From NCBI GenBank assembly GCA_029210625.1, contig JARGFU010000018.1:62001-126000 (forward strand): a stretch of 64,000 bases of DNA, given 5' to 3'. Every line of letters starts with the position of its first letter. Within the stretch, counting starts at the first letter, position 1. Below the pieces are notes generated by a model. It saw only the letters and a list, made by a program, of their open reading frames with translations, was not told where the DNA came from and searched no databases. The DNA comes from Deltaproteobacteria bacterium. GTDB taxonomy: Bacteria > Myxococcota > Myxococcia > SLRQ01. Shown piece by piece: positions 1 to 64,000 of this stretch. Made by a program: the position numbers and the translations under genes.

Positions 1-1112
1 GAGTGGAGCATCTTGATGAGCAGACCCAGCTCGACCCCGTAGGGGTGCGGCTTGATCTCCCGCGGCTCCTCCGGGAGCTGATCCGAGGCCCGGGGGAAGT
101 GCACCCAGTCGCTCTTGGGCGCCTTGTAGCGGATCGAGGTGTGGGGGTTGGCCATGTGGGTGAGCTCCACGTAGCCGTCCACGCCGCGCATCCCGCGCCG
201 GTAGGTGCCCTCGAGCTCGATCTCCACCCGCGTGCCGTGGTTCTTGTCGGGCCAGTCCTCCTCCTTGTCCACCAGGATCTTCGGCTTGTTCTTGGAGGTG
301 TCCATGACCAGCTCGAAGTAGTGGGCGGCCTTCTTGGGGCCGGTGCGGGAGTGGATCACCACCGGCATCCCGGTGGTGAGCTGGCCGTACATCCCCGCCG
401 CGCTGATGCCGATGCCCTGCTGCCCCCGGGACTGCTTGAGGCTGTGGAACTTCGAGCCGTAGAGCAGCTTGCCGAAGATCTTGGGGATCTGCGCCGCGAC
501 GATGCCCGGGCCGTTGTCCTCCACCGAGAGCCGGAAGCGGCTCTCGCCCTTCTCCTCGATCTCGATGACCAGGTCGGGCAGGACGCCGGCCTCCTCGCAG
601 GCGTCGAGGGAGTTGTCGACGGCCTCCTTCACGGCGGTGAGCAGCGCCCGGGAGGGGCTGTCGAAGCCGAGGAGGTGACGGTTCTTGGAGAAGAACTCGG
701 AGACCGAGATCTCGCGCTGGCGGGCGGCCATCTCGGTGGCGGTCCGCCGCCGCCGGGCCTTGCCCCGCTTCGCCGGCTTGCCCTCCACCTCGGGGGCCAC
801 CTCGAGGGTCTCTTCCAGGGTCTCCTCCAACGTCTCCTCGGTGGGCACGGCCTTCCGGGTGTTCTTCCGGGCCGACTTCTTCGCCGCCTTCTTGGCCGGC
901 TTCCTCGCGGTCTGCCGGGCGGGGGCCTTGCCGGCCTTCTTGCCGGGGGGCTTCTTGCCCGCCCCGGCCTTCCCGGCGGTCTTCTTCGCCACCTTCTTCC
1001 CCGACTTCTTGGCGGTCTTCTTGGCGGTCTTCTTCTTGGAGGAGGAGCCGCTGCTCGCCTTGGCGGCGAAGAGGGATCCCTGTCCTGGCATAGCGGGCGG
1101 GTGCCGAGTCAT
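1..1112 (-). CDS. top6B: DNA topoisomerase VI subunit B, N-terminal part (runs off the left edge)
   Basis: ATP-binding subunit of the type IIB topoisomerase, which passes one duplex through a double-strand break made by the A subunit. About 370 N-terminal residues are present; the rest, and any top6A, lie beyond the left edge. The GHKL ATPase is clear: N-box [11 protein letters not shown]1 box DNGPGI, G2 box [13 protein letters not shown], preceded by the family opening [18 protein letters not shown]. Ahead of it is a tail of about 95 residues rich in AKK/GKK/ARK repeats, resembling histone-H1-like basic tails; this is unusual for the family and may bind DNA non-specifically. I chose the ATG at 1112 because GGGAG lies 4 nt upstream; an in-frame ATG at 1091 is the alternative. 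bioD lies upstream on the same strand, 160 bp away. Confidence 0.9.
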
Positions 1113-1272
1113 CGATCTCCCTGCCTTGCGGTCTGAAGCGGGCCTTCTCCCCGCACCTCCCGACGGATCACTTCCGAGGGGACCACGGGGCGCGCGGTTT
1201 GTAGCAGCGCGTCTGGGACCGTGCAATGGCGTTCCCGGTCGCGTTTCCCGCCAAAACCGGGCGCTTCCCGTC

Positions 1273-1986
1273 TCAGGCGCCGGTCGGGGCGTCCAGGACC
1301 GCGAGCAGGGATCGGGCCAGGCGCGGCAGCTCGAGCTCGGGCTCGCTCCCCACCTCTCCCAGGATCCTCGCGCCGGTGAGCGCGGCCAGCCGGCCGGGGT
1401 TGTCGCGCACCGAGGGGTCCTCCTCCGGGGAGGGCAGGCCGGGGGGCCGGTTGAAGACCACGCCGAGGCAGGGGAGGCCTCGGCCCGCGAGCACCTCCAG
1501 GGTGAGGCTCGCGGCGTTGAGGCAGCCCAGGGTGTTGGGCACCACCACCAGCACCGAGAGCCCCCAGCGGGCCGCCAGATCCGCGGAGGTCAGGGAGCCG
1601 ATCAGGGGTGAGAGGAGGCCCCCGGCGCCCTCCACCAGGAGCAGCGCGTGGCGGGCCCGGAGGGCCTCGAAGGCGGCGTCGAGGACCGAGAGCTCGGGGG
1701 TGAGGCCGGCCCACTCGGCGGCCACCGCGGGGCTGACCGGCGGGCCGAAGCGGTAGGGGCAGACCCGCTCCAGGGGATCGAGGCGCCCGGTGGCCTCCCA
1801 CAGGGCGGTCGCGTCGGCCGGGACGAGGCCACCCTCGGGCCCCGGGCGGCAGCCGCTCTCGAGGGGCTTCATCGCCCCCACCGTGAGGGGTGCCGGCAGC
1901 AGCCCCTCGAGGGCGCGGATCAGCCCCACGCCCAGGTGGGTCTTGCCCACCTCGGTGCCGATGCCGGTGACGAGGATCGCGTGCAT
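1273..1986 (-). CDS. bioD: ATP-dependent dethiobiotin synthetase
   Basis: Cytoplasmic biotin-pathway enzyme that closes the ureido ring of dethiobiotin from 7,8-diaminononanoate, CO2 and ATP. The 237-residue protein opens with [19 protein letters not shown], the family P-loop (GTxVGKT). It continues with the substrate-binding stretch MKPLESGC and the Walker-B-like [13 protein letters not shown], both typical of BioD. Length is normal for the family. An in-frame GTG at 2019 would add 11 residues before the conserved start, so ATG 1986 is preferred. No other bio gene is in the window. It is divergent from the secreted PEGA gene at 2045, with a 58-bp shared upstream region. Confidence 0.9.
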
Positions 1987-2044
1987 GGGAGACAGTCTAT
2001 TCGAGCGCTTGACTCGCACCCATGGTCCTGGCGAGCATCAGAGG

Positions 2045-3406
2045 ATGCGCGGCGCCCTACCCCTGCTCGCCCTCTCGGCCACCCTCCTGCTGCCCGGCAC
2101 CTCCCTGGCCCAGGACGAGTTCGGAGATCCGCCGGCCCCCGCCTCGCGCCCGGCGAAGGACGAGAAGAAGCCGCCCCCGGCGGTGAAGGAGCGCCCCGAG
2201 GAGAAGGGACCCCTGGCGACCCCGCGGGAGGGCGCCCCCAAGACGGTGGTGGTGGTCTTCTCCGCCGACCCCTACTCCAGCCGGATCGCCAACCACCTTC
2301 AGCACATCGCCGACGAGCGGGTCGCCCGCACCGCGGCCCTCGATCCGATCCCGGTGCAGCCCACCCTCCTCGAGAGCTCCCGGCCCGCCGGCTTCGATCG
2401 GATCGAGGAGGCGCGGGAGAAGGTGAAGGAGGGGCAGACCGCCTACGAGAACCTCGACTTCGAGGGCGCGGTGCGCTCCCTCGAGGACGCCCTCACCGCC
2501 TACGGCGAGGGCCTGCCCGCCCTCGGCCACGACCTCGACGAGTTCGCCGGCGCCTACGCGCGCCTGGGCGCCACCCAGTACTTCGCCGGCGATCCCGAGG
2601 CCGCCAAGGAGGCCTTCAAGAAGGCCAGCCTCCTCTCGCCGGAGCACAAGCCCGATCCCACGGTCTTCTCGCCGGACCTGATGGAGTTCTTCGACAAGCA
2701 GCGGGAGGAGGCCCTTTCGGCCGCCACCGGCGTGCTGACGGTGAACTCGCGGCCCGGCGACGTGGAGGTCTGGGTCGACGGCCGCTACCGCGGCATCACG
2801 CCCACCACCCTCGAGGATCTGCAGGTGGGCGATCACCACGTGGTGGTCCGCCGGCGGGGCTACTACCCCAGCGCCGAGGTCACCACCCTGGCGCCGGCCG
2901 ATCTCACCACCCTCGAGACCGGCCTGCGGGCCGGCCCCCAGGTCTCGGCCTACGAGTCCGCCGTGCGGGCGGCCCTGAAGGACGTCGGCCCCCGGGAGCT
3001 CCCGGACAGCGTGCGCGCGGTGGCGGCCATGTTCGGCGCCGAGCGGGTGGCCCTGGTGGGCGTGTTCACCGAGGAGGACGGAGTCAAGCTGGCCCTCACC
3101 TCCTACGACATCCCCTCGGCGGCCCGGAACCTCGAGGAAGAGACCCGGATCAAGCCCTGGACCCTCCCCGGGCGCCAGGCGGCGGTCGCCTTCTTCGACG
3201 CCCACCTGCCCGGGGTGGCCGCGGTGGCCGCGCCGCCCCCGGCCGTGACCTTCTGGCAGCAGCTGCCCCCCTACACCAAGACCTGGTGGTTCTGGACCGC
3301 GGCCGGCGCGACCCTCGCGGCAGTGGGCGGTGGCATCGCCCTGGCGGCGACGGCCCAGCAGGAGCCGGCCCGGGACAACAGCCTGGTCATTCTGGGCCTT
3401 CCCTGA
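2045..3406 (+). CDS. Secreted or membrane-anchored PEGA-domain protein
   Basis: A 453-residue protein of unknown specific role. It begins with a signal peptide (MRGALPLLALSATLLLPG, cleavage near SLA/QDEFG), followed by a low-complexity Pro/Lys-rich linker. Next is a helical region with TPR-like character (about residues 120-215, AREKVKEGQTAYENLDFEGA). One PEGA domain follows at about 235-295 (VLTVNSRPGDVEVWVDGRYR). A hydrophobic segment near residues 420-440 (TWWFWTAAGATLAAVGGGIA) suggests C-terminal membrane anchoring. PEGA domains are beta-rich modules common in myxobacterial surface and periplasmic proteins. It lies in the same direction as another PEGA protein (3505) and faces a PEGA kinase. 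The start was chosen for the signal peptide; the frame is open further upstream without coding character. Confidence 0.75.
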   Translation: MRGALPLLALSATLLLPGTSLAQDEFGDPPAPASRPAKDEKKPPPAVKERPEEKGPLATPREGAPKTVVVVFSADPYSSRIANHLQHIADERVARTAALDPIPVQPTLLESSRPAGFDRIEEAREKVKEGQTAYENLDFEGAVRSLEDALTAYGEGLPALGHDLDEFAGAYARLGATQYFAGDPEAAKEAFKKASLLSPEHKPDPTVFSPDLMEFFDKQREEALSAATGVLTVNSRPGDVEVWVDGRYRGITPTTLEDLQVGDHHVVVRRRGYYPSAEVTTLAPADLTTLETGLRAGPQVSAYESAVRAALKDVGPRELPDSVRAVAAMFGAERVALVGVFTEEDGVKLALTSYDIPSAARNLEEETRIKPWTLPGRQAAVAFFDAHLPGVAAVAAPPPAVTFWQQLPPYTKTWWFWTAAGATLAAVGGGIALAATAQQEPARDNSLVILGLP

Positions 3407-3504
3407 CGCGAATCCCGCTTTTCTCCAGGCGTTCCGGGGGCTTGGCGTGGGTCGGTCGATCGCCCTAGGGACTCCAGTTGACGATTGGAGCTAGACTTTC
3501 CCCC

Positions 3505-4761
3505 ATGAGCAACCTCTCTCGGTACCTGCTCGCCGCCGCCTTGCCGGTGCTCGCCCTCGGCGTGCTGCCCACGCAGGCGGCCAAGGGTCCCCGCAAGGCC
3601 CAGGCGTTCCTGATTCCCTTCAACTCCGACTCCGCGGCCATGACGACCCGGATCGGGGGGCTCGTCGAGAAGTCCCTGAAGCTGGAGAAGGACCTCGAGG
3701 TCGTGGACCTGAACGAGGTTCTCGGCGCCCCGCCGCCGACGAGCCTGGAGGCCGCGCGCAAGAAGGCCCAGGAGCTCCTCGGCGCCGGCAAGCAGGCCTA
3801 CGCCGACGTGAACTTCGAGAAGGCCGAGGAGAAGCTGAAGGCCGCCATCGAGATCTGCCGGGAGAACGCCGCGTGGATGCCTCGGATCCCCGAGTACACC
3901 GAGGCCCTGGCCTACCTCGCCGGCTCCTACGTGCTCGAGGGCGAGACCCAGGAGGGCCAGAAGATCCTCAAGGAGCTGCTGCTCTTCAAGCCCGACTTCC
4001 GCGTCGATCCCGAGAAGCTCGATCCCTCTCTCCAGAACATCGTCGAGCAGGTCCGCGAGCGCATCCAGAGCGGCTCGGTCGGCTCGATCTCGGTCTACAG
4101 CAACCCCCCGGGCGCCCGGATCTTCATCGACGAGAAGGAGATGGGCTTCACCCCGGCGAGCCTCGACCGCATCCCGACGGGCATGCACGTCCTCCGGCTG
4201 GAGGCCCTCGGCACCTTCCCCTACGGCGAGGTGGTCGAGATCATCCCCACCGAGGACAAGGTGGTCCGGGCCAACCTCGAGCCCACCGAGGAGTACAAGA
4301 AGCTCGCCATCGTCGTGCGCGAGGTCGGCAAGGAGATCACGGCCGGCAAGGTCGGCGCGGGCATGCACAAGCTCGGCTCCTTCGTCGGGCTCGACTGGGC
4401 CTTCTACGGCATCGTCACCCAGACCTACGGCGAGGTCACCCTCGAGCTCTGGATCGTCTCCATCAGCGGGCAGACCCGCATCGCCTCGCGCCGCACCAAC
4501 TTCCCCGACTCCGAGTTCGCGCTCGACAAGAACGTCGAGTCCTTCGTGAAGGACCTGCTCAAGGACGCCCGGAAGCGAGCAGTGCACGTGGCCGAGTCGG
4601 ACGATCCCCTCGAGCGCCGCAGCGGCGAGGACGAGTGGGGCGAGGGCGCGAAGAAGGGGAAGAAGAAGCGCACCCTGGACGTGAGCGAGGCGGACGTCAC
4701 CTCGGGCCGGGGCGGCAGCGACGACCCCCTCGAGGGCATGGACGGGATGGACGACTGGTAG
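3505..4761 (+). CDS. Secreted PEGA-domain protein
   Basis: A 418-residue protein with a signal peptide (MSNLSRYLLAAALPVLALGV, cleavage near TQA/AKG). A helical TPR-like region spans about residues 75-180 (ARKKAQELLGAGKQAYADVN). A PEGA domain follows at about 195-255 (ISVYSNPPGARIFIDEKEMG). Then comes an alpha/beta region ending in a highly charged, probably disordered C-terminal tail rich in Asp, Gly and Lys (from about 365). The same order, TPR-like then PEGA, occurs in the gene just upstream, so the two are probably paralogues used together. It ends 9 bp before the stop of the oppositely oriented PEGA kinase. The molecular function is not known. Confidence 0.75.
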   Translation: MSNLSRYLLAAALPVLALGVLPTQAAKGPRKAQAFLIPFNSDSAAMTTRIGGLVEKSLKLEKDLEVVDLNEVLGAPPPTSLEAARKKAQELLGAGKQAYADVNFEKAEEKLKAAIEICRENAAWMPRIPEYTEALAYLAGSYVLEGETQEGQKILKELLLFKPDFRVDPEKLDPSLQNIVEQVRERIQSGSVGSISVYSNPPGARIFIDEKEMGFTPASLDRIPTGMHVLRLEALGTFPYGEVVEIIPTEDKVVRANLEPTEEYKKLAIVVREVGKEITAGKVGAGMHKLGSFVGLDWAFYGIVTQTYGEVTLELWIVSISGQTRIASRRTNFPDSEFALDKNVESFVKDLLKDARKRAVHVAESDDPLERRSGEDEWGEGAKKGKKKRTLDVSEADVTSGRGGSDDPLEGMDGMDDW

Positions 4762-4770
4762 GGGGCGCCC

Positions 4771-7467
4771 CTACTGCAGGTTGACGATCTCGGTCGTCAC
4801 CTGGTCCGCCACGATGTTGACGGTCACCGTCTTGCGGCGGCCGTCCGCGGCCTCGAGCACGATGGTGTGCTTGCCGGCCGGCAGCTCGTAGTTGATCAGC
4901 GGCGTGCGGCGGCCGGTGCTGCGGCCGTCGATGGTCACGTTGGCCCAGGTGGGCTTGGCGTTGAGCCGCAGCAGGCCCTTGCCGGCGGGTTGGGTGTCGG
5001 TGGTGCGAGCGCCGCTGCCACTGCTGCCGCTGCGGCCGCTGCGCCGGCCCCGATCCCGGGGGGTCTTGCGGGGCGCCGTCTTGCCGCAGTTCTCCTTCTC
5101 CAGGAGGGTCGCGGTGACCGTCTTCTCGCTGTCGGTGGGGCCGAAGGTGACCGTCTGGCTCCAGGGCTCGTAGCAGCCCTCCTTCTCCACCTCGACCTGC
5201 AGGCTGCGGGAGGTGTCGATCTCCTCGAGGGTGACCGGGGTCGTGCCCCGATCCTCGCCGTCGACCGTGACCTCGGCGTCACCCGGCTCGGAGAGGATGA
5301 CCAGGGTGCCCGAGGCCGGCATCAGCTGCGCGGTGATGGTCTTCTCGGCGCCGGCGACCGGGGTCCACTCGTAGGTCTGCTCCCGGTAGCCCAGCTTGCG
5401 CACGACGACGGTGTGCGCCTTGTCGGCCTCGATCTCGGTCGAGCGCCAGGGCGCGTTGCCGCCGTCCTTGACGAGGTTTCCGTCGAGGATGACCTGCGCG
5501 TCGAGGGGTACGGGCACGACCAGCACCGTGGAGACCCCACCACCGGCCTTCTGCAGGGTGACGTCGACCGTGGCGGTCTGCCCGGCGCCCACCGTCGTGG
5601 TGGTCGCGAAGGGCTCGTAGCCGTCGTGCTCGACCCGGATGTTGTACACCCCGACCGCCCGGCGCGAGTCGATGAAGGGGATGGTCCCGGTCGGCTGATC
5701 GTTGAGGAAGACCGCGGCGCGCCGGGGGGTCCCCCGGATGATCAGGGAGCCGGTCTGGGCGGAGGCGGCGTTCTGGGTCATCCACCAGGCGACGCCGCCG
5801 CCGGCCCCGAGGACCACGACGAAGGCCATCGCCAGGAGGATGGCGCGGCCGGCGCCGCTCTTGCGGGTCTGCCGCTCCATCTTGGGCGGCTTGCCGCCGC
5901 GCTTCTCCTCGATGGGGCGGCGCCCCTCGGCCACAGTGCGCAGCTCCTCGGGAACGGCGATCGGCCGGAGGGCCGGCGAGACGCCCGAGGGGGGGCCGGG
6001 ATCCGGCAGCCGGGGCACGCCACCGATGGAGTCGGCGCCCAGGGGCTGGGAGCCCGGCACGGGGGCCGGCGGCATCGCCGGCATGGGCATCGGTGCCCGG
6101 GGCTGGGTCGAGCCGTGGTAGGGATCGGCGGGATGCGGCGCCGGCGAGACGCCGGGCTGGGTGCCATCGCCGGAGGGGTGCGGGTAGCCCGGCTGGGTGC
6201 CCGGCGCGCCGGGAGGGTAGCCGGGGGTCGCGGCGGGGGCCCCATAGCCGGGGTAGGCGCCCGGCGGTCCGGCGGCCGCCGGCGGGTAGGCGCCCGGATG
6301 CGTCCCGGGGGCGACGCCGGGCTGGGTGACCGGGCTCGTGCCCGGCGCCACGCCAGGAGGGCCGTAGCCCGGATCGGTCCCGCCGGCCGCCCCGGGGCCG
6401 GCGCCGGGGTTGAAGACCTCGGTGCGATCCGCCGCCGCGGCCGGCGCGGCGGGCTCGTCCTCCTCGAGGTCGATGTCGACATCGACATCCTGCCCGAGGG
6501 AGGCCGAGAGGGCCGCCTGGTTGCGGACCTTCTCGCGCTCGAGATCCTCGGCGAAGGCCGACTTCATGAAGGACGAGAGGTCCTGCCGCGAGAAGATCGA
6601 GTCGGAGGTGATGAGGAAGCGCTGGAGGGCGTCCTGCAGATCGTTACACCACTGGTAGCGATCGTCGACGTCCTTCGCGAGGGCCTTCATCACGATGCCC
6701 TCGAGCTTGTCGTCGATCCGCCGGTTGTAGGTGCTCGGCGGGACGACGTCGACGTTGCGGACCTTCTCCAGGGTGGAGAAGTCGCTCTCCCCCACGAAGA
6801 GGCGCTCGCCGGTGAGCATCTCGTAGAGGCAGACGCCGACGGCGAAGACGTCGGAGCGGCGGTCGAGGGGGAGGCCCCGCACCTGCTCCGGTGACATGTA
6901 GCCGAACTTGCCCTTGAGGATGCCCGCCTGGGTGCGGCTGGCCTTGTTCGCCGCCTTGGCGATACCGAAGTCGATGACCTTCACCTCGCCCTCGAAGGAG
7001 ACGAGGACGTTCTGCGGCGAGATGTCCCGGTGGACGATGTTCAGGTCGCGACCGGCGGCGTCCTTCTTGCGGTGGGCGTAGTCGAGGCCCTCGCAGAGGC
7101 GGCCGACGATGTAGCAGGTCATCGGGATCGGGAGGATCTCCCCCCGGCGACGCATGCGGTCGAAGATCGCCTTGACGTCCTTGCCCGAGATGTACTCCAT
7201 CGCGATGAAGTACGAGTCGGCGATCTTACCGAGGTCGTAGATCTGGGCGATGTTCGCGTGCTGCAGCTGCACGCTGATCTTCGCCTCGTCGATGAACATC
7301 GTGATGAACTCGTCATCCTCGGCGATGTTCGGCAGGATCCGTTTGATGGCCAGGAGTCGCTCGAAACCCTCCACGCCCGTGGCCTTCGCTTTGTACACCT
7401 CCGCCATACCGCCGACGTTGACGCGGTCGATCAGGAGGTACTTTCCGAAGGGGACTGGTTTCTTCAC
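4771..7467 (-). CDS. Transmembrane Ser/Thr protein kinase with four extracytoplasmic PEGA domains
   Basis: An 898-residue Hanks-type kinase. Residues 8-290 form the kinase domain: glycine loop VNVGGMAEVYKAK, Lys42 in AIKRIL, catalytic HRDISPQNVL (Asp148), DFGIAK (Asp166) and SPE in place of APE, so it looks catalytically competent. A Pro/Gly-rich linker (about 350-470) carries many short GTQPG/PGY-type repeats. A single membrane segment lies at about 540-562 (AILLAMAFVVVLGAGGGVAWW). The outer part holds four PEGA-like repeats with a Ser/Gly/Arg-rich spacer before the last. The kinase would act in the cytoplasm while the PEGA repeats sense or bind the envelope. It faces two secreted PEGA proteins that are possible partners; that link is inference. 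Confidence 0.92.
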   Translation of the reverse strand: MKKPVPFGKYLLIDRVNVGGMAEVYKAKATGVEGFERLLAIKRILPNIAEDDEFITMFIDEAKISVQLQHANIAQIYDLGKIADSYFIAMEYISGKDVKAIFDRMRRRGEILPIPMTCYIVGRLCEGLDYAHRKKDAAGRDLNIVHRDISPQNVLVSFEGEVKVIDFGIAKAANKASRTQAGILKGKFGYMSPEQVRGLPLDRRSDVFAVGVCLYEMLTGERLFVGESDFSTLEKVRNVDVVPPSTYNRRIDDKLEGIVMKALAKDVDDRYQWCNDLQDALQRFLITSDSIFSRQDLSSFMKSAFAEDLEREKVRNQAALSASLGQDVDVDIDLEEDEPAAPAAAADRTEVFNPGAGPGAAGGTDPGYGPPGVAPGTSPVTQPGVAPGTHPGAYPPAAAGPPGAYPGYGAPAATPGYPPGAPGTQPGYPHPSGDGTQPGVSPAPHPADPYHGSTQPRAPMPMPAMPPAPVPGSQPLGADSIGGVPRLPDPGPPSGVSPALRPIAVPEELRTVAEGRRPIEEKRGGKPPKMERQTRKSGAGRAILLAMAFVVVLGAGGGVAWWMTQNAASAQTGSLIIRGTPRRAAVFLNDQPTGTIPFIDSRRAVGVYNIRVEHDGYEPFATTTTVGAGQTATVDVTLQKAGGGVSTVLVVPVPLDAQVILDGNLVKDGGNAPWRSTEIEADKAHTVVVRKLGYREQTYEWTPVAGAEKTITAQLMPASGTLVILSEPGDAEVTVDGEDRGTTPVTLEEIDTSRSLQVEVEKEGCYEPWSQTVTFGPTDSEKTVTATLLEKENCGKTAPRKTPRDRGRRSGRSGSSGSGARTTDTQPAGKGLLRLNAKPTWANVTIDGRSTGRRTPLINYELPAGKHTIVLEAADGRRKTVTVNIVADQVTTEIVNLQ

Positions 7468-7606
7468 GCTCGAACCGGGTGGAGGCCTCCGGTCAGACGG
7501 AACTCAGGCGGGCTGCTTCCCCGTTCCGACCTTCTGGACCTCCCGAAACAATCGATGAATTTCGGGAACTTGGACGTTCGACGGTATCCCGGGGCGTCAC
7601 CTGGCG

Positions 7607-8320
7607 TCAATTCGCCTCTTCCGGCGGGATGAGAGCCTTGAGGGGCACCACCACCGGCCCCTCGTCGGCGATCGCGATGGCCGCGGGCCCCGTCAGGACC
7701 CCGCCCGACCCCACCACCGTCAAGCTGCCGCTCATCCGGTCAGCGGCCAGGCAGTAGAAGACGGTGCCGACCGGGTGGCCGCCCACCTCCAGCACCGGCG
7801 CCTCGCAGGGGTGGACCCGCAGCACCTTCCAGTCCTCGACCGGCTCTCCCGCGACGAGGTAGTGGGGCCCGTAGCCGAGCCGGGTCATCGCCGAGAGCCC
7901 CTCCTGGAGGGGCGCCGGGCTCTCCGGCAGCGGGCCGGGCTCGCCCCCCCCGAGGAGGAGCTGGATCCGGGCCTGCTCCAGGGCGATCTGGGCGATCTTG
8001 TCGGCGGTCACCAGGGCCCCGGGACGGGCGTCGGGGATCACCAGGGCCTCGAGCACCACCGTCAGGAAGAACACCAGGTAGACCAGCCGGACCCGGCGGG
8101 CGTCCCCCGCCTTCCAGGCCGCGTGGATCGCCACCAGCCCCAGCGCCAGGACCGCGACGAGGACCGGCCCCCAGAAGAGCACCACCGGCTTGCGGTCGAC
8201 CGCGGCGACCGGCGCGTCGGCCACGGTCAGGAAGAGGTTCACCTCGCGCCAGGACCAGGCGGCGAGGATGGCGGTGAGGATCGCGACGGGCGCGACCTCC
8301 CAGCGGCGGGCGGTCTGCAT
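7607..8320 (-). CDS. Membrane protein of unknown function, last gene of the ABC operon
   Basis: A 237-residue protein starting with ATG at 8320, whose A is the last base of the upstream permease stop (TGATG), so translation is probably coupled. Three hydrophobic helices occupy the first half (PVAILTAILAAWSW, PVLVAVLALGLVAIHAAW, LVYLVFFLTVVLEALVI). The second half looks like a soluble extracytoplasmic domain ending in a beta-rich region. I do not recognise a family. Its position after an ABC ATPase, a permease and a lipoprotein-like protein suggests it supports the same envelope function. Confidence 0.7.
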   Translation of the reverse strand: MQTARRWEVAPVAILTAILAAWSWREVNLFLTVADAPVAAVDRKPVVLFWGPVLVAVLALGLVAIHAAWKAGDARRVRLVYLVFFLTVVLEALVIPDARPGALVTADKIAQIALEQARIQLLLGGGEPGPLPESPAPLQEGLSAMTRLGYGPHYLVAGEPVEDWKVLRVHPCEAPVLEVGGHPVGTVFYCLAADRMSGSLTVVGSGGVLTGPAAIAIADEGPVVVPLKALIPPEEAN

Positions 8321-9612
8321 CAACCACCTCCCAGGGCGCGGGTGGGATCCAGGCGCGCCGCGCGCAGCGCCGCGGGCGCGGCTCCGCCCAGGGCGAAGAG
8401 CAGCGCCGCCAGCAGCGCGCCGGGCAGGAGCCAGAGCGGCCAGGTGAAGAAGGACTCGGGCTTGAAGGGGAAGTCGGGCATCCAGGAGAGCGCGGCCACG
8501 TCGGTGCCGAGCGCGGCGCCGAGACCGAGGGCCACCCCCATGATCCCCCCGAGGAGGCCCGCAGCGGCGGCCTCACCGAGCACGACGCTCGCGACGTCCC
8601 GGCGGCGCGCCCCCACCGCGCGCATCACGCCGATCTCCCGGGTGCGGGCCACGACGCCGGCGAAGGCGGCCCGGGCGATGGCCACCGCGGCGAGCCCGAG
8701 GATCAGGAAGGAGAGGAAGGAGAGCGCGCCGGTGGTCAGCCAGATCGCGCCGCCGACCTGCTCGGCCAGGCGGTGCTGGTCGTCCTTGATGGCGAGCCCC
8801 ATCCGCTCCACCTTCGCCTTGATCTGGGCGGCCCGCTCCACCTGATCCAGCTCCAGCACGACGGCCTGGTACTCCCCGGCGGCCTCCTCCCCGCCCCAGC
8901 GGCGGTTGAGCTCGCGCACGGTCTCCAGGGGCAGGGTGACGCCGCCGAGGAGGGCGCGATCCGAGACGCCGACCAGCTCGAGGGTCAGGTCGGTGGAGGG
9001 ACCCCGCCGCGCGCCGCTGGCGACGTAGGAGCGCCCCAGGGTGAGGGGGAAGCGCAGGCCGGTGACCATGGCGGGGTCGAGCTTGGGCAGCCCCCGGGAG
9101 GTGGCGAAGCCGTGGTTGTAGACCTCGAGGAGGCGCCGCGAGATCACCACCGGCACCACGCCCTCGGCGTCGGGCTGGAAGGCCTGCCCGGCCGGCAGGT
9201 CCCCGGCCAGGTAGTCGCGCTCCACGCCCTGCCCGATGATCTCCAGCCCCATCCGCAGGCGGTGGCCGAAGAAGTCCCCGTCGTAGCGGCTGACGGCCGG
9301 GGGGAGCAGCTCCATCTTCCGGTAGAGGCGCGCCACGCCGGGCAGGACCTCGAGGCGCCCGAGGGCTGCCTCGTCGAGCTTGCCGCCGCCGAGGAGGGAG
9401 CCGAGGGCCACCTTCGAGGGCACCACCTCGAGGTGGGTGGCCTCCACCGGGAAGATCTCCTGACGGACGATGCGGGAGATCCCGGCGCCCAGCCCCACGA
9501 AGTAGACGAAGGCGGCGACCCCCACCGCCACCCCGGCGCTCGAGAGGAGGAAGGCGCGGCGGTCGCGGCGCAGGTTCATCGCGACCAGGTGAGACCAGCG
9601 GCGCGGCTTCAT
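8320..9612 (-). CDS. ABC transporter permease, LolC/MacB/FtsX type
   Basis: A 430-residue permease with the MacB/LolCE plan. One N-terminal membrane helix (about 22-42, LSSAGVAVGVAAFVYFVGLG) is followed by a large periplasmic domain (about 45-285). Three C-terminal helices follow (SFLSFLILGLAAVAIARAAF; AAGLLGGIMGVALGLGAAL; WPLWLLPGALLAALLFALGG). The cytoplasmic loop REIGVMRAVGARRRDV is the characteristic FtsX-family coupling motif. Such permeases work with an ATPase to extract lipoproteins or move envelope substrates by mechanotransmission. It overlaps the ATPase gene upstream by ATGA. Only one permease is present, so it probably acts as a homodimer. Confidence 0.9.
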   Translation of the reverse strand: MKPRRWSHLVAMNLRRDRRAFLLSSAGVAVGVAAFVYFVGLGAGISRIVRQEIFPVEATHLEVVPSKVALGSLLGGGKLDEAALGRLEVLPGVARLYRKMELLPPAVSRYDGDFFGHRLRMGLEIIGQGVERDYLAGDLPAGQAFQPDAEGVVPVVISRRLLEVYNHGFATSRGLPKLDPAMVTGLRFPLTLGRSYVASGARRGPSTDLTLELVGVSDRALLGGVTLPLETVRELNRRWGGEEAAGEYQAVVLELDQVERAAQIKAKVERMGLAIKDDQHRLAEQVGGAIWLTTGALSFLSFLILGLAAVAIARAAFAGVVARTREIGVMRAVGARRRDVASVVLGEAAAAGLLGGIMGVALGLGAALGTDVAALSWMPDFPFKPESFFTWPLWLLPGALLAALLFALGGAAPAALRAARLDPTRALGGG

Positions 9613-10301
9613 CGGGCGCCCTCTCCCACCTCGGCCGGCTCGAGGCGTCCCTCGACCAGGCGCAGCACCCGCGAGGCCCGCTCGCTGACCCGCGCCTCGT
9701 GGGTCGCCACGACCAGGGTCATCCCCTTCGCGTGCAGCTCCCCGAAGAGATCGAGGATCTTCTGCCCGGTGGCCTCGTCGAGGTTCCCGGTGGGCTCGTC
9801 GCAGAGGAGGATCCGCGGCCGGGCCGCGAGCGCCCGGGCGATGGCCACCCGCTGCCGCTCGCCTCCGGAGAGCGCGTCGGGCCGGCGATCGGCGAAGGCC
9901 TCGAGGCCGACGGCCGCGAGCATCTCGCGGGCACGCTCGCGCAGGGCGGCGTCGGGGTCGTCCGGGCGGGCGAACCAGAGGCCCAGCACCACGTTCTGCA
10001 GGGCGGTCATCGCCGGGACCAGGTTGAAGGACTGGAAGACGAAGCCGATCTCACCGGCCCGCAGCCGGCTGCGGCCGTCGTCGTCGAGCGCCTTCAGATC
10101 GGAGCCGGCGACCGAGGCGCTGCCCTGGAAGTCGGAGTCCAGGGCGCCGATGAGGTTCAGGAGGGTGCTCTTGCCCGAGCCGCTGCGGCCCAGGATGGCC
10201 AGGTAGTCCCCGCTGCCGACCTCCAGGTCCACCGCGTCGAGCACGGCGCGCTCCTGCGCGCCATCGCGATAGGACTTGCTGACCTGGGAGAGACGGATCA
10301 C
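9609..10301 (-). CDS. ABC transporter ATPase, LolD/MacB-like
   Basis: A 230-residue ATPase energising the neighbouring permease from the cytoplasmic face. Visible motifs are Walker A GRSGSGKST, the Q-loop region FVFQSFNLVPAM, signature LSGGERQRVAIARAL, Walker B ILLCDEPTGNLDE and the switch histidine in VVATHE. The phrases NLVPAMTALQNV and DEPTGNLD are typical of the LolD/MacB/FtsE group. The start is GTG 10301, overlapping the upstream stop (GTGA), and it overlaps the permease gene by 4 nt, indicating one transcript. The substrate, whether lipoprotein, peptide or something else, cannot be told. Confidence 0.93.
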   Translation of the reverse strand: MIRLSQVSKSYRDGAQERAVLDAVDLEVGSGDYLAILGRSGSGKSTLLNLIGALDSDFQGSASVAGSDLKALDDDGRSRLRAGEIGFVFQSFNLVPAMTALQNVVLGLWFARPDDPDAALRERAREMLAAVGLEAFADRRPDALSGGERQRVAIARALAARPRILLCDEPTGNLDEATGQKILDLFGELHAKGMTLVVATHEARVSERASRVLRLVEGRLEPAEVGEGAR

Positions 10302-11965
10302 GGCTGCGGGGCACCCCCGCTCTCGGACGCCGGCAAGGGCTCGAGATTCACCTGGAGGCGGGTCACCACCTCGCTCTTGCCCGGCAGGACCCCGAGGGAG
10401 AGGTGATCGAACTTCTCGAGGGTCGCGCGCATCTTCCGGAAGGCCAGGGCCGCCGTCATCCCGGTGGGGCCACCCCCGAGGCGCTCCGAGTCTACCTCGC
10501 CCAGGGCGGTCAGCAGGCGATCGACCTGCAGCACGGCGCCGAAGCTCCCCTCTCGCGTGAGCCGGGCGGCGTAGGGCGCCTGCTTCAGGTTGGCCCCGTA
10601 GCCCTCCGTCTTCCCCGCGTGGCGACGCAGGGCGGCCGCGAAGGCGCCCTCGCCCCCGGTCGCCACCAGGTCGTCCCCGATGACGCCGAAGGTCATCCCC
10701 TCGCCGAGGTGGTACTTGATGGTGAAGGCCTCGCTCCCCTCGATCTCGCCGCGGACCACGTCCGCCCGCAGCGCCGGCGCGAGGGCCTCGGCCGCCAGGG
10801 GCAGGAGCTCCCGCACCTTCTTCGGATCCTTCAGCCCGGCCCGCACCTCCGCCCGCACGTAGGCGAAGGGGTTGGTGCGCCGCAGATCGAGCGAGGGCAT
10901 CCGGTCCAGCTCGGCCTCGGCCAGGGGCGTGAGCCCGCCGACGATCTGACCGTCGAAGAGGGGGAGGACCTCCGAGACCTCGACACCCCGCGCGCGGAGC
11001 TGGGCCTCCAGGCCCTCGAGGGCGTTGAGCGAACGCAGCTGCGCGGCCCGCTTCCAGACCTCGGGGAAGGAGAGGGAGAAGCGGGCGGCGAGGACGGCCT
11101 CGGGGAGGAGGCGGGAGAAGAGGCCCTCGATCCGGCCGGAGTCCGCCGGCGCGAAGATGGGCAGCGCCGTCGCGGCCACCGCACCGAGGTCACCCAGGAG
11201 CGCCACCTCGGCCGAGTCGCGCGTCAGGGTGAGGGCGAGCGCCCCGGCGTCGAGGCCCTCCTCCATGCCCTTCAGGCGCCGGTCGGCGCGCGCGACCCCC
11301 TCGGGCAGACCCCAGAGGAAGAGGTGGCTGCCGGGGGCCAGGGCCTCGAAGGCCGCGCTGAAGGTCGGCTGCTGGGTGAGGCGAGGAGCCCCACCGGGAG
11401 CGAGCACCTGGAAGAGCCGGTCGGGGGCGCCCTTCCCGGGGCTCAGGATCTGGTAGCCGCCCTCGCGGGCCCAGGCGGCGCCGACCTCGCCGTTGGCGAG
11501 GAGGGCCTTCTGGTAGCGGACGCCCTCCTCCTCGACGGCCTCGACGCTGCCTCCGGTGCGCTCGCCCCAGAGCTCGGCCAGGGTGGCCTCGAGCTTGGCG
11601 CCGTCCTTCACCGGCAGCAGCACCACGAGGTCCTCGGAGTCGGCTGGCAGGTAGCCGGCCGCCGGCCGCGAGGGGTCGAGCCCCCGCTCGCGCAGCGCCT
11701 CGGGGTCGGCGGGATCGAAGCCCAGCTGGCGGGTCACGCCCTTGTGGGCGCCGCCGCTGAAGATCCCCAGCCCGATCCGCTCGATCAGCCCCTCGAGGTG
11801 CTCCACGGCCCTCACGTGATCGTCGAGCTGCAGGTAGGCCCGGGCGTCACCGGGGACGAGCTCTGCCGGCCCCTCGTTGCCACCACGTCCACGGGAGAGC
11901 ACCACCACCAGCGCGGCGCCCAGGAGGAGCGCCACCACGGCGCCGGTCCAGGTCGAACGGTTCAC
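10298..11965 (-). CDS. Membrane-anchored protein, DUF3352-like, first gene of the ABC operon
   Basis: A 555-residue protein anchored by one N-terminal helix (about 9-25, AVVALLLGAALVVVLSRG) with the bulk outside the cytoplasm. The text ELVPGDARAYLQLDD followed by alternating alpha/beta stretches recalls DUF3352-type proteins of unknown role, but the match is from memory and weak. It starts with GTG at 11965, with GAGGGGAC upstream. The 4-nt overlap with the ATPase and its position at the head of the operon make it a likely substrate-handling partner of the ABC transporter. Confidence 0.65.
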   Translation of the reverse strand: MNRSTWTGAVVALLLGAALVVVLSRGRGGNEGPAELVPGDARAYLQLDDHVRAVEHLEGLIERIGLGIFSGGAHKGVTRQLGFDPADPEALRERGLDPSRPAAGYLPADSEDLVVLLPVKDGAKLEATLAELWGERTGGSVEAVEEEGVRYQKALLANGEVGAAWAREGGYQILSPGKGAPDRLFQVLAPGGAPRLTQQPTFSAAFEALAPGSHLFLWGLPEGVARADRRLKGMEEGLDAGALALTLTRDSAEVALLGDLGAVAATALPIFAPADSGRIEGLFSRLLPEAVLAARFSLSFPEVWKRAAQLRSLNALEGLEAQLRARGVEVSEVLPLFDGQIVGGLTPLAEAELDRMPSLDLRRTNPFAYVRAEVRAGLKDPKKVRELLPLAAEALAPALRADVVRGEIEGSEAFTIKYHLGEGMTFGVIGDDLVATGGEGAFAAALRRHAGKTEGYGANLKQAPYAARLTREGSFGAVLQVDRLLTALGEVDSERLGGGPTGMTAALAFRKMRATLEKFDHLSLGVLPGKSEVVTRLQVNLEPLPASESGGAPQP

Positions 11966-11997
11966 TCGCGTCCCCTCGGTCTCGTTGTTCTCGCTGC

Positions 11998-12858
11998 CTA
12001 CCCGCCACCGAGCCGGTCGATGGCCTCGATCTCGTCCTGGATGTGGAGGAAGTCCTCCATCTCCCGCACCGTGTTCTCCGTCTCCTCCACCTCGGCCACC
12101 AGGGAGTCGAGGTGGTGGGAGACGTCGGCGGGGTCCCGCAGGGTGAGGGACTGCTCGTGCACCAGGCGCAGGAGATCCTCGATCGCCGCCAGCTGATGGG
12201 AGATCACCTCGCGGTTCTCCTCACCCCGGGCGTAGCGCTCCAGCCGCTGCCCCATGATGCGGACCCGGCGCTCCTTGATCTCCCGGAGGCGCGGGTTCTC
12301 CTCGGTCTCGAGGTCCCGCTTGAGCTCCTCGAGCTCGCGCTCCAGGGAGACCTGCCCGGTGGCGCCGAGGTGGCGCCGGTAGGCGTTGAGCTGGTCGAGG
12401 AGGCGCAGGAAGCTCGAGAGCAGGACGTCGATCTGCACCATCGACTGGGAAGCCATCGCGGGCATCCCGCGCCCGAAGCGCTTGTAGTTCTTCTGGATGC
12501 CCTCCCGCAGGGCCTTGAGCGCGTCGTAGGTCTGCTGCTGGTTGGCGGAGAGGCCCTCGTAGACCTCCTGCTCCGCCTGCTCGCGATCCTCGCGGCGCTT
12601 CTGCTGCCGCTGCCCGTCCACCGCGGCGCGGAACACGCCGAGGCGGGGCACGATGGCGAGGTAGGCCAGCTCCAGGGCGATCCCGGCGGCGAGCAGGAGG
12701 GGGGAGCCCAGCACCGTCACCGCGCCCACGACGGCCGCGACGGCGCCGATGTTGGCGGGATGCACCAGGGCCCGGGAGACGTAGCGCGCCGGCGGGCCGG
12801 AGGCCCGGGCGCGGGTGAGCCCTCCCTTGGGCTCGAAGGGGACGAGGGCGTCGCTCAT
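11998..12858 (-). CDS. Membrane protein with a long coiled coil, PspA partner
   Basis: A 286-residue protein of no recognised family. Two close hydrophobic segments lie at about 38-70 (IGAVAAVVGAVTVLGSPLLL, IALELAYLAIVPRL), followed by about 200 residues of charged helix predicted to form coiled coil (KRREDREQAEQEVYEGL; LERELEELKRDLETEENP). It sits 43 bp downstream of a PspA/IM30-family gene on the same strand. A membrane hairpin with a cytoplasmic coiled coil could be a membrane receptor or partner for the PspA oligomer; that is inference from context. Confidence 0.65.
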   Translation of the reverse strand: MSDALVPFEPKGGLTRARASGPPARYVSRALVHPANIGAVAAVVGAVTVLGSPLLLAAGIALELAYLAIVPRLGVFRAAVDGQRQQKRREDREQAEQEVYEGLSANQQQTYDALKALREGIQKNYKRFGRGMPAMASQSMVQIDVLLSSFLRLLDQLNAYRRHLGATGQVSLERELEELKRDLETEENPRLREIKERRVRIMGQRLERYARGEENREVISHQLAAIEDLLRLVHEQSLTLRDPADVSHHLDSLVAEVEETENTVREMEDFLHIQDEIEAIDRLGGG

Positions 12859-12901
12859 CGTCTCGGGAGGTCGAGCCGCGGCCCGGCGGGGCCGCGCCGC
12901 C

Positions 12902-13732
12902 TCACCCCTCGCCGGCCTCGGTCTGGCCCACGGTCTTCTGGGGCGCGGCGGCCTCCTCGGCGGACTCGGTGACCGACTCGGTGGACTCGGTGGTGGCCTC
13001 GGTCTCGGTCCGGGCCGGCCCCAGGGCGCCGGCGGTGCCGCCCTCGAGGGTGCGGTCGTCCTCGGCCAGGCCCATCTCCAGCTTCATCTGCTTGACCAGC
13101 TCCTCGGCCCGGATGCGCTCGGCGCTCTCCTCGATCTGGAGGTGCGCGTGCTCGCTGGACTCGAGGGCGACCTCCATCCGGGCCTCGTTCAGGGCCGTCT
13201 TCTCCTCGATGCGCCGGATCATCTCGTCGTGGGTCGAGTCCACGCCCCGCAGGTCGAAGCCCTCGAGGGCGTCGGCGACCTTCGACTGCCACTGGGCCCG
13301 CTTGTGGGCCCGGATGGCCTCGAGGGCCTCGCGGGTGCGGCGGTCCTTCTCCCGCATGAAGGTCTTCTTCACCGCCAGCGCCTTCTCGTAGGCGGCGCGG
13401 GCGGCCTCGAGCTGCCCGTCGTTCCGGGCCAGGGCCTTCTTCACCTGCTCCAGCTGGATGGCGTAGGTCGCGGCGATGTCGTCCCGCCCGGCCTGGATCG
13501 CCGCCATCATCTTGCTCTTCAGCTCGGCGTGCTCGGCCCGGTACTTGGCGTTCTCCTTCTCGAGGAGGGTGACGTTCGCCCGCACCATGGCGATGGACTC
13601 GTTGAGCTTGGGCACCTGCTCCTCGAGATCCCGGATGTTCTGCTCGAGGATCAGCTCGGGATCCTCGGCGACCGAGATGAAGAAACCCGCGAAGGAGCGG
13701 AACACCCGCCTGATGCGTGGCCACATCGCCAT
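12902..13732 (-). CDS. PspA/IM30 (ESCRT-III-like) membrane-maintenance protein
   Basis: A 276-residue protein of the PspA/Vipp1 family, which coats stressed membranes and aids repair. The N-terminus has the amphipathic helix and family opening (RRVFRSFAGFFISVAEDPEL, ILEQNIRDLEEQVPKLNES), followed by long alpha-helical coiled coil with the typical spacing of charged residues to about residue 225. The last 40 residues are a Thr/Glu/Ser-rich tail (ATTESTESVTESAEE) not usual for PspA. Start ATG 13732 sits 210 bp from the divergent trmB, so regulatory sequence lies between. The coiled-coil membrane gene downstream is a probable partner. Confidence 0.85.
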   Translation of the reverse strand: MAMWPRIRRVFRSFAGFFISVAEDPELILEQNIRDLEEQVPKLNESIAMVRANVTLLEKENAKYRAEHAELKSKMMAAIQAGRDDIAATYAIQLEQVKKALARNDGQLEAARAAYEKALAVKKTFMREKDRRTREALEAIRAHKRAQWQSKVADALEGFDLRGVDSTHDEMIRRIEEKTALNEARMEVALESSEHAHLQIEESAERIRAEELVKQMKLEMGLAEDDRTLEGGTAGALGPARTETEATTESTESVTESAEEAAAPQKTVGQTEAGEG

Positions 13733-13942
13733 GAGTTCGAACCTTTACCTTAGTGTTCTGGTGATGGACGGCGCCTTCGTCGGAAGACGGGCCCCTCTTT
13801 GCGCTTCGCGCTGCGAGTGGAGCAGGCGACCTGATTGCTGTCAACGCGCCGCGCCCTTTCGCCGTCGTCCGGGAAACCCCTTGTCTGACGCCGCATTCCC
13901 CCGTTGCCAGACCCCCGCGGCCTGGGGCAAGCTCTCGCCCCC

Positions 13943-14563
13943 GTGAGCGCCCCCCACAACCCCCGCCGGGAGTCGGCCCTGGTCCTCGAGGACCGGATCG
14001 CCTGGCCCGAGCTCTTCGGCCGGGAGGCCCCCCTCGAGCTCGAGATCGGCTGTGGCTACGGCTACTTCCTGATGGAGCGGGCCCGGGCCCTGCCCGGGAC
14101 CGACTTCGTCGGGCTGGAGATCAAGAACAAGCTGGGCCTGGCGCTCCAGCGCAAGGCGGATCGGGCCGGGCTGACGAACCTGCGGGCCTACGTGGGGGAC
14201 GCCCGGATCATCGTCCCCACCCTCTTCGCCCCGGGCAGCCTGCGGGCGGTCCACATCCAGTTCCCCGACCCCTGGTGGAAGAAGCGGCACCACAAGCGGC
14301 GGCTGGTGGACGCGATGATGGTGGACCTCCTCCACCTCGCCCTCGAGGAGAGCGGCCGGGTCTACCTGCGCACGGACATCCTCGACTACGGACGGGCCAT
14401 GGTGGAGAGCTTCGAGGACGGCAGCGGCCGCTTCGAGAACCTCCACGGGGAGGGCCGCTTCGCCCTCGACGACGGGCTGGGCATCCCCTCGAACCGGGAG
14501 CGGCGCTACCTGGCCTCGGGGACCCCCGTCTACCGCCTGGTCTACCAGCGGAAGCCGGCCTGA
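13943..14563 (+). CDS. trmB: tRNA (guanine-N7-)-methyltransferase
   Basis: Methylates G46 of tRNA using S-adenosylmethionine. The 206-residue protein has the SAM-binding EIGCGYGYFL, the GLEIKNK segment and the highly characteristic IQFPDPWWKKRHHKRRLV active-site stretch. It continues with LRTDILDYGRAMVE and ends with the TrmB-type SNRERRYLASG. I prefer the GTG at 13943 (V-S-A-P-H) over a TTG at 13904, because the family begins close to here. A 720-bp region without genes follows. Confidence 0.93.
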   Translation: MSAPHNPRRESALVLEDRIAWPELFGREAPLELEIGCGYGYFLMERARALPGTDFVGLEIKNKLGLALQRKADRAGLTNLRAYVGDARIIVPTLFAPGSLRAVHIQFPDPWWKKRHHKRRLVDAMMVDLLHLALEESGRVYLRTDILDYGRAMVESFEDGSGRFENLHGEGRFALDDGLGIPSNRERRYLASGTPVYRLVYQRKPA

Positions 14564-14583
14564 CCTCGCACGGGCAGACGGTC

Positions 14584-14618
14584 TTTGCAGAACTGAAAAG
14601 TCTTTTCGTTTCTGCAAA
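14584..14618. repeat. Long palindrome in an AT-rich island
   Basis: TTTGCAGAA (14584-14592) is repeated inverted as TTCTGCAAA (14610-14618), and inside it GAAAAG (14595-14600) pairs with CTTTTC (14602-14607). The whole 35-bp site is therefore a near-perfect palindrome broken by one 2-bp mismatch. A second, shorter inverted repeat (ACTGG...CCAGT) lies at 14638-14653, and AGTTC-T-GAACT is near 14723-14733. The island from about 14584 to 14735 is much richer in A+T than the surroundings. It could be an operator cluster, a hairpin ending trmB transcription, or a remnant of foreign DNA. Confidence 0.6.
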
Positions 14619-14736
14619 ATCCGGACAGGCCTCCCGCACTGGAATTCTCCAGTATTCAGGAACCGGCCTCATGACGCCCCGCGGCAAATGCATTCAATCT
14701 ATTGTTTTTATTGATTTTTTTCAGTTCTGAACTCAC

Positions 14737-15260
14737 TTGACCCGATCCGGCACCCGAACGCTGGGGGAGCTTCCCGTAGACGCTCCTTTACGGTGGACGC
14801 AAAACACTGAAATCATTCCAGATCGAGGACCCGGGCGAACGTTGAGGGGAGGTCTGCCAGATCTGGCACGTGATCTGTAATGACCTGGTCCCGACAACCG
14901 AATATCGAGGAGTTCGCCGGACCGCTTCCCCGCCTTCGACCCCCAGCCTGGACCTTCACCGGGCGGGGAGGTGGCCCCCGGCTGCAGGCCGCGGCAGTCC
15001 GCTATACCGAGTGTCCGGTCTGCTCCTCTTGGGGTTCCCGGGTCGGTCGTTGTCCCCCGGCCGCCGACCCGGGACGCCCCACCTTCTCCTCTCTTCGACA
15101 CCCGCCACACGACCCTCCCTCCCCAATTCGACCCCGTGGCGGGGCGAGGCAAGCAGCACCGCCTCATCGAAGAATTCGTGAAGCAGCCTGGTTCTACCCC
15201 GGCCCGGGCAGCTTCCAGGCCCCGCGAATCGCCTCCGCGTGATCCGCGGGGCTTTTTTTT
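14737..15260 (+). ncRNA. Candidate structured non-coding RNA
   Basis: No convincing protein gene lies between trmB and the adenosyltransferase gene, yet the stretch ends in a strong intrinsic terminator. Two strong stems lie within it. One is CTTCCCCGCC (14925-14934) with GGCGGGGAGG (14962-14971), enclosed by CGGAC/GTCCG (14918-14922 with 14997-15001). The other is CCCGGGTCGG (15037-15046) with CCGACCCGGG (15064-15073), capped outside by GGGG/CCCC. A TTGACC hexamer at 14737 follows the AT-rich island, but I see no good -10 box, so the 5' end given here is a guess. I looked for RNase P, tmRNA, SRP and 6S signatures and did not find them. G+C-rich DNA forms hairpins easily, so this is only a candidate. 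Confidence 0.3.
15219..15260 (+). terminator. Intrinsic (rho-independent) terminator
   Basis: A perfect 8-bp stem, GCCCCGCG (15219-15226) with CGCGGGGC (15245-15252), is followed directly by eight T residues (15253-15260). It stops rightward transcription 26 bp before the adenosyltransferase start. The only upstream gene on this strand is trmB, 650 bp away, which suggests an intervening RNA gene. Confidence 0.8.
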
Positions 15261-15286
15261 GGTTCGGCGGGGAGTACCCTGCGCCC

Positions 15287-15841
15287 ATGGTTCGCATCGA
15301 CAAGGTCTACACGCGGGGCGGAGACGGGGGAGAGACCAGCCTGGTCGGCGGGCGCCGGGTCCGGAAGGACGACGCCCGGGTGGAGGCCTACGGCGCGGTG
15401 GACGAGCTCTCCTCCACCCTGGGCCTCTGCCGGGCCGCCCTGGCCGGCGACGAGGGGCTCTCGGGGCTGGAGCAGGAGCTCGCGGCCATCCAGCAGCGCC
15501 TCTTCGACCTCGGCGCGGAGCTCGCCAGCGACCGGGCCGGCGGCAGCATCGACGCCGACGCGGTCACCCTCCTCGAGAGCGCCATGGATCGGATGAGCGA
15601 GGAGCTCGCGCCCCTGGAGTCCTTCATCCTCCCGGCGGGAGGCGAGGTCGCCGCCCGCCTCCACCTCGCCCGCACCATCTGCCGGCGGGCCGAGCGCCGG
15701 AGCATCGGGCTGCTCGAGGAGGGCCTGCGCCCCGAGCTGATCCAGTACCTCAACCGCCTCTCCGACTACCTCTTCGTGGCGGCGCGGCACGCCAGCCGCA
15801 TCCTCGGCCAACCCGAGACCCTCTGGACGCCGGGCGGCTAG
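15287..15841 (+). CDS. Cob(I)alamin adenosyltransferase, PduO type
   Basis: Transfers the adenosyl group of ATP to cob(I)alamin to make coenzyme B12. The 184-residue protein begins MVRIDKVYTRGGDGGETSLV, the PduO ATP-binding signature (YTRxGDxGxTxL). It contains VEAYGAVDELSSTLG and, near the C-terminus, RTICRRAERR and LIQYLNRLSDYLFVAAR, all family hallmarks. Start ATG 15287 is preferred over 15239, which falls inside the terminator. No cobalamin biosynthesis genes are nearby, so it may serve scavenged B12. One radical-SAM-type protein in the locus at 18.6-33.2 kb might use cobalamin, but nothing shows a direct link. Confidence 0.93.
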   Translation: MVRIDKVYTRGGDGGETSLVGGRRVRKDDARVEAYGAVDELSSTLGLCRAALAGDEGLSGLEQELAAIQQRLFDLGAELASDRAGGSIDADAVTLLESAMDRMSEELAPLESFILPAGGEVAARLHLARTICRRAERRSIGLLEEGLRPELIQYLNRLSDYLFVAARHASRILGQPETLWTPGG

Positions 15842-15857
15842 GCCCGCGCTCCAGATT

Positions 15858-16076
15858 GCTTCCGTCGCGGCCTTCGCGGACCGCAGGGAGGGGGCCTCCC
15901 GGGGGCGTCGGCGGTGCCGCCCGGGTGCTCGCACACCTCCGATCCGGGCGGTGCCGCTGCCGAGCGAGCCGGAGCCGGGCCTAGCGGCGGTGTGGCGAGC
16001 CGGCACGGGCCCGGCGGGAGGTGAGCGTCCCCCGGGAGGCCCCCTCCCTGCGGCCCGGCAGCGCCGCGAGGGAAGC
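15858..16076. repeat. 219-bp long imperfect inverted repeat between convergent genes
   Basis: A perfect 25-nt arm (15881-15905) is repeated inverted at 16029-16053. Outside it a second pair matches at 13 of 14 positions: GCTTCCGTCGCGGC (15858-15871) with the inverse of 16063-16076. Further inside, GTGCTCGCACACC and GGTGTGGCGAGCC also pair. The element fills the gap between the stops of the adenosyltransferase and the DUF2330-like gene. There is no T-tract on either strand, so a plain bidirectional terminator is not the whole explanation. It may be a palindromic mobile or REP-like element, or a structured 3' end shared by both transcripts. Confidence 0.7.
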
Positions 16077-16086
16077 GCCGGGCGCG

Positions 16087-17229
16087 TCAGCGGCGGCGGC
16101 GGGCGAAGCGGAGGCCGAGGGCGAGGGCGACGAAGAGCCACTCGCCAGAGATGCTGGCGCCGTGGGCCTCGGGATCGGGGCGCAGATCGAGCTGGTTCGA
16201 GAGGGGGTGGCCGTCGGGGTCGAGGACCAGCTCGACGTCGTGCTCGAGGTCCGCGGCGTTCACCCGCGCCCGCAGGCGGGTGAGCCAGCCCACCGAGCCG
16301 AGAAGCTCGTCCACCAGGGGATCCCAGGAGAGATCGATCAGCTCCTCCCCCTCGAGGTCGAGCACCCCCTCGACCACGAAGAGCTCGCCGCGGTGGTCGG
16401 AGGTCAGGCGATCGTAGACCCCCGGCAGCCCCGGCAGATCCCGGAAGAGTTCCCGGTCGATCTCGTCGAGGTAGATGACGTCCCAGCCCTCCACGGTCGC
16501 CGGCTCCGGCGCGCCGGCCAGGAGGGTGATCTCCAGGGTCCGGTCGCCGCAGCTCGAGGCCAGGGAGAGGGGCAGGTCCAGCGGACCGGGGGCGCGGATC
16601 CGGATCGGCTGCAGGGCCGCCGGCCCGCGCTCGGGGGTGGCGGTGATCAGGACGACCTGCCGCCCTTCGGCCAGGGCGAGGAGCAGCGCCTCCTCGGTGG
16701 CGAGGGGCAGGACGAAGGCGTTGGCCTCGAGCCAGGCCTCCAGCCCCGCCACGCTCCGGGTCGCGTCGATGCGGTAGCCACCGGCGTCCCAGCCGGTGCG
16801 CCAGACCACGTCCTCGATCGGCGGCGGGGGGAGCACCGGATCGAGCACGTCGCAACCCTGGCAGCTGGTGTCGCGGGTCTGGTGGATCACCGGCTCGGTC
16901 ACCTGCGCGATCCAGTCGAGGGTCGACGCGATCTCGGCGCCTTCCTGGCTCTCGACCTCGACCCCCACCCCCTCGTCCACCGGGAAGACGATCCCGATCG
17001 TCTGCCCCTCGGGGACCACGTCGTAGGCCAGGAGCATCCGCGCGTCCCAGCCGGGCACCTCCCGGCCCCCGACCAGGAAGGACTGCCGCCGCGCCGTCAC
17101 CCGGATCCCCTCGAGGGTGGGCGCACGTCCGGGCGCGACCAGCAGGCAGGCGCTCGCCGCCTCGGGGGCGAGGAGGAGGAGGACGAGCGCGAGGCTCCAG
17201 CCGTTGAGCGAGTGGCGCAGACGAACCAC
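16087..17229 (-). CDS. Secreted DUF2330-like protein with a C-terminal membrane or sorting tail
   Basis: A 380-residue protein beginning MVRLRHSLNGWSLALVLLLL with a signal peptide cleaved near ASA/CLL. The Cys right after the predicted cut recalls DUF2330 proteins, which open with a Cys just after the signal. The body is beta-rich, with LLAYDVVPEGQTIGIVFPVD near residue 65 also DUF2330-like. A CQGCD motif lies near 120. The end, GEWLFVALALGLRFARRRR, has the form of a C-terminal sorting tail (hydrophobic stretch plus Arg cluster) as in MYXO-CTERM or GlyGly-CTERM proteins. The start is GTG 17229. Function is unknown and the family call is tentative. Confidence 0.6.
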   Translation of the reverse strand: MVRLRHSLNGWSLALVLLLLAPEAASACLLVAPGRAPTLEGIRVTARRQSFLVGGREVPGWDARMLLAYDVVPEGQTIGIVFPVDEGVGVEVESQEGAEIASTLDWIAQVTEPVIHQTRDTSCQGCDVLDPVLPPPPIEDVVWRTGWDAGGYRIDATRSVAGLEAWLEANAFVLPLATEEALLLALAEGRQVVLITATPERGPAALQPIRIRAPGPLDLPLSLASSCGDRTLEITLLAGAPEPATVEGWDVIYLDEIDRELFRDLPGLPGVYDRLTSDHRGELFVVEGVLDLEGEELIDLSWDPLVDELLGSVGWLTRLRARVNAADLEHDVELVLDPDGHPLSNQLDLRPDPEAHGASISGEWLFVALALGLRFARRRR

Positions 17230-17304
17230 GGCTGAAAACCTAGCAGCGAAGTTCACTTCCGGCGACCCGTCTTCCCCCCCTTCGCCCGACCTCGCGCCTG
17301 TGGG

Positions 17305-18576
17305 ATGATGCGACCCAACGTGGCCCTCATCCTCGTGGTCGAAGATCAGGCGGAGCTCGCTCAGCTCCTCGCTGCGGCGCTCGAAGACGCCGGCTACCGC
17401 GTCATGCTCGCAGGCACGGCCGAGGAGGCCGATCGTTGCCTCGACCGCTTCCCGATGGCCGGGATGCTCCTCGATCTCCTCCTGCCCGACGGGCTCGGCT
17501 TCGATCTCGCGCGCAAGGCGAAGGCGCTGGCCCAGCCGCCGCTCGTGCTCGCCACCTCCGGCGTCTTCCGCAACGATCCCGCCGTGGACACGGCGCTGTC
17601 CGACGGCATCTTCGACGCCTTCTTCGAGAAGCCCTACCGGACCCGCGAACTCCTCGATCGGCTCTCCGATCTCCTCCCGGCGCCGCCGGTGCCGCCGCCC
17701 GCCGACGAGCGGATGCGATCGGATCCGCTGCTGCAGCTCGACGCGCAGGCGGTGGAGGGGACCCCGAGCGACTTCATCTTCGACGCCCCCGAGGGTGGCC
17801 TGGCCGCGGCCATCGCCGCCGAGGCCGAGCGCGCCCCCGCGGAGCCCGAGGCGCCCGGCCGCATGACGACCCTGGGGGATCTGGGCGAGCACAACGTGCC
17901 GCACCTGATCACCGCCTTCTACGTGGCCGGAGAGAGCGGCGAGCTCCACGTCACCCGGGGCAAGGTGCGCAAGGTGATCTACTTCCACGAGGGCGTGCCC
18001 GCCTTCGCGGCGAGCAACCTGCGCAAGGACCGCTTCGACGAGCTGCTCCTCGCCCGCGGCGCCCTCGACGCGGAGGCCGTGCGCAAGGCCGCCCGCGAGG
18101 CGCGCAAGCGAGAGGCCCGCGTCGATCGACTGCTCCTCGAGAAGGGCCTGCTCACCTCCTCCCGCTACCGCACCCTGGTCACCGAGCAGGTGAAGCAGAT
18201 CCTCTTCTCCCTCTTCCCCTGGCAGGAGGGGCGCTGGGAGATGACCTTCGAGCACCACGCCGAGACCGAGCCGGTCCGCCTGGAGATCTTCCCGGCCGAC
18301 CTGATCCTCGAGGGCTGCCTCACCCTGGGGCAGGACACCCTCGAGAGCCTGCTGGGGACGGACACCCGCCTCGCGCCGGCGCCGGCGCCGAACTTCGAGC
18401 TCTACGAGCTCTCCCTCTCCGGCGCCCAGGCGCTGGTCGTCTCGCGCCTCGACGGCACCCGCTCGGTGACCGACCTGGCGGAGGAGGGCTGGCTGGGCGT
18501 GCACGAGACCTACGCCCTGCTCTACGCGCTGCGTTGCCTGGGCGTGGTCGAGGACGCCAGCCTCCTGCTCCTCTAG
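17305..18576 (+). CDS. Response regulator with receiver and PATAN (DUF4388) domain
   Basis: A 423-residue cytoplasmic regulator. Residues 7-128 are a CheY-like receiver with acidic pocket VVEDQ, phospho-acceptor Asp57 in LLDLLLPDG, a conserved Thr/Ser in VLATSGVF and the invariant Lys in FFEKPYR. After a Pro/Ala linker, residues about 190-320 match the PATAN/DUF4388 plan (GELHVTRGKVRKVIYFHEG), a domain common in myxobacteria and thought to mediate protein contacts. There is no DNA-binding or enzymatic output domain. It ends 14 bp before the stop of small subunit 1 of the nitrogenase-like locus, on the other strand. No histidine kinase is nearby. Confidence 0.88.
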   Translation: MMRPNVALILVVEDQAELAQLLAAALEDAGYRVMLAGTAEEADRCLDRFPMAGMLLDLLLPDGLGFDLARKAKALAQPPLVLATSGVFRNDPAVDTALSDGIFDAFFEKPYRTRELLDRLSDLLPAPPVPPPADERMRSDPLLQLDAQAVEGTPSDFIFDAPEGGLAAAIAAEAERAPAEPEAPGRMTTLGDLGEHNVPHLITAFYVAGESGELHVTRGKVRKVIYFHEGVPAFAASNLRKDRFDELLLARGALDAEAVRKAAREARKREARVDRLLLEKGLLTSSRYRTLVTEQVKQILFSLFPWQEGRWEMTFEHHAETEPVRLEIFPADLILEGCLTLGQDTLESLLGTDTRLAPAPAPNFELYELSLSGAQALVVSRLDGTRSVTDLAEEGWLGVHETYALLYALRCLGVVEDASLLLL

Positions 18577-18590
18577 TCCGGGGCCCGGGC

Positions 18591-19988
18591 TCAGAGCCCG
18601 CGCAGCCAGGCCAGCAGGCGGGCGTCCTCCACCTCGGCCATCCGCAGACGGTTCGCCACCCGCTCCAGGAAGGCCAGCGCGCCCTCGAAGCCCAGGAAGG
18701 GCGTGGGGTGGAGGGCGTGGGTGTAGACCGAGGGGAAGCCCAGCTCGACCAGCGCCGGCTCGGGGCTCTCGAGCACCCCGCCGAGGAGGTTGGTGACGAC
18801 GAGGTGCAGGCGCGCCTCGGCGATCACCTCGGCCTCCAGCAGCCGCAGGGAGCGCATCGTGGGGTGGGTGAGCAGCCTCCCCTCGGGCACGCCGAGGTCG
18901 CAGCCCTCCCGCGGGCCCTGGCGGTTGCTGATGAGGGCGAAGGCGAGCTCGCCCCCGAGGAGGTGGATCATCTCCGCGAAGCCCTCGGCGAGGTGCGGAT
19001 CGCCGATGTAGCCGGCCCGCAGGCCCTGGAAGACCAGCGGCACCAGCCACTCCAGGCGCGGGACCGTCGAGGCGTAGCCAGCCTCGCAGAGGGCGGCGGC
19101 CTCCTCCTCGACCCCGAAGTGCGCGCCGATCGCCTTCAGGAAGCGCTCGCTGGCGTCGAAGCCGAAGGGCAGCTCGAGCTCGAGCACCGGCCGGTCGAGG
19201 CGCCGCCGGAGGGCGCGCGCCGCCGCCCGCCCGTAGGGGAGCGAGAGGATCGTGCCGGCCTCGGCCACCGCGCCGAGGGCCTCGACGCTCACGCCGGAGG
19301 GCCAGGTCGAGCAGAGCTCGAGCCCCAGCGCCTCGAGGTAGCGGCCCAGCAGCGCGAGGTTGGCGTGGTGGTCCTGCTCGTTACGATCCCAGAGGTAGCC
19401 GACCAGGGCGACCTTCTGCGGATCGGCCTCGGCCCCGGGGAGGGGCAGCTTCTCGGCGAGGGCCAGCAGCGCGGCGTCGAAGCCGTCCAGCCAGTCCCCG
19501 GAGATCGGCGACCCGCGCAGGGCGAAGCAGGGGACGCCGCAGGCCTCCTCGGCCTCGACGCAGAGGCGGTCGTAGTCGGCGCCGGTGATCGCCGCCATGG
19601 GCATCGGCGCCAGCATGACGGCGCCGGTGTCCTCGGCCTGCCCGAGGCGCTCGATCAGCTCCCGCACCGGCTCCTCACGGGAGCCGATGAGCGACGAGGG
19701 ATAGAGCGCCGTGTTCGCGACCCGGTGCAGGCCGGTCAGGGAGGTGAGGTTGGCCTCGAGGTCGTGGTTCCCCTCGAGGTACTGGGTCTTCAGGTGGGTG
19801 CAGTCCGGCCCCTCCACCACCATCCGCAGGTCCGGGACGGCGTTGGCCAGGACGTAGACGCCGACCATGTGGGAGAAGGTGGCGCGCTGGCTGAAGTCCG
19901 GCGCCCTCGCCTCCTCGCGCAGCGCCTCGAGCCGCTGCCGCGCGAGCTCGCGGATGCGCGCGCGCAGCTCCTCGACGGTGCGGCTCAC
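18591..19988 (-). CDS. Nitrogenase-like small subunit 1 (BchN-like fold)
   Basis: A 465-residue member of the nitrogenase component 1 superfamily. VPDLRMVVEGPDCTHLKTQ (Cys63) aligns by eye with the BchN stretch around its middle cluster cysteine. The place where BchN has a third cysteine reads APMPMAAITGADYD, with Met instead of Cys. PFGFDASERFLKAIG matches the superfamily PxPxG-x3-T/S-x2-FL strand-loop. YIGDPHLAEGF marks the start of the C-terminal Rossmann domain, and ELGFPSVYTHALHPTPFLGF its end. It starts with GTG overlapping the large-subunit stop (GTGA), so it is the last gene of rSAM1-large1-small1. It is clearly a paralogue of small subunit 2 (26748). Substrate unknown. Confidence 0.85.
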   Translation of the reverse strand: MSRTVEELRARIRELARQRLEALREEARAPDFSQRATFSHMVGVYVLANAVPDLRMVVEGPDCTHLKTQYLEGNHDLEANLTSLTGLHRVANTALYPSSLIGSREEPVRELIERLGQAEDTGAVMLAPMPMAAITGADYDRLCVEAEEACGVPCFALRGSPISGDWLDGFDAALLALAEKLPLPGAEADPQKVALVGYLWDRNEQDHHANLALLGRYLEALGLELCSTWPSGVSVEALGAVAEAGTILSLPYGRAAARALRRRLDRPVLELELPFGFDASERFLKAIGAHFGVEEEAAALCEAGYASTVPRLEWLVPLVFQGLRAGYIGDPHLAEGFAEMIHLLGGELAFALISNRQGPREGCDLGVPEGRLLTHPTMRSLRLLEAEVIAEARLHLVVTNLLGGVLESPEPALVELGFPSVYTHALHPTPFLGFEGALAFLERVANRLRMAEVEDARLLAWLRGL

Positions 19989-21823
19989 GCTCCCCCCACC
20001 CGCCGGCCGCTGGCGTCGCGCTGCAGGTAGCGACCGAAGCGGCGGAAGTAGGGGGTGCGGGCGATCCGCAGCAGGCGCTGCAGGCTCCGCACGGCCCCGG
20101 CGGCCCCCACCTCCAGGTGCTGGAGGGAGAAGAGGTTCTTGCCGCTGCCGGTGATCCGCCAGTCGAGGCTGTGGTGGCTGAAGACCGCGCCGGCCTCCAT
20201 CTCGCCGAGGCGCGCCATCATGCCCTCGTAGGAGTCGAAGCCCTTGATGCGGTGCCGCTCGGGCTCCCGGAAGCTGCGGTGCAGCTCCGGGGTGACCTGC
20301 ATCTCCTCGCGGCTCTCGAAGTAGATGGCCACCTCCAGGCCGAAGCCCATCTCCTCGAGGAGAGGCAGGAGGGGCACCCCCCAGAAGTGCTCGGGCTCGA
20401 GGAGGAAGCGCACCTCCCGGGCGCGGCAGCAGAGGCCGAGGAACTCCCCGCGGGCGCGCTCGCGCAAGGCGGCGAAGGTCTCCGCGTGGGGCGCCAGCGC
20501 GGCCTCGGCGGCCTCCCGGGCCGCCTCCCCGAGCTCGAGGGCGTCGGCGATGGCGGCCAGCCAGGCCCGGGTGCCCTCGACGCCATAGGGCGCCGGCCGG
20601 ATCAGCCGGGGGCGCGGGCTGCCGCGACCGAGCTGCTCGTAGAGCAGCCCCCAGGCCTCGTTCACCGCCACCACGTCGAGGTCCGCGGCCGGCAGCGCGT
20701 CGATGCGCTCCTCCGAGAGCTCGGGCACCAGCAGGACGTTCACCTCGACCCCCATCGCGGCGAGGAGCGCGATCAGCTCGTCCCGCCCCGGCGTGGGGTG
20801 GAGGCCCAGGAGGTTCAGGCGGGGGGCCTCCCCGCTCGCCCGGCGGCGCTCCCCGGCCCGCGCCTCCGCGATCTTCCGGCGATCGACGAGGAGGGGCTCG
20901 AAGACGGTGTCCATCGAGTTGGGCGAGATGGTCAGGTAGTGAGTCGAGCGCTGGCAGTCCTTCGCGCAGCGGCCCACCTCCGAGCCCACGTCCTCGCCGG
21001 TGACCATCGGCACGCAGGTGTTGGCGACGAAGAGGCTCTTCCCCTCGCGGTTGGCGACCGCGACGCCCTGATCGAGGACCTGCCGGAGCTTCTCCGGGTT
21101 GCCCATGATCACGTCCCGCTCGTCGAGGTCGGTCGAGAGCATGGTCCCCTCGAGCAGCGAGAGCTGCGGGGCCCGGTCCAGCCGGATCCGGTGCTCCCAG
21201 GGGTAGGCGACCTGCGAGACCACCGGGGCGCCCCCGTGCGGCGTGACGTGATCGCACTCGAGGTCGGCGTGCTGCACGAAGACGAAGAGGCTCAAGGGAT
21301 CGATGGAGTCGAGCTGCCCGCGGGCGATCTCGTCCACCGCGAAGAAGTCCGCGAAGGCGTTCGAGTCGCCCCAGGTGTCGAGCAGCGAGTCGAGCCGCCC
21401 GGGGTGGCGCTCGGCCGGCGGCGCGGGCAGGCCCCGCTCGTCGACCTGGGGGTCCCGGGCGAAGAGCGCCCCGAGGGAGGTGAGGGTCTCGTCGGCCAGA
21501 CGGGAGCGGCCCTGCCGGCCGACGCGCTCGGCGAAGGCCCGGGCGGGGGTCCCGGTGGCGTAGTGGAGGACGAGGTGCTCGGTCTCGAGGAGGCCGCGCT
21601 TACCCTCGCTCTTCGGCTCGAGCTGGAAGATCACCGGCCGCCGCGGGCCGCAGCGTATGGCGAGGGTCACGCCGGTGCGGGTCCAGGCCGCCGCCTCGAT
21701 CCCGAAGGCCTCGACCCCTTCGATCCCGAGGAGACGCTCCAGCGCCGCCCGGGTGGCCGCGCCGGCGAGCATCCGGCGGCGGCGGCCGAGGGCCGCCATC
21801 CTGGCCTGGGGGGCCGGGCTCAT
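19985..21823 (-). CDS. Nitrogenase-like large subunit 1 with one accessory N-terminal domain
   Basis: A 612-residue protein. Residues about 20-125 form an accessory domain not found in nitrogenase, BchN or BchB. Residues about 140-600 have the component 1 fold. Candidate cluster ligands are Cys190 (HADLECDHV) and Cys270 (FVANTCVPMVTGEDV). The latter corresponds to the TPTC/STC motif of BchB and NifK, and RDVIMGNPEKLRQVL just before it matches the BchB/NifK strand with GS-x-EK. RPAPYGVEGTRAWL is the superfamily PxPxG loop. The middle 'GPxGC' cysteine of nitrogenase is absent. ATGA overlaps the rSAM1 stop upstream and GTGA the small subunit downstream, so the three proteins are probably made together. 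Confidence 0.85.
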   Translation of the reverse strand: MSPAPQARMAALGRRRRMLAGAATRAALERLLGIEGVEAFGIEAAAWTRTGVTLAIRCGPRRPVIFQLEPKSEGKRGLLETEHLVLHYATGTPARAFAERVGRQGRSRLADETLTSLGALFARDPQVDERGLPAPPAERHPGRLDSLLDTWGDSNAFADFFAVDEIARGQLDSIDPLSLFVFVQHADLECDHVTPHGGAPVVSQVAYPWEHRIRLDRAPQLSLLEGTMLSTDLDERDVIMGNPEKLRQVLDQGVAVANREGKSLFVANTCVPMVTGEDVGSEVGRCAKDCQRSTHYLTISPNSMDTVFEPLLVDRRKIAEARAGERRRASGEAPRLNLLGLHPTPGRDELIALLAAMGVEVNVLLVPELSEERIDALPAADLDVVAVNEAWGLLYEQLGRGSPRPRLIRPAPYGVEGTRAWLAAIADALELGEAAREAAEAALAPHAETFAALRERARGEFLGLCCRAREVRFLLEPEHFWGVPLLPLLEEMGFGLEVAIYFESREEMQVTPELHRSFREPERHRIKGFDSYEGMMARLGEMEAGAVFSHHSLDWRITGSGKNLFSLQHLEVGAAGAVRSLQRLLRIARTPYFRRFGRYLQRDASGRRVGGA

Positions 21824-23181
21824 CCCGCCACGCTCCGCCGGCCCCGCTCGTCCAGCGGACGCAGCTCGTCGAGGCCGAAGGTCCTGGCGTAGGCCCGGGG
21901 CACGCCCAGGCAGGCGGCGTTCGCCGCGCAGCCGCCACAGGTCTCGGCCTTCACCCAGTCCCTGCCCTCCTCGAGGGTGCCGCTCTCCTGCTGGACGGCC
22001 GCGCTCATGTGGCGGCCGTCGGCCGGGAGGAAGCTGCCCTCGGGCAGGGTGCAGGGCGGCACGGTCGCGTGGGTCGAGGAGAGGAGGCTGGTCACCTCGA
22101 AGCCTCGCTCGCGGGCGAGCGCGAGGGCCTCGTTCACCTTCGGCACGATCTCGCTGTAGCGCACCAGGTAGCGGGCGGCGTCGGGGTTGGTCTCCGGGCA
22201 GATGAGCGCCGAGACGTGGTAGGTCGGCCGGACCGCTGCCTCGAGGCCAGGCAGCCCCGCCACCAGCACCGGCAGGTGCTCGAGGTTCAGGGAGCTGACG
22301 ACGGTGTTGAGGATGAGCTGGTGGCCCGCGTCGAGGAGCCGGCTGATGCCCTCGAGGGCCTCGAGGAGCAGACCCTCGGTGCCGGTGCAGGCGTCGTAGA
22401 TCTCCTCCGAGAGGCCGTGCAGCGAGACGAAGAAGGAGAGCTTGGGGCTGGCCGGGATCTGCGCCGGATCGATGTCGCGGGCGAAGCGCACCGCGTTGGT
22501 CTGGACCTGCACCCGGCCGATGCCCGGGTGCTCCAGGGCGGTGAGCAGCTCCTCCCGGAAGGTGGGCTTGAGGGTGGGCTCGCCCCCGGTGAGGGAGAAC
22601 ATCGCCCCCGGGAGGAGCTCCGCGGTCTGCTCGATGCAGGCGACCACCGTCTCGGTGCTGGGCAGGTCGTGCTTGGGTCCGGAGCAGAAGGGGCAGCGCT
22701 GGTTGCAGCCCGAGAGGGTGCGCACCAGCACCTCGGCCTCCTCCTCCTCGCCGGCGGTGGAGCGCTCCACCGTCACGAAGGGGAAGAGGCGCATCAGGGT
22801 GTCCTCGGGCGTGCCCGGCGTGCGCAGGATGGCCGCGGCCCCCGGCAGGCCGCCGGGCAGGCGAGGCTCGAGCTTCTGCAGCACCCGCAGCACGGCCTCC
22901 AGGATCCGCTTGCCGTCCTCCCCCAGCTCCCGGCGCCCCTCGTAGGCCACGGCGAAGCGCCCTACCTCCTTGAAGCTGCGCTGATCCGGCCGCCGGGGTG
23001 AGATCCGCACCCGCAGCCGGTCGGGGGCCGGCGCCCCGAAGGCGAGCTGGAGGTGACCGTCCCCGAGGGAGGCGTCCCAGACCTCGGCGCCGAGCCGGAT
23101 CAGGGCCGCGTAGAAGGCGGAGAGCCAGCGGTGCTCCTCGGGGAGGTGGGTGCGGAGCGGTGGTGCGGGGCGATCGTTCAA
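21820..23181 (-). CDS. Radical SAM protein 1 with C-terminal cysteine cluster (NifB-position analogue)
   Basis: A 453-residue radical SAM enzyme. Residues about 15-110 resemble the accessory domain seen in the neighbouring subunits. The core starts with LSGCNQRCPFCSG (Cys159, 163, 166; CX3CX2C) and has the SAM-binding FSLTGGEPTL. The C-terminus holds CGGCAANAAC (about 415-424), a SPASM-like pattern for a further FeS cluster, with more cysteines upstream (ALICPETN, VPPCTLPEG). It heads the operon with large and small subunit 1. The TTG at 23181 was chosen because the frame above has no better start and coding character ends there; this start is uncertain. NifB occupies a comparable place in nif clusters, but no NifX/NafY-like domain is visible, so it is not NifB. 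Confidence 0.85.
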   Translation of the reverse strand: MNDRPAPPLRTHLPEEHRWLSAFYAALIRLGAEVWDASLGDGHLQLAFGAPAPDRLRVRISPRRPDQRSFKEVGRFAVAYEGRRELGEDGKRILEAVLRVLQKLEPRLPGGLPGAAAILRTPGTPEDTLMRLFPFVTVERSTAGEEEEAEVLVRTLSGCNQRCPFCSGPKHDLPSTETVVACIEQTAELLPGAMFSLTGGEPTLKPTFREELLTALEHPGIGRVQVQTNAVRFARDIDPAQIPASPKLSFFVSLHGLSEEIYDACTGTEGLLLEALEGISRLLDAGHQLILNTVVSSLNLEHLPVLVAGLPGLEAAVRPTYHVSALICPETNPDAARYLVRYSEIVPKVNEALALARERGFEVTSLLSSTHATVPPCTLPEGSFLPADGRHMSAAVQQESGTLEEGRDWVKAETCGGCAANAACLGVPRAYARTFGLDELRPLDERGRRSVAG

Positions 23182-23557
23182 ACCCTGGGGTTCCCTCGTG
23201 AATCTCCAGTGAGCCGGGCCAAGACCACGAGGCCCCCGGCGGCGCGGGACATGATAGGAGTGCCGCCACCGGCCCCGCAACCGGCGAATTTTCCTGGGCC
23301 GGGTCACCCGAAGGATTTCGGCATTTTCTGCGCCCGGCCCAGCGAGTAATATCGAGCCCACGATCGAAGAGCGGTCGTGCTTCGTTGGTGGGGACCAGGA
23401 AGTGACCGAAAAGAAGGGGAGCCCGCACGCCGGGTGATCCGAAGAGAAGAACGACTGCCCGACAACCCGTGGGGGAGCACCCTCGTGCACGTGGTCCGTA
23501 GAGACGACGGGCTCCTGGGATCCTGCTCGCCCGGCGGAGCAAGGACCACCAACGATC
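23182..23557. promoter_or_regulatory. Divergent control region of the nitrogenase-like locus
   Basis: A 376-bp gene-free stretch between rSAM1 (leftward) and the NifH-like gene (rightward). CCCACGATCGAAG (23357-23369) and CTTCGTTGGTGGG (23380-23392) form an inverted repeat with 10 of 13 matches, which could be an operator or leader hairpin. An A+T-richer patch lies near 23286-23350. AAGGA precedes the NifH-like ATG by 9 nt. I found no convincing sigma-54 (GG-N10-GC) or sigma-70 promoter and no known riboswitch. Confidence 0.5.
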
Positions 23558-24382
23558 ATGGAACGCATCGCGATCTACGGAAAGGGAGGCGTCGGAAAGT
23601 CCGTCGTCGCCACCAGCCTCTCGGCGCACTTCGGGATGAGCGGCAAGCGGGTCCTGCACGTGGGCTGCGACCCCAAGCACGACTCCGCGATCCGGCTGCT
23701 GGAGCCCGAGGCCGGTGACGTCCGCACCATCCTCGACGTCCTCGGGAACAACCCCCACGCCGAGGCCACCACCGAGATCCTGAACATCGGCCGCCACGGC
23801 ATCCACGCCTGTGAGGCGGGCGGCCCCCCGGCCGGGCTGGGCTGCGGCGGGCGTGGCGTCGCCCGGACCATCGAGTACCTCGACGAGGTCGAGTTCCTCG
23901 AGGAGGGCAACTACGACGTCGTCATCTTCGACGTCCTCGGCGACGTCGTCTGCGGCGGCTTCGCGGCCCCCCTGCGCAGCGGCTTCGCCGAGAAGGTCGC
24001 CATCGTGGTCTCCGAGGAGCCGATGGCCATCTTCGCGGCCAACAACATCGCGCGGGCCGTGGTGAGCTACCACCGCAACGGCGTGGTCCTCGCGGGGCTG
24101 ATCGTCAACCTCCGCGGCAAGGACGTCGACTACTCGCACATCGAGCACTTCGCCAAGGAGATCAACACCAAGATCTTGGGCGTCGTGCAGCGCGACGAGC
24201 GCATCATGCAGGCCGAGCGCGAGCAGAAGACCATCGTCGAGTTCGCGCCCGACTCGGCCTCGGCCGAGGGGCTGACCGCGCTGGCCGGCGTGCTGCAGAC
24301 GATCGACGTCAGCGACACCCCCCTGCCCACGCCGATGGAAGACGGGGTCCTCTACGAGTTCATGCGGACCTGGGGGCAGTGA
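23558..24382 (+). CDS. NifH/BchL-like ATP-dependent iron-sulfur reductase
   Basis: A 274-residue homodimeric-type electron donor that uses ATP to pass electrons to a component 1 partner. It opens MERIAIYGKGGVGKS (deviant Walker A with the signature Lys), then VGCDPKHDS (switch I), GLGCGGRGV with Cys96 and FDVLGDVVCGGFA with Cys132. These two cysteines per chain ligate the bridging [4Fe-4S] cluster in NifH/BchL. The extra CEAGGPPAG stretch matches NifH's CVESGGPEPG. Length is like NifH and BchL. It overlaps large subunit 2 by one base (TGATG). It is the only reductase in the locus, so it would have to serve both subunit pairs. Confidence 0.95.
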   Translation: MERIAIYGKGGVGKSVVATSLSAHFGMSGKRVLHVGCDPKHDSAIRLLEPEAGDVRTILDVLGNNPHAEATTEILNIGRHGIHACEAGGPPAGLGCGGRGVARTIEYLDEVEFLEEGNYDVVIFDVLGDVVCGGFAAPLRSGFAEKVAIVVSEEPMAIFAANNIARAVVSYHRNGVVLAGLIVNLRGKDVDYSHIEHFAKEINTKILGVVQRDERIMQAEREQKTIVEFAPDSASAEGLTALAGVLQTIDVSDTPLPTPMEDGVLYEFMRTWGQ

Positions 24383-26751
24383 TGGCGAGCGAGGCCTTCG
24401 ACCGGCTCCGGGGGCAGCGCCAGACCGGCGGCAAGCTCTCCCGTCTCCGCTTCTCCCACGCCCTCGGGCTGGAGAAGGCGCCTCCGGCCTTCGCGATCCG
24501 GGTCGTGAGCTGGATCGACGATCACCTCGAGGTCCTCCTCGGGGTGGGCCCGGGCAAGCAGGTGATCCTGGAGATCGTCGAGCAGACCGGCGGCCTCGAG
24601 GGCCTCGCGGCCACCGAGCACCTGGTGCTGCGCTACCGCGGGGACGAGATGCCCCGCAAGCTCGCCAAGCGCCTCGCGGCGGCCTTCCAGGCTCGCCTCG
24701 GCCCGGCCGACCTCGCGCGCATCGCCGGCTCCCTGGCCGAGGACCCCGAGCTGCGCGAGGGCCTCCCCGCCGGCCTCGGGGGCGGCGACCGCACCGGTCC
24801 CCCACCCTCCTCCGGCGGCGCCCCGGCCGTCGACGACGAGGTGGGCGAGCACGAGAAGCAGCTCAAGGGCGCCCGCCGGGCGGGCGGCCAGACCTCGCGC
24901 ATCCGCTTCGACAAGTTCCTCGGCCTCGACGACGCCCCGCCCCCCTTCGGCGTGTCCTCCCTCGGCTGGTTCGACGATCACATCGAGCTGGGCGTCGAGA
25001 CCGACGAGGGCCGCGACATCCGCTTCGCCATCTTCCGTCGCGATCCCGAGATCAAGGGCTTCGTCACCACGCCGAAGCTGGTGATCACCTACCAGGCCAA
25101 GGACATCCCCGACTTCCTGGCCGAGACCATCGGGCGGGTCGCCCCGCAGCGCCTCCACGACCTGGGCATGAACGACCTGGCCGGCGTCCTCCTGGACGAC
25201 CTGGATCTGGGCTCGCCCGGAGAGGCGATGCCCTCGGCGGACAACGATCGGCCGGACAACCTCCTGGACACCTGGGGGGGCGAGGACTCCTACGCCGACT
25301 TCTTCGCCGGCGGCGAGATCGCCCGCGGCCAGCTCGACTCGGTGGACATCTCCCGCTTCTCCCGGAACGTGCAGCACTGCGACCTCGAGTGCCTCTTCGT
25401 GAACCCGCACGCCAACGCTCAGGTCGTGACCATGGTCGACTTCCCCTGGGAGGACCGGGTCCGGAACATCGGGGTGCCGATGGCCGAGCGCGTGGAGAAG
25501 GTCGAGAAGCCCTGGGACCCCAACGACTCCATGGTCGCCACCGACCTCGGCGAGCAGGACGTCATCCTCGGCGCCCCCGAGAAGCTCCGCGCCGTGATGG
25601 AGCAGGTGGTCAAGCGGCCGAACCCCGAGAAGAAGCCCCTCTTCGTGGCGAACACCTGCGTCCCCACCGTCACCGGCGAGGACGTCGAGTCGATCGTCAA
25701 GGAGTTCCGGAAGAAGACCGACTTCCCGATCCTCTACCTGACGGTGACCCCCAAATCGATGAACGACGTCCTCGTCGATCTGCTGGTGAACACCCGGCTG
25801 AAGGCCGAGGCGAGCGCGGGGGATCCCGATCCCCACTCGGTGAACCTCATCGGCTTCACCGAGGGCCGGGCGCTCGGCGAGGTCGAGCTGCTCCTCGGCG
25901 CGGTGGGGATCCGGGTGAACACCCGCCTCCTCCCGGCCCTCGAGGTGGAGATCCTCGAGGCCCTGCCCCGGGGCGCCCTGAACATCGTCTACCCCAACAG
26001 CCTCTGGAACCACCTCTACGAGCAGGTGCAGCGCGACTCGCGGATCCCCTCGATCTCGCCGCCGGCGCCCTTCGGCTTCGAGGGGAGCCGCGCCTGGCTG
26101 AAGGCCGTCGTGGACGCGCTCGGTCTCCAGATCGACTTCGAGGCCCGCTGGGCGGAGCTCTGCGCGGCGCACGAGGAGGGCTGGGCTCAGGTGCAGGAGC
26201 GCTGCCCGGGCAACAACCTGGGCATGGTGCTCCGGGGCGAGGAGCTGCAGTACATCCTCGACCCCTCCCAGACCTGGGGCATCCCGGTCGCGGGCATGGC
26301 GCAGGAGATGGGCTTCGGCCTGGAGGTCTTCCTCGCCGCCCGGAACGAGAAGGCCGCCGAGCGGCTCGGCAAGCAGATCCTGCCCCTCCTCGACGAGGCG
26401 CAGGGCAGCAAGGTGGTGCCCTTCTCCAGCTTCGCCGAGATGCGCGAGGTGCTCGCCGCCAGCGAGTGCGGCGCGCTCCTGACCAACCACTTCTTCGACT
26501 GGCGGGTCGGCGAGGCGGGCAAGAACCGCTTCTCGCTCCAGCACTTCGAGATGGGCCTGGCCGGGGCCGTGCGCACCGGCCGGCGCCTCCTGCAGGTGCA
26601 GGGCACCCCCTTCTTCCGCAAGTACGGTCGCTACCTCCACCGCACCACCGAGGGCATCCGGGATCCCCTCCACGAGTGGCCCGAGCCGGCGCCCGCGCCC
26701 GAGGACCCGGAAGGCGCGGCGCAGAAGAGCGACGAGGAGGCCGCGGCATGA
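24382..26751 (+). CDS. Nitrogenase-like large subunit 2 with a duplicated N-terminal accessory domain
   Basis: A 789-residue protein. Two copies of the accessory domain precede the core: residues about 18-110 (SRLRFSHALGLEKAPPAFAI) and about 170-262 (SRIRFDKFLGLDDAPPPFGV), joined by a Gly/Pro/Ser linker. The core from about 290 parallels large subunit 1: DTWGGEDSYADFFAGGEIAR, Cys333 and Cys337 (HCDLEC), EQDVILGAPEKLRAVM, Cys426 (VANTCVPTVTGEDV), the PxPxG loop APFGFEGSRAWL and a final NHFFDWRVGEAGKNRFSLQH. The GPxGC cysteine is absent, as in its paralogue. ATG 24382 overlaps the NifH-like stop, and its own stop overlaps small subunit 2 (ATGA). It is about 175 residues longer than large subunit 1, mainly from the duplication. 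Confidence 0.87.
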   Translation: MASEAFDRLRGQRQTGGKLSRLRFSHALGLEKAPPAFAIRVVSWIDDHLEVLLGVGPGKQVILEIVEQTGGLEGLAATEHLVLRYRGDEMPRKLAKRLAAAFQARLGPADLARIAGSLAEDPELREGLPAGLGGGDRTGPPPSSGGAPAVDDEVGEHEKQLKGARRAGGQTSRIRFDKFLGLDDAPPPFGVSSLGWFDDHIELGVETDEGRDIRFAIFRRDPEIKGFVTTPKLVITYQAKDIPDFLAETIGRVAPQRLHDLGMNDLAGVLLDDLDLGSPGEAMPSADNDRPDNLLDTWGGEDSYADFFAGGEIARGQLDSVDISRFSRNVQHCDLECLFVNPHANAQVVTMVDFPWEDRVRNIGVPMAERVEKVEKPWDPNDSMVATDLGEQDVILGAPEKLRAVMEQVVKRPNPEKKPLFVANTCVPTVTGEDVESIVKEFRKKTDFPILYLTVTPKSMNDVLVDLLVNTRLKAEASAGDPDPHSVNLIGFTEGRALGEVELLLGAVGIRVNTRLLPALEVEILEALPRGALNIVYPNSLWNHLYEQVQRDSRIPSISPPAPFGFEGSRAWLKAVVDALGLQIDFEARWAELCAAHEEGWAQVQERCPGNNLGMVLRGEELQYILDPSQTWGIPVAGMAQEMGFGLEVFLAARNEKAAERLGKQILPLLDEAQGSKVVPFSSFAEMREVLAASECGALLTNHFFDWRVGEAGKNRFSLQHFEMGLAGAVRTGRRLLQVQGTPFFRKYGRYLHRTTEGIRDPLHEWPEPAPAPEDPEGAAQKSDEEAAA

Positions 26752-28187
26752 GCGAGTCCAAGGCACTTCCGGTGCTCCCCAACGAGCCCCCGCAGGGTAC
26801 GGGCGAGTCCGAGCCCGACTTCTCCCAGCCCGTCGTCCAGAGCTACATGATCGGCATCTTCCTCGGGGTGAACGCCATCGAGGACACCTACCTGCTGGTC
26901 GAGGGCCCGGACTGCATCCACATGAAGACCCAGTACGTGCAGGGCAACCACGACTGGCTCTCCACGCTGACCAGCGTCTCGGGCTACCACCGCGTGGCCA
27001 ACACCGCGCTGCACCCGGTGGAGATGACGGCCTCCCGCGAGCGGGAGCTCTCCGAGTTCCTCCAGCGGATGGCCGCCCGCGACCACGTCGACGGCCTGCT
27101 CTTCACCTCGATGCCGATGGCCTTCATCACCGGCGCCGACTACGACCGCCTCTGCAGCGAGGTCGGCGAGGCCACCGGCAAGACCATCGTCCCGATCGCC
27201 GGCAAGTCCCTCTCCGGCGACTTCCTCGACGGCTACGCCGAGGTGCTCCAGGGCCTGGCGAAGGCCCTCCCCCTCGAGGGGGGTGAGCCCGATCCGAAGA
27301 AGGTCGCCCTCATCGGCAACCTCTTCGACCGCAACGAGGGCGACAACCGCGGCAACGTCCGCCACCTGCGGGAGCTCATCGAGGGCCTCGGGGTCGAGGT
27401 GACCAGCATCTGGCTCGAGGGCCGCCGCTTCCACGAGCTCTCCGCGGTCAAGGACGCCGGGGTGGTCGTGAGCCTCCCCTACGGGCGGCGCGCGGCGAAG
27501 CGGGTCGCCCGGCGCACCGGAGCGAAGCTGGTGGAGAGCCCCCTGCCCTTCGGGCTCGAGGCCACCGAGCAGATGCTCCGCCTGATCGCCGAAACCACCG
27601 GCACCGAGGATCGTCTCCCCTCGGTCCTCGATCGAGGCCTGGCCGAGGTCATCCCCTCCCTGGAGTGGATCCAGCCCTTCATGCTGCAGGGCCGGAAGGT
27701 CGGCTTCGTCGGCGATCCCCACCTCGCCGAGGCCATGCACCAGGCCCTGAAGGTGGTGGGCGCCGAGCTGGTCGTGGCGGTGATCACCAACTACCCCCAC
27801 CACGCCCGGAAGCTGGCGGAGAAGCTGGGCTCCGGGGTGGAGCTGATCGTGGGGCCGCGCCAGATGGCGATGAGCCGGCAGCTCTCCGAGGCGATGAACC
27901 GGCTGGGCGTGGACCTGCTGGTCGCCAACAGCGAGGGAGCCAACGTGGGCCCCGAGATCGCCTCGGTGGAGCTGGGCTTCCCCTCCATCTACACCCACGC
28001 CCTCTACGACCGCCCCTTCCTGGGCTTCCAGGGCTTCCTCGCCTTCGTCGACTCCTGGACCAACGCCACCCGGCGCAACGAACTCTACCGGCACCACGCG
28101 AAGTACATGAAGGGCGGCGCCGGGGACGGCGGGCAGGACGAGGGCCGCAAGAAGGAAGAGGTCCGGCGGCTCGCGCCGACCGCCTAG
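26748..28187 (+). CDS. Nitrogenase-like small subunit 2 (BchN-like fold)
   Basis: A 479-residue component 1 family protein, paralogue of small subunit 1. NAIEDTYLLVEGPDCIHMKT (Cys56) aligns by eye with the BchN stretch VEDSFFLVVGTKTC. The BchN third cysteine is replaced in LFTSMPMAFITGADYDRLC. PLPFGLEATEQMLRLI is the PxPxG loop. VGFVGDPHLAEAMHQAL begins the last Rossmann domain, and ELGFPSIYTHALYDRPFLGF closes it. The C-terminal 30 residues are charged and look disordered. It is the last gene of H-large2-small2; its TAG stops one base before the stop of the opposing rSAM2 gene. Confidence 0.87.
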   Translation: MSESKALPVLPNEPPQGTGESEPDFSQPVVQSYMIGIFLGVNAIEDTYLLVEGPDCIHMKTQYVQGNHDWLSTLTSVSGYHRVANTALHPVEMTASRERELSEFLQRMAARDHVDGLLFTSMPMAFITGADYDRLCSEVGEATGKTIVPIAGKSLSGDFLDGYAEVLQGLAKALPLEGGEPDPKKVALIGNLFDRNEGDNRGNVRHLRELIEGLGVEVTSIWLEGRRFHELSAVKDAGVVVSLPYGRRAAKRVARRTGAKLVESPLPFGLEATEQMLRLIAETTGTEDRLPSVLDRGLAEVIPSLEWIQPFMLQGRKVGFVGDPHLAEAMHQALKVVGAELVVAVITNYPHHARKLAEKLGSGVELIVGPRQMAMSRQLSEAMNRLGVDLLVANSEGANVGPEIASVELGFPSIYTHALYDRPFLGFQGFLAFVDSWTNATRRNELYRHHAKYMKGGAGDGGQDEGRKKEEVRRLAPTA

Positions 28188-28188
28188 C

Positions 28189-30336
28189 TCAGCCCTGGTC
28201 CTCGCCGAGGGGGGCGAGCTCGCCGGAGGCGAGGCGGGCCTCGATCACCTTGAGGATGCCGGCGATGTCGGCGCGGTCCTGCGGGGCGTTGCCGCCGTGG
28301 AGGCGATCGACGGCCTCTCGCAGCAGGTCCCGGGCCTGCTCCATCCGGGCGGTGTCCAGCATGATGCTGGTCTCGTTGCGGTTGCCGGTGGGCAGGAGGA
28401 AGCGCACCCCGACCCCGTGCTCCCGGGCCAGGCGCGCGAAGGCCGCGAGCTCGTGGAGGTTCTGCTGGAGCACCACGAAGCTGTAGCGGATCGAGCCGGC
28501 GAAGCGCCCCTCGCGCGAGGCCCGCAGGAGCCCCTCGAGGGAGGCCAGGATCCGCTCCCAGGCCAGGCCCTTGTTGACCGCGGCGTAGGTCTCGGCGCTC
28601 GCGGCGTTGAGGCTGACGGTCAGGGCCGAGAAGGGCACCCGGAGGTAGCGCTCGAGGACCTCGGGCGCGAAGTAGGAGCCGTTGGTGGTGAGGTGCACCC
28701 GCAGCTGGGGCACCTCCTCGAAGGACTGCCCGGCCAGGAAGTCCCGGAAGTGGCTGGAGGCCAGGGGCTCTCCCCCGTTCGCGTCGAGGATCAGCAGCCG
28801 GTCGAGCCAGCCCGCGAGGCCCGCGTAGAAGGTGGGCCCGAGCTGGTCCTCGGGGCCCTGGCGGTTCACGCAGCACATGATGCAGTCGTAGTTGCAATGG
28901 CTGGTCACCGCGAGGCAGAGCTCGAAGGGCACCGTCTCGATCTCGCTCTTCCCCTCGAGCATCGCCTCGATGGTCGCGATCTGGTTCTCGACCGCCGCGC
29001 CGGGGCCTCCCCGCAGGATCACCGAGGAAGGGCGGGCCGTGCCGCCCGCCAGCACCGGGCAGTCTTTCGAGCAGGTCTCGGGGTGGCCGGGCGAGGCCAC
29101 GGCCCGCCGGATCCGCTGGAGGTACTCGCCGCGCCAGAGGGTCTCGGGCTCCGCGCCGGTGGGCGCCTCGACGTACTGCGCGAGGTAGTCGGCGCAGCAG
29201 GGGCCGTAGATGCCGCTGCTGTTGTGCTCCAGGCGCACCCAGGGGAGCACGCAGGGCAGCGCGGGGAGCGCCTCGGCCGGGAGGATCTCGGTGAGCTGGA
29301 GGCGGGCCTCGGGGCGGCCGGTGAGCAGCAGCCGGGCCTGGTCCTGCCAGGTCGGCGCCACCACCGCCGGGAGGGCCCCGGCCGGCACCCGGGCGGCGGG
29401 GACGTTCGTCTGCAGCAGGCGGGGGCTCGCCTCGCCCAGGGCGAGGAGGGGCAGGAAGTCGTCGAGGCCCTGGCCGTCCGGGACCTCGGGCAGCCGCAGG
29501 TGGAGGGGCTCGCACTGCCGCGCCGCCACGGCGGCCGCCAGGGCCATCACCTGCTCGGGGTTGCGGGCGTCCACCGGCTCGGCGCAGAGCACCACCCGGG
29601 GCCGCTTCTCCTGCTCGAGGATCTTTCGCAGGAAGCCGCCGAGGCGCCGGAGGTCCAGGCCCTCGAGCCCGGAGCCGCCCTCCCGCCCGGCCTCGAGGAC
29701 GACCTCGAGGTCCACGAGGCGCAGGAGGTCCTCGTCCAGCTTCAGGCGGCCGCGGGAGAGGAAGGTCCTCGCCCGCAGGGAGATCCGGATCAGGTCGGCG
29801 CCGCCCTCGCTCAAGATCCGCACCGCCGTCCAGAGCTCGGCGTCCAGGTCGTCCGCGCCGATCCGCACCTCCACCGCGCCGGCCTCGTGCCGCACCTGCA
29901 GCTCCGCGACCAGCCGCGCGAGGTGATCGCGCAGATCGCCGGGCGCGCGCCGCCGGCCGCCGCCGAGATCGAGGCGCAGGGCGCTGCGCTGCCCGAGGCG
30001 GCCGAGCCAGGCGCGCACGCCCGCCTCGCCGGCCCGCTCGACGATGCGCGCCACCAGGGCCTCGATCGCCAGGGCGTGGGCCACCGGCGGCAGCGCCGAG
30101 GGGAGGATCTCCAGCCACGCGTCGCCCACCGGCACGGCGGCCGCCGCGCCGGCCTCGGGCGCCTCGGCGCGCAGGATCATCCGCAGCCGCGAGTCGAGCC
30201 CGCGGCGCAGCTCCAGCCGCGGCCGGTCGGAGAGCTCCAGGGTGTCGATCCACCAGCCGCCCCCGAGCTGCTCTCCCAGGCGGAAGGGCACCCAGGGCAC
30301 GACCCTCGTGCCCGCCAGCGCCGTGGGCAGGCTCAC
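28189..30336 (-). CDS. Radical SAM protein 2 with a SPASM-like region ahead of the barrel
   Basis: A 715-residue protein. The first 110 residues contain a stretch resembling the locus accessory domain (LRMILRAEAP...DAWLEILPSALPP). A second alpha/beta region spans about 120-345. At 362-426 is a SPASM-like cysteine set (PCVLPWVRLEHNSSGIYGPC, Cys381, then TCSKDC) of the kind that normally follows a radical SAM barrel. The barrel comes after it: HCNYDCIMC (Cys481, 485, 488), ANGGEPL as the SAM-binding GGE, HLTTNGSYF and SLNAASAETY. The order is therefore swapped relative to typical SPASM enzymes. GTG 30336 overlaps the stop of rSAM3 (GTGA), so the two form an operon. Substrate unknown; a peptide or a cofactor precursor are both possible. 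Confidence 0.85.
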   Translation of the reverse strand: MSLPTALAGTRVVPWVPFRLGEQLGGGWWIDTLELSDRPRLELRRGLDSRLRMILRAEAPEAGAAAAVPVGDAWLEILPSALPPVAHALAIEALVARIVERAGEAGVRAWLGRLGQRSALRLDLGGGRRRAPGDLRDHLARLVAELQVRHEAGAVEVRIGADDLDAELWTAVRILSEGGADLIRISLRARTFLSRGRLKLDEDLLRLVDLEVVLEAGREGGSGLEGLDLRRLGGFLRKILEQEKRPRVVLCAEPVDARNPEQVMALAAAVAARQCEPLHLRLPEVPDGQGLDDFLPLLALGEASPRLLQTNVPAARVPAGALPAVVAPTWQDQARLLLTGRPEARLQLTEILPAEALPALPCVLPWVRLEHNSSGIYGPCCADYLAQYVEAPTGAEPETLWRGEYLQRIRRAVASPGHPETCSKDCPVLAGGTARPSSVILRGGPGAAVENQIATIEAMLEGKSEIETVPFELCLAVTSHCNYDCIMCCVNRQGPEDQLGPTFYAGLAGWLDRLLILDANGGEPLASSHFRDFLAGQSFEEVPQLRVHLTTNGSYFAPEVLERYLRVPFSALTVSLNAASAETYAAVNKGLAWERILASLEGLLRASREGRFAGSIRYSFVVLQQNLHELAAFARLAREHGVGVRFLLPTGNRNETSIMLDTARMEQARDLLREAVDRLHGGNAPQDRADIAGILKVIEARLASGELAPLGEDQG

Positions 30337-33182
30337 GAGCGCTGCCCCTCGGTGCGCCCCAGCTTCTTCAGCGCCGCCTCGAGGTAGCGGGCGAAGGCGC
30401 GGGCCGCGCGATCCCTCGCCGGCGTGTCGATGGGTGAGTCGTGGGGATGAGAGATCCCCAGCGGCCCCACCCGCAGGTAGGAGGGCTCGTCGGGGGCCTG
30501 CCGAGCGACGTCGAGGAGCAGCGCCTCGCCGGCCCGCTCGAGGGTGACCTGCGCCCAGCGCTCGCCCTGGTGCCGGGCCGCGCTCAGGGCGTAGCCCCCG
30601 AAGCGGCGGTCGTTGCGCGCCGCGACCTCGACGATCTGCGAGAGGAGCGCGGCGAGGTGGCGCCCCTCCTCCTCCTCGGGGCCACCCACGATCCGGTTCG
30701 TGCGGTAGGTCTCCTCGTCGGCGCTACCCACCTCCGAGCCCAGATCGATCATCGCCGCCGAGCGGGGCGCGAAGCGCAGCGCGAGGAGCATGCGGAGGAA
30801 GTCTCGCTGGCGCGGCGGAGCGGCGTGGGACCAGATGAAGGCCCGGCCGCCGAGGGCCACCTGCACCTTGCCCTCTCGCAGGACGTAGAGGTTCTGCTCG
30901 TCCTGCACCACCGTGTCGCCGCGCGCCGCCCGGCGCAGGAGGGGGTGGGAGCCCGCCACGACGCCGGCCCGGAAGGAGAAGCGATCGGCGGCGGGGTCCT
31001 CGTCCGTCACGAGCTGCAGCGCCTCTCCCTGGCCGTCGAGGAAGATCAGCCAGGGGCTCTCCAGCCGCCGCCGGAAGGCGTCGATGGCCGCCGGGCTCTC
31101 CTTCTCCACGGCCCGGGCGTGGACGGCCTCGGCGAACCGCCGGGTCTCCTCGCAGTTCAGGCTGCAGGGGATGTGCTGGAAGTAGGCGTTGCCGCCGGGG
31201 TTCATCAGCCAGCTCACCTCTCCCTCGGCCTCGAGGCGCCCCAGGAGGTGCAGCCAGGTATAGGAGGTCCGCAGGTAGGGGTTGTGGCTGGAGAAGCGCC
31301 GGCCGCAGCACTCGGGGTAGCCCAGCAGCACCCCCACCTGCGCCGAGAGCTCGCCCCAGAGCGTGTCGTCCTGCGCCGCGTCCATCTCCTCGGTCAGGCG
31401 CAGCGCCTCGGCGACCTTCTCGGGATCCCGGCCGACGAAGACCTCCTCCCGGACCAGGCCGGTGTTGTGGCCCACGCGCCGCAGGACGGTGAGGCCCTCG
31501 GCCTCGAGCCCCTCGAGGGTGTAGCCCTGCTCGGCCAGCCCCTCGGTCTCGTCCCGGAGCACCGGCTTGATGCCCTCGAGCATCGGGAAGAGCGGGCCGA
31601 AGCTCTCGCCGTGGATCTCGGTCCCCTCTCCTTGCGGCTCCGGCTCGCCGGGGACCTCCGTCTCCCGGGTCATGGCGTCGCCCGCGAGGTAGGGCCGCGC
31701 CAGCTGGATCAGCCGCTCCTCGTCGGCCCCGGGATCCTCGATGGCCGCGTCGACCAGGGCCTGGGCGATGTGCACCTCGCCCCGGGCGCGCTTGTCGCTC
31801 ACCAGCTCGGTCAGCCGGCCCAGCCCCTCGGCGTTGTGGATCCCGTCGGCGAGGCGAAGGAAGAGCCGGCTGACCAGCTCGACCCCCGGGTTCGCGAAGG
31901 CCCAGGGGTGCTCCTCGGCGTAGAAGTTCCGCTGCGCGGTGTCGAGCGACGCGTCGTCGTAGGCGTCGCGGAGCAGTCCGTCCCGCTCGGCGAGGGGATA
32001 GAGGGGGAGGGACTGGCGCAGCCGCAGCCGGCTGGTGAGGATCTTGCCGCACATCTCGTGCAGCCCGCCCCGCTCGATGATGGCGAGGTTGAGGGCGAGG
32101 TTCTCCAGCCGGGTCCAGGGAGAGAAGAGGAGGAGGGAGAGGCCCCCGTGCTCGCGGAAGCCGAAGTGCCGCGGGTAGTCGCCCTCCAGCTCGAGCAGGA
32201 GCAGGGGCAGCCCCAGGTTCTCCCGCCAGCCCAGGCCCTTGTTGAAGCGGTCGAGCTCCTCGGTGACGAAGCTCTCGATGCCGACCAGGGAGAGCTCCAG
32301 GCGGTGCTCGCTGCCGGCCAGCTTCTTGAGCGCCGAGCGCAGCTGGTCCTGCACCCGGAGGATGGTGTCCGAGCGCCCGTCGAGGAGCAGCGCCACCGGC
32401 GGGGGATCCCGCTCGAGGAGCGCGTCGACCACCGCCTCGATGTTGCGCAGGATGGGCTCGCCCACGGCCCGCACCTGCAGGCGCTCCCGCCAGGGCCGGT
32501 GGGTCTCCACCAGCGCGTCGATCTGGGTGGAGAAGAGCCCCACCGGATCCACCTCCCAGCGCACGCGCTCGGTGGGCCGCTCGCAGAAGGTGCAGCCCCC
32601 GGCGAAGTCGCAGCCCGAGAGATCGAGATCGTCGAAGAAGGGGTTACGGCGGATCGTCTTGCGGTAGGAGCACTCCTCGCCGCAGATGAGGAAGGGGAGC
32701 GAGGGCGCGGCGTCGGCGGCGGCGTTGCCCGCCTCCCAGCCGAAGAAGGGGCGCACGCCCTCGAAGAGGGAGACGTTGGGATCCTCGACGGGGGCCTCGG
32801 GGGCGACGAAGCGCAGCAGCTCCACCGGGTTGGCCGGAAGCTCCCGCAGGGTCACCGCCCCCTCGCTGGTCCTCCCCTCCTGGAGGAAGGCCACCTGGGC
32901 TCCGGGCCAGCGCTCCTCCAGCCAGGCCACCAGGCTCGGCGCCGGCTCGAGGTTGGAGACGATGGCGGTGGGGGGCGTGTCCTCGAGGGCCGCGGCCAGG
33001 CCCGCGAGCTCGTCGGGCTCCAGCCCGTAGCCCTGCTCCTCCTGCCGGCTGCGCGCCGCCGCGTCGAGCCCGAAGCGGCGCCAGTGCACAGCGACGCCCG
33101 CGTCCCGCAGGTAGCCGGCGAGGAAGGGAAAGGAGAGTGAGCGATGAAAGCGGTCGACCGCGATCATCTCGATGAGCAGCAT
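30333..33182 (-). CDS. Radical-SAM-type protein 3 with CX5CX2C motif and DUF483-like domain
   Basis: A 949-residue protein. The N-terminus (1-130) has an alpha/beta plan like the B12-binding domain of cobalamin radical SAM enzymes (MLLIEMIAVDRFHRS; SFPFLAGYLRDAG; IVSNLEPAPSLVAWLEE), but no DxHxxG motif is seen, so cobalamin binding is doubtful. The cluster motif is CDFAGGCTFC (Cys191, 197, 200), CX5CX2C, as reported for HmdB-type enzymes rather than the usual CX3CX2C; Cys167 and Cys171 lie just before it. Around 600-690, GVLLGYPECCGRRFSSHNPY and HIPCSLNCEETRRFAEAV match DUF483, a mostly archaeal domain. The last 100 residues resemble the accessory domain. ATG 33182 faces trpS across about 100 bp. 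Confidence 0.75.
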   Translation of the reverse strand: MLLIEMIAVDRFHRSLSFPFLAGYLRDAGVAVHWRRFGLDAAARSRQEEQGYGLEPDELAGLAAALEDTPPTAIVSNLEPAPSLVAWLEERWPGAQVAFLQEGRTSEGAVTLRELPANPVELLRFVAPEAPVEDPNVSLFEGVRPFFGWEAGNAAADAAPSLPFLICGEECSYRKTIRRNPFFDDLDLSGCDFAGGCTFCERPTERVRWEVDPVGLFSTQIDALVETHRPWRERLQVRAVGEPILRNIEAVVDALLERDPPPVALLLDGRSDTILRVQDQLRSALKKLAGSEHRLELSLVGIESFVTEELDRFNKGLGWRENLGLPLLLLELEGDYPRHFGFREHGGLSLLLFSPWTRLENLALNLAIIERGGLHEMCGKILTSRLRLRQSLPLYPLAERDGLLRDAYDDASLDTAQRNFYAEEHPWAFANPGVELVSRLFLRLADGIHNAEGLGRLTELVSDKRARGEVHIAQALVDAAIEDPGADEERLIQLARPYLAGDAMTRETEVPGEPEPQGEGTEIHGESFGPLFPMLEGIKPVLRDETEGLAEQGYTLEGLEAEGLTVLRRVGHNTGLVREEVFVGRDPEKVAEALRLTEEMDAAQDDTLWGELSAQVGVLLGYPECCGRRFSSHNPYLRTSYTWLHLLGRLEAEGEVSWLMNPGGNAYFQHIPCSLNCEETRRFAEAVHARAVEKESPAAIDAFRRRLESPWLIFLDGQGEALQLVTDEDPAADRFSFRAGVVAGSHPLLRRAARGDTVVQDEQNLYVLREGKVQVALGGRAFIWSHAAPPRQRDFLRMLLALRFAPRSAAMIDLGSEVGSADEETYRTNRIVGGPEEEEGRHLAALLSQIVEVAARNDRRFGGYALSAARHQGERWAQVTLERAGEALLLDVARQAPDEPSYLRVGPLGISHPHDSPIDTPARDRAARAFARYLEAALKKLGRTEGQRS

Positions 33183-33284
33183 GCGCCCCACCGGCAAGAT
33201 GATAGGGCCGCACGCCCCCCCCGTACAGCGGAACCGACGGCCACGATTGTCGCCCCACGCCCATCGATGGTAACAGCGGCGCCC

Positions 33285-34322
33285 ATGCGTATCCTCTCGG
33301 GAATCCAGCCCTCCGGCGCGCTGCACCTCGGCAACTACTTCGGTGCGGTGCAGCAGTTCATCCGCTACCAGGACGAGGCCGACGAGGCCCTCTACTTCAT
33401 CGCCGATCTCCACGCCCTGACCACGGTGCGGGACGGCGCCACCCTGCGCGAGCGCGCCCTGGGCCTGGCGCTCGACTACCTGGCGCTCGGCCTCGATCCG
33501 GAGCGGGCCATCCTCTTCCGCCAGTCGGACATCCCCGAGATCACCCAGCTCACCTGGATCCTCTCCGCCGTGACCCCCATGGGCCTGCTGGAGCGGGGGC
33601 ACAGCTTCAAGGACAAGACCGCCCGGGGCATCCCCGCCGACGCGGGGCTCTTCACCTACCCGGTCCTGATGAGCGCCGACATCCTCCTCTACGGCTCCGA
33701 CGCGGTGCCGGTGGGCAAGGACCAGAAGCAGCACCTCGAGTTCGCCCGGGACATCGCCACCAAGTTCAACGTCGCCTTCCAGCCCGGCTACGACCCCCAG
33801 GATCCGCGGGGCGAGGCGAGCGGCGTGCCCGGCATCCTCAAGCTCCCCGATCCGCTGATCCTCGAGGAGGCCGGCGTGGTCCCCGGGGTGGACGGCGAGA
33901 AGATGTCCTCCTCCTACGGCAACGACATCCAGCTCTTCCTCCCGGACAAGCCGCTCAAGAAGCGCATCATGGGGATCAAGACCGACTCCACCGCCGTGGA
34001 GGATCCCAAGCCCGAGCCCCACACCCTGCTGCCGCTGCTGAAGCTCTTCTGCGACGAGGCGGCCTACGGCGAGGTGCTCGCGTCCTGGCGGACCGGCGGC
34101 AAGGGCTACGGCCACTACAAGCTCGAGCTCCTCGAGCGCTTCCACGGCTTCTTCGACGAGGCTCGCGAGCGCCGCAGAGAGCTCGAGCAGAACCCCGAGC
34201 GGGTGGTCGAGATCCTGAGCGCCGGCGCGGAGCGCGCGCGGGCGATCGCCCGGCCGGTCTGGGAGGCCGTGGTCGAGGCCGCCGGCGTGGGCGGCGACAC
34301 CTCCGCCCTACTCGTGAAGTAG
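33285..34322 (+). CDS. trpS: Tryptophanyl-tRNA synthetase
   Basis: Class I aminoacyl-tRNA synthetase charging tRNA-Trp. The 345-residue protein starts MRILSGIQPSGALHLGNYFG, containing the HIGH equivalent HLGN. It has LMSADILLYGSDAVPVGKDQ for tryptophan and ATP binding, and the KMSKS-type loop EKMSSSYGN. Length is normal. ATG 33285 gives the family N-terminus; an ATG at 33267 is an alternative. Its last 15 bases overlap the 3' end of the oppositely oriented TPR gene. Confidence 0.96.
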   Translation: MRILSGIQPSGALHLGNYFGAVQQFIRYQDEADEALYFIADLHALTTVRDGATLRERALGLALDYLALGLDPERAILFRQSDIPEITQLTWILSAVTPMGLLERGHSFKDKTARGIPADAGLFTYPVLMSADILLYGSDAVPVGKDQKQHLEFARDIATKFNVAFQPGYDPQDPRGEASGVPGILKLPDPLILEEAGVVPGVDGEKMSSSYGNDIQLFLPDKPLKKRIMGIKTDSTAVEDPKPEPHTLLPLLKLFCDEAAYGEVLASWRTGGKGYGHYKLELLERFHGFFDEARERRRELEQNPERVVEILSAGAERARAIARPVWEAVVEAAGVGGDTSALLVK

Positions 34323-35252
34323 GCGCCAGAGGTCGCGATCGCGCCGGGCCCAGGGCCCGGCCCGCTCGGCGCAGACCCGGGCGTGGTGGTGCTTGCCCAG
34401 CTCGAGGAAGGCGCGGCCCAGGACCGCCCAGGCCGCCTCCCCTCCCCCGACCATGCTCGGGGCGGGCTTCACGACCTCCACGGCCTCCTCGTGGTGGCCC
34501 AGCGAGAGCAGCAGCCTCCCCTGCCCCACCCGGGCGCTGCCGAGCTCGGGATCGAGCTCGATGGCCCGGCCGAAGAGGTGGTAGGCCCGGGCGCCGTCCC
34601 CCGCGGCGATCTGCTCGTCGGCCATCTGGCAGAGGAGGTGCGCCCCGAGGCTCTGGAGCGTGGCGTGGAGCGCCAGCGGCATCGCCCGGCCCAGCACGGG
34701 CTCGAGGAGGGCGAAGGCCTCGACGGCGGGCAGGCTCGGGCTGCGCTGGGCGGCGACCGCCACGGCGCCGGCGAGGAGCGGGCTGACCTCCTCGGGGGAG
34801 AGCCCCGCCACCGCGGCCCGGGCGAGGGTGGCGAAGCGCCCGTAGGCTCGCCGCTCCAGGAGCAGGTCGGCGGCCAGATCCATCAGCTGCTCCCGCTCCT
34901 GGACCTCCACCCCGGGCAGGCAGCGCTCGGCGATGCGGTAGAAGTCCTTCTCCCGCTCCTGCGACGCGAGGGTGGCGGCGTGGAGGGCGAGGGCCAGCGG
35001 GTTCTTGCCGTCGTGGCTGAGCGCCTCGGCCACCCGCTTGCCGGCCTCCTCGGCCCGGCCCGCCTCGAGGTGCAGGCGGGCGAGCTCCGCCAGCGCCTGG
35101 GCGGCGACCTTGCCCCGGTTGCCTCGGGCGATGCGCAGGTAGGCGGCCGCCGCGAGCCCCGTGTCACCCTCGGCCACCGCGCGGCGGGTGGGCCCGAGGA
35201 GGTCCTCGTGGGGCAGGAAGCGGCTGCCCCCGCCCTCGGGGCCCTCGCTCAC
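34308..35252 (-). CDS. TPR-repeat protein
   Basis: A 314-residue, all-helical protein with tetratricopeptide-like repeats. The clearest repeat is near residues 215-275 (GARAYHLFGRAIELDPELGS; ARVGQGRLLLSLGHHEEAVE). Others are degenerate but share Ala/Leu/Gly spacing (AAAAYLRIARGNRGKVAAQA). There is no signal peptide, so it is probably cytoplasmic. GTG 35252 overlaps the stop of the upstream cupin gene (GTGA), making a two-gene operon. Such repeats mediate protein contacts; the partner is unknown. The first 18 residues have a PSer/Gly-type flexible look. Confidence 0.75.
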   Translation of the reverse strand: MSEGPEGGGSRFLPHEDLLGPTRRAVAEGDTGLAAAAYLRIARGNRGKVAAQALAELARLHLEAGRAEEAGKRVAEALSHDGKNPLALALHAATLASQEREKDFYRIAERCLPGVEVQEREQLMDLAADLLLERRAYGRFATLARAAVAGLSPEEVSPLLAGAVAVAAQRSPSLPAVEAFALLEPVLGRAMPLALHATLQSLGAHLLCQMADEQIAAGDGARAYHLFGRAIELDPELGSARVGQGRLLLSLGHHEEAVEVVKPAPSMVGGGEAAWAVLGRAFLELGKHHHARVCAERAGPWARRDRDLWRLLHE

Positions 35253-35749
35253 TCGCCTTCCCAGTAGGCGACCTCGACTCCGTCGGGCACGTAGCGGGAG
35301 AGGGTGCGGCCCTCGTCGCTGCCCCCCGGCGCCGTGCCGGCGAAGAGACCCATCTTCCCCGAGTCGGGATAGACGGTGATGTCCGGCGCGTTCATCGTCG
35401 AGAAGACGAGGTAGCGCAGGTCCTTCTGCGAGGTGTTGTGGATCTGGTGGGCCCCCTGCACGCCGCGGGGGAAGGCGACGTAGTCGCCGGCGGTGATCGG
35501 CTGCTTGCGGCCGGCGAGGCGCAGATCGCCGCTGCCCTCGAGCACGTAGATCGCCTCCTCGTTGCCGTGGTGGAAGTGGTAGGGCCAGCTGCGCCAGCCG
35601 GGCGGGACCTCGACGATGCTGCAGCCGAGCTCCTTGCCACCGGCCGCCAGCGCCAGCTGCTTGCGGCGGAAGCGGAAGCGGTCCTCGCGATCGACCTCGG
35701 TCCACTCCAGGTCCCGCTCGTTGATCACCCTGTCCTTCTTCTCGCTCAT
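35249..35749 (-). CDS. Cupin-domain protein
   Basis: A 166-residue single-domain cupin. Motif 1 is WPYHFHHGNEEAIYVLEGSG, with the metal-binding His pair and Glu, and motif 2 is GDYVAFPRGVQGAHQIHNTS, giving a probable mononuclear metal site. These proteins include dioxygenases, isomerases and small-molecule sensors; no substrate can be assigned. Start ATG 35749 has AGGAG 7 nt upstream. It is co-transcribed with the TPR gene and divergent from the phospholipase-D-like lipoprotein. Confidence 0.85.
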   Translation of the reverse strand: MSEKKDRVINERDLEWTEVDREDRFRFRRKQLALAAGGKELGCSIVEVPPGWRSWPYHFHHGNEEAIYVLEGSGDLRLAGRKQPITAGDYVAFPRGVQGAHQIHNTSQKDLRYLVFSTMNAPDITVYPDSGKMGLFAGTAPGGSDEGRTLSRYVPDGVEVAYWEGE

Positions 35750-36083
35750 CGACGACTCCTCGTTCCTGGGGGGAGCGAGACGCCGCCCGGCCTTCGTCCG
35801 GGGACGTCCCGTACCCTCTTCTAGCACCCCGGGCCCACCGCGACCCACCTCGCCGGAGCAGGCCGCGATCAGATCCTGGACGCATTCCGGGGGTCCTCGC
35901 CGCACCGGGACAAAGTCGCGTGATCCCGGGATCTTGGCGACCCCGATCAGATCATAGACGGGATCACTCTCGATCGATCATTTGCTGGACGCCCTCGGAC
36001 GGAAAATAACCTGTGATCAGGTACTTGGGGCACCGAGGCCCTGCTCGATCGGGCAGGCACGGCCCTTGCGAAGGGCCCCCGCC
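35750..36083. promoter_or_regulatory. Divergent upstream region, cupin and phospholipase-D-like genes
   Basis: A 334-bp gene-free stretch. GTGATCCCG (35920-35928) is repeated inverted as CGGGATCAC (35959-35967), and several GATC-centred words cluster between 35920 and 36020 (CGATCAGATCAT, CTCGATCGATCA, GTGATCAGG). This could be an operator. An A+T-richer GGAAAATAACCT lies at 36001-36012. No clear promoter hexamers were found. Confidence 0.4.
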
Positions 36084-37982
36084 ATGACGCGGACCGCCAC
36101 CCTCTCCTCTCGCCTCCTCTCCCTCATCATTGCCGCCCTCCTCCTGGGCCAGGCGGCCTGCGGGAGCGGCGCGGGGACGACCCAGCAGGGAGTGCAGCGG
36201 GGCGCCCTCGAGCGGGGCGGGAAGGCCGACGCCACCTTCGAGCTCTCCCTGCGGATCACCGAGGTCATGGCGACCCCCGCCGACGACCGCAGCGGCGAGT
36301 ACGTCGAGGTCTACAACGACAGCCCCCTGCAGGTGAGCCTCGAGGGCCTCCTCCTCGACGACGAGGACAGCGTCGACACCCTGATCCACCGCAGCGGCCC
36401 GACCCACCTCGAGGCCTTCGGCTACGGCGTCATCGTCGATCCCGACTACCGCGATCCGCTGCCTCCGGAGGCGGCCGTCTACACGGTCTCCGACCGGGCG
36501 CTGGGCAACGGGCTGGCGGCCTCCGATCCCGTGATCCTGCGGGCGGCGTCCGGGCTCGTCCTCGAGCGCGTGGGCCCGAGGGCCACCCTCCGCGGCTACG
36601 CCCGCGAGCGCCGCGCGCCCCTCCTCGACGACGTCTCCACCAGCTGGCGGCTCACCCGCGAGGGGAGCCCCGGGCGGCGCAACCGCCACGCCCCCAGCGA
36701 GCGCCTGAAGCTCCACCTCACCCACGACTGGGACGAGGCCGAGACGGTCGCGGCCCTCGTCGACTTCATCGACGCCACCGAGCAGACCCTCGACTGCGCC
36801 ATCTACCAGATGAACCACCCCGAGGTGATGCGGTCCCTGCTCGCGGCCCACGAGCGGGGCGTCGCGGTGCGGATCGTGACCGACACCACCTTCTTCGACG
36901 AGCGCGCCGACTACTACGCCGGCTACGAGGCCCTCCTCGCCGCGGGGATGGACATCGTCCCCGACCAGCGCTCCTCCGAGATGCACGACAAGTTCCTGGT
37001 CTCCGACCGGCGCTACGTCTGGCTGGGCTCCTACAACCCCACCATGAACCACTCCGCCGACTCGGCCCTCGAGCTCGACAGCGCCTCCCTGGCCCGGGAG
37101 CTCGAGCGGCAGGTCGACGACATGATGGCCGGCAAGTTCGGCGTCTGGAAGCGCAAGACCGAGCAGGAGCGGCACCTCGTCGACGGCACCGAGCTGCGCC
37201 TCCTGACCAGCCCCCAGGGCGGCGTCCTCGAGGTGATCCTCGCGGAGCTCGGGAAGGCTCGCCGCTCGATTCACTTCCTCGCCTTCGGGCTCACCGAGGA
37301 CCGCGTGGGCGACGCCCTCCTCGAGCGCGCGGGCGCCGGGGTGCAGGTGCACGGCGCCATCGACTGGCTCCACGCCAGCCGCACCGGCTCCGAGTGGAGC
37401 CGCCTGGTGGAGGCCGGCCTCGACGTCCGCCGCAGCCCCCACGCGATGCTGATGCACCAGAAGCTCATCGTCATCGACGGCGGCACCCCGGACGCGGTGG
37501 TGATCCTGGGCTCCTACAACTTCACCAACCGGGCCGAGACCCGCAACGACGAGACCATGCTCGTCGTCCGCAGCGGCCGCCTCGCCGCCATGGCCGAGAG
37601 CGCCATCGCCGCGGTGATGCGCGACTCCGAGTCGGTGGGTCAGGACGCGATGCCGGCCCTGGCCATCACCGAGGTCGCCCAGGGCACCACCGCCTGGGTG
37701 GAGGTGGAGAACCAGGGCCCCGAGGCCATCGCCCTCGTCGGCTTCGAGCTCACCGATCTCGAATCCGTCTCTCGGCTCACCGGTGTCCTGGCCCCGGGGG
37801 AGCGCAGGGTCGTGGTCTTCGAGGGCCCGCTGGGCGGCTCCTCCCCGGTCTTTCTCCGGGACGCCGCCGGCCGGGTGATCGACGCCGTCGCCACCGACGA
37901 CGTGATCCGCAGCCCTCAGCAGACCCTGCGCCGGCTCGGCCCGGTGAGCTGGGAGCTTTCCTCGCCCACGCCCGGCCGGTAG
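36084..37982 (+). CDS. Lipoprotein with two phospholipase D (HKD) motifs and lamin-tail-like domains
   Basis: A 632-residue predicted lipoprotein: signal LLSLIIAALLLGQAAC with lipobox GQAA/C. Residues about 50-190 look like a lamin-tail domain (SLRITEVMATPADDRSGEYV). The middle has two HKD-type half-sites, MHDKFLVSDRRYVWLGSYN and MHQKLIVIDGG followed by LGSYNFTNRAE, as required for one phosphodiesterase active site. A second lamin-tail-like region ends the protein (PALAITEVAQGTTAWVEVEN). It is probably an envelope or extracellular phosphodiesterase or nuclease; nuclease versus lipase cannot be decided. ATG 36084 gives the signal peptide. Confidence 0.85.
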   Translation: MTRTATLSSRLLSLIIAALLLGQAACGSGAGTTQQGVQRGALERGGKADATFELSLRITEVMATPADDRSGEYVEVYNDSPLQVSLEGLLLDDEDSVDTLIHRSGPTHLEAFGYGVIVDPDYRDPLPPEAAVYTVSDRALGNGLAASDPVILRAASGLVLERVGPRATLRGYARERRAPLLDDVSTSWRLTREGSPGRRNRHAPSERLKLHLTHDWDEAETVAALVDFIDATEQTLDCAIYQMNHPEVMRSLLAAHERGVAVRIVTDTTFFDERADYYAGYEALLAAGMDIVPDQRSSEMHDKFLVSDRRYVWLGSYNPTMNHSADSALELDSASLARELERQVDDMMAGKFGVWKRKTEQERHLVDGTELRLLTSPQGGVLEVILAELGKARRSIHFLAFGLTEDRVGDALLERAGAGVQVHGAIDWLHASRTGSEWSRLVEAGLDVRRSPHAMLMHQKLIVIDGGTPDAVVILGSYNFTNRAETRNDETMLVVRSGRLAAMAESAIAAVMRDSESVGQDAMPALAITEVAQGTTAWVEVENQGPEAIALVGFELTDLESVSRLTGVLAPGERRVVVFEGPLGGSSPVFLRDAAGRVIDAVATDDVIRSPQQTLRRLGPVSWELSSPTPGR

Positions 37983-38028
37983 AAGTCGAAGGGTGGCGCC
38001 CCCCCCTTCCTCCCGCCTCCGGCGAACG

Positions 38029-38856
38029 ATGGACTCGGCCTTCCGCATCGGGCTGGTGGTCACCCTCCTCGTGACCCTGGGCCCGGCCCTGCTGGTCGCC
38101 TGCGCCTGCCGCTCCTTCCTCTACCACCCGACCCGCGCGGACCCCGCGGCGCTCGCGGTGGGGGCCTGGCAGGCCGCCGAGCTGCCCGTCGCCGAGGGGA
38201 TCGTCCTGCGCGGGCTGGTCCGTCCCCCCCGCGCGGCGGCGGACGAGGCACCCCGCTGGATCCTCTTCTTCGGCGGCAACGCCATGAGCCTGCTCTCGAA
38301 CCGAACGGTGCTGCAGGAGCTGGCCCCGGAGCCCGGGATCGGCCTGGCCACCTTCGCCTACCGCGGCTACGACGGCTCCGGGGGCAGGCCGAAGGAGGAG
38401 CACCTCCTGGCCGACGCCGAGACCCTCGCGGCGCACCTCGAGGCCGAGCACGGGGTCCGGCCCGACCGCCTCGTGATCCTGGGTCAGAGCCTGGGCACCG
38501 GGGTGGCGATCCACCTCGCGGCCGCGCTCGCCCGCAAGGGGAGCCCCCCCGCCGGGCTGGGGCTGCTCTCCCCCTACACCTCCATGTCCCGGGTCTTCGA
38601 CGATCACGTGCCGGTGATCCCCGTGGGCTGGGCCGTGACCGACAGCTACCGCAGCGAGCGGCTGGCCCCCGAGCTGACGCCCCCGATCGTCATCGTCCAC
38701 GGGGACCGCGACGAGGTGATCCCCGTCTACCACGCTCGCCGGCTGGCCGAGGCCCTCGGGGAGCGGGTGCGCTACCACGAGCTTCCCGGCCGCCACCACA
38801 ACGACCTGTGGGACGACCCGGGGACCCTCGAGGCCCTGCGCGGCCTGCTGCGCTGA
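38029..38856 (+). CDS. Membrane-anchored alpha/beta hydrolase (BEM46/YsgG-like)
   Basis: A 275-residue serine hydrolase with one N-terminal hydrophobic helix (RIGLVVTLLVTLGPALLVAC), so anchored on the outer face of the inner membrane or a lipoprotein. ILFFGGNAMSL is the oxyanion-hole region and YRGYDGSGGRPKEE follows. The nucleophile elbow is GQSLGTGVA, the acid lies in HGDRDEVIP and the His in PGRHHNDLW. This pattern is typical of the bacterial relatives of BEM46. Substrate unknown. ATG 38029 is chosen; an in-frame GTG at 37993 would add 12 residues. Confidence 0.85.
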   Translation: MDSAFRIGLVVTLLVTLGPALLVACACRSFLYHPTRADPAALAVGAWQAAELPVAEGIVLRGLVRPPRAAADEAPRWILFFGGNAMSLLSNRTVLQELAPEPGIGLATFAYRGYDGSGGRPKEEHLLADAETLAAHLEAEHGVRPDRLVILGQSLGTGVAIHLAAALARKGSPPAGLGLLSPYTSMSRVFDDHVPVIPVGWAVTDSYRSERLAPELTPPIVIVHGDRDEVIPVYHARRLAEALGERVRYHELPGRHHNDLWDDPGTLEALRGLLR

Positions 38857-38929
38857 GCATGGCGACCGCGGGCGTCAGACGGTAGGCTGCGGCTGCGTCC
38901 GGCGACTCGGACACCAGGGAGGATCGTAG

Positions 38930-39880
38930 ATGAGCAATCCGATGGGCTCCGACATGGGCGGCGCGGTCTGCGCCCAGCACCCCGAGCGTAACGCGCAGCG
39001 CACTTGCGAGCGTTGCGGCGCCTACATGTGCTCCGAGTGCACCGAGGGCGGGTTCAAGGACACCTGCCCCGACTGCGTCGCGCGCACCGGCGGCGGCACC
39101 TTCCCCCTGAGCCGGGAGGACTGGAGCTTCGATCAGATCTTCTCGATCTCCTGGGAGCGCTGGAAGCCCGAGTGGCTGATGATCTCGGTGGGCATGCTGA
39201 TCATCTTCGGCGTCACGATGGTCTTCAACGTCGTCTCCCAGGTGATCCAGGCCGGCGTCGCCTCCGCGGGCAGCGTGGAGGCCTCGATCGGCTTGAGCCT
39301 GATCTTCTCCTTCGCCCAGTCCCTGATCCAGGGCGTGATCCAGCTGGGCTTCTACCTGCTCTGCATCGACGTCCTGATGGGGAAGCCAGCCAACCTCGGC
39401 CTGCTCTTCACCCAGTTCGCCAAGGTCGGGAAGCTCTTGGTCCAGCTCCTGGTCATGGGCCTGATCATCGTGGTGCCCCTGGCCGTCTACGCTGGCATCA
39501 TCGCGGGGATCATCTTCCTGGCCGGGCTGCAGGACTCGGAGGAGGTCGTGCTGGCCATCGCCGGCGGCGCCTTCCTGCTCGTCCTCTTCCCGCTGATCTG
39601 GGTCTCCCTGGGCTTCTACTTCATGCAGATGGAGCTCGCCTTCGACGACGAGGTGGGCCCGATCGACGCCATCAAGCGCTCCTTCGCCCTGGTCGACGGG
39701 CACCGCCTGGGCACCTTCGGGGTCGCCTTCGTGGCGGGGCTGGTGGCGATGCTGGGCATCTTCGCCTGCGGCATCGGCATCATCGTCTCGGCGGGCCTCT
39801 CGCAGCTCATCCTCTGCGGGCTCTACCTCGCCCTGCGCAACGGCTCCGATCTCCCGGCCGTGAACCGGGATCTGGCCTAG
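38930..39880 (+). CDS. Zinc-ribbon/B-box-like multi-pass membrane protein
   Basis: A 316-residue protein. Residues 14-48 carry paired Cys/His ligands (CAQHPERNAQRTCERCGAYM, CSECTEGG, CPDC) of B-box or zinc-ribbon type, common at the N-terminus of bacterial integral membrane proteins. At least five hydrophobic segments follow (MISVGMLIIFGVTMVF; LIIVVPLAVYAGIIAGIIFL; AFLLVLFPLIWVSLGFYF; FVAGLVAMLGIFACGIGII). The plan resembles DUF975 or glycerophosphoryl-diester-phosphodiesterase membrane domains. Function unknown. Its TAG stop shares the CTAG palindrome 39877-39880 with the stop of the opposing GGDEF gene. Confidence 0.75.
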   Translation: MSNPMGSDMGGAVCAQHPERNAQRTCERCGAYMCSECTEGGFKDTCPDCVARTGGGTFPLSREDWSFDQIFSISWERWKPEWLMISVGMLIIFGVTMVFNVVSQVIQAGVASAGSVEASIGLSLIFSFAQSLIQGVIQLGFYLLCIDVLMGKPANLGLLFTQFAKVGKLLVQLLVMGLIIVVPLAVYAGIIAGIIFLAGLQDSEEVVLAIAGGAFLLVLFPLIWVSLGFYFMQMELAFDDEVGPIDAIKRSFALVDGHRLGTFGVAFVAGLVAMLGIFACGIGIIVSAGLSQLILCGLYLALRNGSDLPAVNRDLA

Positions 39881-40677
39881 GCCATGCTGCTCGGGTCGAG
39901 GACGACCCGGTTGCGGCCGCCCGCCTTGGCCTGGGCCGCGGCGTCGGCGGCCAGCTTCAGGGCGCGGCCGAGCGGGGTCGCGGCCTCGACCGTGGCCGCA
40001 CCGACGCTGACGGTGATGGACTCCAGACCGTTCTCGGTCTCGATGGCCATCGACTCCACCCCCCGCCGGATGCGCTCGGCGACCCCGAGCGCCTCCCGGG
40101 AGCGGGTGTTCGGGAGGAAGAGCACCAGCTCCTCCCCGGCGTGACGACCGGCGACGTCGGCCTGCCGGCTGCATCCCAGGATCAGCCGGCCGATCCGGCG
40201 CAACACCTCGTCCCCCACCGAGCGCCCGACGGTGTCGTTGAAGGCGCCGAGGTGGTCGACGTCCAGGTAGAGCAGGCTGAAGGGCCAGTCCTCACGCTGG
40301 AGCAGGGCCTGCTCCCGCAGCACCACCTCCCGCCAGATCTCCCGCCGGTAGAGGCCCACCAGGGGGTCGCGCACCACCCCCTGGTCCAGGGCGAGGTGCA
40401 CCTCCAGCCCCCCGCCGTCCTCGAGGGGCAGGCAGGTCACCCGGAAGACCTCGGTCACGCCCTCCGCATCGGTGTAGGCGTGGATCACCGAGGCCGCCCT
40501 GCCCTTCTCCTGGGCCTCTCGCAGGGGGCAGAGCTCACCGCGGAGAAAGCAGGGGCGATCGTCGCCGTGGACGAGGCCGTGGCAGGTCCCCGCCGGAGGG
40601 CCATAGACCTCGCCGGCGGAGGTGTTCCCCCAGCGCACCTCGTACTCGGACGACACCCAGATCACAGGGTCGTCCAT
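39877..40677 (-). CDS. GGDEF-type protein with a cysteine-containing PAS-like domain, variant signature
   Basis: A 266-residue protein. Residues 1-95 resemble a PAS domain (VIWVSSEYEVRWGNTSAG) with the Cys set GTCHGLVHGDDRPCFLRGEL-CPL, as seen in many PAS sensors and possibly a metal or redox site. Residues 105-262 are a GGDEF domain (FSLLYLDVDHLGAFNDTVGR; VLRRIGRLI). The active-site signature reads RHAGEELVLFLP instead of GGDEF, so cyclase activity is uncertain, although the metal-binding acidic residues are retained. It ends with AQAKAGGRNRV, the usual family C-terminus. It would make, or if inactive bind, cyclic di-GMP. Confidence 0.82.
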   Translation of the reverse strand: MDDPVIWVSSEYEVRWGNTSAGEVYGPPAGTCHGLVHGDDRPCFLRGELCPLREAQEKGRAASVIHAYTDAEGVTEVFRVTCLPLEDGGGLEVHLALDQGVVRDPLVGLYRREIWREVVLREQALLQREDWPFSLLYLDVDHLGAFNDTVGRSVGDEVLRRIGRLILGCSRQADVAGRHAGEELVLFLPNTRSREALGVAERIRRGVESMAIETENGLESITVSVGAATVEAATPLGRALKLAADAAAQAKAGGRNRVVLDPSSMA

Positions 40678-40772
40678 CTGCTCGAAGGCCGGGAGCGAGG
40701 CCTCGAGCTCGGCGCGTGTGAGCTTCCGAGCGATGGCTCCAGTCTACGCTCCCGGAGCGCGGCCCGGGAAGC

Positions 40773-42662
40773 TCAGACCTCGAGCATCGCCCCGAGGTGG
40801 ACCACCTGGTTGGGGGACAGCTCGAAGTAGTCGGTGACCCCCCGGGCGTTCTTGGCCAGCCAGAGGTAGAGCGCCTGGCGCCAGCGAGCGAAGTGGGTGT
40901 CAGGCCGGAAGATCAGGTGCTGCTGCCCCACGAAGAAGGTGGTGGCGGTGCCGCTGATGTCGAGCCCCTGCCGCTTGCAGGCTTCGATGATCTTGGGGAC
41001 CTCTGGCTTCTCCATGAAGCCATAATGGGCGGTCACCCGGTGCAGATCCGGATCGACCTCCACCACGTCCACCCGGTCCCGGTCGGAGAGGTGGGGCACG
41101 GCCACCGACTTGATGGTCAGCAGGACCACCCGCTGGTGGAGCACCTTGTTGTGCTTGAGGTTGTGCAACAGCGCGGGCGGCGCGCCCTCGTCCCGCCCCA
41201 TCATGAAGACCGCGGTCCCCGGGACCCGGGTGGGCGGGTGGTCGCGGACGTCCATCCGGAAGACCGAGAGGGGCACCACCAGCTGGGCCAGGCGCTGGGC
41301 GACCAGGGTGCGGCCGCGGCGCCAGGTGGTCATCATGACCGTGATGACGGCGGCGATGGTCAGCGGCATCCAGCCTCCGTCGGCGACCTTCACGATGTTG
41401 GCGCCGAAGAAGGAGGCGTCGATCGAGCCGAAGAGGAGCAGGAGTGGCCCGCAGATCCAGAGCGAGAGCCTCCACTGCTCCCGGGCGACGACGAAGGTCA
41501 GCAGGCTGGTTATCAGCATGGTGGTGGTGACCGCGATGCCGTAGGCGGCCGCCAGCCCGCTGGAGGAGCCGAAGCCGACCACCAGGGTGATGACCGCGAC
41601 GAAGAGCAGCCAGTTCACCGCTGGCACGTAGATCTGTCCGCTGTGCTCGGCGCTGGTGTAGACGATCTTCATCCGGGGGAAGTAGCCCAGCTGCATCCCC
41701 TGCATGGCCAGGGAGAAGGCCCCGGAGATCAACGCCTGGGAGGCGATCACCGTCGCGGCCGTCGCCAGCACGATGAGCGGGAAGCGCGCCCAGGTCGGGG
41801 CCAGGAGGTAGAAGGGGTTGGAGGCCGCCTCGGGGGAGTGGAGGAGCAGCGCCCCCTGCCCGAAGTAGGAGGCCAGCAGACAGGGCAAGACCACCACGTA
41901 CCAGGCGGTGCGGATCGGGAAGCGGCCGAAGTGCCCCATGTCGGCGTAGAGGGCCTCACCGCCGGTGACCACCAGGAAGACGACGCCGAGGATCAGGAAG
42001 CCCTCCATCCGGTTGATGGCGAAGAAGTCCCAGGCGTACATGGGGTTGAGCGCCGCGATGACGCTCGGGTTGGCGATCACCTCCTTCAGGCCCAGGACGG
42101 CGATCACCACGAACCAGACCAGGGTGATCGGCCCGAAGACGGCGCCCACCTTGGCCGTCCCCTTCCGCTGGAAGAGGAAGAGCCCCGCCAGGATGCCGAT
42201 GCCGCCGGGGATCACGTAGGGCGCGAGGGAGGGGGCCGCGATCTCCAGGCCCTCGACCGCCGAGAGCACCGAGATCGCCGGGGTGATCATGCCGTCCCCG
42301 TAGAGGAGCGCGGTCCCGAAGACGCCCATCAGGGCCAGGATCCAGCGCTTGTCCCGGGACTCGGGGGTCGGCAGGGCCAGGGCCATCAGCGCCAGGATGC
42401 CCCCCTCGCCCTGGTTGTCCGCCCGCAGGACGTAGAGCTGGTAGTTGATCGAGATGACGATGATCAGCGACCAGAAGATCAGCGAGAGCACCCCGAGGAC
42501 GTTCTCGGGGGTCACCGGCACCGCCGCCGGGCCGTGGAAGCACTCGCGGACGGCGTAGAGGGGGGAGGTGCCGATGTCACCGAAGACCACCCCCAGCGCC
42601 GTCAGGCTGGTGATGAAGAGCTTCTTCGGCGACTTGTTGCCCTTGGCGGTCTCGTCTGACAT
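40773..42662 (-). CDS. kup: Kup-type potassium uptake transporter
   Basis: A 629-residue proton-coupled potassium importer of the inner membrane. It opens with the family signature ALGVVFGDIGTSPLYAVREC and has GEGGILALMAL, LYGDGMITPAISVLSAVEG and GGEALYADMGHFGR, all hallmark Kup stretches. Twelve hydrophobic segments cover residues about 15-460, followed by a soluble C-terminal domain of about 165 residues that starts around TRVPGTAVFMMGRDEG. Start ATG 42662. It is 46 bp downstream of the last exbD on the same strand and may be co-transcribed with the Ton genes. Confidence 0.95.
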   Translation of the reverse strand: MSDETAKGNKSPKKLFITSLTALGVVFGDIGTSPLYAVRECFHGPAAVPVTPENVLGVLSLIFWSLIIVISINYQLYVLRADNQGEGGILALMALALPTPESRDKRWILALMGVFGTALLYGDGMITPAISVLSAVEGLEIAAPSLAPYVIPGGIGILAGLFLFQRKGTAKVGAVFGPITLVWFVVIAVLGLKEVIANPSVIAALNPMYAWDFFAINRMEGFLILGVVFLVVTGGEALYADMGHFGRFPIRTAWYVVVLPCLLASYFGQGALLLHSPEAASNPFYLLAPTWARFPLIVLATAATVIASQALISGAFSLAMQGMQLGYFPRMKIVYTSAEHSGQIYVPAVNWLLFVAVITLVVGFGSSSGLAAAYGIAVTTTMLITSLLTFVVAREQWRLSLWICGPLLLLFGSIDASFFGANIVKVADGGWMPLTIAAVITVMMTTWRRGRTLVAQRLAQLVVPLSVFRMDVRDHPPTRVPGTAVFMMGRDEGAPPALLHNLKHNKVLHQRVVLLTIKSVAVPHLSDRDRVDVVEVDPDLHRVTAHYGFMEKPEVPKIIEACKRQGLDISGTATTFFVGQQHLIFRPDTHFARWRQALYLWLAKNARGVTDYFELSPNQVVHLGAMLEV

Positions 42663-42708
42663 CGCTTGAGCCTCGAATCGTCCCCGGCAGGCCCTCGATC
42701 CGCTCGGA

Positions 42709-43176
42709 TCAGGGGTTCGGAGTGGGAGCCGGCTCCGTGGGGGCCACCGGAAGCTCGGCGCCCAGGGCCTCGGGGTCGACGATGCCGATGTGCTTGGCGC
42801 CCGCGGCGCGGCAGAGATCCATGACCTCGACGGCCAGCCCGAAGTTCGCGCCGTCCTCGGCATCGAAGAAGGCCACCTTGTCGTCCCGCCCGCGCAGGGC
42901 GAGCCGCAGGCGCTCCCGGAGCATGGCCTCGTCCACCCGCTCGCCGTTCAGGTCGATGGACCCGTCCTGGTGGAGCTTGACCAGAAGGGGGAGCATCTCG
43001 GGGGGGATGTCCTCCTCGAGCTCGGTATCGTCCGTCTCGGGGAGGGAGAGCTTGAAGCGCAGCTCGAGGGTGGGGGTCACGACCATGAAGATGATGAGGA
43101 GCACCAGCACCACGTCGATCAGCGGCGTGACGTTGATCTCGGACTGGACGCCCTTTCCTCCCAGCTGCATCGCCAT
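42709..43176 (-). CDS. exbD: ExbD/TolR-family biopolymer transport protein (second copy)
   Basis: A 155-residue inner-membrane protein. It has a short cytoplasmic N-terminus, one helix with the proton-path Asp in INVTPLIDVVLVLLIIFMVV, then a periplasmic domain. It partners with the ExbB at 43624 to couple the proton motive force to TonB. A Pro/Thr tail (EPAPTPNP) ends the protein. It sits 18 bp after the first exbD. Two different ExbD proteins with one ExbB recur in myxobacteria and may form a mixed stator. Confidence 0.9.
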   Translation of the reverse strand: MAMQLGGKGVQSEINVTPLIDVVLVLLIIFMVVTPTLELRFKLSLPETDDTELEEDIPPEMLPLLVKLHQDGSIDLNGERVDEAMLRERLRLALRGRDDKVAFFDAEDGANFGLAVEVMDLCRAAGAKHIGIVDPEALGAELPVAPTEPAPTPNP

Positions 43177-43194
43177 CTAGGATCCTCGAGGACG

Positions 43195-43614
43195 CTAGGC
43201 GTCCTCCTCCTTGCGTTCCTTGGTGGCGATCACGACCCGGGCTGCCCCGGCCTTGCGGCAGTCGAGCATCACTGCCCGGACCTTGCCGTAGTCGAGGCTG
43301 CGATCGCCCTTCACCACGACCTCGATGCCGGGGTTGAAGGAGAGGCGATCCTTCACCGCCTCGACCAGGCCCTCCTTCATCACGGGATCCTGATCCAGCC
43401 AGAGCTCCCCGTCGGCGGTCACGATGACGAAGAGCTGCTCGCGCTCACCCTTCCCCTTCACCACGTGCTTGGCCTCGGGGAGCTGCACGGCCTTGGCCTT
43501 CTGCATCATGGGCGTGACCACCATGAAGATGATCAGCAGCACCATGACGATGTCGACCAGAGGGGTGACGTTGATCTGGGCCTGGAAGCCCCCGCCCGAA
43601 GCGCCGGCCTGCAT
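43195..43614 (-). CDS. exbD: ExbD/TolR-family biopolymer transport protein (first copy)
   Basis: A 139-residue ExbD. FQAQINVTPLVDIVMVLLII carries the conserved membrane Asp, and the periplasmic part has the usual VVIKGDRSLDYG-type strand (here EVVVKGDRSLDYGKVRAVM). It starts 9 bp after the exbB stop. It differs enough from the second copy that a recent duplication is unlikely. Confidence 0.92.
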   Translation of the reverse strand: MQAGASGGGFQAQINVTPLVDIVMVLLIIFMVVTPMMQKAKAVQLPEAKHVVKGKGEREQLFVIVTADGELWLDQDPVMKEGLVEAVKDRLSFNPGIEVVVKGDRSLDYGKVRAVMLDCRKAGAARVVIATKERKEEDA

Positions 43615-43623
43615 CGTCCCGGC

Positions 43624-44319
43624 CTAGCTCTCGCTGCCCGCGGCGCCGGCGCGACCCTGATCCTTGATCAGGTAGTCGACGATCTCGTTCTTCGCCGCCA
43701 CCAGGGCGCCGCCGATCCCGTCCACCTTGGCGGTGTAGGCGTTGTAGAACCACACGCCGATGACCGCCACGGCGATGCCGAAGGCGGTGGTCAGGAGCGC
43801 CTCGGCGATGCCGGGGCCGATGGTGGCGAGGTCACCGGCGCCGCCGCCCATCGCCTGGAAGGCGTTGATGATGCCGAAGGTCGTGCCGAAGAGACCGACG
43901 AAGGGCGCGGTCGAGCCGACGGTCGCGAGGATGCCGAGGCCACGGCGCAGCCGGGTCAGCTCGGCGTCGATCGAGCGCTCGGAGGCGCGCGTCGCCGCCT
44001 CGACGACATCGTAGGTCGCTCCGGCGGCCTGCTTCTTCAAGCCGTCATCGTACTCGCTCACGCCGGCGCCGACCACCTGGGCCAGCGGGCTGCGCTTGTA
44101 CCGCTTCTGGGTCTCACCGACGGTCTCGAACTGCCGGTCGTCGAGCGGCCCGCGGATCTCGAGGGCGAAGCGCTTGGACTCGCCGGCGGCACGCATGAAC
44201 GCGAGGGCGCGCTCGATGCCGACCCCGAGCGTCCCCACGCTCATCAGCAGGAGGGTGTAGACCACGCCCTTCGCGACCGGGCCCATCGCGGCCCACATGT
44301 GTGAGAATTCGAACTCCAT
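43624..44319 (-). CDS. exbB: ExbB/TolQ/MotA-family proton channel protein
   Basis: A 231-residue inner-membrane protein with three hydrophobic segments (VVYTLLLMSVGTLGVGIERA; LGILATVGSTAPFVGLFGTT; LLTTAFGIAVAVIGVWFY). It carries the hallmark TVGSTAPFVGLFGTTFGIIN and GPGIAEALLTTAFGI motifs. It forms the proton-conducting pentamer around ExbD. ATG 44319 has AGGAG 7 nt upstream; a longer reading frame upstream has no coding character. It lies 29 bp after tonB. Confidence 0.95.
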   Translation of the reverse strand: MEFEFSHMWAAMGPVAKGVVYTLLLMSVGTLGVGIERALAFMRAAGESKRFALEIRGPLDDRQFETVGETQKRYKRSPLAQVVGAGVSEYDDGLKKQAAGATYDVVEAATRASERSIDAELTRLRRGLGILATVGSTAPFVGLFGTTFGIINAFQAMGGGAGDLATIGPGIAEALLTTAFGIAVAVIGVWFYNAYTAKVDGIGGALVAAKNEIVDYLIKDQGRAGAAGSES

Positions 44320-44348
44320 GCTCTTCTCCTGCTCGTGCTCTCGCTGCC

Positions 44349-45131
44349 TTACTCGAGCTTGAAAACGAAGGGCACCGGCAACCAGACGTAGACCGGTTGG
44401 CCCTCGAACTTGGCCGGCTGATAGCGGCACTTCTTCGCCGCCTGAACCGCGGCGTGCGCCAGCGCCTCGTTGCCGGACCGGACCTTGACCTCTCCGACGG
44501 TGCCGTCCTGCTTGACGCCCACCAGGAGGACCACTCTTCCGGTGACCCGCGCCTCGCGGAGCATCCGCGGATACTCCGGCTCGGGGCAGGCCCCCGGTAC
44601 GGGCTTGGGGGGGATCATCCCCTTCTTCAGGCGGACCGGCTCCTGGCTGCCCAGCTCACCGCCGAGCACCCCACCGAGCACACCCCCCACCTGGCCGCCG
44701 ACCACGCCGCCGACGACGCCGCCCTCGACACCCCCCTCGACGCCGCCCTCGACGCCCTCGACGCCGTCGTCGTCACCGCCGTCCTCTTCCTCCTCGACGG
44801 GCTCGGGCTCGGGTTCGGGCTCGGGCTCCGGATCCGGCCGCCGCTCGATCGGCTTGATCTGCTCGATCTTCGGCTGAACCATCACCGTGGGCGTCTTCGG
44901 CTTCTTCTTCCGCCGGATCTTCGCCTTGGGCGGCGGGGGTGGCGGCGGCGGAGGCGGCGCCCGGTAGAAGACCACCGGGACGTCCACCTCCTCCACGGCC
45001 TCCGAGACCGAGGGCTCCATCAGGAGCCACCCGGCCAGGGCAGCGTGCACCCCCACGGCGATGGCCGCCGCCACCAGGCGGCGGCCAAGTCCCCCCTTGG
45101 CCTTCGGCTGAACGAAACCGTCGAACATCAT
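44349..45131 (-). CDS. tonB: TonB energy-transducing protein
   Basis: A 260-residue TonB. One N-terminal helix (VAAAIAVGVHAALAGWLLM) is followed by a run of ten prolines, a Lys/Arg-rich and then Glu/Pro repeat region, and an unusual Gly/Val-rich repeat (GGVEGG and GGVVGG words, about 118-160) in place of a plain spacer. The C-terminal domain (about 185-260) has the family PEYPRMLREARVTGRVVLLV and CRYQPAKFEGQPVYVWLPVP. It spans the periplasm to energise outer-membrane receptors. It lies 30 bp after a receptor gene, suggesting a dedicated TonB. Confidence 0.95.
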   Translation of the reverse strand: MMFDGFVQPKAKGGLGRRLVAAAIAVGVHAALAGWLLMEPSVSEAVEEVDVPVVFYRAPPPPPPPPPPKAKIRRKKKPKTPTVMVQPKIEQIKPIERRPDPEPEPEPEPEPVEEEEDGGDDDGVEGVEGGVEGGVEGGVVGGVVGGQVGGVLGGVLGGELGSQEPVRLKKGMIPPKPVPGACPEPEYPRMLREARVTGRVVLLVGVKQDGTVGEVKVRSGNEALAHAAVQAAKKCRYQPAKFEGQPVYVWLPVPFVFKLE

Positions 45132-45161
45132 GGCTGGGGGAAACTACCTCTACTGGCAATG

Positions 45162-47888
45162 CTAGTAACGGAACCTCAGCCCAAATTGCATACTAAGTGG
45201 GTCCAAGGTGTCAATCACGTCGCCGAACTGGGTCGCTCCGCCCGCGGGAAGGTTCCGGGTCTCATAGGCCACGGCCGCCCGGTTGTTCAGCAGGTTGAAC
45301 ACGTCGTAGTAGAGCTGGATCTTCTGGCCGGTGAGCTCCTCGAGATCCCAGCCGATCCGCGCGGCGAGGGTGAAGAGGGCCGGCATCCGCAGCGGAACGA
45401 GGTTCCCCTCGGCGTCGTAGTCGTAGCCACGCGGCGAGCGGCGATCCCAGTAGTCGCTGAAGAAGCTGTTGAAGTAGTAGCGGTTGTAGGGGCCGCCGGA
45501 CTGGTAATAGACCTCACCGCCGATGGAGATGCCCTTGGGCAGCTTGTAGGAGGTGTAGACCTTCAGCACGTGGGCGTGGTGGCCCGGCAGCAGGCCCTGC
45601 TCGAACTCCCGCTGGCGGGGCCGGTCGAAGGCCACGTCGAGGAGGGAGTAGTCGGGCGAGGTGCCGTCGGACTTCGACAGCACGTAGGACGCCATCATCT
45701 GCCAGTTCTTCGACAGCCGCTTGTTCAGGGTCAGCTGCAGGGCGATGTAGCGGTTCCAGGCGCCCTCGAGGGCCCCGAGGGAGTAGAGGTGGTTGGGCTC
45801 ACCGTTCACGTAGCCGACGACCGCGTCGCCCTGCTCGTTCCAGATGACGTTGACCTCGTCGTCCTCCCAGACGTTGACGCTGGTCTTGTAGATCAGGTCC
45901 GCGGAGAGGGAGAGATCGTCCACCAGCTCCCGGGAGAGGCCGAGGATGAACTCGTGGGCGCGGGGGCGCTGCTGGTTGAAGGGCTCCTTGAGGTAGTCCT
46001 TGCCGGTGGTCGTCGGATCCGAGCCGCCCTGGGAGTACAGGAAGATGTCGTACTCCTCGGTGATCGGGTTGTACTGCCAGGTCCGGGTCCGCATCTCGCG
46101 GGCGCCCGCGAAGTCGGAGAGGGCCAGGTAGCCGGTGTCGACGTACTGATAGTAGCCGGCCCGGATGGCGGTCTTCTTGTCGCCGAAGGGATCCCAGGCC
46201 AGACCGAGGCGGGGGCTGACCGTGTTGACGATGATCTGGGCCTCACCCTCGTAGTTGCGCATCCGCGAGGAGTCGAAGCGCAGACCCGGGCGAACGGTGA
46301 GGCCGCCGAAGGGCTTCCAGACGTCCTGGGCGAAGACCGAGACGATGTCGCCGAAGAGCTGGTTGTCCTGGGCCTCGACCAGCTCGGTCTTCCGATAGGG
46401 GAGGCCGGCGCCGGAGATGGCGTTGGGATCGTTGGGGTCCACGCCGCTGTCGGTGAAGTACTCACCACCGGGGATGGACTGGAAGACGCTGTTCCAGGAC
46501 ATGGAGGCGTCGATGCCGGCCTTGAACTGGTGCCGGCCCATCATGTCGTCCACGTCGTAGGAGAGCGCCGAGTAGAGCTGCAGGCGGTAGCGCTTGTCGT
46601 CGACCCACTGGGTGTCGTTGATGGTGTCGGTGCCGGTGTCGATGTTGGTGTGACCCGAGGTGTCGAGGTCCAGGCTGACCGGGGTGATGTAGAGCCGCTG
46701 GCTCTTGAAGGAGACGCTGGTGTTCCAGAGCATCTGCGGCTGGAGGAAGATCTTGGAGTTCCCCATCAGCGTGATGCCCGCCTGCCACTGCCGGCGCTCG
46801 GCGTCCGGGTGGGTGGTCGGCTGCTGCTTGGTGTTCCGGATGGAGGTGGGATCCGTCTGGAAGAGCAGCTGGTAGGTCTGGGTCGGGGTGGGCATGAAGG
46901 TCAGCTTGCCCAGGGCATAGAGGCCGAAGAAGGTCCGCGGCGGCGGCTTCAGGCCCTCCTGATCCGGGAAGATCCCGAGCTGCTCACTGGTCCGCGAGGG
47001 ACGCACGGCCGCGTAGGGAAGCTCGGCGGAGATGAAGTACCAGAGCTTGTCCTTCATCACCGGGCCACCCAGGTTCACGTTGCTCTGGATGATGGTGTTG
47101 TCCTGCGGGATCTCGTTGTCGTCGTAGGGCGAGAGCTGGCCGGCCTCGTAATAGATGGAGCCGTCCACGTGGTGCTCGTTCGAGCCGCTCTTCGTCACGA
47201 TGTTGAGGATGCCGCCAGTGGCCTGACCGTACTCGGCGTCACGGCCGCCGGTGAGGACCTCGACCGACTCCATCGCGTCGAAGTTGAAGTTCGCCGAGAA
47301 GGTGTTGGTCACCGGGTCGGTGATGTTCACACCATCGAGCAGGTACTGGTTGCTGTACTGCTTGCTGCCCGCGACGTTCGGGTTGCCGCCACCGCCGCTC
47401 ACGCCAGGCGTGAGGTTGGCGATCGACTGGTAGGACCGGCCGGTCGGGACGGTGTTGGCGAACTCGGTGGTGACGACCTCACCGGTGGTGGTGTTCTCGA
47501 CGTCCACCATCGGGATCTTGCCCTTGACCACCACGGCCTCGGCCTCATCCGCGACCGGCGGCTCGAGGATGAGGTCCAGGGTGGCCGTGCGGCCGATCTG
47601 GACCTCGATGCCCTCGGTGGTCATGTCCCGGAAGAGGTCGTGCTCGGAGCCCACGGAGTAGGTCCCCGGGGGAATCTCCTTGAAGCGGGCCTCGCCGTCC
47701 TCGTTCGAGGTGACGACCCGCTTACCGATGAGGTTCTTACCCGAGAGGGTCAGCTTCACGCCGGCGACCGGCATGCCGTCCTGACCGGACACGTAGACCT
47801 CTACCTGTCCGGTCTGGACCGAGGCGAACGCCGGGCTCGCGAGGAGCACGGCAAGGAGAATGGCGCCAGAAAACCTGATCGTCTTCAT
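45162..47888 (-). CDS. TonB-dependent outer-membrane receptor with carboxypeptidase-regulatory-like domain
   Basis: A 908-residue outer-membrane protein with a signal peptide cleaved after ASPAFA. Residues about 24-95 form a carboxypeptidase-regulatory-like beta domain (VYVSGQDGMPVAGVKLTLSG). The plug follows (YQSIANLTPGVSGGGGNPNV; YLLDGVNITDPV; GGRDAEYGQATGGILNIVTK), then a long beta-barrel ending in the aromatic strand QFGLRFRY. This Oar-like plan is widespread in myxobacteria; Oar-type receptors take up or export peptides and proteins, and the substrate here is unknown. AAAGGA lies 9 nt before ATG 47888. It is downstream of the repeat lipoprotein and upstream of tonB. Confidence 0.92.
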   Translation of the reverse strand: MKTIRFSGAILLAVLLASPAFASVQTGQVEVYVSGQDGMPVAGVKLTLSGKNLIGKRVVTSNEDGEARFKEIPPGTYSVGSEHDLFRDMTTEGIEVQIGRTATLDLILEPPVADEAEAVVVKGKIPMVDVENTTTGEVVTTEFANTVPTGRSYQSIANLTPGVSGGGGNPNVAGSKQYSNQYLLDGVNITDPVTNTFSANFNFDAMESVEVLTGGRDAEYGQATGGILNIVTKSGSNEHHVDGSIYYEAGQLSPYDDNEIPQDNTIIQSNVNLGGPVMKDKLWYFISAELPYAAVRPSRTSEQLGIFPDQEGLKPPPRTFFGLYALGKLTFMPTPTQTYQLLFQTDPTSIRNTKQQPTTHPDAERRQWQAGITLMGNSKIFLQPQMLWNTSVSFKSQRLYITPVSLDLDTSGHTNIDTGTDTINDTQWVDDKRYRLQLYSALSYDVDDMMGRHQFKAGIDASMSWNSVFQSIPGGEYFTDSGVDPNDPNAISGAGLPYRKTELVEAQDNQLFGDIVSVFAQDVWKPFGGLTVRPGLRFDSSRMRNYEGEAQIIVNTVSPRLGLAWDPFGDKKTAIRAGYYQYVDTGYLALSDFAGAREMRTRTWQYNPITEEYDIFLYSQGGSDPTTTGKDYLKEPFNQQRPRAHEFILGLSRELVDDLSLSADLIYKTSVNVWEDDEVNVIWNEQGDAVVGYVNGEPNHLYSLGALEGAWNRYIALQLTLNKRLSKNWQMMASYVLSKSDGTSPDYSLLDVAFDRPRQREFEQGLLPGHHAHVLKVYTSYKLPKGISIGGEVYYQSGGPYNRYYFNSFFSDYWDRRSPRGYDYDAEGNLVPLRMPALFTLAARIGWDLEELTGQKIQLYYDVFNLLNNRAAVAYETRNLPAGGATQFGDVIDTLDPLSMQFGLRFRY

Positions 47889-47930
47889 GATGGCAGTTCC
47901 TTTACGCATGACTAGTTCTCGCAATTCCGG

Positions 47931-50900
47931 CTAGTTGGCCGTCAGGGTCAGGTTGAAGTCGTAGGCAGAGGCGCCCACGCACTGGAAGACGCCGACGGTG
48001 TAGCGCGTCCCGGCCGAGACCGGCACGCCACCGAAGTACTCCGGCTGAGCACCCGTCGCGGCATCCCAGCTCAGGACCCCGGCGGCGCCGCCGCCCTCGA
48101 TCCGCGGACCGCCCGCCTCGAAGATCACGAGGTCGAGATCCTCACCCGCGTCGCCGAAGCCGAGGAAGCCCTCGAGGGTTCCGTCGACGGTCGGGACGAA
48201 GGAGTAGAAGTCGGCGTCGTCGGAGAGCGGGGCTCCGGTCCAGACGTTCGGGAACCAGTCGCAGGCGTCCGCCGCGATGGCGATGTCGCCGGCGATGTTG
48301 ATCGGCACCTCCGGAGGCAGCGGACCCATGTCCTGCGCCATGGCGTAGTCGTCGTTGGCGCCCATGTCGCCCTGGTCGAGGCCCAGGCCGAGGATGTAGT
48401 CGCCACCGGGACCGGCGTAGTTCATGACCGCGATGACGACCGTCTCACCCCGCTGAACGTTCAGAGAGGTGAAGTCGATCTCGGGGTTGCCGTCGAAGTC
48501 GAGGTCGTGCCAGCCGCCCGAGAGGCGCTCGGGCTTGTCGCCCGTGCCGCCCGCGAAGCCGTCGATGACGCCCGCGGCGCCACCACCCTCGACCCGAGGA
48601 CCACCGGCGTCGAAGACGATCATGTCGAAGTCGCTGCCCGGGTCGATCCAGTCGACCGTGACGGTCAGCTTGCCAGCCTCGGCCGCGGTGATCCGGAAGA
48701 AGTCGACGTCCGCCGGGTAGCTGCCGAGGAAGATGCTGGGCCACCAGTCGGCGCCACCGGCGATGTTGCCGGAGACCAGCACCGGGACCTTCGGGAAGAG
48801 GAGGCCGAGACCCTGGGCCGAGGCCGTCAGGTCGTTGGGCTCGTTCTCGGGAAGGACGAAGGGACCGGAGGCGGAGCAGGCATCGCCCGTGCCGTCGCCG
48901 TCGCTGTCGAGCTGATCCGGGTTCGGGACGCTCGGGCAGTTGTCGATGCCGTAGCAGTTCTGCCCGAAGGCCACCGGGTTCGGGTTGCAGACGCCGTCGT
49001 CGTCCATGTCCGGGTCGCAGGCGTCACCGACGGTGTCGCCGTCGAGATCCGCCTGGCTGGTGTTGGCGTCGTCGACGCAGTTGTCCAGGGTGTCGACGAT
49101 CAGGTCGCCGTCGGTGTCGAGCGCCGGGTCGTTGCAGGCGTCACCGTCGCCGTTGCCGTCGGTGTCGTGCTGATCCGGGTTCACCACGTCGACGCAGTTG
49201 TCGGTGGTGTTGTCGACCGTGTCGTTGTCGTCGTCGGTGCCGATGCAGAGGTCGCCCACCCCGTCACCGTCGGTGTCGAGCTGGTTGTCCTCGTTGGCGC
49301 CGTTGGCCACCAGGATGCAGTTGTCGCAGACGTCGCCCACGCCGTCCGAGTCGGTGTCGGTGAGGTCGGTGGACATCACGCCGGGGCAGTTGTCGCAGGC
49401 ATCACCCACGCCGTCGGCGTCGGTGTCGTCCTGGGTCTCGTTGTCCACCAGCGGGCAGTTGTCGTTGACGTCGAGGATGGTGTCGGCGTCGCCGTTGCCG
49501 TCGCAGGCGTCGCCCACGCCGTCGGCGTCGTCGTCGTGCTGATCGGCGTTGGCCAGATCCGGGCAGTTGTCGTCGTCACCCAGGCAGAAGGGATCCGTCT
49601 GACCGGGGGAGCAGACGCCGTCGTTGTCCTGGTCGAGCTCGGTGCCCGCCACCTCGCAGACATCGCCGATGCCGTTGGTGTCCAGGTCCTCCTGGTTGGC
49701 GTTGGCGACGACGATGCAGTTGTCGCAGGCGTCACCCACGCCGTCGGCGTCGGTGTCGAGGTTGCTCGAGTCGGCGACGTCGACGCAGAGGTCGCAGGCG
49801 TCGCCCAGCCCGTCGAGGTCGGTGTCGACCTGGCCGCCGGACTTGATGGTGAGGGTGTAGTTGATGTCACCCGGCACCAAGCCCGGATCGCGGATCGCGG
49901 TGATCTCGACCGGGTTCGTGTCGGCGATGACGCCCTCGAAGAGCACGTCGGACTGACCCGTGTTGTCGATGATCGACATCCCGGCGATGGTCACGTTGAG
50001 GTCTGAGGGCCACCCGCCGCCGGGGAGCAGCCAGTAGCCGTCCGCCGCCGTGACGTGGACCCGCACGGCCTGGCCGACGAGATCCGCGGCCGGGGTGAAG
50101 TAGAAGAAGTCGGCGGTCTCGCCGGCGGCGTCGGTGTTCTGACCGGTCACGGTCAGGGCGTCACCGTAGGCCACGGTGCCGAGGTTCTCGGCGTTGGCGG
50201 TGTCCTCGTTCGTCCCGAGCGCCGCGGGATCCTCCATCTCGGCGTAGGGCGTGAGGGTGTTGTCCGGGTTGGCCAGCACCGGGCAGGTGTCGGTGCCGTT
50301 GTCGACGCCGTCGCCGTCCCAGTCGCTGTCGCAGGCGTCGCCCTCGCCGTCGGTGTCGAGGTCGGCCTGGTCGGTGTTGACCGTCCGCGGGCAGTTGTCG
50401 ACGCTGTCGTCGATGGTGTCACCGTCGGTGTCGGTGTCGCAGGCATCACCCTCGAGGTCTCCGTCGAGGTCGGCCTGGCCGATGCACATGCCGCGCACGC
50501 ACACGTTGCCCAAACCGGAGCAGTCACTGTCGTCGGAGCACACCACCGGCGCGTCGGCCGCGCCCGGGCAGAGGTCGCAGGCGTCGCCCCAGAAGTCGCC
50601 GTCGGAGTCGGTCTGGGTCGGGTTGGCGACCAGCGGGCAGTTGTCGCAGGCGTTGCCGAGGCCGTCGCCGTCGACGTCGCCCTGCAGCGGGTTGTAGAGG
50701 CCGACGCAGGAGTCGCAGGCGTCCTGGGTGCCGTCGCCGTCCAGGTCCTCCTGGTTGGTGTTGGCCGCCAGCGGGCAGCCATCGGCAGCGTCGGCGATGC
50801 CGTCGTTGTCGTCGTCGGTGTCGCAGGCGTTGCCCACGCCATCGGCGTCGGTGTCGAGCTGCGCCGGATCGGCGGTGCCCGGGCAGAGGTCGCACATGTC

Positions 50901-53627
50901 GCCCACGCCATCGGCGTCGGCGTCGCCCTGCGCGGCGCAGCGGCCGGCCACGCAGGCGCCGCCGTAGGAGCCGCAGTCGCCGTCGACGGTGCAGGCGGGG
51001 GGCGCGTCAGCGACGCTCACGCAGAGGTCGCAGGCGTCACCCACGCCGTCGCCATCCGCGTCGGCCTGGTTGTCCTCGTTGGCGCCGTTGGCCACCGTCG
51101 GGCAGTTGTCGGTGTCGTTCGGCACGCCGTCCTCGTCGGAGTCGGTGTCCGGATCGCAGTCGTCGCCGATGCCGTCGTTGTCGGTGTCTTCCTGGCCGGC
51201 GTTGGCCGTCTGCGGGCAGTTGTCGGAGCCGGTGCAGGCCGAGCTCACGACGCCCGGATCGCAGATGCCGTCGCCGTCGTTGTCAGGATCGCAGGCGTCG
51301 CCGCGGCCGTCGCCGTCGGCGTCCGAGGGCTCGCTGCAGGTGCCGACGGTGTCGTCGAAGGGGTCGGCGATGCAGACGCCACCGGCGCCGGCGCACTCGG
51401 CCGCCCCGCCGTCCTCGGCCGCGGGGTCGCAGCCGAGCAGGGGATCCACGACCCAGACGCAGAGGTCGCAGGCGTCGCCGATGCCGTCGTAGTCGGTGTC
51501 GAGCTGATCGACGTTGGCCGCGCCGGGGCAGTTGTCGCAGGCGTCGCCGAGGCCGTCGCCGTCGCTGTCGCGCTGGCTGCCGCAGAAGCCGACGAGGTTG
51601 CAGGTGCCGCCGGCGCCCACGCAGTCGGAGTCGTCCTCGCAGGAGGGGATGGCGTTCGGGATGCCCAGGCAGAGGTCGGAGGCGTCGTCGACGTTGTCGC
51701 CGTCCACGTCGTCGTCACAGGCGTCGCCCATGCCGTCGCCGTCGGAGTCGGCCTGGTCGGCGTTCTCGGCCGCGGGGCAGTTGTCGCAGGTGTCGCCCAC
51801 GCCGTCGCCGTCGGCGTCCTCGGTGCCGTCCTGAGCGGCGTTGTAGGTCTCGTAGCAGAGGTCGCAGGCGTCGCCCGCGCCGTCGCCGTCGCTGTCGAGC
51901 TGGTCGGCGTTGGGGACCATCGGGCAGTTGTCGGTGCCCATGCAGTCGGGGTCGGTTTGGCCGACGTCGCAGTAGCCGTCGCCGTCGTCGTCCGCGGAGC
52001 AGGCGTCGCCGACGAAGTCGAAGTTCAGGTCCTCCTGACCCGGGTTCGCCACGGCATCGCAGTTGTCGCAGACGTCACCCACGCCATCGCTGTCGCCGTC
52101 CTCCTGGCCGTCGTTGGCCAGGCCCGGGCAGTTGTCGCTGTCGTCGGCCACGCCGTCGTTGTCGTCGTCGAGATCGCAGGCGTCGCCGCCGCCACCCTCG
52201 ACCAGCTCACCCTCGGGATCGTAGGAGTCGCCGTCGGTGTCGGCCTGAGAAGGATTCGGGACGTCCGGGCAGTTGTCGTAGGGCTTGGTCTCCAGGTCCT
52301 CGATGGCGCAGTGGATGTCGTCATCGGGGCACTGGGTGTAGCCGTCGTCGATCTCGTCGCCATCGCTGTCGATCGGGCAGCTCGGGGGCTCGATGCCGAA
52401 GACCCACGGGCAGGCGGCCGAGGCGTCGTCGTTGCAGGCGTCGCCCTTGCCGGCGCCGTCGGTGTTGGCCTGGTCGAAGTTGGCCACGTCCGGGCAGTTG
52501 TCGCAGGCGTCGCCGGCGCCGTCGTTGTCGCCGTCTTCCTGGCCCGGGTTGTAGTCGTCGGGGCAGTTGTCGTCCGGCAGGCCGTCGCCGTCGGTGTCGG
52601 CGTTGGCGTGGCCGTCGAAGTCGGTGTCGGTCACCTGGGTGTCGATGAGCAGCTCGACGTCGGCGGTGTCGTCGGAGGCCGTCAGCTCGAGGGGGGCGCC
52701 CATCACGAAGTCGGCCGCGCTCGGCGGACCGTTGACCGTGAAGTTCAGCGCGGCGCTGCGGCCCGCGTTGTCGCCGTCGTTGTCGGCGTAGGCGTAGAGG
52801 TAGACCGTGGAGCCCGGGGCGACGAAGACGCCCTTGAAGGTGCCGACCACGTCGCCGTCGTCGTTGAACTCGAAGTGCTCGGCGCTGGTGCCGGCGATCG
52901 GGAGCCGGGTCTTGTCCGAGTCGGGGTCGGCGTTGGCCAGGGGCTCGTCGATGACGAAGGGCGCGTCGTTCGTGTAGGCGCCGACGAGCACGCTGCCGAT
53001 GATGGTGCCGGCCTGGGCGCCCATCTGCATCGTGTAGCCGCAGGCGATGTCCGCCATGTAGCGGTGGTGCACCATGTAGGTGACACCCTTCTCGAGCACC
53101 GCCGAGACGATGATCGCGTCCTCGCCGTCGTTCGTGCCGATGATCTGCTGCAGGTCGATGACGTTGGAGTAGTCATCGGCGATGTCGGTGCCGCGAATGA
53201 ACCAGAGGTTGTTCACGCCACCGGCGCAGGTGTGCTTGTAGTGGATCGTGATCGAGCCGGTCTCCGAGAGGGAGAAGGCGAAGCGATCGCGAAGATCGTC
53301 AGGGCCCATCTCGCCGGTCACGGTGATGGCCGGGGCGTCGGTCTCGATGACGCCGAGGTCCTGGTAGTCCGGGCCCGTGTAGCCCGGAGGCAGGGGGTAG
53401 CCGTTCGGCTCGACCTCGGGGATCGTGGGGCCGAGCTCGGCCTCCCCGGGGAGCAGGGGGTTCAGGGACGAGGCGATCCGGACCGTACCGGTGATCTCGG
53501 CGCCGAGCGGCGGAAGCTCGGGCTCGCAACCCGTCAGGGTGAGGAGCGGCAGGAGCGCAACGAGCGCCACCTTGCCAGCAAGAGAAATGATGAACGACGA
53601 ATAGGAACGATCCGTGGAATGCAACAC
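47931..53627 (-). CDS. Giant lipoprotein with thrombospondin type 3 repeats
   Basis: An 1,898-residue predicted lipoprotein (signal [20 protein letters not shown], lipobox LTG/C). Residues about 30-340 are beta-rich domains. A long array of calcium-binding thrombospondin type 3 repeats follows, with words of the form DNCP-x3-N-x-Q-x-D-x-D-x-DG-x-GD-x-CD. The array is interrupted by one beta domain at about 1130-1265 and by inserts such as [19 protein letters not shown]. It ends with two PPC-like beta domains ([35 protein letters not shown]). It would sit rigidly at the cell surface in a calcium-dependent way. GTG 53627 has GGAGGGG just upstream; an ATG at 53747 is less likely. It is 42 bp from the receptor gene. 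Confidence 0.9.
48870..52610 (-). repeat. Coding tandem array of thrombospondin type 3 repeats
   Basis: Within the giant lipoprotein gene, units of roughly 60-120 bp recur some 30 times, rich in GTCGCAGGCGTC and GGGCAGTTGTC words (plus-strand reading). The units have diverged, so this is an old protein-level repeat rather than a recent DNA duplication. The opposite strand has long open frames here that are shadows caused by the repeat's base composition. Confidence 0.85.
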
Positions 53628-53763
53628 GGCCTCCCCTCCGATTTCGCGTGTGAATCGACGAATCGTCCCGGAATGGGGCGATCCTTTCAAAAATGTCCGG
53701 GGGAACCTGAACCCTTTCCCCCTGAGCGTCAAGGGGCGAACGCGCACTAATTTCGCGCTTTGG

Positions 53764-55869
53764 TCAGACCTCTCCCACGCCTTGCACCCGGGGTCGCGCC
53801 TGGAAGGGATCGACCAGCCTCCGGGCCCACTCGTAGTCCTCGAAGGCCACCGAGAGGCCGACGAAACAGAAGACCGAGCCGATTCCGTAGAGCACGAGGG
53901 CCTTGCCCCACTCGAGGGGGAAGAACCAGAACATGAAGAAGTAGATGATCATCGACAGGATGATCATCGCCCACCCCATGACCTTCGCCGCGGGCCGCTC
54001 GTGGGCGCCCACCTGGTCGGCCTCCCGCTGCCTCGCCACGTCGAGGCCCATCAGGTACATGCCCTTGAGCCGCTCGTCGAAGACCTCCTCCCAGCTCTCC
54101 AGGGGCCGGTAGGCGGGCATCACCCGGGTGCCGTGCTCCTCGGCCAGGGCCGCCAGGCGCCCGGGCTCTCCGTAGACCCTGGTCTCGTCGGCGTACGGCT
54201 TCACCTCGAGCCCCTCCTCGAGCTTCGTGCCCCGGGGGACCAGGACGTAGGGGCGGTCGAAGCCGTGCCGCTGCACGTAGGCGGTGGTCTGCTGAGTGGT
54301 GAAGAAGCGCTCGAGGTGCTCCGGGCGCTGGGGGGCGAAGCGCGAGTTCACGAGCCAGAAGATGATCAGGCCGATGGGATAGGTGAAGAACTGGGACTCG
54401 AACCAGTCCGGGAAGGCCGCCTTGAACGCCGGCCAGATCATCCACTCGTACTGCCCGCGGAAGCCCGTCGCGAGGATGACGTAGACGAGGGCCAGGAAGG
54501 CCGCGACCAGCGCCCCGGAGAGCGCCCCCTGCCAGGTGGCCCGCTTCACCAGGAAGGCGCCGAAGACCAGGATGAAGCTCATCGGCCCGACGAACTCCGA
54601 GACGGCGATCTGGAGGAACCAGATGCTGTCGGGCAGGACGAAGGAGGCCGAGATCGCGGTGACCACGAGGATGAGGAGGATCACCCGGCTGGCCCGCACC
54701 ATCTGCCGGTCATCGGCCGCCGGGTTGATCCAGAGCTGGTAGAGGCCCCGGACCCAGTCCGTCATCTTCGCCATCAGGTAGGAGTCGAGGGTGCCCATCA
54801 CCGCCGCCAGCAGGGCGATGAGGAGCAGGGAGGAGGCGAGCATCGGGAAGCCCGGATGCTCGGCCAGGCGCCGCAAGGTCCCGGTGAAGAGATCGTCGCC
54901 GGGGATGTCCGGGGCGAAGGCCTTGAAGGAGAGCCCGGTGATGTTCACGAAGAGGCCGTAGGGCACCGTCGTGAGGATGAGCGCCAGGATCGGCCCCTGC
55001 CGGGCGACCTTCTCGGTGGTCGCCGCCATGTAGCGTGAGCCGTAGAACTGGCTCGGGATCATGATCAGCAGGACGTTCAGGAGGAACTGCGAGGCCATGA
55101 AGGAGTAGGTGTACTCGGAGGAGGGGGCGGTCGGCCCCAGGACCTGCTCGTACTCCAGGAAGGCGTGCTGGTCGGTGCTGTCGAAGTAGCCCACGATCAC
55201 GTCCCAGCCGGCGGACCAGGAGCCCTCCCCCAGGATGTAGAAGATGGCGATGGTGGGGACGATCATCGCCGCCCAGGTCAGGATGCCCTGCAGCATGTCG
55301 GTGACCACCGCCGCCTTGAAGCCACCGAAGGCGAGATAGGCGGCGATGGTGAGCAGGACCGCGATGGCGCCGATGGCCAGCGGGTCGATGCCCCACTGCT
55401 CGACCTCCTTGATCACCGGGAACATGTCGGTGAAGGTCAGACCCGCGCCCTTGAGCATGGAGGCGAAGGCGAAGGGCACGCCCACGAGCATGAAGAGGAC
55501 GTAGGCCAGCAGGGTCTTCGGCCCGAAGCGGAACGCGATCGAGTCGAGGAAGGAGATGATGCCGCTGGTGCGCATCTTGCGCACGAAGAGCATCGTCATG
55601 ATCGGGGTGCCGACGCACCAGAACCACTCGTACCAGAGGTCGATGACGCCGCCGGTGGCGATCATCCCCACGGTGCCGATGTAGGCGAGCGTCCCGACGC
55701 CGGTGGCGAAGACGCTCATGATGATCCATGGCAGCGTCACGCTCCGGCCGGCGAGGAGGAAGCCGCTGGCGGAGTCCGACTGACCCCCCCGCTCCGAGAG
55801 GATGCCCAGCCAGACCATGAAGGCCAGGTAGACGGCGAGGGTGATCAGGTTGAGAAGGCCCCAGCTCAT
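53764..55869 (-). CDS. Sodium:solute symporter family transporter
   Basis: A 701-residue inner-membrane transporter of the SSF family. It opens [20 protein letters not shown] and has [20 protein letters not shown], the family's early helix with sodium-site residues. [20 protein letters not shown] matches the core SSF signature GGxxAVxWTDxxQ. About 13-14 hydrophobic segments are visible, with a cytoplasmic stretch at about 520-630 before the last helices, longer than in simple members. The substrate cannot be told. AAGGAG lies 7 nt before ATG 55869. It lies 129 bp downstream of arsRM on the same strand and is probably independent of it. Confidence 0.9.
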
Positions 55870-55998
55870 GTTTCGTCTCCTTGTCCTCGCGCGCCCGCTC
55901 CAGGGTGCGAGGGCCGGGGACCATGCCGGGGCCCGGGTTGCCCGGTCAAGGTCGGTGACCCGACCGGGCTCCCCTGCATCCTTCTACTCGAAGGGTGC

Positions 55999-57285
55999 TC
56001 AGGCGGGGCGGCGGCCCACGAAGCGCAGGCTCTCCACCTTCGCCTCCTCGGCCGCCTTCTGCAGATCGGCCGGGTCGAGGCCAGCGGAGACGAAGTCGCC
56101 GGCCACCATCGCCACGATCTGCTCGGGCTCGTAGCGCATCCGGTCGGCGACCTCGACCTCGAGGCCGGCCTCCCGCAGACCCGCCAGGTACTCCTCCTCG
56201 CTCACGGCGCCGGAGACGCAGGAGGCGTAGGCCACGTCGGAGGCCCGCACCGTCTCCGGCAGCCCCTCGACGACGATGTCCGAGATCGAGAAGCGCCCAC
56301 CGGGCTTCAGGATCCGGGCGATCTCCCGGTAGACCGCCGGCTTGTCCGGCGAGAGGTTGATCACGCAGTTCGAGATCACCCAGTCCACCGAGCCGGCCTC
56401 CACCGGGAGGTCCTCGATCATGCCCTTGCGGACCTCGACGATCCCCTCCCGGCCCTCGCGGGCGATGTTCTCCCGGGCCGCCGCGATCATCGCGTCGGTC
56501 ATGTCGATGCCGATGACCCGGCCGCCCTCCCCCACCCGATCGGCGGCGATGAGGAGGTCGAGGCCAGCGCCGGAGCCGAGGTCCACCACCGTCTGGCCGG
56601 GCTCGACCCCGTCGAAGGCCAGCGGGTTGCCGCAGCCGAAGGAGGTCGCCGCCGCGTCGGCGTGGCGGTCGGCGTCCTCGCCGTAGCCCACGATCTGGGC
56701 GGCGGAGGCCCCGGGGGCGGCCGTCACCTCGGCCTTCGCGTCGCCCCCACAGCAGCCGGTCGAGGGGGCCTGGACCGTGAGGACCTTGCGCTCGGGCACC
56801 GGCTGGCAGCAGCCCGTCTTCCCCTCCTTGGCGCGCTGGAGGGCCTCGGTGTAGGCGCTCTTCACGAACTCGTGGACGTTCTCGCTCATCGTCGCTTCTC
56901 CTTCGTCGGATGCTTGGTTCGGGGTGGGCTCACAGCAGCCCGGGATTCGCAGACAGGCCTCGATGGCGTCGGCGGTCTCCCGCAGGACGCTCACGAGGCG
57001 GTGGTGATCGAGCTGGTACTGGACCTCTCTCCCCTGGCGCCGGGCGGCCACCACCCCGGCGGCCTTGAGCTGGGAGAGGTGGCGGGAGACGCCGGAGAGG
57101 TGGACCTCGCAGCAGTCGGAGGCCTCGGTGACGGTGAGGGGACGCCCGGCCACCGCCAGGCGGATCACCAGCTCCAGCCGGCGGGGATCGCAGAGGGCGC
57201 GGAAGAGCCCGGGAGAGAGGGTGCCCTCCAGCGCCTGCCGGCAGCTGGTCCGGTCCGGACTCGGGCTGGCTTCGGTCTCGCTCAT
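55999..57285 (-). CDS. ArsR repressor fused in frame to ArsM arsenite methyltransferase
   Basis: A 428-residue reading frame joining two arsenic proteins. Residues 15-115 are an ArsR/SmtB winged helix with the metal site at the recognition helix (EASDCCEVHLSGVSRHL). Residues 133-428 are an arsenite S-adenosylmethionine methyltransferase: VVDLGSGAGLDLLIAADRVG, SNCVINLSPDKPAVYREI and SDVAYASCVSGAVS, with the conserved ArsM cysteines (Cys175 and Cys224 counted from Met133), plus GCC motifs (CCQP, CCGG). Met133 has its own strong ribosome-binding site, so free ArsM (55999-56889) may also be made. The fusion would place the arsenic sensor on the enzyme that consumes the signal. It lies downstream of arsC and acr3. 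Confidence 0.88.
   Translation of the reverse strand: MSETEASPSPDRTSCRQALEGTLSPGLFRALCDPRRLELVIRLAVAGRPLTVTEASDCCEVHLSGVSRHLSQLKAAGVVAARRQGREVQYQLDHHRLVSVLRETADAIEACLRIPGCCEPTPNQASDEGEATMSENVHEFVKSAYTEALQRAKEGKTGCCQPVPERKVLTVQAPSTGCCGGDAKAEVTAAPGASAAQIVGYGEDADRHADAAATSFGCGNPLAFDGVEPGQTVVDLGSGAGLDLLIAADRVGEGGRVIGIDMTDAMIAAARENIAREGREGIVEVRKGMIEDLPVEAGSVDWVISNCVINLSPDKPAVYREIARILKPGGRFSISDIVVEGLPETVRASDVAYASCVSGAVSEEEYLAGLREAGLEVEVADRMRYEPEQIVAMVAGDFVSAGLDPADLQKAAEEAKVESLRFVGRRPA
56889..56903 (-). promoter_or_regulatory. Internal ribosome-binding site and start for ArsM
   Basis: AAGGAG (56903-56898) lies 8 nt before an in-frame ATG (56889-56887) inside the ArsR-ArsM frame, exactly where family ArsM proteins begin. 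Read with the frame, it predicts a second, 296-residue product from the same mRNA. It also suggests the two genes were once separate and lost a stop between them. Confidence 0.65.
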
Positions 57286-57362
57286 GAATTGCAAGATAGC
57301 GCAAATATGCACATATGCAACCCGGGAGATCGAGATCGCCAGGATCGGGCTTCTCTGGCCCG

Positions 57363-57905
57363 CTACACCAACATCTGGCCTTCGAGCCGCCGGGCGGTCT
57401 CGGCCCCGGCCAGCTCCTCGACCAGGGCGAGGGCGAACTCCATCGCCGTCCCCGGGCCCCGGCTGGTGAGCACCGAGCCGTCCCGCACCACCCGCTCCGC
57501 GCTGGGGCTGGCCCCGAGGAGGCCCTCCTCGAAGCCCGGGTAGCAGGTCGCTTGCTTGCCTTCCAGCAGCCCGGCGGCCCCCAGGGCGATGGGAGCGGCG
57601 CAGATCGCCCCGATCCGGCCGCCGCGGGAGGCCTGGGCGCCGAGGAAGGCCCGCAGGGGCTCGCTGTCGCGGAGGGTGGCCGCGTTGGGCATCCCGCCCG
57701 GCAGGACGACGAGGTCCCAGGGGACCTCCGGGGCCTCGGCGAGCACCCCGTCGGCCTCGAGGGGGATCCGGTGCGCCCCCATCACCCGGCGCCCGGTGAG
57801 GCCCAGCACGGTCACCTCGATCCCGGCCCGGCGCAGCACGTCCACGATCGTGACCGCCTCGATCTCCTCGAAGCCGTCGGCCATCACCATGCAGACCTTC
57901 GCCAT
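57363..57905 (-). CDS. DJ-1/PfpI family protein (YajL-like)
   Basis: A 180-residue class I glutamine amidotransferase-like protein. It has ADGFEEIEAV with the family Glu, VLPGGMPNA, and the nucleophile elbow IGAICAAP with Cys102. YajL/DJ-1 proteins are linked to oxidative or carbonyl stress; the precise activity is debated. It begins 26 bp after the MaoC-like gene and precedes arsRM, so it is probably co-expressed with arsenic resistance, where a stress role would fit. Confidence 0.9.
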   Translation of the reverse strand: MAKVCMVMADGFEEIEAVTIVDVLRRAGIEVTVLGLTGRRVMGAHRIPLEADGVLAEAPEVPWDLVVLPGGMPNAATLRDSEPLRAFLGAQASRGGRIGAICAAPIALGAAGLLEGKQATCYPGFEEGLLGASPSAERVVRDGSVLTSRGPGTAMEFALALVEELAGAETARRLEGQMLV

Positions 57906-57931
57906 CGCGTGTCTCCTTTCCGGGTCTCTCT

Positions 57932-58825
57932 TCAGGCCGCCTCGAAGCGGCCGTCCAGGAAGGGCGCCTCCCCCACCTCGTCGGCGACCAGGAGGCGGTC
58001 CCCGTCCAGGAAGACCGCCACCTCCCGCGGGAGGGCGAGGGGCTTGGTGAAGCGCATCTCCAGGTGCTTGAGCCGCGCGGGGTTGCCGTCGAGCTCGGAG
58101 CGGACGAGGTCCGCCGCCGCCTTCGCGCAGGAGCCGAAGCCGTGGAGGATCACGGAGCGGAAGCCCGAGAGCTTCGCGTAGGGTCCGACCCAGTGCACCG
58201 GGTTGAAGTCGCCGGTGAGGCAGGCGAACTCGAGGCCCGCCCGGCGGGACAGGCGCCAGCGGGCGAGCTCCCGGGCGCCCTCGGGGACGAGCTCCTCGGC
58301 CTTGCGCTTCTTGAGGCCGCCGCCGCGCCGCAGCGGCACGATGGCCTGCAGCTCCGACTCCAGGAGCAGGTCGCCACTCGCGTCGCGGGTCTCGAGGCCC
58401 ACCCGCGCCAGCACCCGCCGCTCGGTCTCGTCCACCCCGCGCAGCTGGGCCGAGAGGGAGAGGGGCTCGCCCCGGGGCACGGGGGCGTGGATCGTCAGGG
58501 CGCAGCCAGCGTTGAGCACCCGGGTCAGGGGGAAGGGCAGGCCCTCGAGGGCCCGCGCCATCAGCGGCATCCCCCACTGGGGGAAGAGGGTCGGCGGCAC
58601 GGCGCTGCGCCAGATCGCCGGGTCCTCACCGGCCCAGGCGATGAAGTCGTCGACGAGGCGATCGGAGCGCGGCGGGACCGTGGCGCGGAGCACGGGCGGC
58701 TCGCCCGGCGCCCCCCCGCCGGCGCCGCGGCCGCGCAAGCGCTCGAGGGCGGTGAGGCCCAGCGTGCGTCCGAAGGAAGCGAGGACCGGCCCCTGGGCCG
58801 GGAGATGCCGCCAGTAGGTCGCCAT
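57932..58825 (-). CDS. MaoC-like double hot-dog hydratase/dehydratase
   Basis: A 297-residue protein with the hot-dog hydratase 2 motif LTGDFNPVHWVGPYAKLSGF, containing the catalytic Asp and His, followed by SVILHGFGSCAKAAA. The N-terminal half resembles the inactive first hot-dog of eukaryote-type MaoC proteins. It acts on enoyl-CoA or enoyl-ACP substrates in fatty-acid-type metabolism. Its place between arsC and a DJ-1-like gene is odd. Only 28 bp separate it from arsC, so co-transcription is likely even if function is unrelated. Confidence 0.88.
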   Translation of the reverse strand: MATYWRHLPAQGPVLASFGRTLGLTALERLRGRGAGGGAPGEPPVLRATVPPRSDRLVDDFIAWAGEDPAIWRSAVPPTLFPQWGMPLMARALEGLPFPLTRVLNAGCALTIHAPVPRGEPLSLSAQLRGVDETERRVLARVGLETRDASGDLLLESELQAIVPLRRGGGLKKRKAEELVPEGARELARWRLSRRAGLEFACLTGDFNPVHWVGPYAKLSGFRSVILHGFGSCAKAAADLVRSELDGNPARLKHLEMRFTKPLALPREVAVFLDGDRLLVADEVGEAPFLDGRFEAA

Positions 58826-58853
58826 GGCCCCCTGCCTAGCAGATGGAGAGGCC

Positions 58854-59269
<416 letters not shown>

Positions 59270-59273
<4 letters not shown>

Positions 59274-60331
59274 GCCGGGGTGCCCTCCAGCCCGTAGAGC
59301 CGGCGGCGAAGCCAGAACGCCACCGAGACCAGCCCGATCATCACCGGCACCTCGACCAGCGGGCCGATCACCGCGGCGAAGGCCGCGCCGTGCGCCAGGC
59401 CGAAGGTGGCCACCGCCACCGCGATCGCCAGCTCGAAGTTGTTCGACGCCGCGGTGAAGGAGAGCGTCGCCGCCTTCGGATAGTCCGCCCCCGCCGCCTT
59501 CGAGAGGAGGAAGGACACGAGGAACATCACCACGAAGTAGATCAGCAGCGGCAGCGCGATGCGCAGGACGTCGAGCGGCAGCGCCACGATGGTCTCACCC
59601 TTGAGCGAGAACATCACCACGATGGTGAAGAGGAGCGCGATGAGGGTCAGCGGCCCGATGCGCGGCGCGAAGCGGGTCTCGTACCACTCGCGCCCCTTCG
59701 CCCTCAGCAGCAGCACCCGGGTGAGCAAGCCCGCCCCGAAGGGGATGCCCAGGTAGATGGCGACGCTGGTGGCGATCTCGCCGAGGGTGATCTCCACCAC
59801 TACCGAGTGCAGCCCCAGGGTCCGGGGCAGCCAGGTGACGAAGAACCAGGCGTAGACCGAGAAGAAGAGGATCTGGAAGATCGAGTTGAAGGCCACCAGC
59901 CCCGCGGCGTACTCGCGGTCCCCCGCGGCGAGGTCGTTCCAGACGATCACCATGGCGATGCAGCGGGCCAGGCCGATGATGATCAGCCCGACCATGTATT
60001 CGGGGTAGTCGCGCAGGAAGAGGATCGCCAGGGCGAACATCAGGACCGGCCCGATGATCCAGTTCTGGATCAGCGAGAGGAGGAGGACCCTCCAGCTGCG
60101 GAAGACGCGCCCCATCTCCTCGTAGCGGACCTTCGCCAGGGGCGGGTACATCATCACGATCAGACCCACCGCGATCGGGATCGAGGTGGTGCCCCAGGAG
60201 GCGCGCTCCAGCAGGGTGTTGAAGCCCGGCAGGGCCCAGCCCAGGAAGACGCCGAGCCCCATGGCCAGGAAGATCCAGAGGGTCAGCCCCCGGTCCAGGA
60301 AGGAAAGCCGCTTCGTCTTCATCAGGACCAT
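59270..60331 (-). CDS. acr3: Arsenite efflux transporter Acr3
   Basis: A 353-residue inner-membrane arsenite exporter of the BASS/Acr3 family with about ten hydrophobic segments. It has the Acr3 opening [20 protein letters not shown] and the core [19 protein letters not shown] with its conserved Cys, needed for arsenite transport in the family, followed by [20 protein letters not shown]. It is the first gene of the ars operon. ATG 60331 is chosen; ATG 60322 would remove only three residues. Confidence 0.95.
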
Positions 60332-60477
60332 AGGGCTAGGTCCACTGCCCCGTGAAGGCAATGGGCTGCGCTTGTTCGCCCCCTCCCCTTCTCAGCGGAA
60401 GCGGGAATGCCGATACTTCTCCTTGCCGGGCGGTGTCACCGTCCGGGAACCGTTTTCGCGAAAGCCCGGAGGGTACC

Positions 60478-61152
60478 TTGAGCCTGCGCACCACCGACTT
60501 CCTCGCCGCCGCGCTGCTGCTGACCGTCGCCTGCGTCGACAACCCCGGCGGCGGTGACGGTGGAGCGGGCGACGAATACGGGCTCTGCCCGGCGCCGGTG
60601 AGCGCCTCCACCGACGCAGGCCTGGGCGACGACGGCGGCTCTCCGGACGTGCTGCCCGCCGACGCCGGCTCGCCCGTCCCCGAGGGCGTCACCTGCGATC
60701 CCGCGACCGGCCTCTTCTGGCAGACCACCCCCTCCTCCCTGGCGGTGACCCAGGACGAGGCGCGGATCCACTGCGAGGACCTCACCCTCGCCGGGATCAC
60801 GAGCTGGCGCCTGCCGACCATCACCGAGCTGCGCACCCTGGTGGCGAACTGCGAGGCCACCCGGACCGGCGGCGACTGCAAGGTCAGCGACCCCGACTGC
60901 CTCACCCCCTCGATCTGCTTCGACCTGACCTGCGCCGGCTGCGGCGCCGGCGAGGGCCCGGGCGCCGGCGGCTGCTACCTCGACCCGCGGCTGGTGCCCG
61001 CCCTCGAGGGCGAGTGCTCGGCCTACTGGACGACCTCCCTCCAGGACGGCCTCGGGTCGGCCTCGTTCTTCTGGCTCGACTTCTGGGACGCCAAGATCGA
61101 CCGGGTGAGCGACGTCCAGGGCGCCCTGGCCCGCTGCGTCCACCAGCCCTAG
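60478..61152 (+). CDS. Lipoprotein with DUF1566-like domain
   Basis: A 224-residue predicted lipoprotein (FLAAALLLTVAC, lipobox TVA/C) with an Asp/Gly/Ala-rich linker and then a Cys-rich domain. The stretch GLFWQTTPSSLAVTQDEARI, HCEDLTLAG, SWRLPTITELRTLV matches DUF1566 (Lcl C-terminal type), found in secreted proteins of deltaproteobacteria. Ten or more cysteines suggest disulfides. The start is TTG 60478, with GGAGGG 5 nt upstream. Function unknown. Confidence 0.8.
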   Translation: MSLRTTDFLAAALLLTVACVDNPGGGDGGAGDEYGLCPAPVSASTDAGLGDDGGSPDVLPADAGSPVPEGVTCDPATGLFWQTTPSSLAVTQDEARIHCEDLTLAGITSWRLPTITELRTLVANCEATRTGGDCKVSDPDCLTPSICFDLTCAGCGAGEGPGAGGCYLDPRLVPALEGECSAYWTTSLQDGLGSASFFWLDFWDAKIDRVSDVQGALARCVHQP

Positions 61153-61206
61153 GCCGCGCGGCGGCGGCGGCTTTCCGTCTCCGGGGCCGGTCCGTCCTCT
61201 GGACTA

Positions 61207-61219
61207 TTGTGTAGTACAA
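61207..61219. promoter_or_regulatory. Putative GntR operator
   Basis: TTGT-GTAGT-ACAA, an inverted repeat with 4-bp arms in an A+T-rich patch 17 bp before the GntR-family start. GntR regulators often bind sites of this form (TxGT...ACxA), so autoregulation is plausible. Confidence 0.4.
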
Positions 61220-61235
61220 CTGTATATCGGTCCGG

Positions 61236-61967
61236 ATGGAGCCTCACCCCGCCCCCCGCCGGACCCTGGTCGAGCACCTCGTCGACGATCTGGCCCGCCA
61301 GATCCTCCGGGGCGAGGTCGCCGTGGGCAGCCACCTGCCGACGATGCGGCAGCTCGCCCACGACTACGGGGTGACGGTAGCCACGGCCCAGCGGGCGGTC
61401 GCCCGCCTGGAGGAGATGGGCCTGATCTCGGCCCGGCAGGGCAGCGGCCTGAAGGTGCGCGACGCCCGGCGCGAGGCGGGGCCCGGGGTCCTGCCCCACT
61501 GGTTCGCCGCCCTCACCGACGCCCCCGCGCAGGCGGCCTCGCTGCTCGGCGACGTGCTCGAGCTGCGGCGGCAGATCGCGGTGCACCTGATGCTGAACCT
61601 CCCCCTCGCTCCGGAGGAGCTCCAGCCGGCCACCCTCGATCTCGTCGAGGGCTTCCGGCGGGCCCAGAACCCGGAGGAGGCGATGGAGATCGACCTGATG
61701 ATGGCCCGCACCCTCCTCGCCCTCTCCCCGCAGGTGGCCTACGGGATGATGCTCAACCTCTTCGAGCAGCTCCTGCGCGGCTCGCCCCTGGCCATCGGCG
61801 CGATCTACGGAGAGCCGGAGGGCAACGCCGCGGCCTACCGAGCGGCCTTCACCACCCTGCGCGACGAGCCCTCCCCCGGGCGACGCCGCGCGAAGCTCGA
61901 GTCCCTCCTCGAGCACGTCGACCGCCGCGCCCTCGACCGCCTGATGGAGACCCTCGAAGATGCGTGA
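61236..61967 (+). CDS. GntR-family transcriptional regulator
   Basis: A 243-residue DNA-binding regulator. Residues about 10-75 are the GntR winged helix (LARQILRGEVAVGSHLPTMR; LAHDYGVTVATAQRAVARLE; GLISARQGSGLKV). The remaining helical domain resembles the all-helical FadR/FCD type (LELRRQIAVHLMLNLP), a ligand-sensing fold, though key metal-site histidines are not obvious. Its last 8 bases overlap the following membrane-protein gene, so the two are co-translated and that protein is a likely target or partner. Confidence 0.88.
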   Translation: MEPHPAPRRTLVEHLVDDLARQILRGEVAVGSHLPTMRQLAHDYGVTVATAQRAVARLEEMGLISARQGSGLKVRDARREAGPGVLPHWFAALTDAPAQAASLLGDVLELRRQIAVHLMLNLPLAPEELQPATLDLVEGFRRAQNPEEAMEIDLMMARTLLALSPQVAYGMMLNLFEQLLRGSPLAIGAIYGEPEGNAAAYRAAFTTLRDEPSPGRRRAKLESLLEHVDRRALDRLMETLEDA

Positions 61968-62460
61968 GTTCCTCACCCAGGAGGTGCCGGCCTACCGGGA
62001 CTTCCAGCTGGTCTACGGCCTCCTCTTCCTCAACTTCGCGATCCCGGTGATGGGCTACGTCTTCTCCCCGGAGACGGCGATCCAGAGCTACCGCGACACG
62101 AACCTCCTCCTCGGCGGCGGTCCCCTGCCCTTCCCCGAGTCGCAGAGCGTCTTCTTCTGGGTCCTGGGCTGCGCCAACGTGCTGACCCTCGCCTTCTGCT
62201 GCGCCTTCCTGATGTGGAACCTGCGCCGCCACTACGCGGCCCTGCTGCCCCTGACCTTCCTCAAGTTCATGGCGGCCACCCTCTGGCTGGCGATCTTCCT
62301 CCTCGACGAGCGGGCGCCGATCCACCTCGGCGCGGCCCTGCTCGACTACGTCACCTGCGCGGCCTTCGTCTTCTTCGCCCGCCGGGCCCGCCGGGCGATC
62401 GGAGAGGTCCCCGACGAGGCGCTGGTGCCCCGCCCCCGGGCGGCCTTCGGCGGCGCCTGA
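61960..62460 (+). CDS. Four-helix membrane protein of unknown function
   Basis: A 166-residue protein with four hydrophobic segments (FQLVYGLLFLNFAIPVMGYV; VFFWVLGCANVLTLAFCCAF; LLPLTFLKFMAATLWLAIFL; AALLDYVTCAAFVFFARRA) and a short charged tail. I do not recognise the family. It overlaps the GntR gene by 8 nt (ATGCGTGA), so it is translationally coupled to it. Confidence 0.75.
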   Translation: MREFLTQEVPAYRDFQLVYGLLFLNFAIPVMGYVFSPETAIQSYRDTNLLLGGGPLPFPESQSVFFWVLGCANVLTLAFCCAFLMWNLRRHYAALLPLTFLKFMAATLWLAIFLLDERAPIHLGAALLDYVTCAAFVFFARRARRAIGEVPDEALVPRPRAAFGGA

Positions 62461-62504
62461 CCCCCGGGCTTCTCATCGGCGTTGGGATGGCCGATCGTGG
62501 GGCC

Positions 62505-63803
62505 ATGGTCCTCTCCCGCTTCCGCTTCCTCCCCCTCGCCCTGCTCCTCGTCCTCCTGGGAGGCGCCTGCCCGGCCCCGGACGATCCGGGCCTGGACGGC
62601 GGCGGTGGCGATGGAGGGAGCGCCGACGGTGGAGGTTCGGACGGCGGGGATCCGGACGGGGGCGTCCAGCTCTCGGCGGACGAGCTCTACTGGCGGGAGA
62701 TCCTCGCCGGTGGGGTCGACGCCGCGACCGGCCTCGCCGAGCTCGCCGAGCGCGGCGGCTTCCCCCTGGAGGTCGAGGGCGGCTTCCTCTTCGCCTACCT
62801 CGACGACCGCCAGGACACCTACGCCCTGGCCGGAGACTTCGAGGGCTGGACCGGCCTGCCGATGACCCTCGAGGCCGGGGTCTGGTGGATCGTGGTGCCC
62901 ATCCCGAGCCCGGACGGCGCGAAGTACAAGTTCGTCCGCGAGTTCGAGGACCTCTACCTGGCCGACCCCCTGGCCCGGCGCTACGGCCACGACGAGTTCG
63001 GCGAGTTCTCCCTCGTACGCAGCAGCGGCGCTCACCTCGAGCGGATGAGCGCCGGGGGCAGCCGTGGGGGGCGGATCCGCCTGTGGGTGCCGGCGGGAGC
63101 CATCGCGCGGCACCTCTACGTGCAGGACGGCCAGAACCTCTTCGACCCCGCGTCGTTCAACGGCGGGTGGCGCCTCCAGGAGAGCGTGGGCGCGGGCACC
63201 CTGGTGGTGGGCATCGACAACCTCGGCACCGCGCGGATGGACGAGTACACCCACGTGGCCGACGACGGGATCGGTACCGGTGGACCCATCGGGGGCGGGG
63301 CCGACGCCTACACCGACTGGATCGTCACCTCCCTGATCCCCCAGGTCGAGGCCCGCTACGGTGCGGCGCCGAAGCGGGGGGCGATGGGCTCCTCCCTCGG
63401 CGGCCTGGTCTCCCTCCATCTCTGGATGCGCCACCCCACCCACTTCGCCTTCGTCGGCAGCCTCTCCGGCACCATGGGCTGGGGCTCCCTCGGCACCCAC
63501 ACCGGTGAGACGATCATCGAGCGCCTCGCGGGTCAGTCCGCCGGCGGCGTCGTGCTCTACCTCGACAGCGGCGGCGGCCCGGGCAGCGGCTGCGTCGACT
63601 CCGACGGCGACGGCATCCAGGACGACGCGCCCGACGCGGCCGACAACTACTGCGAGAACCGCCAGCTCGCCGATCAGCTCGCCGCCGACGGCTGGACCTG
63701 GGACCAGGAGCTCCACCACTGGTGGGAGCTGGGCGCGGCCCACGACGAGCAGGCCTGGGCGGCCCGCGTACACCGCCCCCTGGCGATCTTCGAGGCTCCC
63801 TGA
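62505..63803 (+). CDS. Esterase-D-like lipoprotein with an N-terminal glycan-binding-type domain
   Basis: A 432-residue predicted lipoprotein (FLPLALLLVLLGGAC, lipobox GGA/C) with an Asp/Gly-rich linker. Residues about 85-175 look like an E-set/CBM48 immunoglobulin-like domain (YALAGDFEGW; VPIPSPDGAKYKFVREFEDL). Residues about 185-430 are an alpha/beta esterase of the Fes/EstD type: HLYVQDGQNLFD, LVVGIDNLGTARMDEY, nucleophile AMGSSLGGLVSLHLW and final His in ELHHWWELGAAHDEQAW. It probably hydrolyses an ester such as a siderophore, feruloyl or mycoloyl ester outside the cytoplasm. ATG 62487 is an alternative start. Confidence 0.85.
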   Translation: MVLSRFRFLPLALLLVLLGGACPAPDDPGLDGGGGDGGSADGGGSDGGDPDGGVQLSADELYWREILAGGVDAATGLAELAERGGFPLEVEGGFLFAYLDDRQDTYALAGDFEGWTGLPMTLEAGVWWIVVPIPSPDGAKYKFVREFEDLYLADPLARRYGHDEFGEFSLVRSSGAHLERMSAGGSRGGRIRLWVPAGAIARHLYVQDGQNLFDPASFNGGWRLQESVGAGTLVVGIDNLGTARMDEYTHVADDGIGTGGPIGGGADAYTDWIVTSLIPQVEARYGAAPKRGAMGSSLGGLVSLHLWMRHPTHFAFVGSLSGTMGWGSLGTHTGETIIERLAGQSAGGVVLYLDSGGGPGSGCVDSDGDGIQDDAPDAADNYCENRQLADQLAADGWTWDQELHHWWELGAAHDEQAWAARVHRPLAIFEAP

Positions 63804-63808
63804 CGGGC

Positions 63809-64000
63809 ATGGGCGAGGTGCGCAAGCCCAACTGGCTCCTCCTCTTCGGGGCCATCACCGCCGGCGCCGGCTTCGGCCTCTACCAGGCCGCCCGCGTCGC
63901 CCACCCGGGCTGGGGAGAGAACGACGCCGGGCCGCGGGTCGAGGACGCCGGCCCAGCGCCGGTGGACGCCGGCGCGCCTCCCGACGCCGGCCTCGAGGTG
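63809..64000 (+). CDS. Hypothetical membrane-anchored protein, N-terminal part (runs off the right edge)
   Basis: The first 64 residues of a gene cut by the window end. After MGEVRKPN comes a hydrophobic helix (WLLLFGAITAGAGFGLYQAA), then a linker with repeated DAG words (NDAGPRVEDAGPAPVDAG), the composition seen after the lipobox in other envelope proteins here. It starts 3 bp after the esterase stop, so it is probably in the same operon. Function cannot be told. Confidence 0.6.
   Translation, partial: MGEVRKPNWLLLFGAITAGAGFGLYQAARVAHPGWGENDAGPRVEDAGPAPVDAGAPPDAGLEV

Follow-up and report, generated by a model that had tools for sequence, protein, structure and literature searches.

The window, the 64,000-nucleotide stretch of DNA analysed here, contains a gene, P0001, that adjoins genes for nitrogenase-like and radical-SAM proteins. 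The set comprises one NifH-like gene, two NifD-like/NifK-like pairs and two radical-SAM genes besides P0001, and neighbouring genes overlap by four bases within three transcription units, P0001-g21, g18-g19-g20 and g17-g16-g15.

30333..33182, minus strand: P0001, 949 amino acids plus stop; predicted radical-SAM protein with an N-terminal Rossmann domain, a barrel with a split motif, a DUF483 domain and a C-terminal accessory domain
28189..30336, minus strand: g21, second radical-SAM protein, with CNYDCIMC; its first 4 bases are shared with the end of P0001
26748..28187, plus strand: g20, NifK-like subunit
24379..26751, plus strand: g19, NifD-like subunit with a duplicated N-terminal accessory domain
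23558..24382, plus strand: g18, NifH-like ATPase with a P-loop and both cluster cysteines, under all NifH/CfbC/BchL/BchX cut-offs
21820..23181, minus strand: g17, radical-SAM protein with CNQRCPFC and an N-terminal accessory domain; best NCBIfam match HxsC, sub-threshold
19985..21823, minus strand: g16, second NifD-like subunit, nitrogenase component-1 fold
18591..19988, minus strand: g15, second NifK-like subunit

P0001 lies in the frame that scores highest as coding across 30333-33182 in a codon-based gene call, and its exact translation on the minus strand is the ORF that an earlier sequence-only reading of this DNA had placed there. The three motifs quoted in that reading all occur in the translation, CDFAGGCTFC at residues 191-200, GYPECC at 621-626 and HIPCSLNC at 670-677. 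The protein is divided into the following regions.

32733..33182, minus strand: N-terminal domain, residues 1-150; degenerate B12-type Rossmann domain without DxHxxG
31833..32720, minus strand: radical-SAM barrel region, residues 155-450, assigned from an OxsB profile match, Foldseek and the invariant R270, G301 and E303
32583..32672, minus strand: region of the cysteine codons C171 (32670-32672), C191 (32610-32612, not conserved), C197 (32592-32594) and C200 (32583-32585)
31143..31343, minus strand: DUF483 domain, residues 614-680, with C625/C626 in GYPECC and C673/C677 in HIPCSLNC
30348..30671, minus strand: accessory domain, residues 838-945, common to the P0001 C-terminus, the NifD-like N-termini and the g17 N-terminus by hhalign

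We found no match between P0001 and the Pfam Radical_SAM model (PF04055) at E<=1 in hmmscan, and the Pfam and NCBIfam scans assigned it to none of the HydE, HydG or biotin synthase families. PF04055 matches two of the seven members of our alignment A4 (best E 0.0073), and since this model misses known variants, its silence on P0001 lowers the radical-SAM claim without settling it. A profile of the P0001 family matched OxsB only among PDB sequences (E 1.7e-4), and Foldseek with the AlphaFold (AF2) model of P0001 returned OxsB (E 1.2e-7, probability 1.0), CysS (8.9e-5) and then AprD4, supporting a radical-SAM barrel in a model of moderate confidence. That model was built from seven sequences and has a mean pLDDT of 69.8, with low confidence at residues 171-205 and in the DUF483 domain; its TM-scores to the three structures are low, at 0.25-0.33 of the query length.

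Ahead of the barrel, the predicted model has a Rossmann-type pattern of strands and helices, mostly at high pLDDT (E2-8, H18-27, E33-39, H41-47, H56-65, E73-76, H82-91 and E96-99). The sequence-only reading had described a degenerate B12-like N-terminus without DxHxxG; the motif is absent from the first 160 residues, and both the Rossmann-type pattern and the cobalamin-type nearest folds agree with that description. A missing DxHxxG does not in itself decide cobalamin binding. By profile and predicted structure, P0001 is closest to the cobalamin-type radical-SAM enzymes OxsB, CysS and AprD4, all three of which we take to have that architecture, and it would, as such an enzyme, cleave SAM. A cobalamin adenosyltransferase gene at 15287-15841 was considered as a hint of corrinoid chemistry and set aside, as none was recognised among the partly annotated neighbours of the relatives' clusters.

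Relatives of P0001 were collected from its own genome and phylum, and five MAG loci were added by a contig scan. The scan worked with a four-sequence alignment, an earlier five-homolog alignment being too divergent; with the P0001 sequence alone it recovered no relatives, and none were found in the viral contigs and phage records searched. Across 15 aligned homolog barrel domains, C171, C197, C200, R270, G301 and E303 are among the invariant positions, and the conserved family motif is C-X25-C-X2-C. In 29 relatives, the first conserved cysteine stands 23-27 residues before the GCxFC pair (CX23-27CX2C), with a spacing of 25 in 19 of them; the pattern used for this count demands the first cysteine, so that the 15-homolog alignment is the independent test. 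From this conservation, C171, C197 and C200 are the most likely ligands of a [4Fe-4S] cluster in P0001, in what would be a CX3CX2C-type loop lengthened by about 22 residues between cysteines 1 and 2.

This assignment differs from that of the sequence-only reading, which had taken the CX5CX2C spacing of CDFAGGCTFC as a cluster motif parallel to that of HmdB. Residues 191-200 do have this spacing, and the same motif is found in HcgA, which resembles the HydE/biotin-synthase type (PMC10100467), so that P0001 might use it for an [Fe]-hydrogenase-like cofactor. Cysteine is found at the C191 position, however, in only 9 of the 29 relatives, most relatives having L, G, F, N, A, K or another residue instead, and the residue is Leu in L069, a locus with the same operon type as the window. 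Since CX5CX2C is not conserved in the family, in which C171, C197 and C200 are invariant instead, the parallel with HmdB fails; the nearest folds, OxsB and CysS, are moreover of the cobalamin type and not of the HydE/biotin-synthase type, and we consider an HmdB- or HcgA-like function extremely improbable.

A further alternative is that P0001 is a scaffold only, with a dead barrel or a structural zinc site. The lack of a Pfam Radical_SAM match, the odd cysteine spacing and a decayed paralog in L069 without the cysteine loop would all suit such a protein, but neither the three cysteines nor the R and GxE motifs vary among 15 divergent homologs, and QueE provides a precedent for an extended loop between the first two cysteines (PMC4389238), making a catalytically inert P0001 very unlikely. 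The L069 paralog itself (7385-9868), which was left out of the main evidence, lies beside an intact copy, and has an in-frame stop and replacements of R270, E303 and K315. We additionally identified two very long ORFs, one of 1657 amino acids with two P0001-type cysteine motifs (L146:3984-8957), and one of 1397 amino acids with one P0001-type motif and one CX3CX2C radical-SAM motif (L143:7020-11213).

The DUF483 domain (PF04467) that the sequence-only reading had proposed was confirmed, scoring 21.9 bits in hmmscan, under the Pfam cut-off of 25 bits, and 25.8 bits, over the cut-off, in the genome search, and matching 6 of the 7 members of A4 (best E 1e-6). The accompanying description of the domain as mainly archaeal was too narrow, as many bacterial genomes encode the fusion and a phage/prophage module of DUF483 and radical SAM had been reported before (PMC11437467). 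The four conserved cysteines of the domain probably ligate an auxiliary metal or Fe-S cluster. Apparent DUF483 matches in PMC7112168 were discarded as a prefix artefact of DUF4832. A further protein (L149:11279-13630), weakly similar to FAD-binding/tryptophan-halogenase proteins, has a C-terminal DUF483-type region.

None of the nitrogenase-like proteins of the window reaches the cut-off of a known equivalog: g18 scores 256 bits against 394 for the nitrogenase NifH equivalog, and g19, g20, g16 and g15 are far under theirs. The predicted model of g16 has a nitrogenase component-1 fold, and the NifD-like proteins have two invariant cysteines, C190 and C270, aligned to the P-cluster cysteines of NifD. 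No conserved cysteine is aligned at the FeMo-co ligand position in 17 NifD-like proteins, although, as the NifDK-like alignments are divergent, the missing ligand is a reading of the alignment. In its sequences and predicted folds, the window set is a nitrogenase-like enzyme in the broad sense, with a NifH-type ATPase that has the cluster cysteines and a NifDK-fold core. A further NifH/D/K-like set was found in the same genome (C1; L066:8507-12822), in a region with DAHP synthase/chorismate mutase, peptidase U32 and methyltransferase genes.

A radical-SAM protein encoded beside such an enzyme could be its maturase. P0001 would then build or activate a metal cofactor for the NifDK-like protein, in the manner of NifB in nitrogenase and, perhaps, of MarB, IsrB and NfaB in other nitrogenase-like systems. 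In each of the Mar, Isr and Nfa systems, a radical-SAM "B" gene accompanies the HDK genes (PMC11423573), and in L069 and L140 a P0001 relative directly precedes a NifH-like gene. Against this, the only invariant cysteines of the NifD-like subunits are the two aligned with the P-cluster, three or more radical-SAM genes are present at several loci, and P0001 is nearest not to NifB but to substrate-modifying enzymes of the cobalamin type, so that we regard a maturase as unlikely.

The C-terminal domain connects P0001 to its neighbours. In hhalign, the last approximately 100 residues of the P0001 family matched the N-termini of the NifD-like subunits with a probability of 91 and the g17-type radical-SAM proteins with 80, and the NifD-like N-termini matched the g17 N-terminus with 68, whereas all other pairs, controls included, remained under 1.5. 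For this domain, the AF2 models of P0001 and g16 agree in their predicted secondary structure, in which a run of strands stands between two helices. This domain would dock P0001, g17 and the NifD-like subunits together, or hold a common substrate. In g19 (24379-26751 of the window), it occurs twice, in tandem, at the N-terminus.

Contigs that carry both a P0001-family gene (hereafter P1) and NifH/D/K-like genes were identified in at least nine genomes. They come from the window genome, G097, G105, G101, G195 (locus L069), G196 (with three such loci) and G375, and, by coordinates, from G210, G235 and G380; many of the linked loci are MAG contigs. The gene order is P1-rSAM-NifH-NifD-NifK-rSAM in G196 (rSAM, radical-SAM gene) and P1-NifH-NifD-NifK-fused rSAM in L069, and another G196 locus encodes a 914-residue ORF (L114:6711-9455, minus strand) in which a g17-like radical-SAM domain (residues 1-290) is fused to a NifD-like subunit (312-907). 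In the window's phylum, divergent nitrogenase-like genes were found in 7 of 9 P1-positive genomes and in 6 of 186 P1-negative genomes (Fisher p = 3e-8; p = 1e-4 with any PF00148 match counted), and in the phylum of G195, any PF00148 match was found in 18 of 33 against 14 of 156 (Fisher p = 2e-8), the significance being overstated in each case by tests that take genomes as independent. P1 proteins that are more alike also tend to have NifH neighbours that are more alike (Spearman 0.74, Mantel p 0.002).

These results uphold the tie to nitrogenase-like proteins at which the sequence-only reading had hinted, and since P0001-type genes adjoin nitrogenase-like genes across many bacteria that are only distantly related, the proteins of both kinds probably act together. 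The partnership is not universal, as P1 relatives are present without any nitrogenase-like gene in G071 and G137, and 15 of the 33 P1-positive genomes sampled in the G195 phylum have no nitrogenase-like genes. We additionally noted some eleven nitrogenase component-1-like domains at separate loci of the 3.1-Mb MAG G195 (L107, L108, L109, L110, L111 and L112).

In G071, two P0001/DUF483 relatives and about ten radical-SAM genes surround HxsA4, HxsB, HxsD and HxsD-like genes (L008:4902-7390), with scores of 531 bits for HxsB (cut-off 370), 100 for HxsA4 (cut-off 55) and 58 for HxsD (cut-off 50). This clustering of a P0001 relative with a genuine His-Xaa-Ser system raises a RiPP-like alternative, in which P0001 and the other radical-SAM proteins would act on a peptide or protein that the NifHDK-like enzyme then reduces; the sub-threshold HxsC match of g17 is in keeping with it, and the small common accessory domain would suit a leader-peptide binder. 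We recognised no HxsA-like or other precursor gene in the window cluster, short of a systematic precursor search, and its sole sizeable gap, 23182-23557, holds no convincing ORF; the P1, radical-SAM, H, D and K genes of G196 are likewise closely packed, with little intergenic space. Modification of a peptide is accordingly an unlikely role for the system.

The explanation that we favour, at about even chances, is that P0001 is an uncharacterised enzyme of radical-SAM type and cobalamin-type architecture, and the dedicated partner of a nitrogenase-like reductase acting on one organic substrate. P0001 and the other radical-SAM proteins would modify this substrate through radical chemistry, and the NifHDK-like enzyme would perform an ATP-driven low-potential reduction on the same molecule, in an order of steps that we can only infer. 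The reductase would consist of the NifH-like ATP-driven component and a NifDK-like core in which the cysteines of the P-cluster site are present and that of the nitrogenase-type cofactor is absent. More tentatively, and with the balance slightly against it, we propose a widespread multi-enzyme system of several radical-SAM proteins and a cofactor-poor NifHDK-like reductase, with a common docking or substrate domain and one substrate, in which P0001 founds a C-X25-C-X2-C radical-SAM family.

New reactions of nitrogenase-like enzymes continue to emerge, in F430, bacteriochlorophyll, methionine and isethionate metabolism. The P0001-linked sets would add a further nitrogenase-like group, multi-copy in some genomes and present in two sampled bacterial phyla, together with a radical-SAM family that mostly escapes the Pfam Radical_SAM model. 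The fusion of radical-SAM and NifD-like domains and the common accessory domain allow a direct test of whether radical chemistry and ATP-driven reduction are coupled, and the corrected cysteine assignment names residues for mutagenesis. We found no description of a P0001/nitrogenase-like system in the open-access papers searched.

The system is not wholly new, as nitrogenase-like HDK sets are already known to be paired with radical-SAM "B" proteins, those of the MarB, IsrB and NfaB type stemming from unrelated lineages (PMC11423573). The P0001 system resembles NifB, MarB, IsrB and NfaB in the encoding of a radical-SAM gene with an HDK set, and differs in its radical-SAM architecture, in having several radical-SAM genes per locus, in the fusion of radical-SAM and NifD-like domains, and in the accessory domain held in common with the NifD-like subunits. 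With OxsB, CysS and AprD4, P0001 shares a Rossmann-type domain N-terminal to the radical-SAM barrel, and its GCxFC pair (C197/C200) corresponds in alignment to the CxxC of the OxsB cluster motif; unlike these enzymes, it has an insertion between cluster cysteines 1 and 2, and DUF483 and accessory domains. DUF483 is likewise tied to radical SAM in modules of the Thermus phages Cumys and phiMa and of prophages, with fusions noted in InterPro, although P0001 similarity was not found in our phage collection and the available part of the source does not mention nitrogenase-like genes (PMC11437467). Finally, QueE, a radical-SAM enzyme with an extended loop within its cysteine motif, has CX14CX2C (PMC4389238) where P0001 has about CX25CX2C, and differs from it in domains and genomic context.
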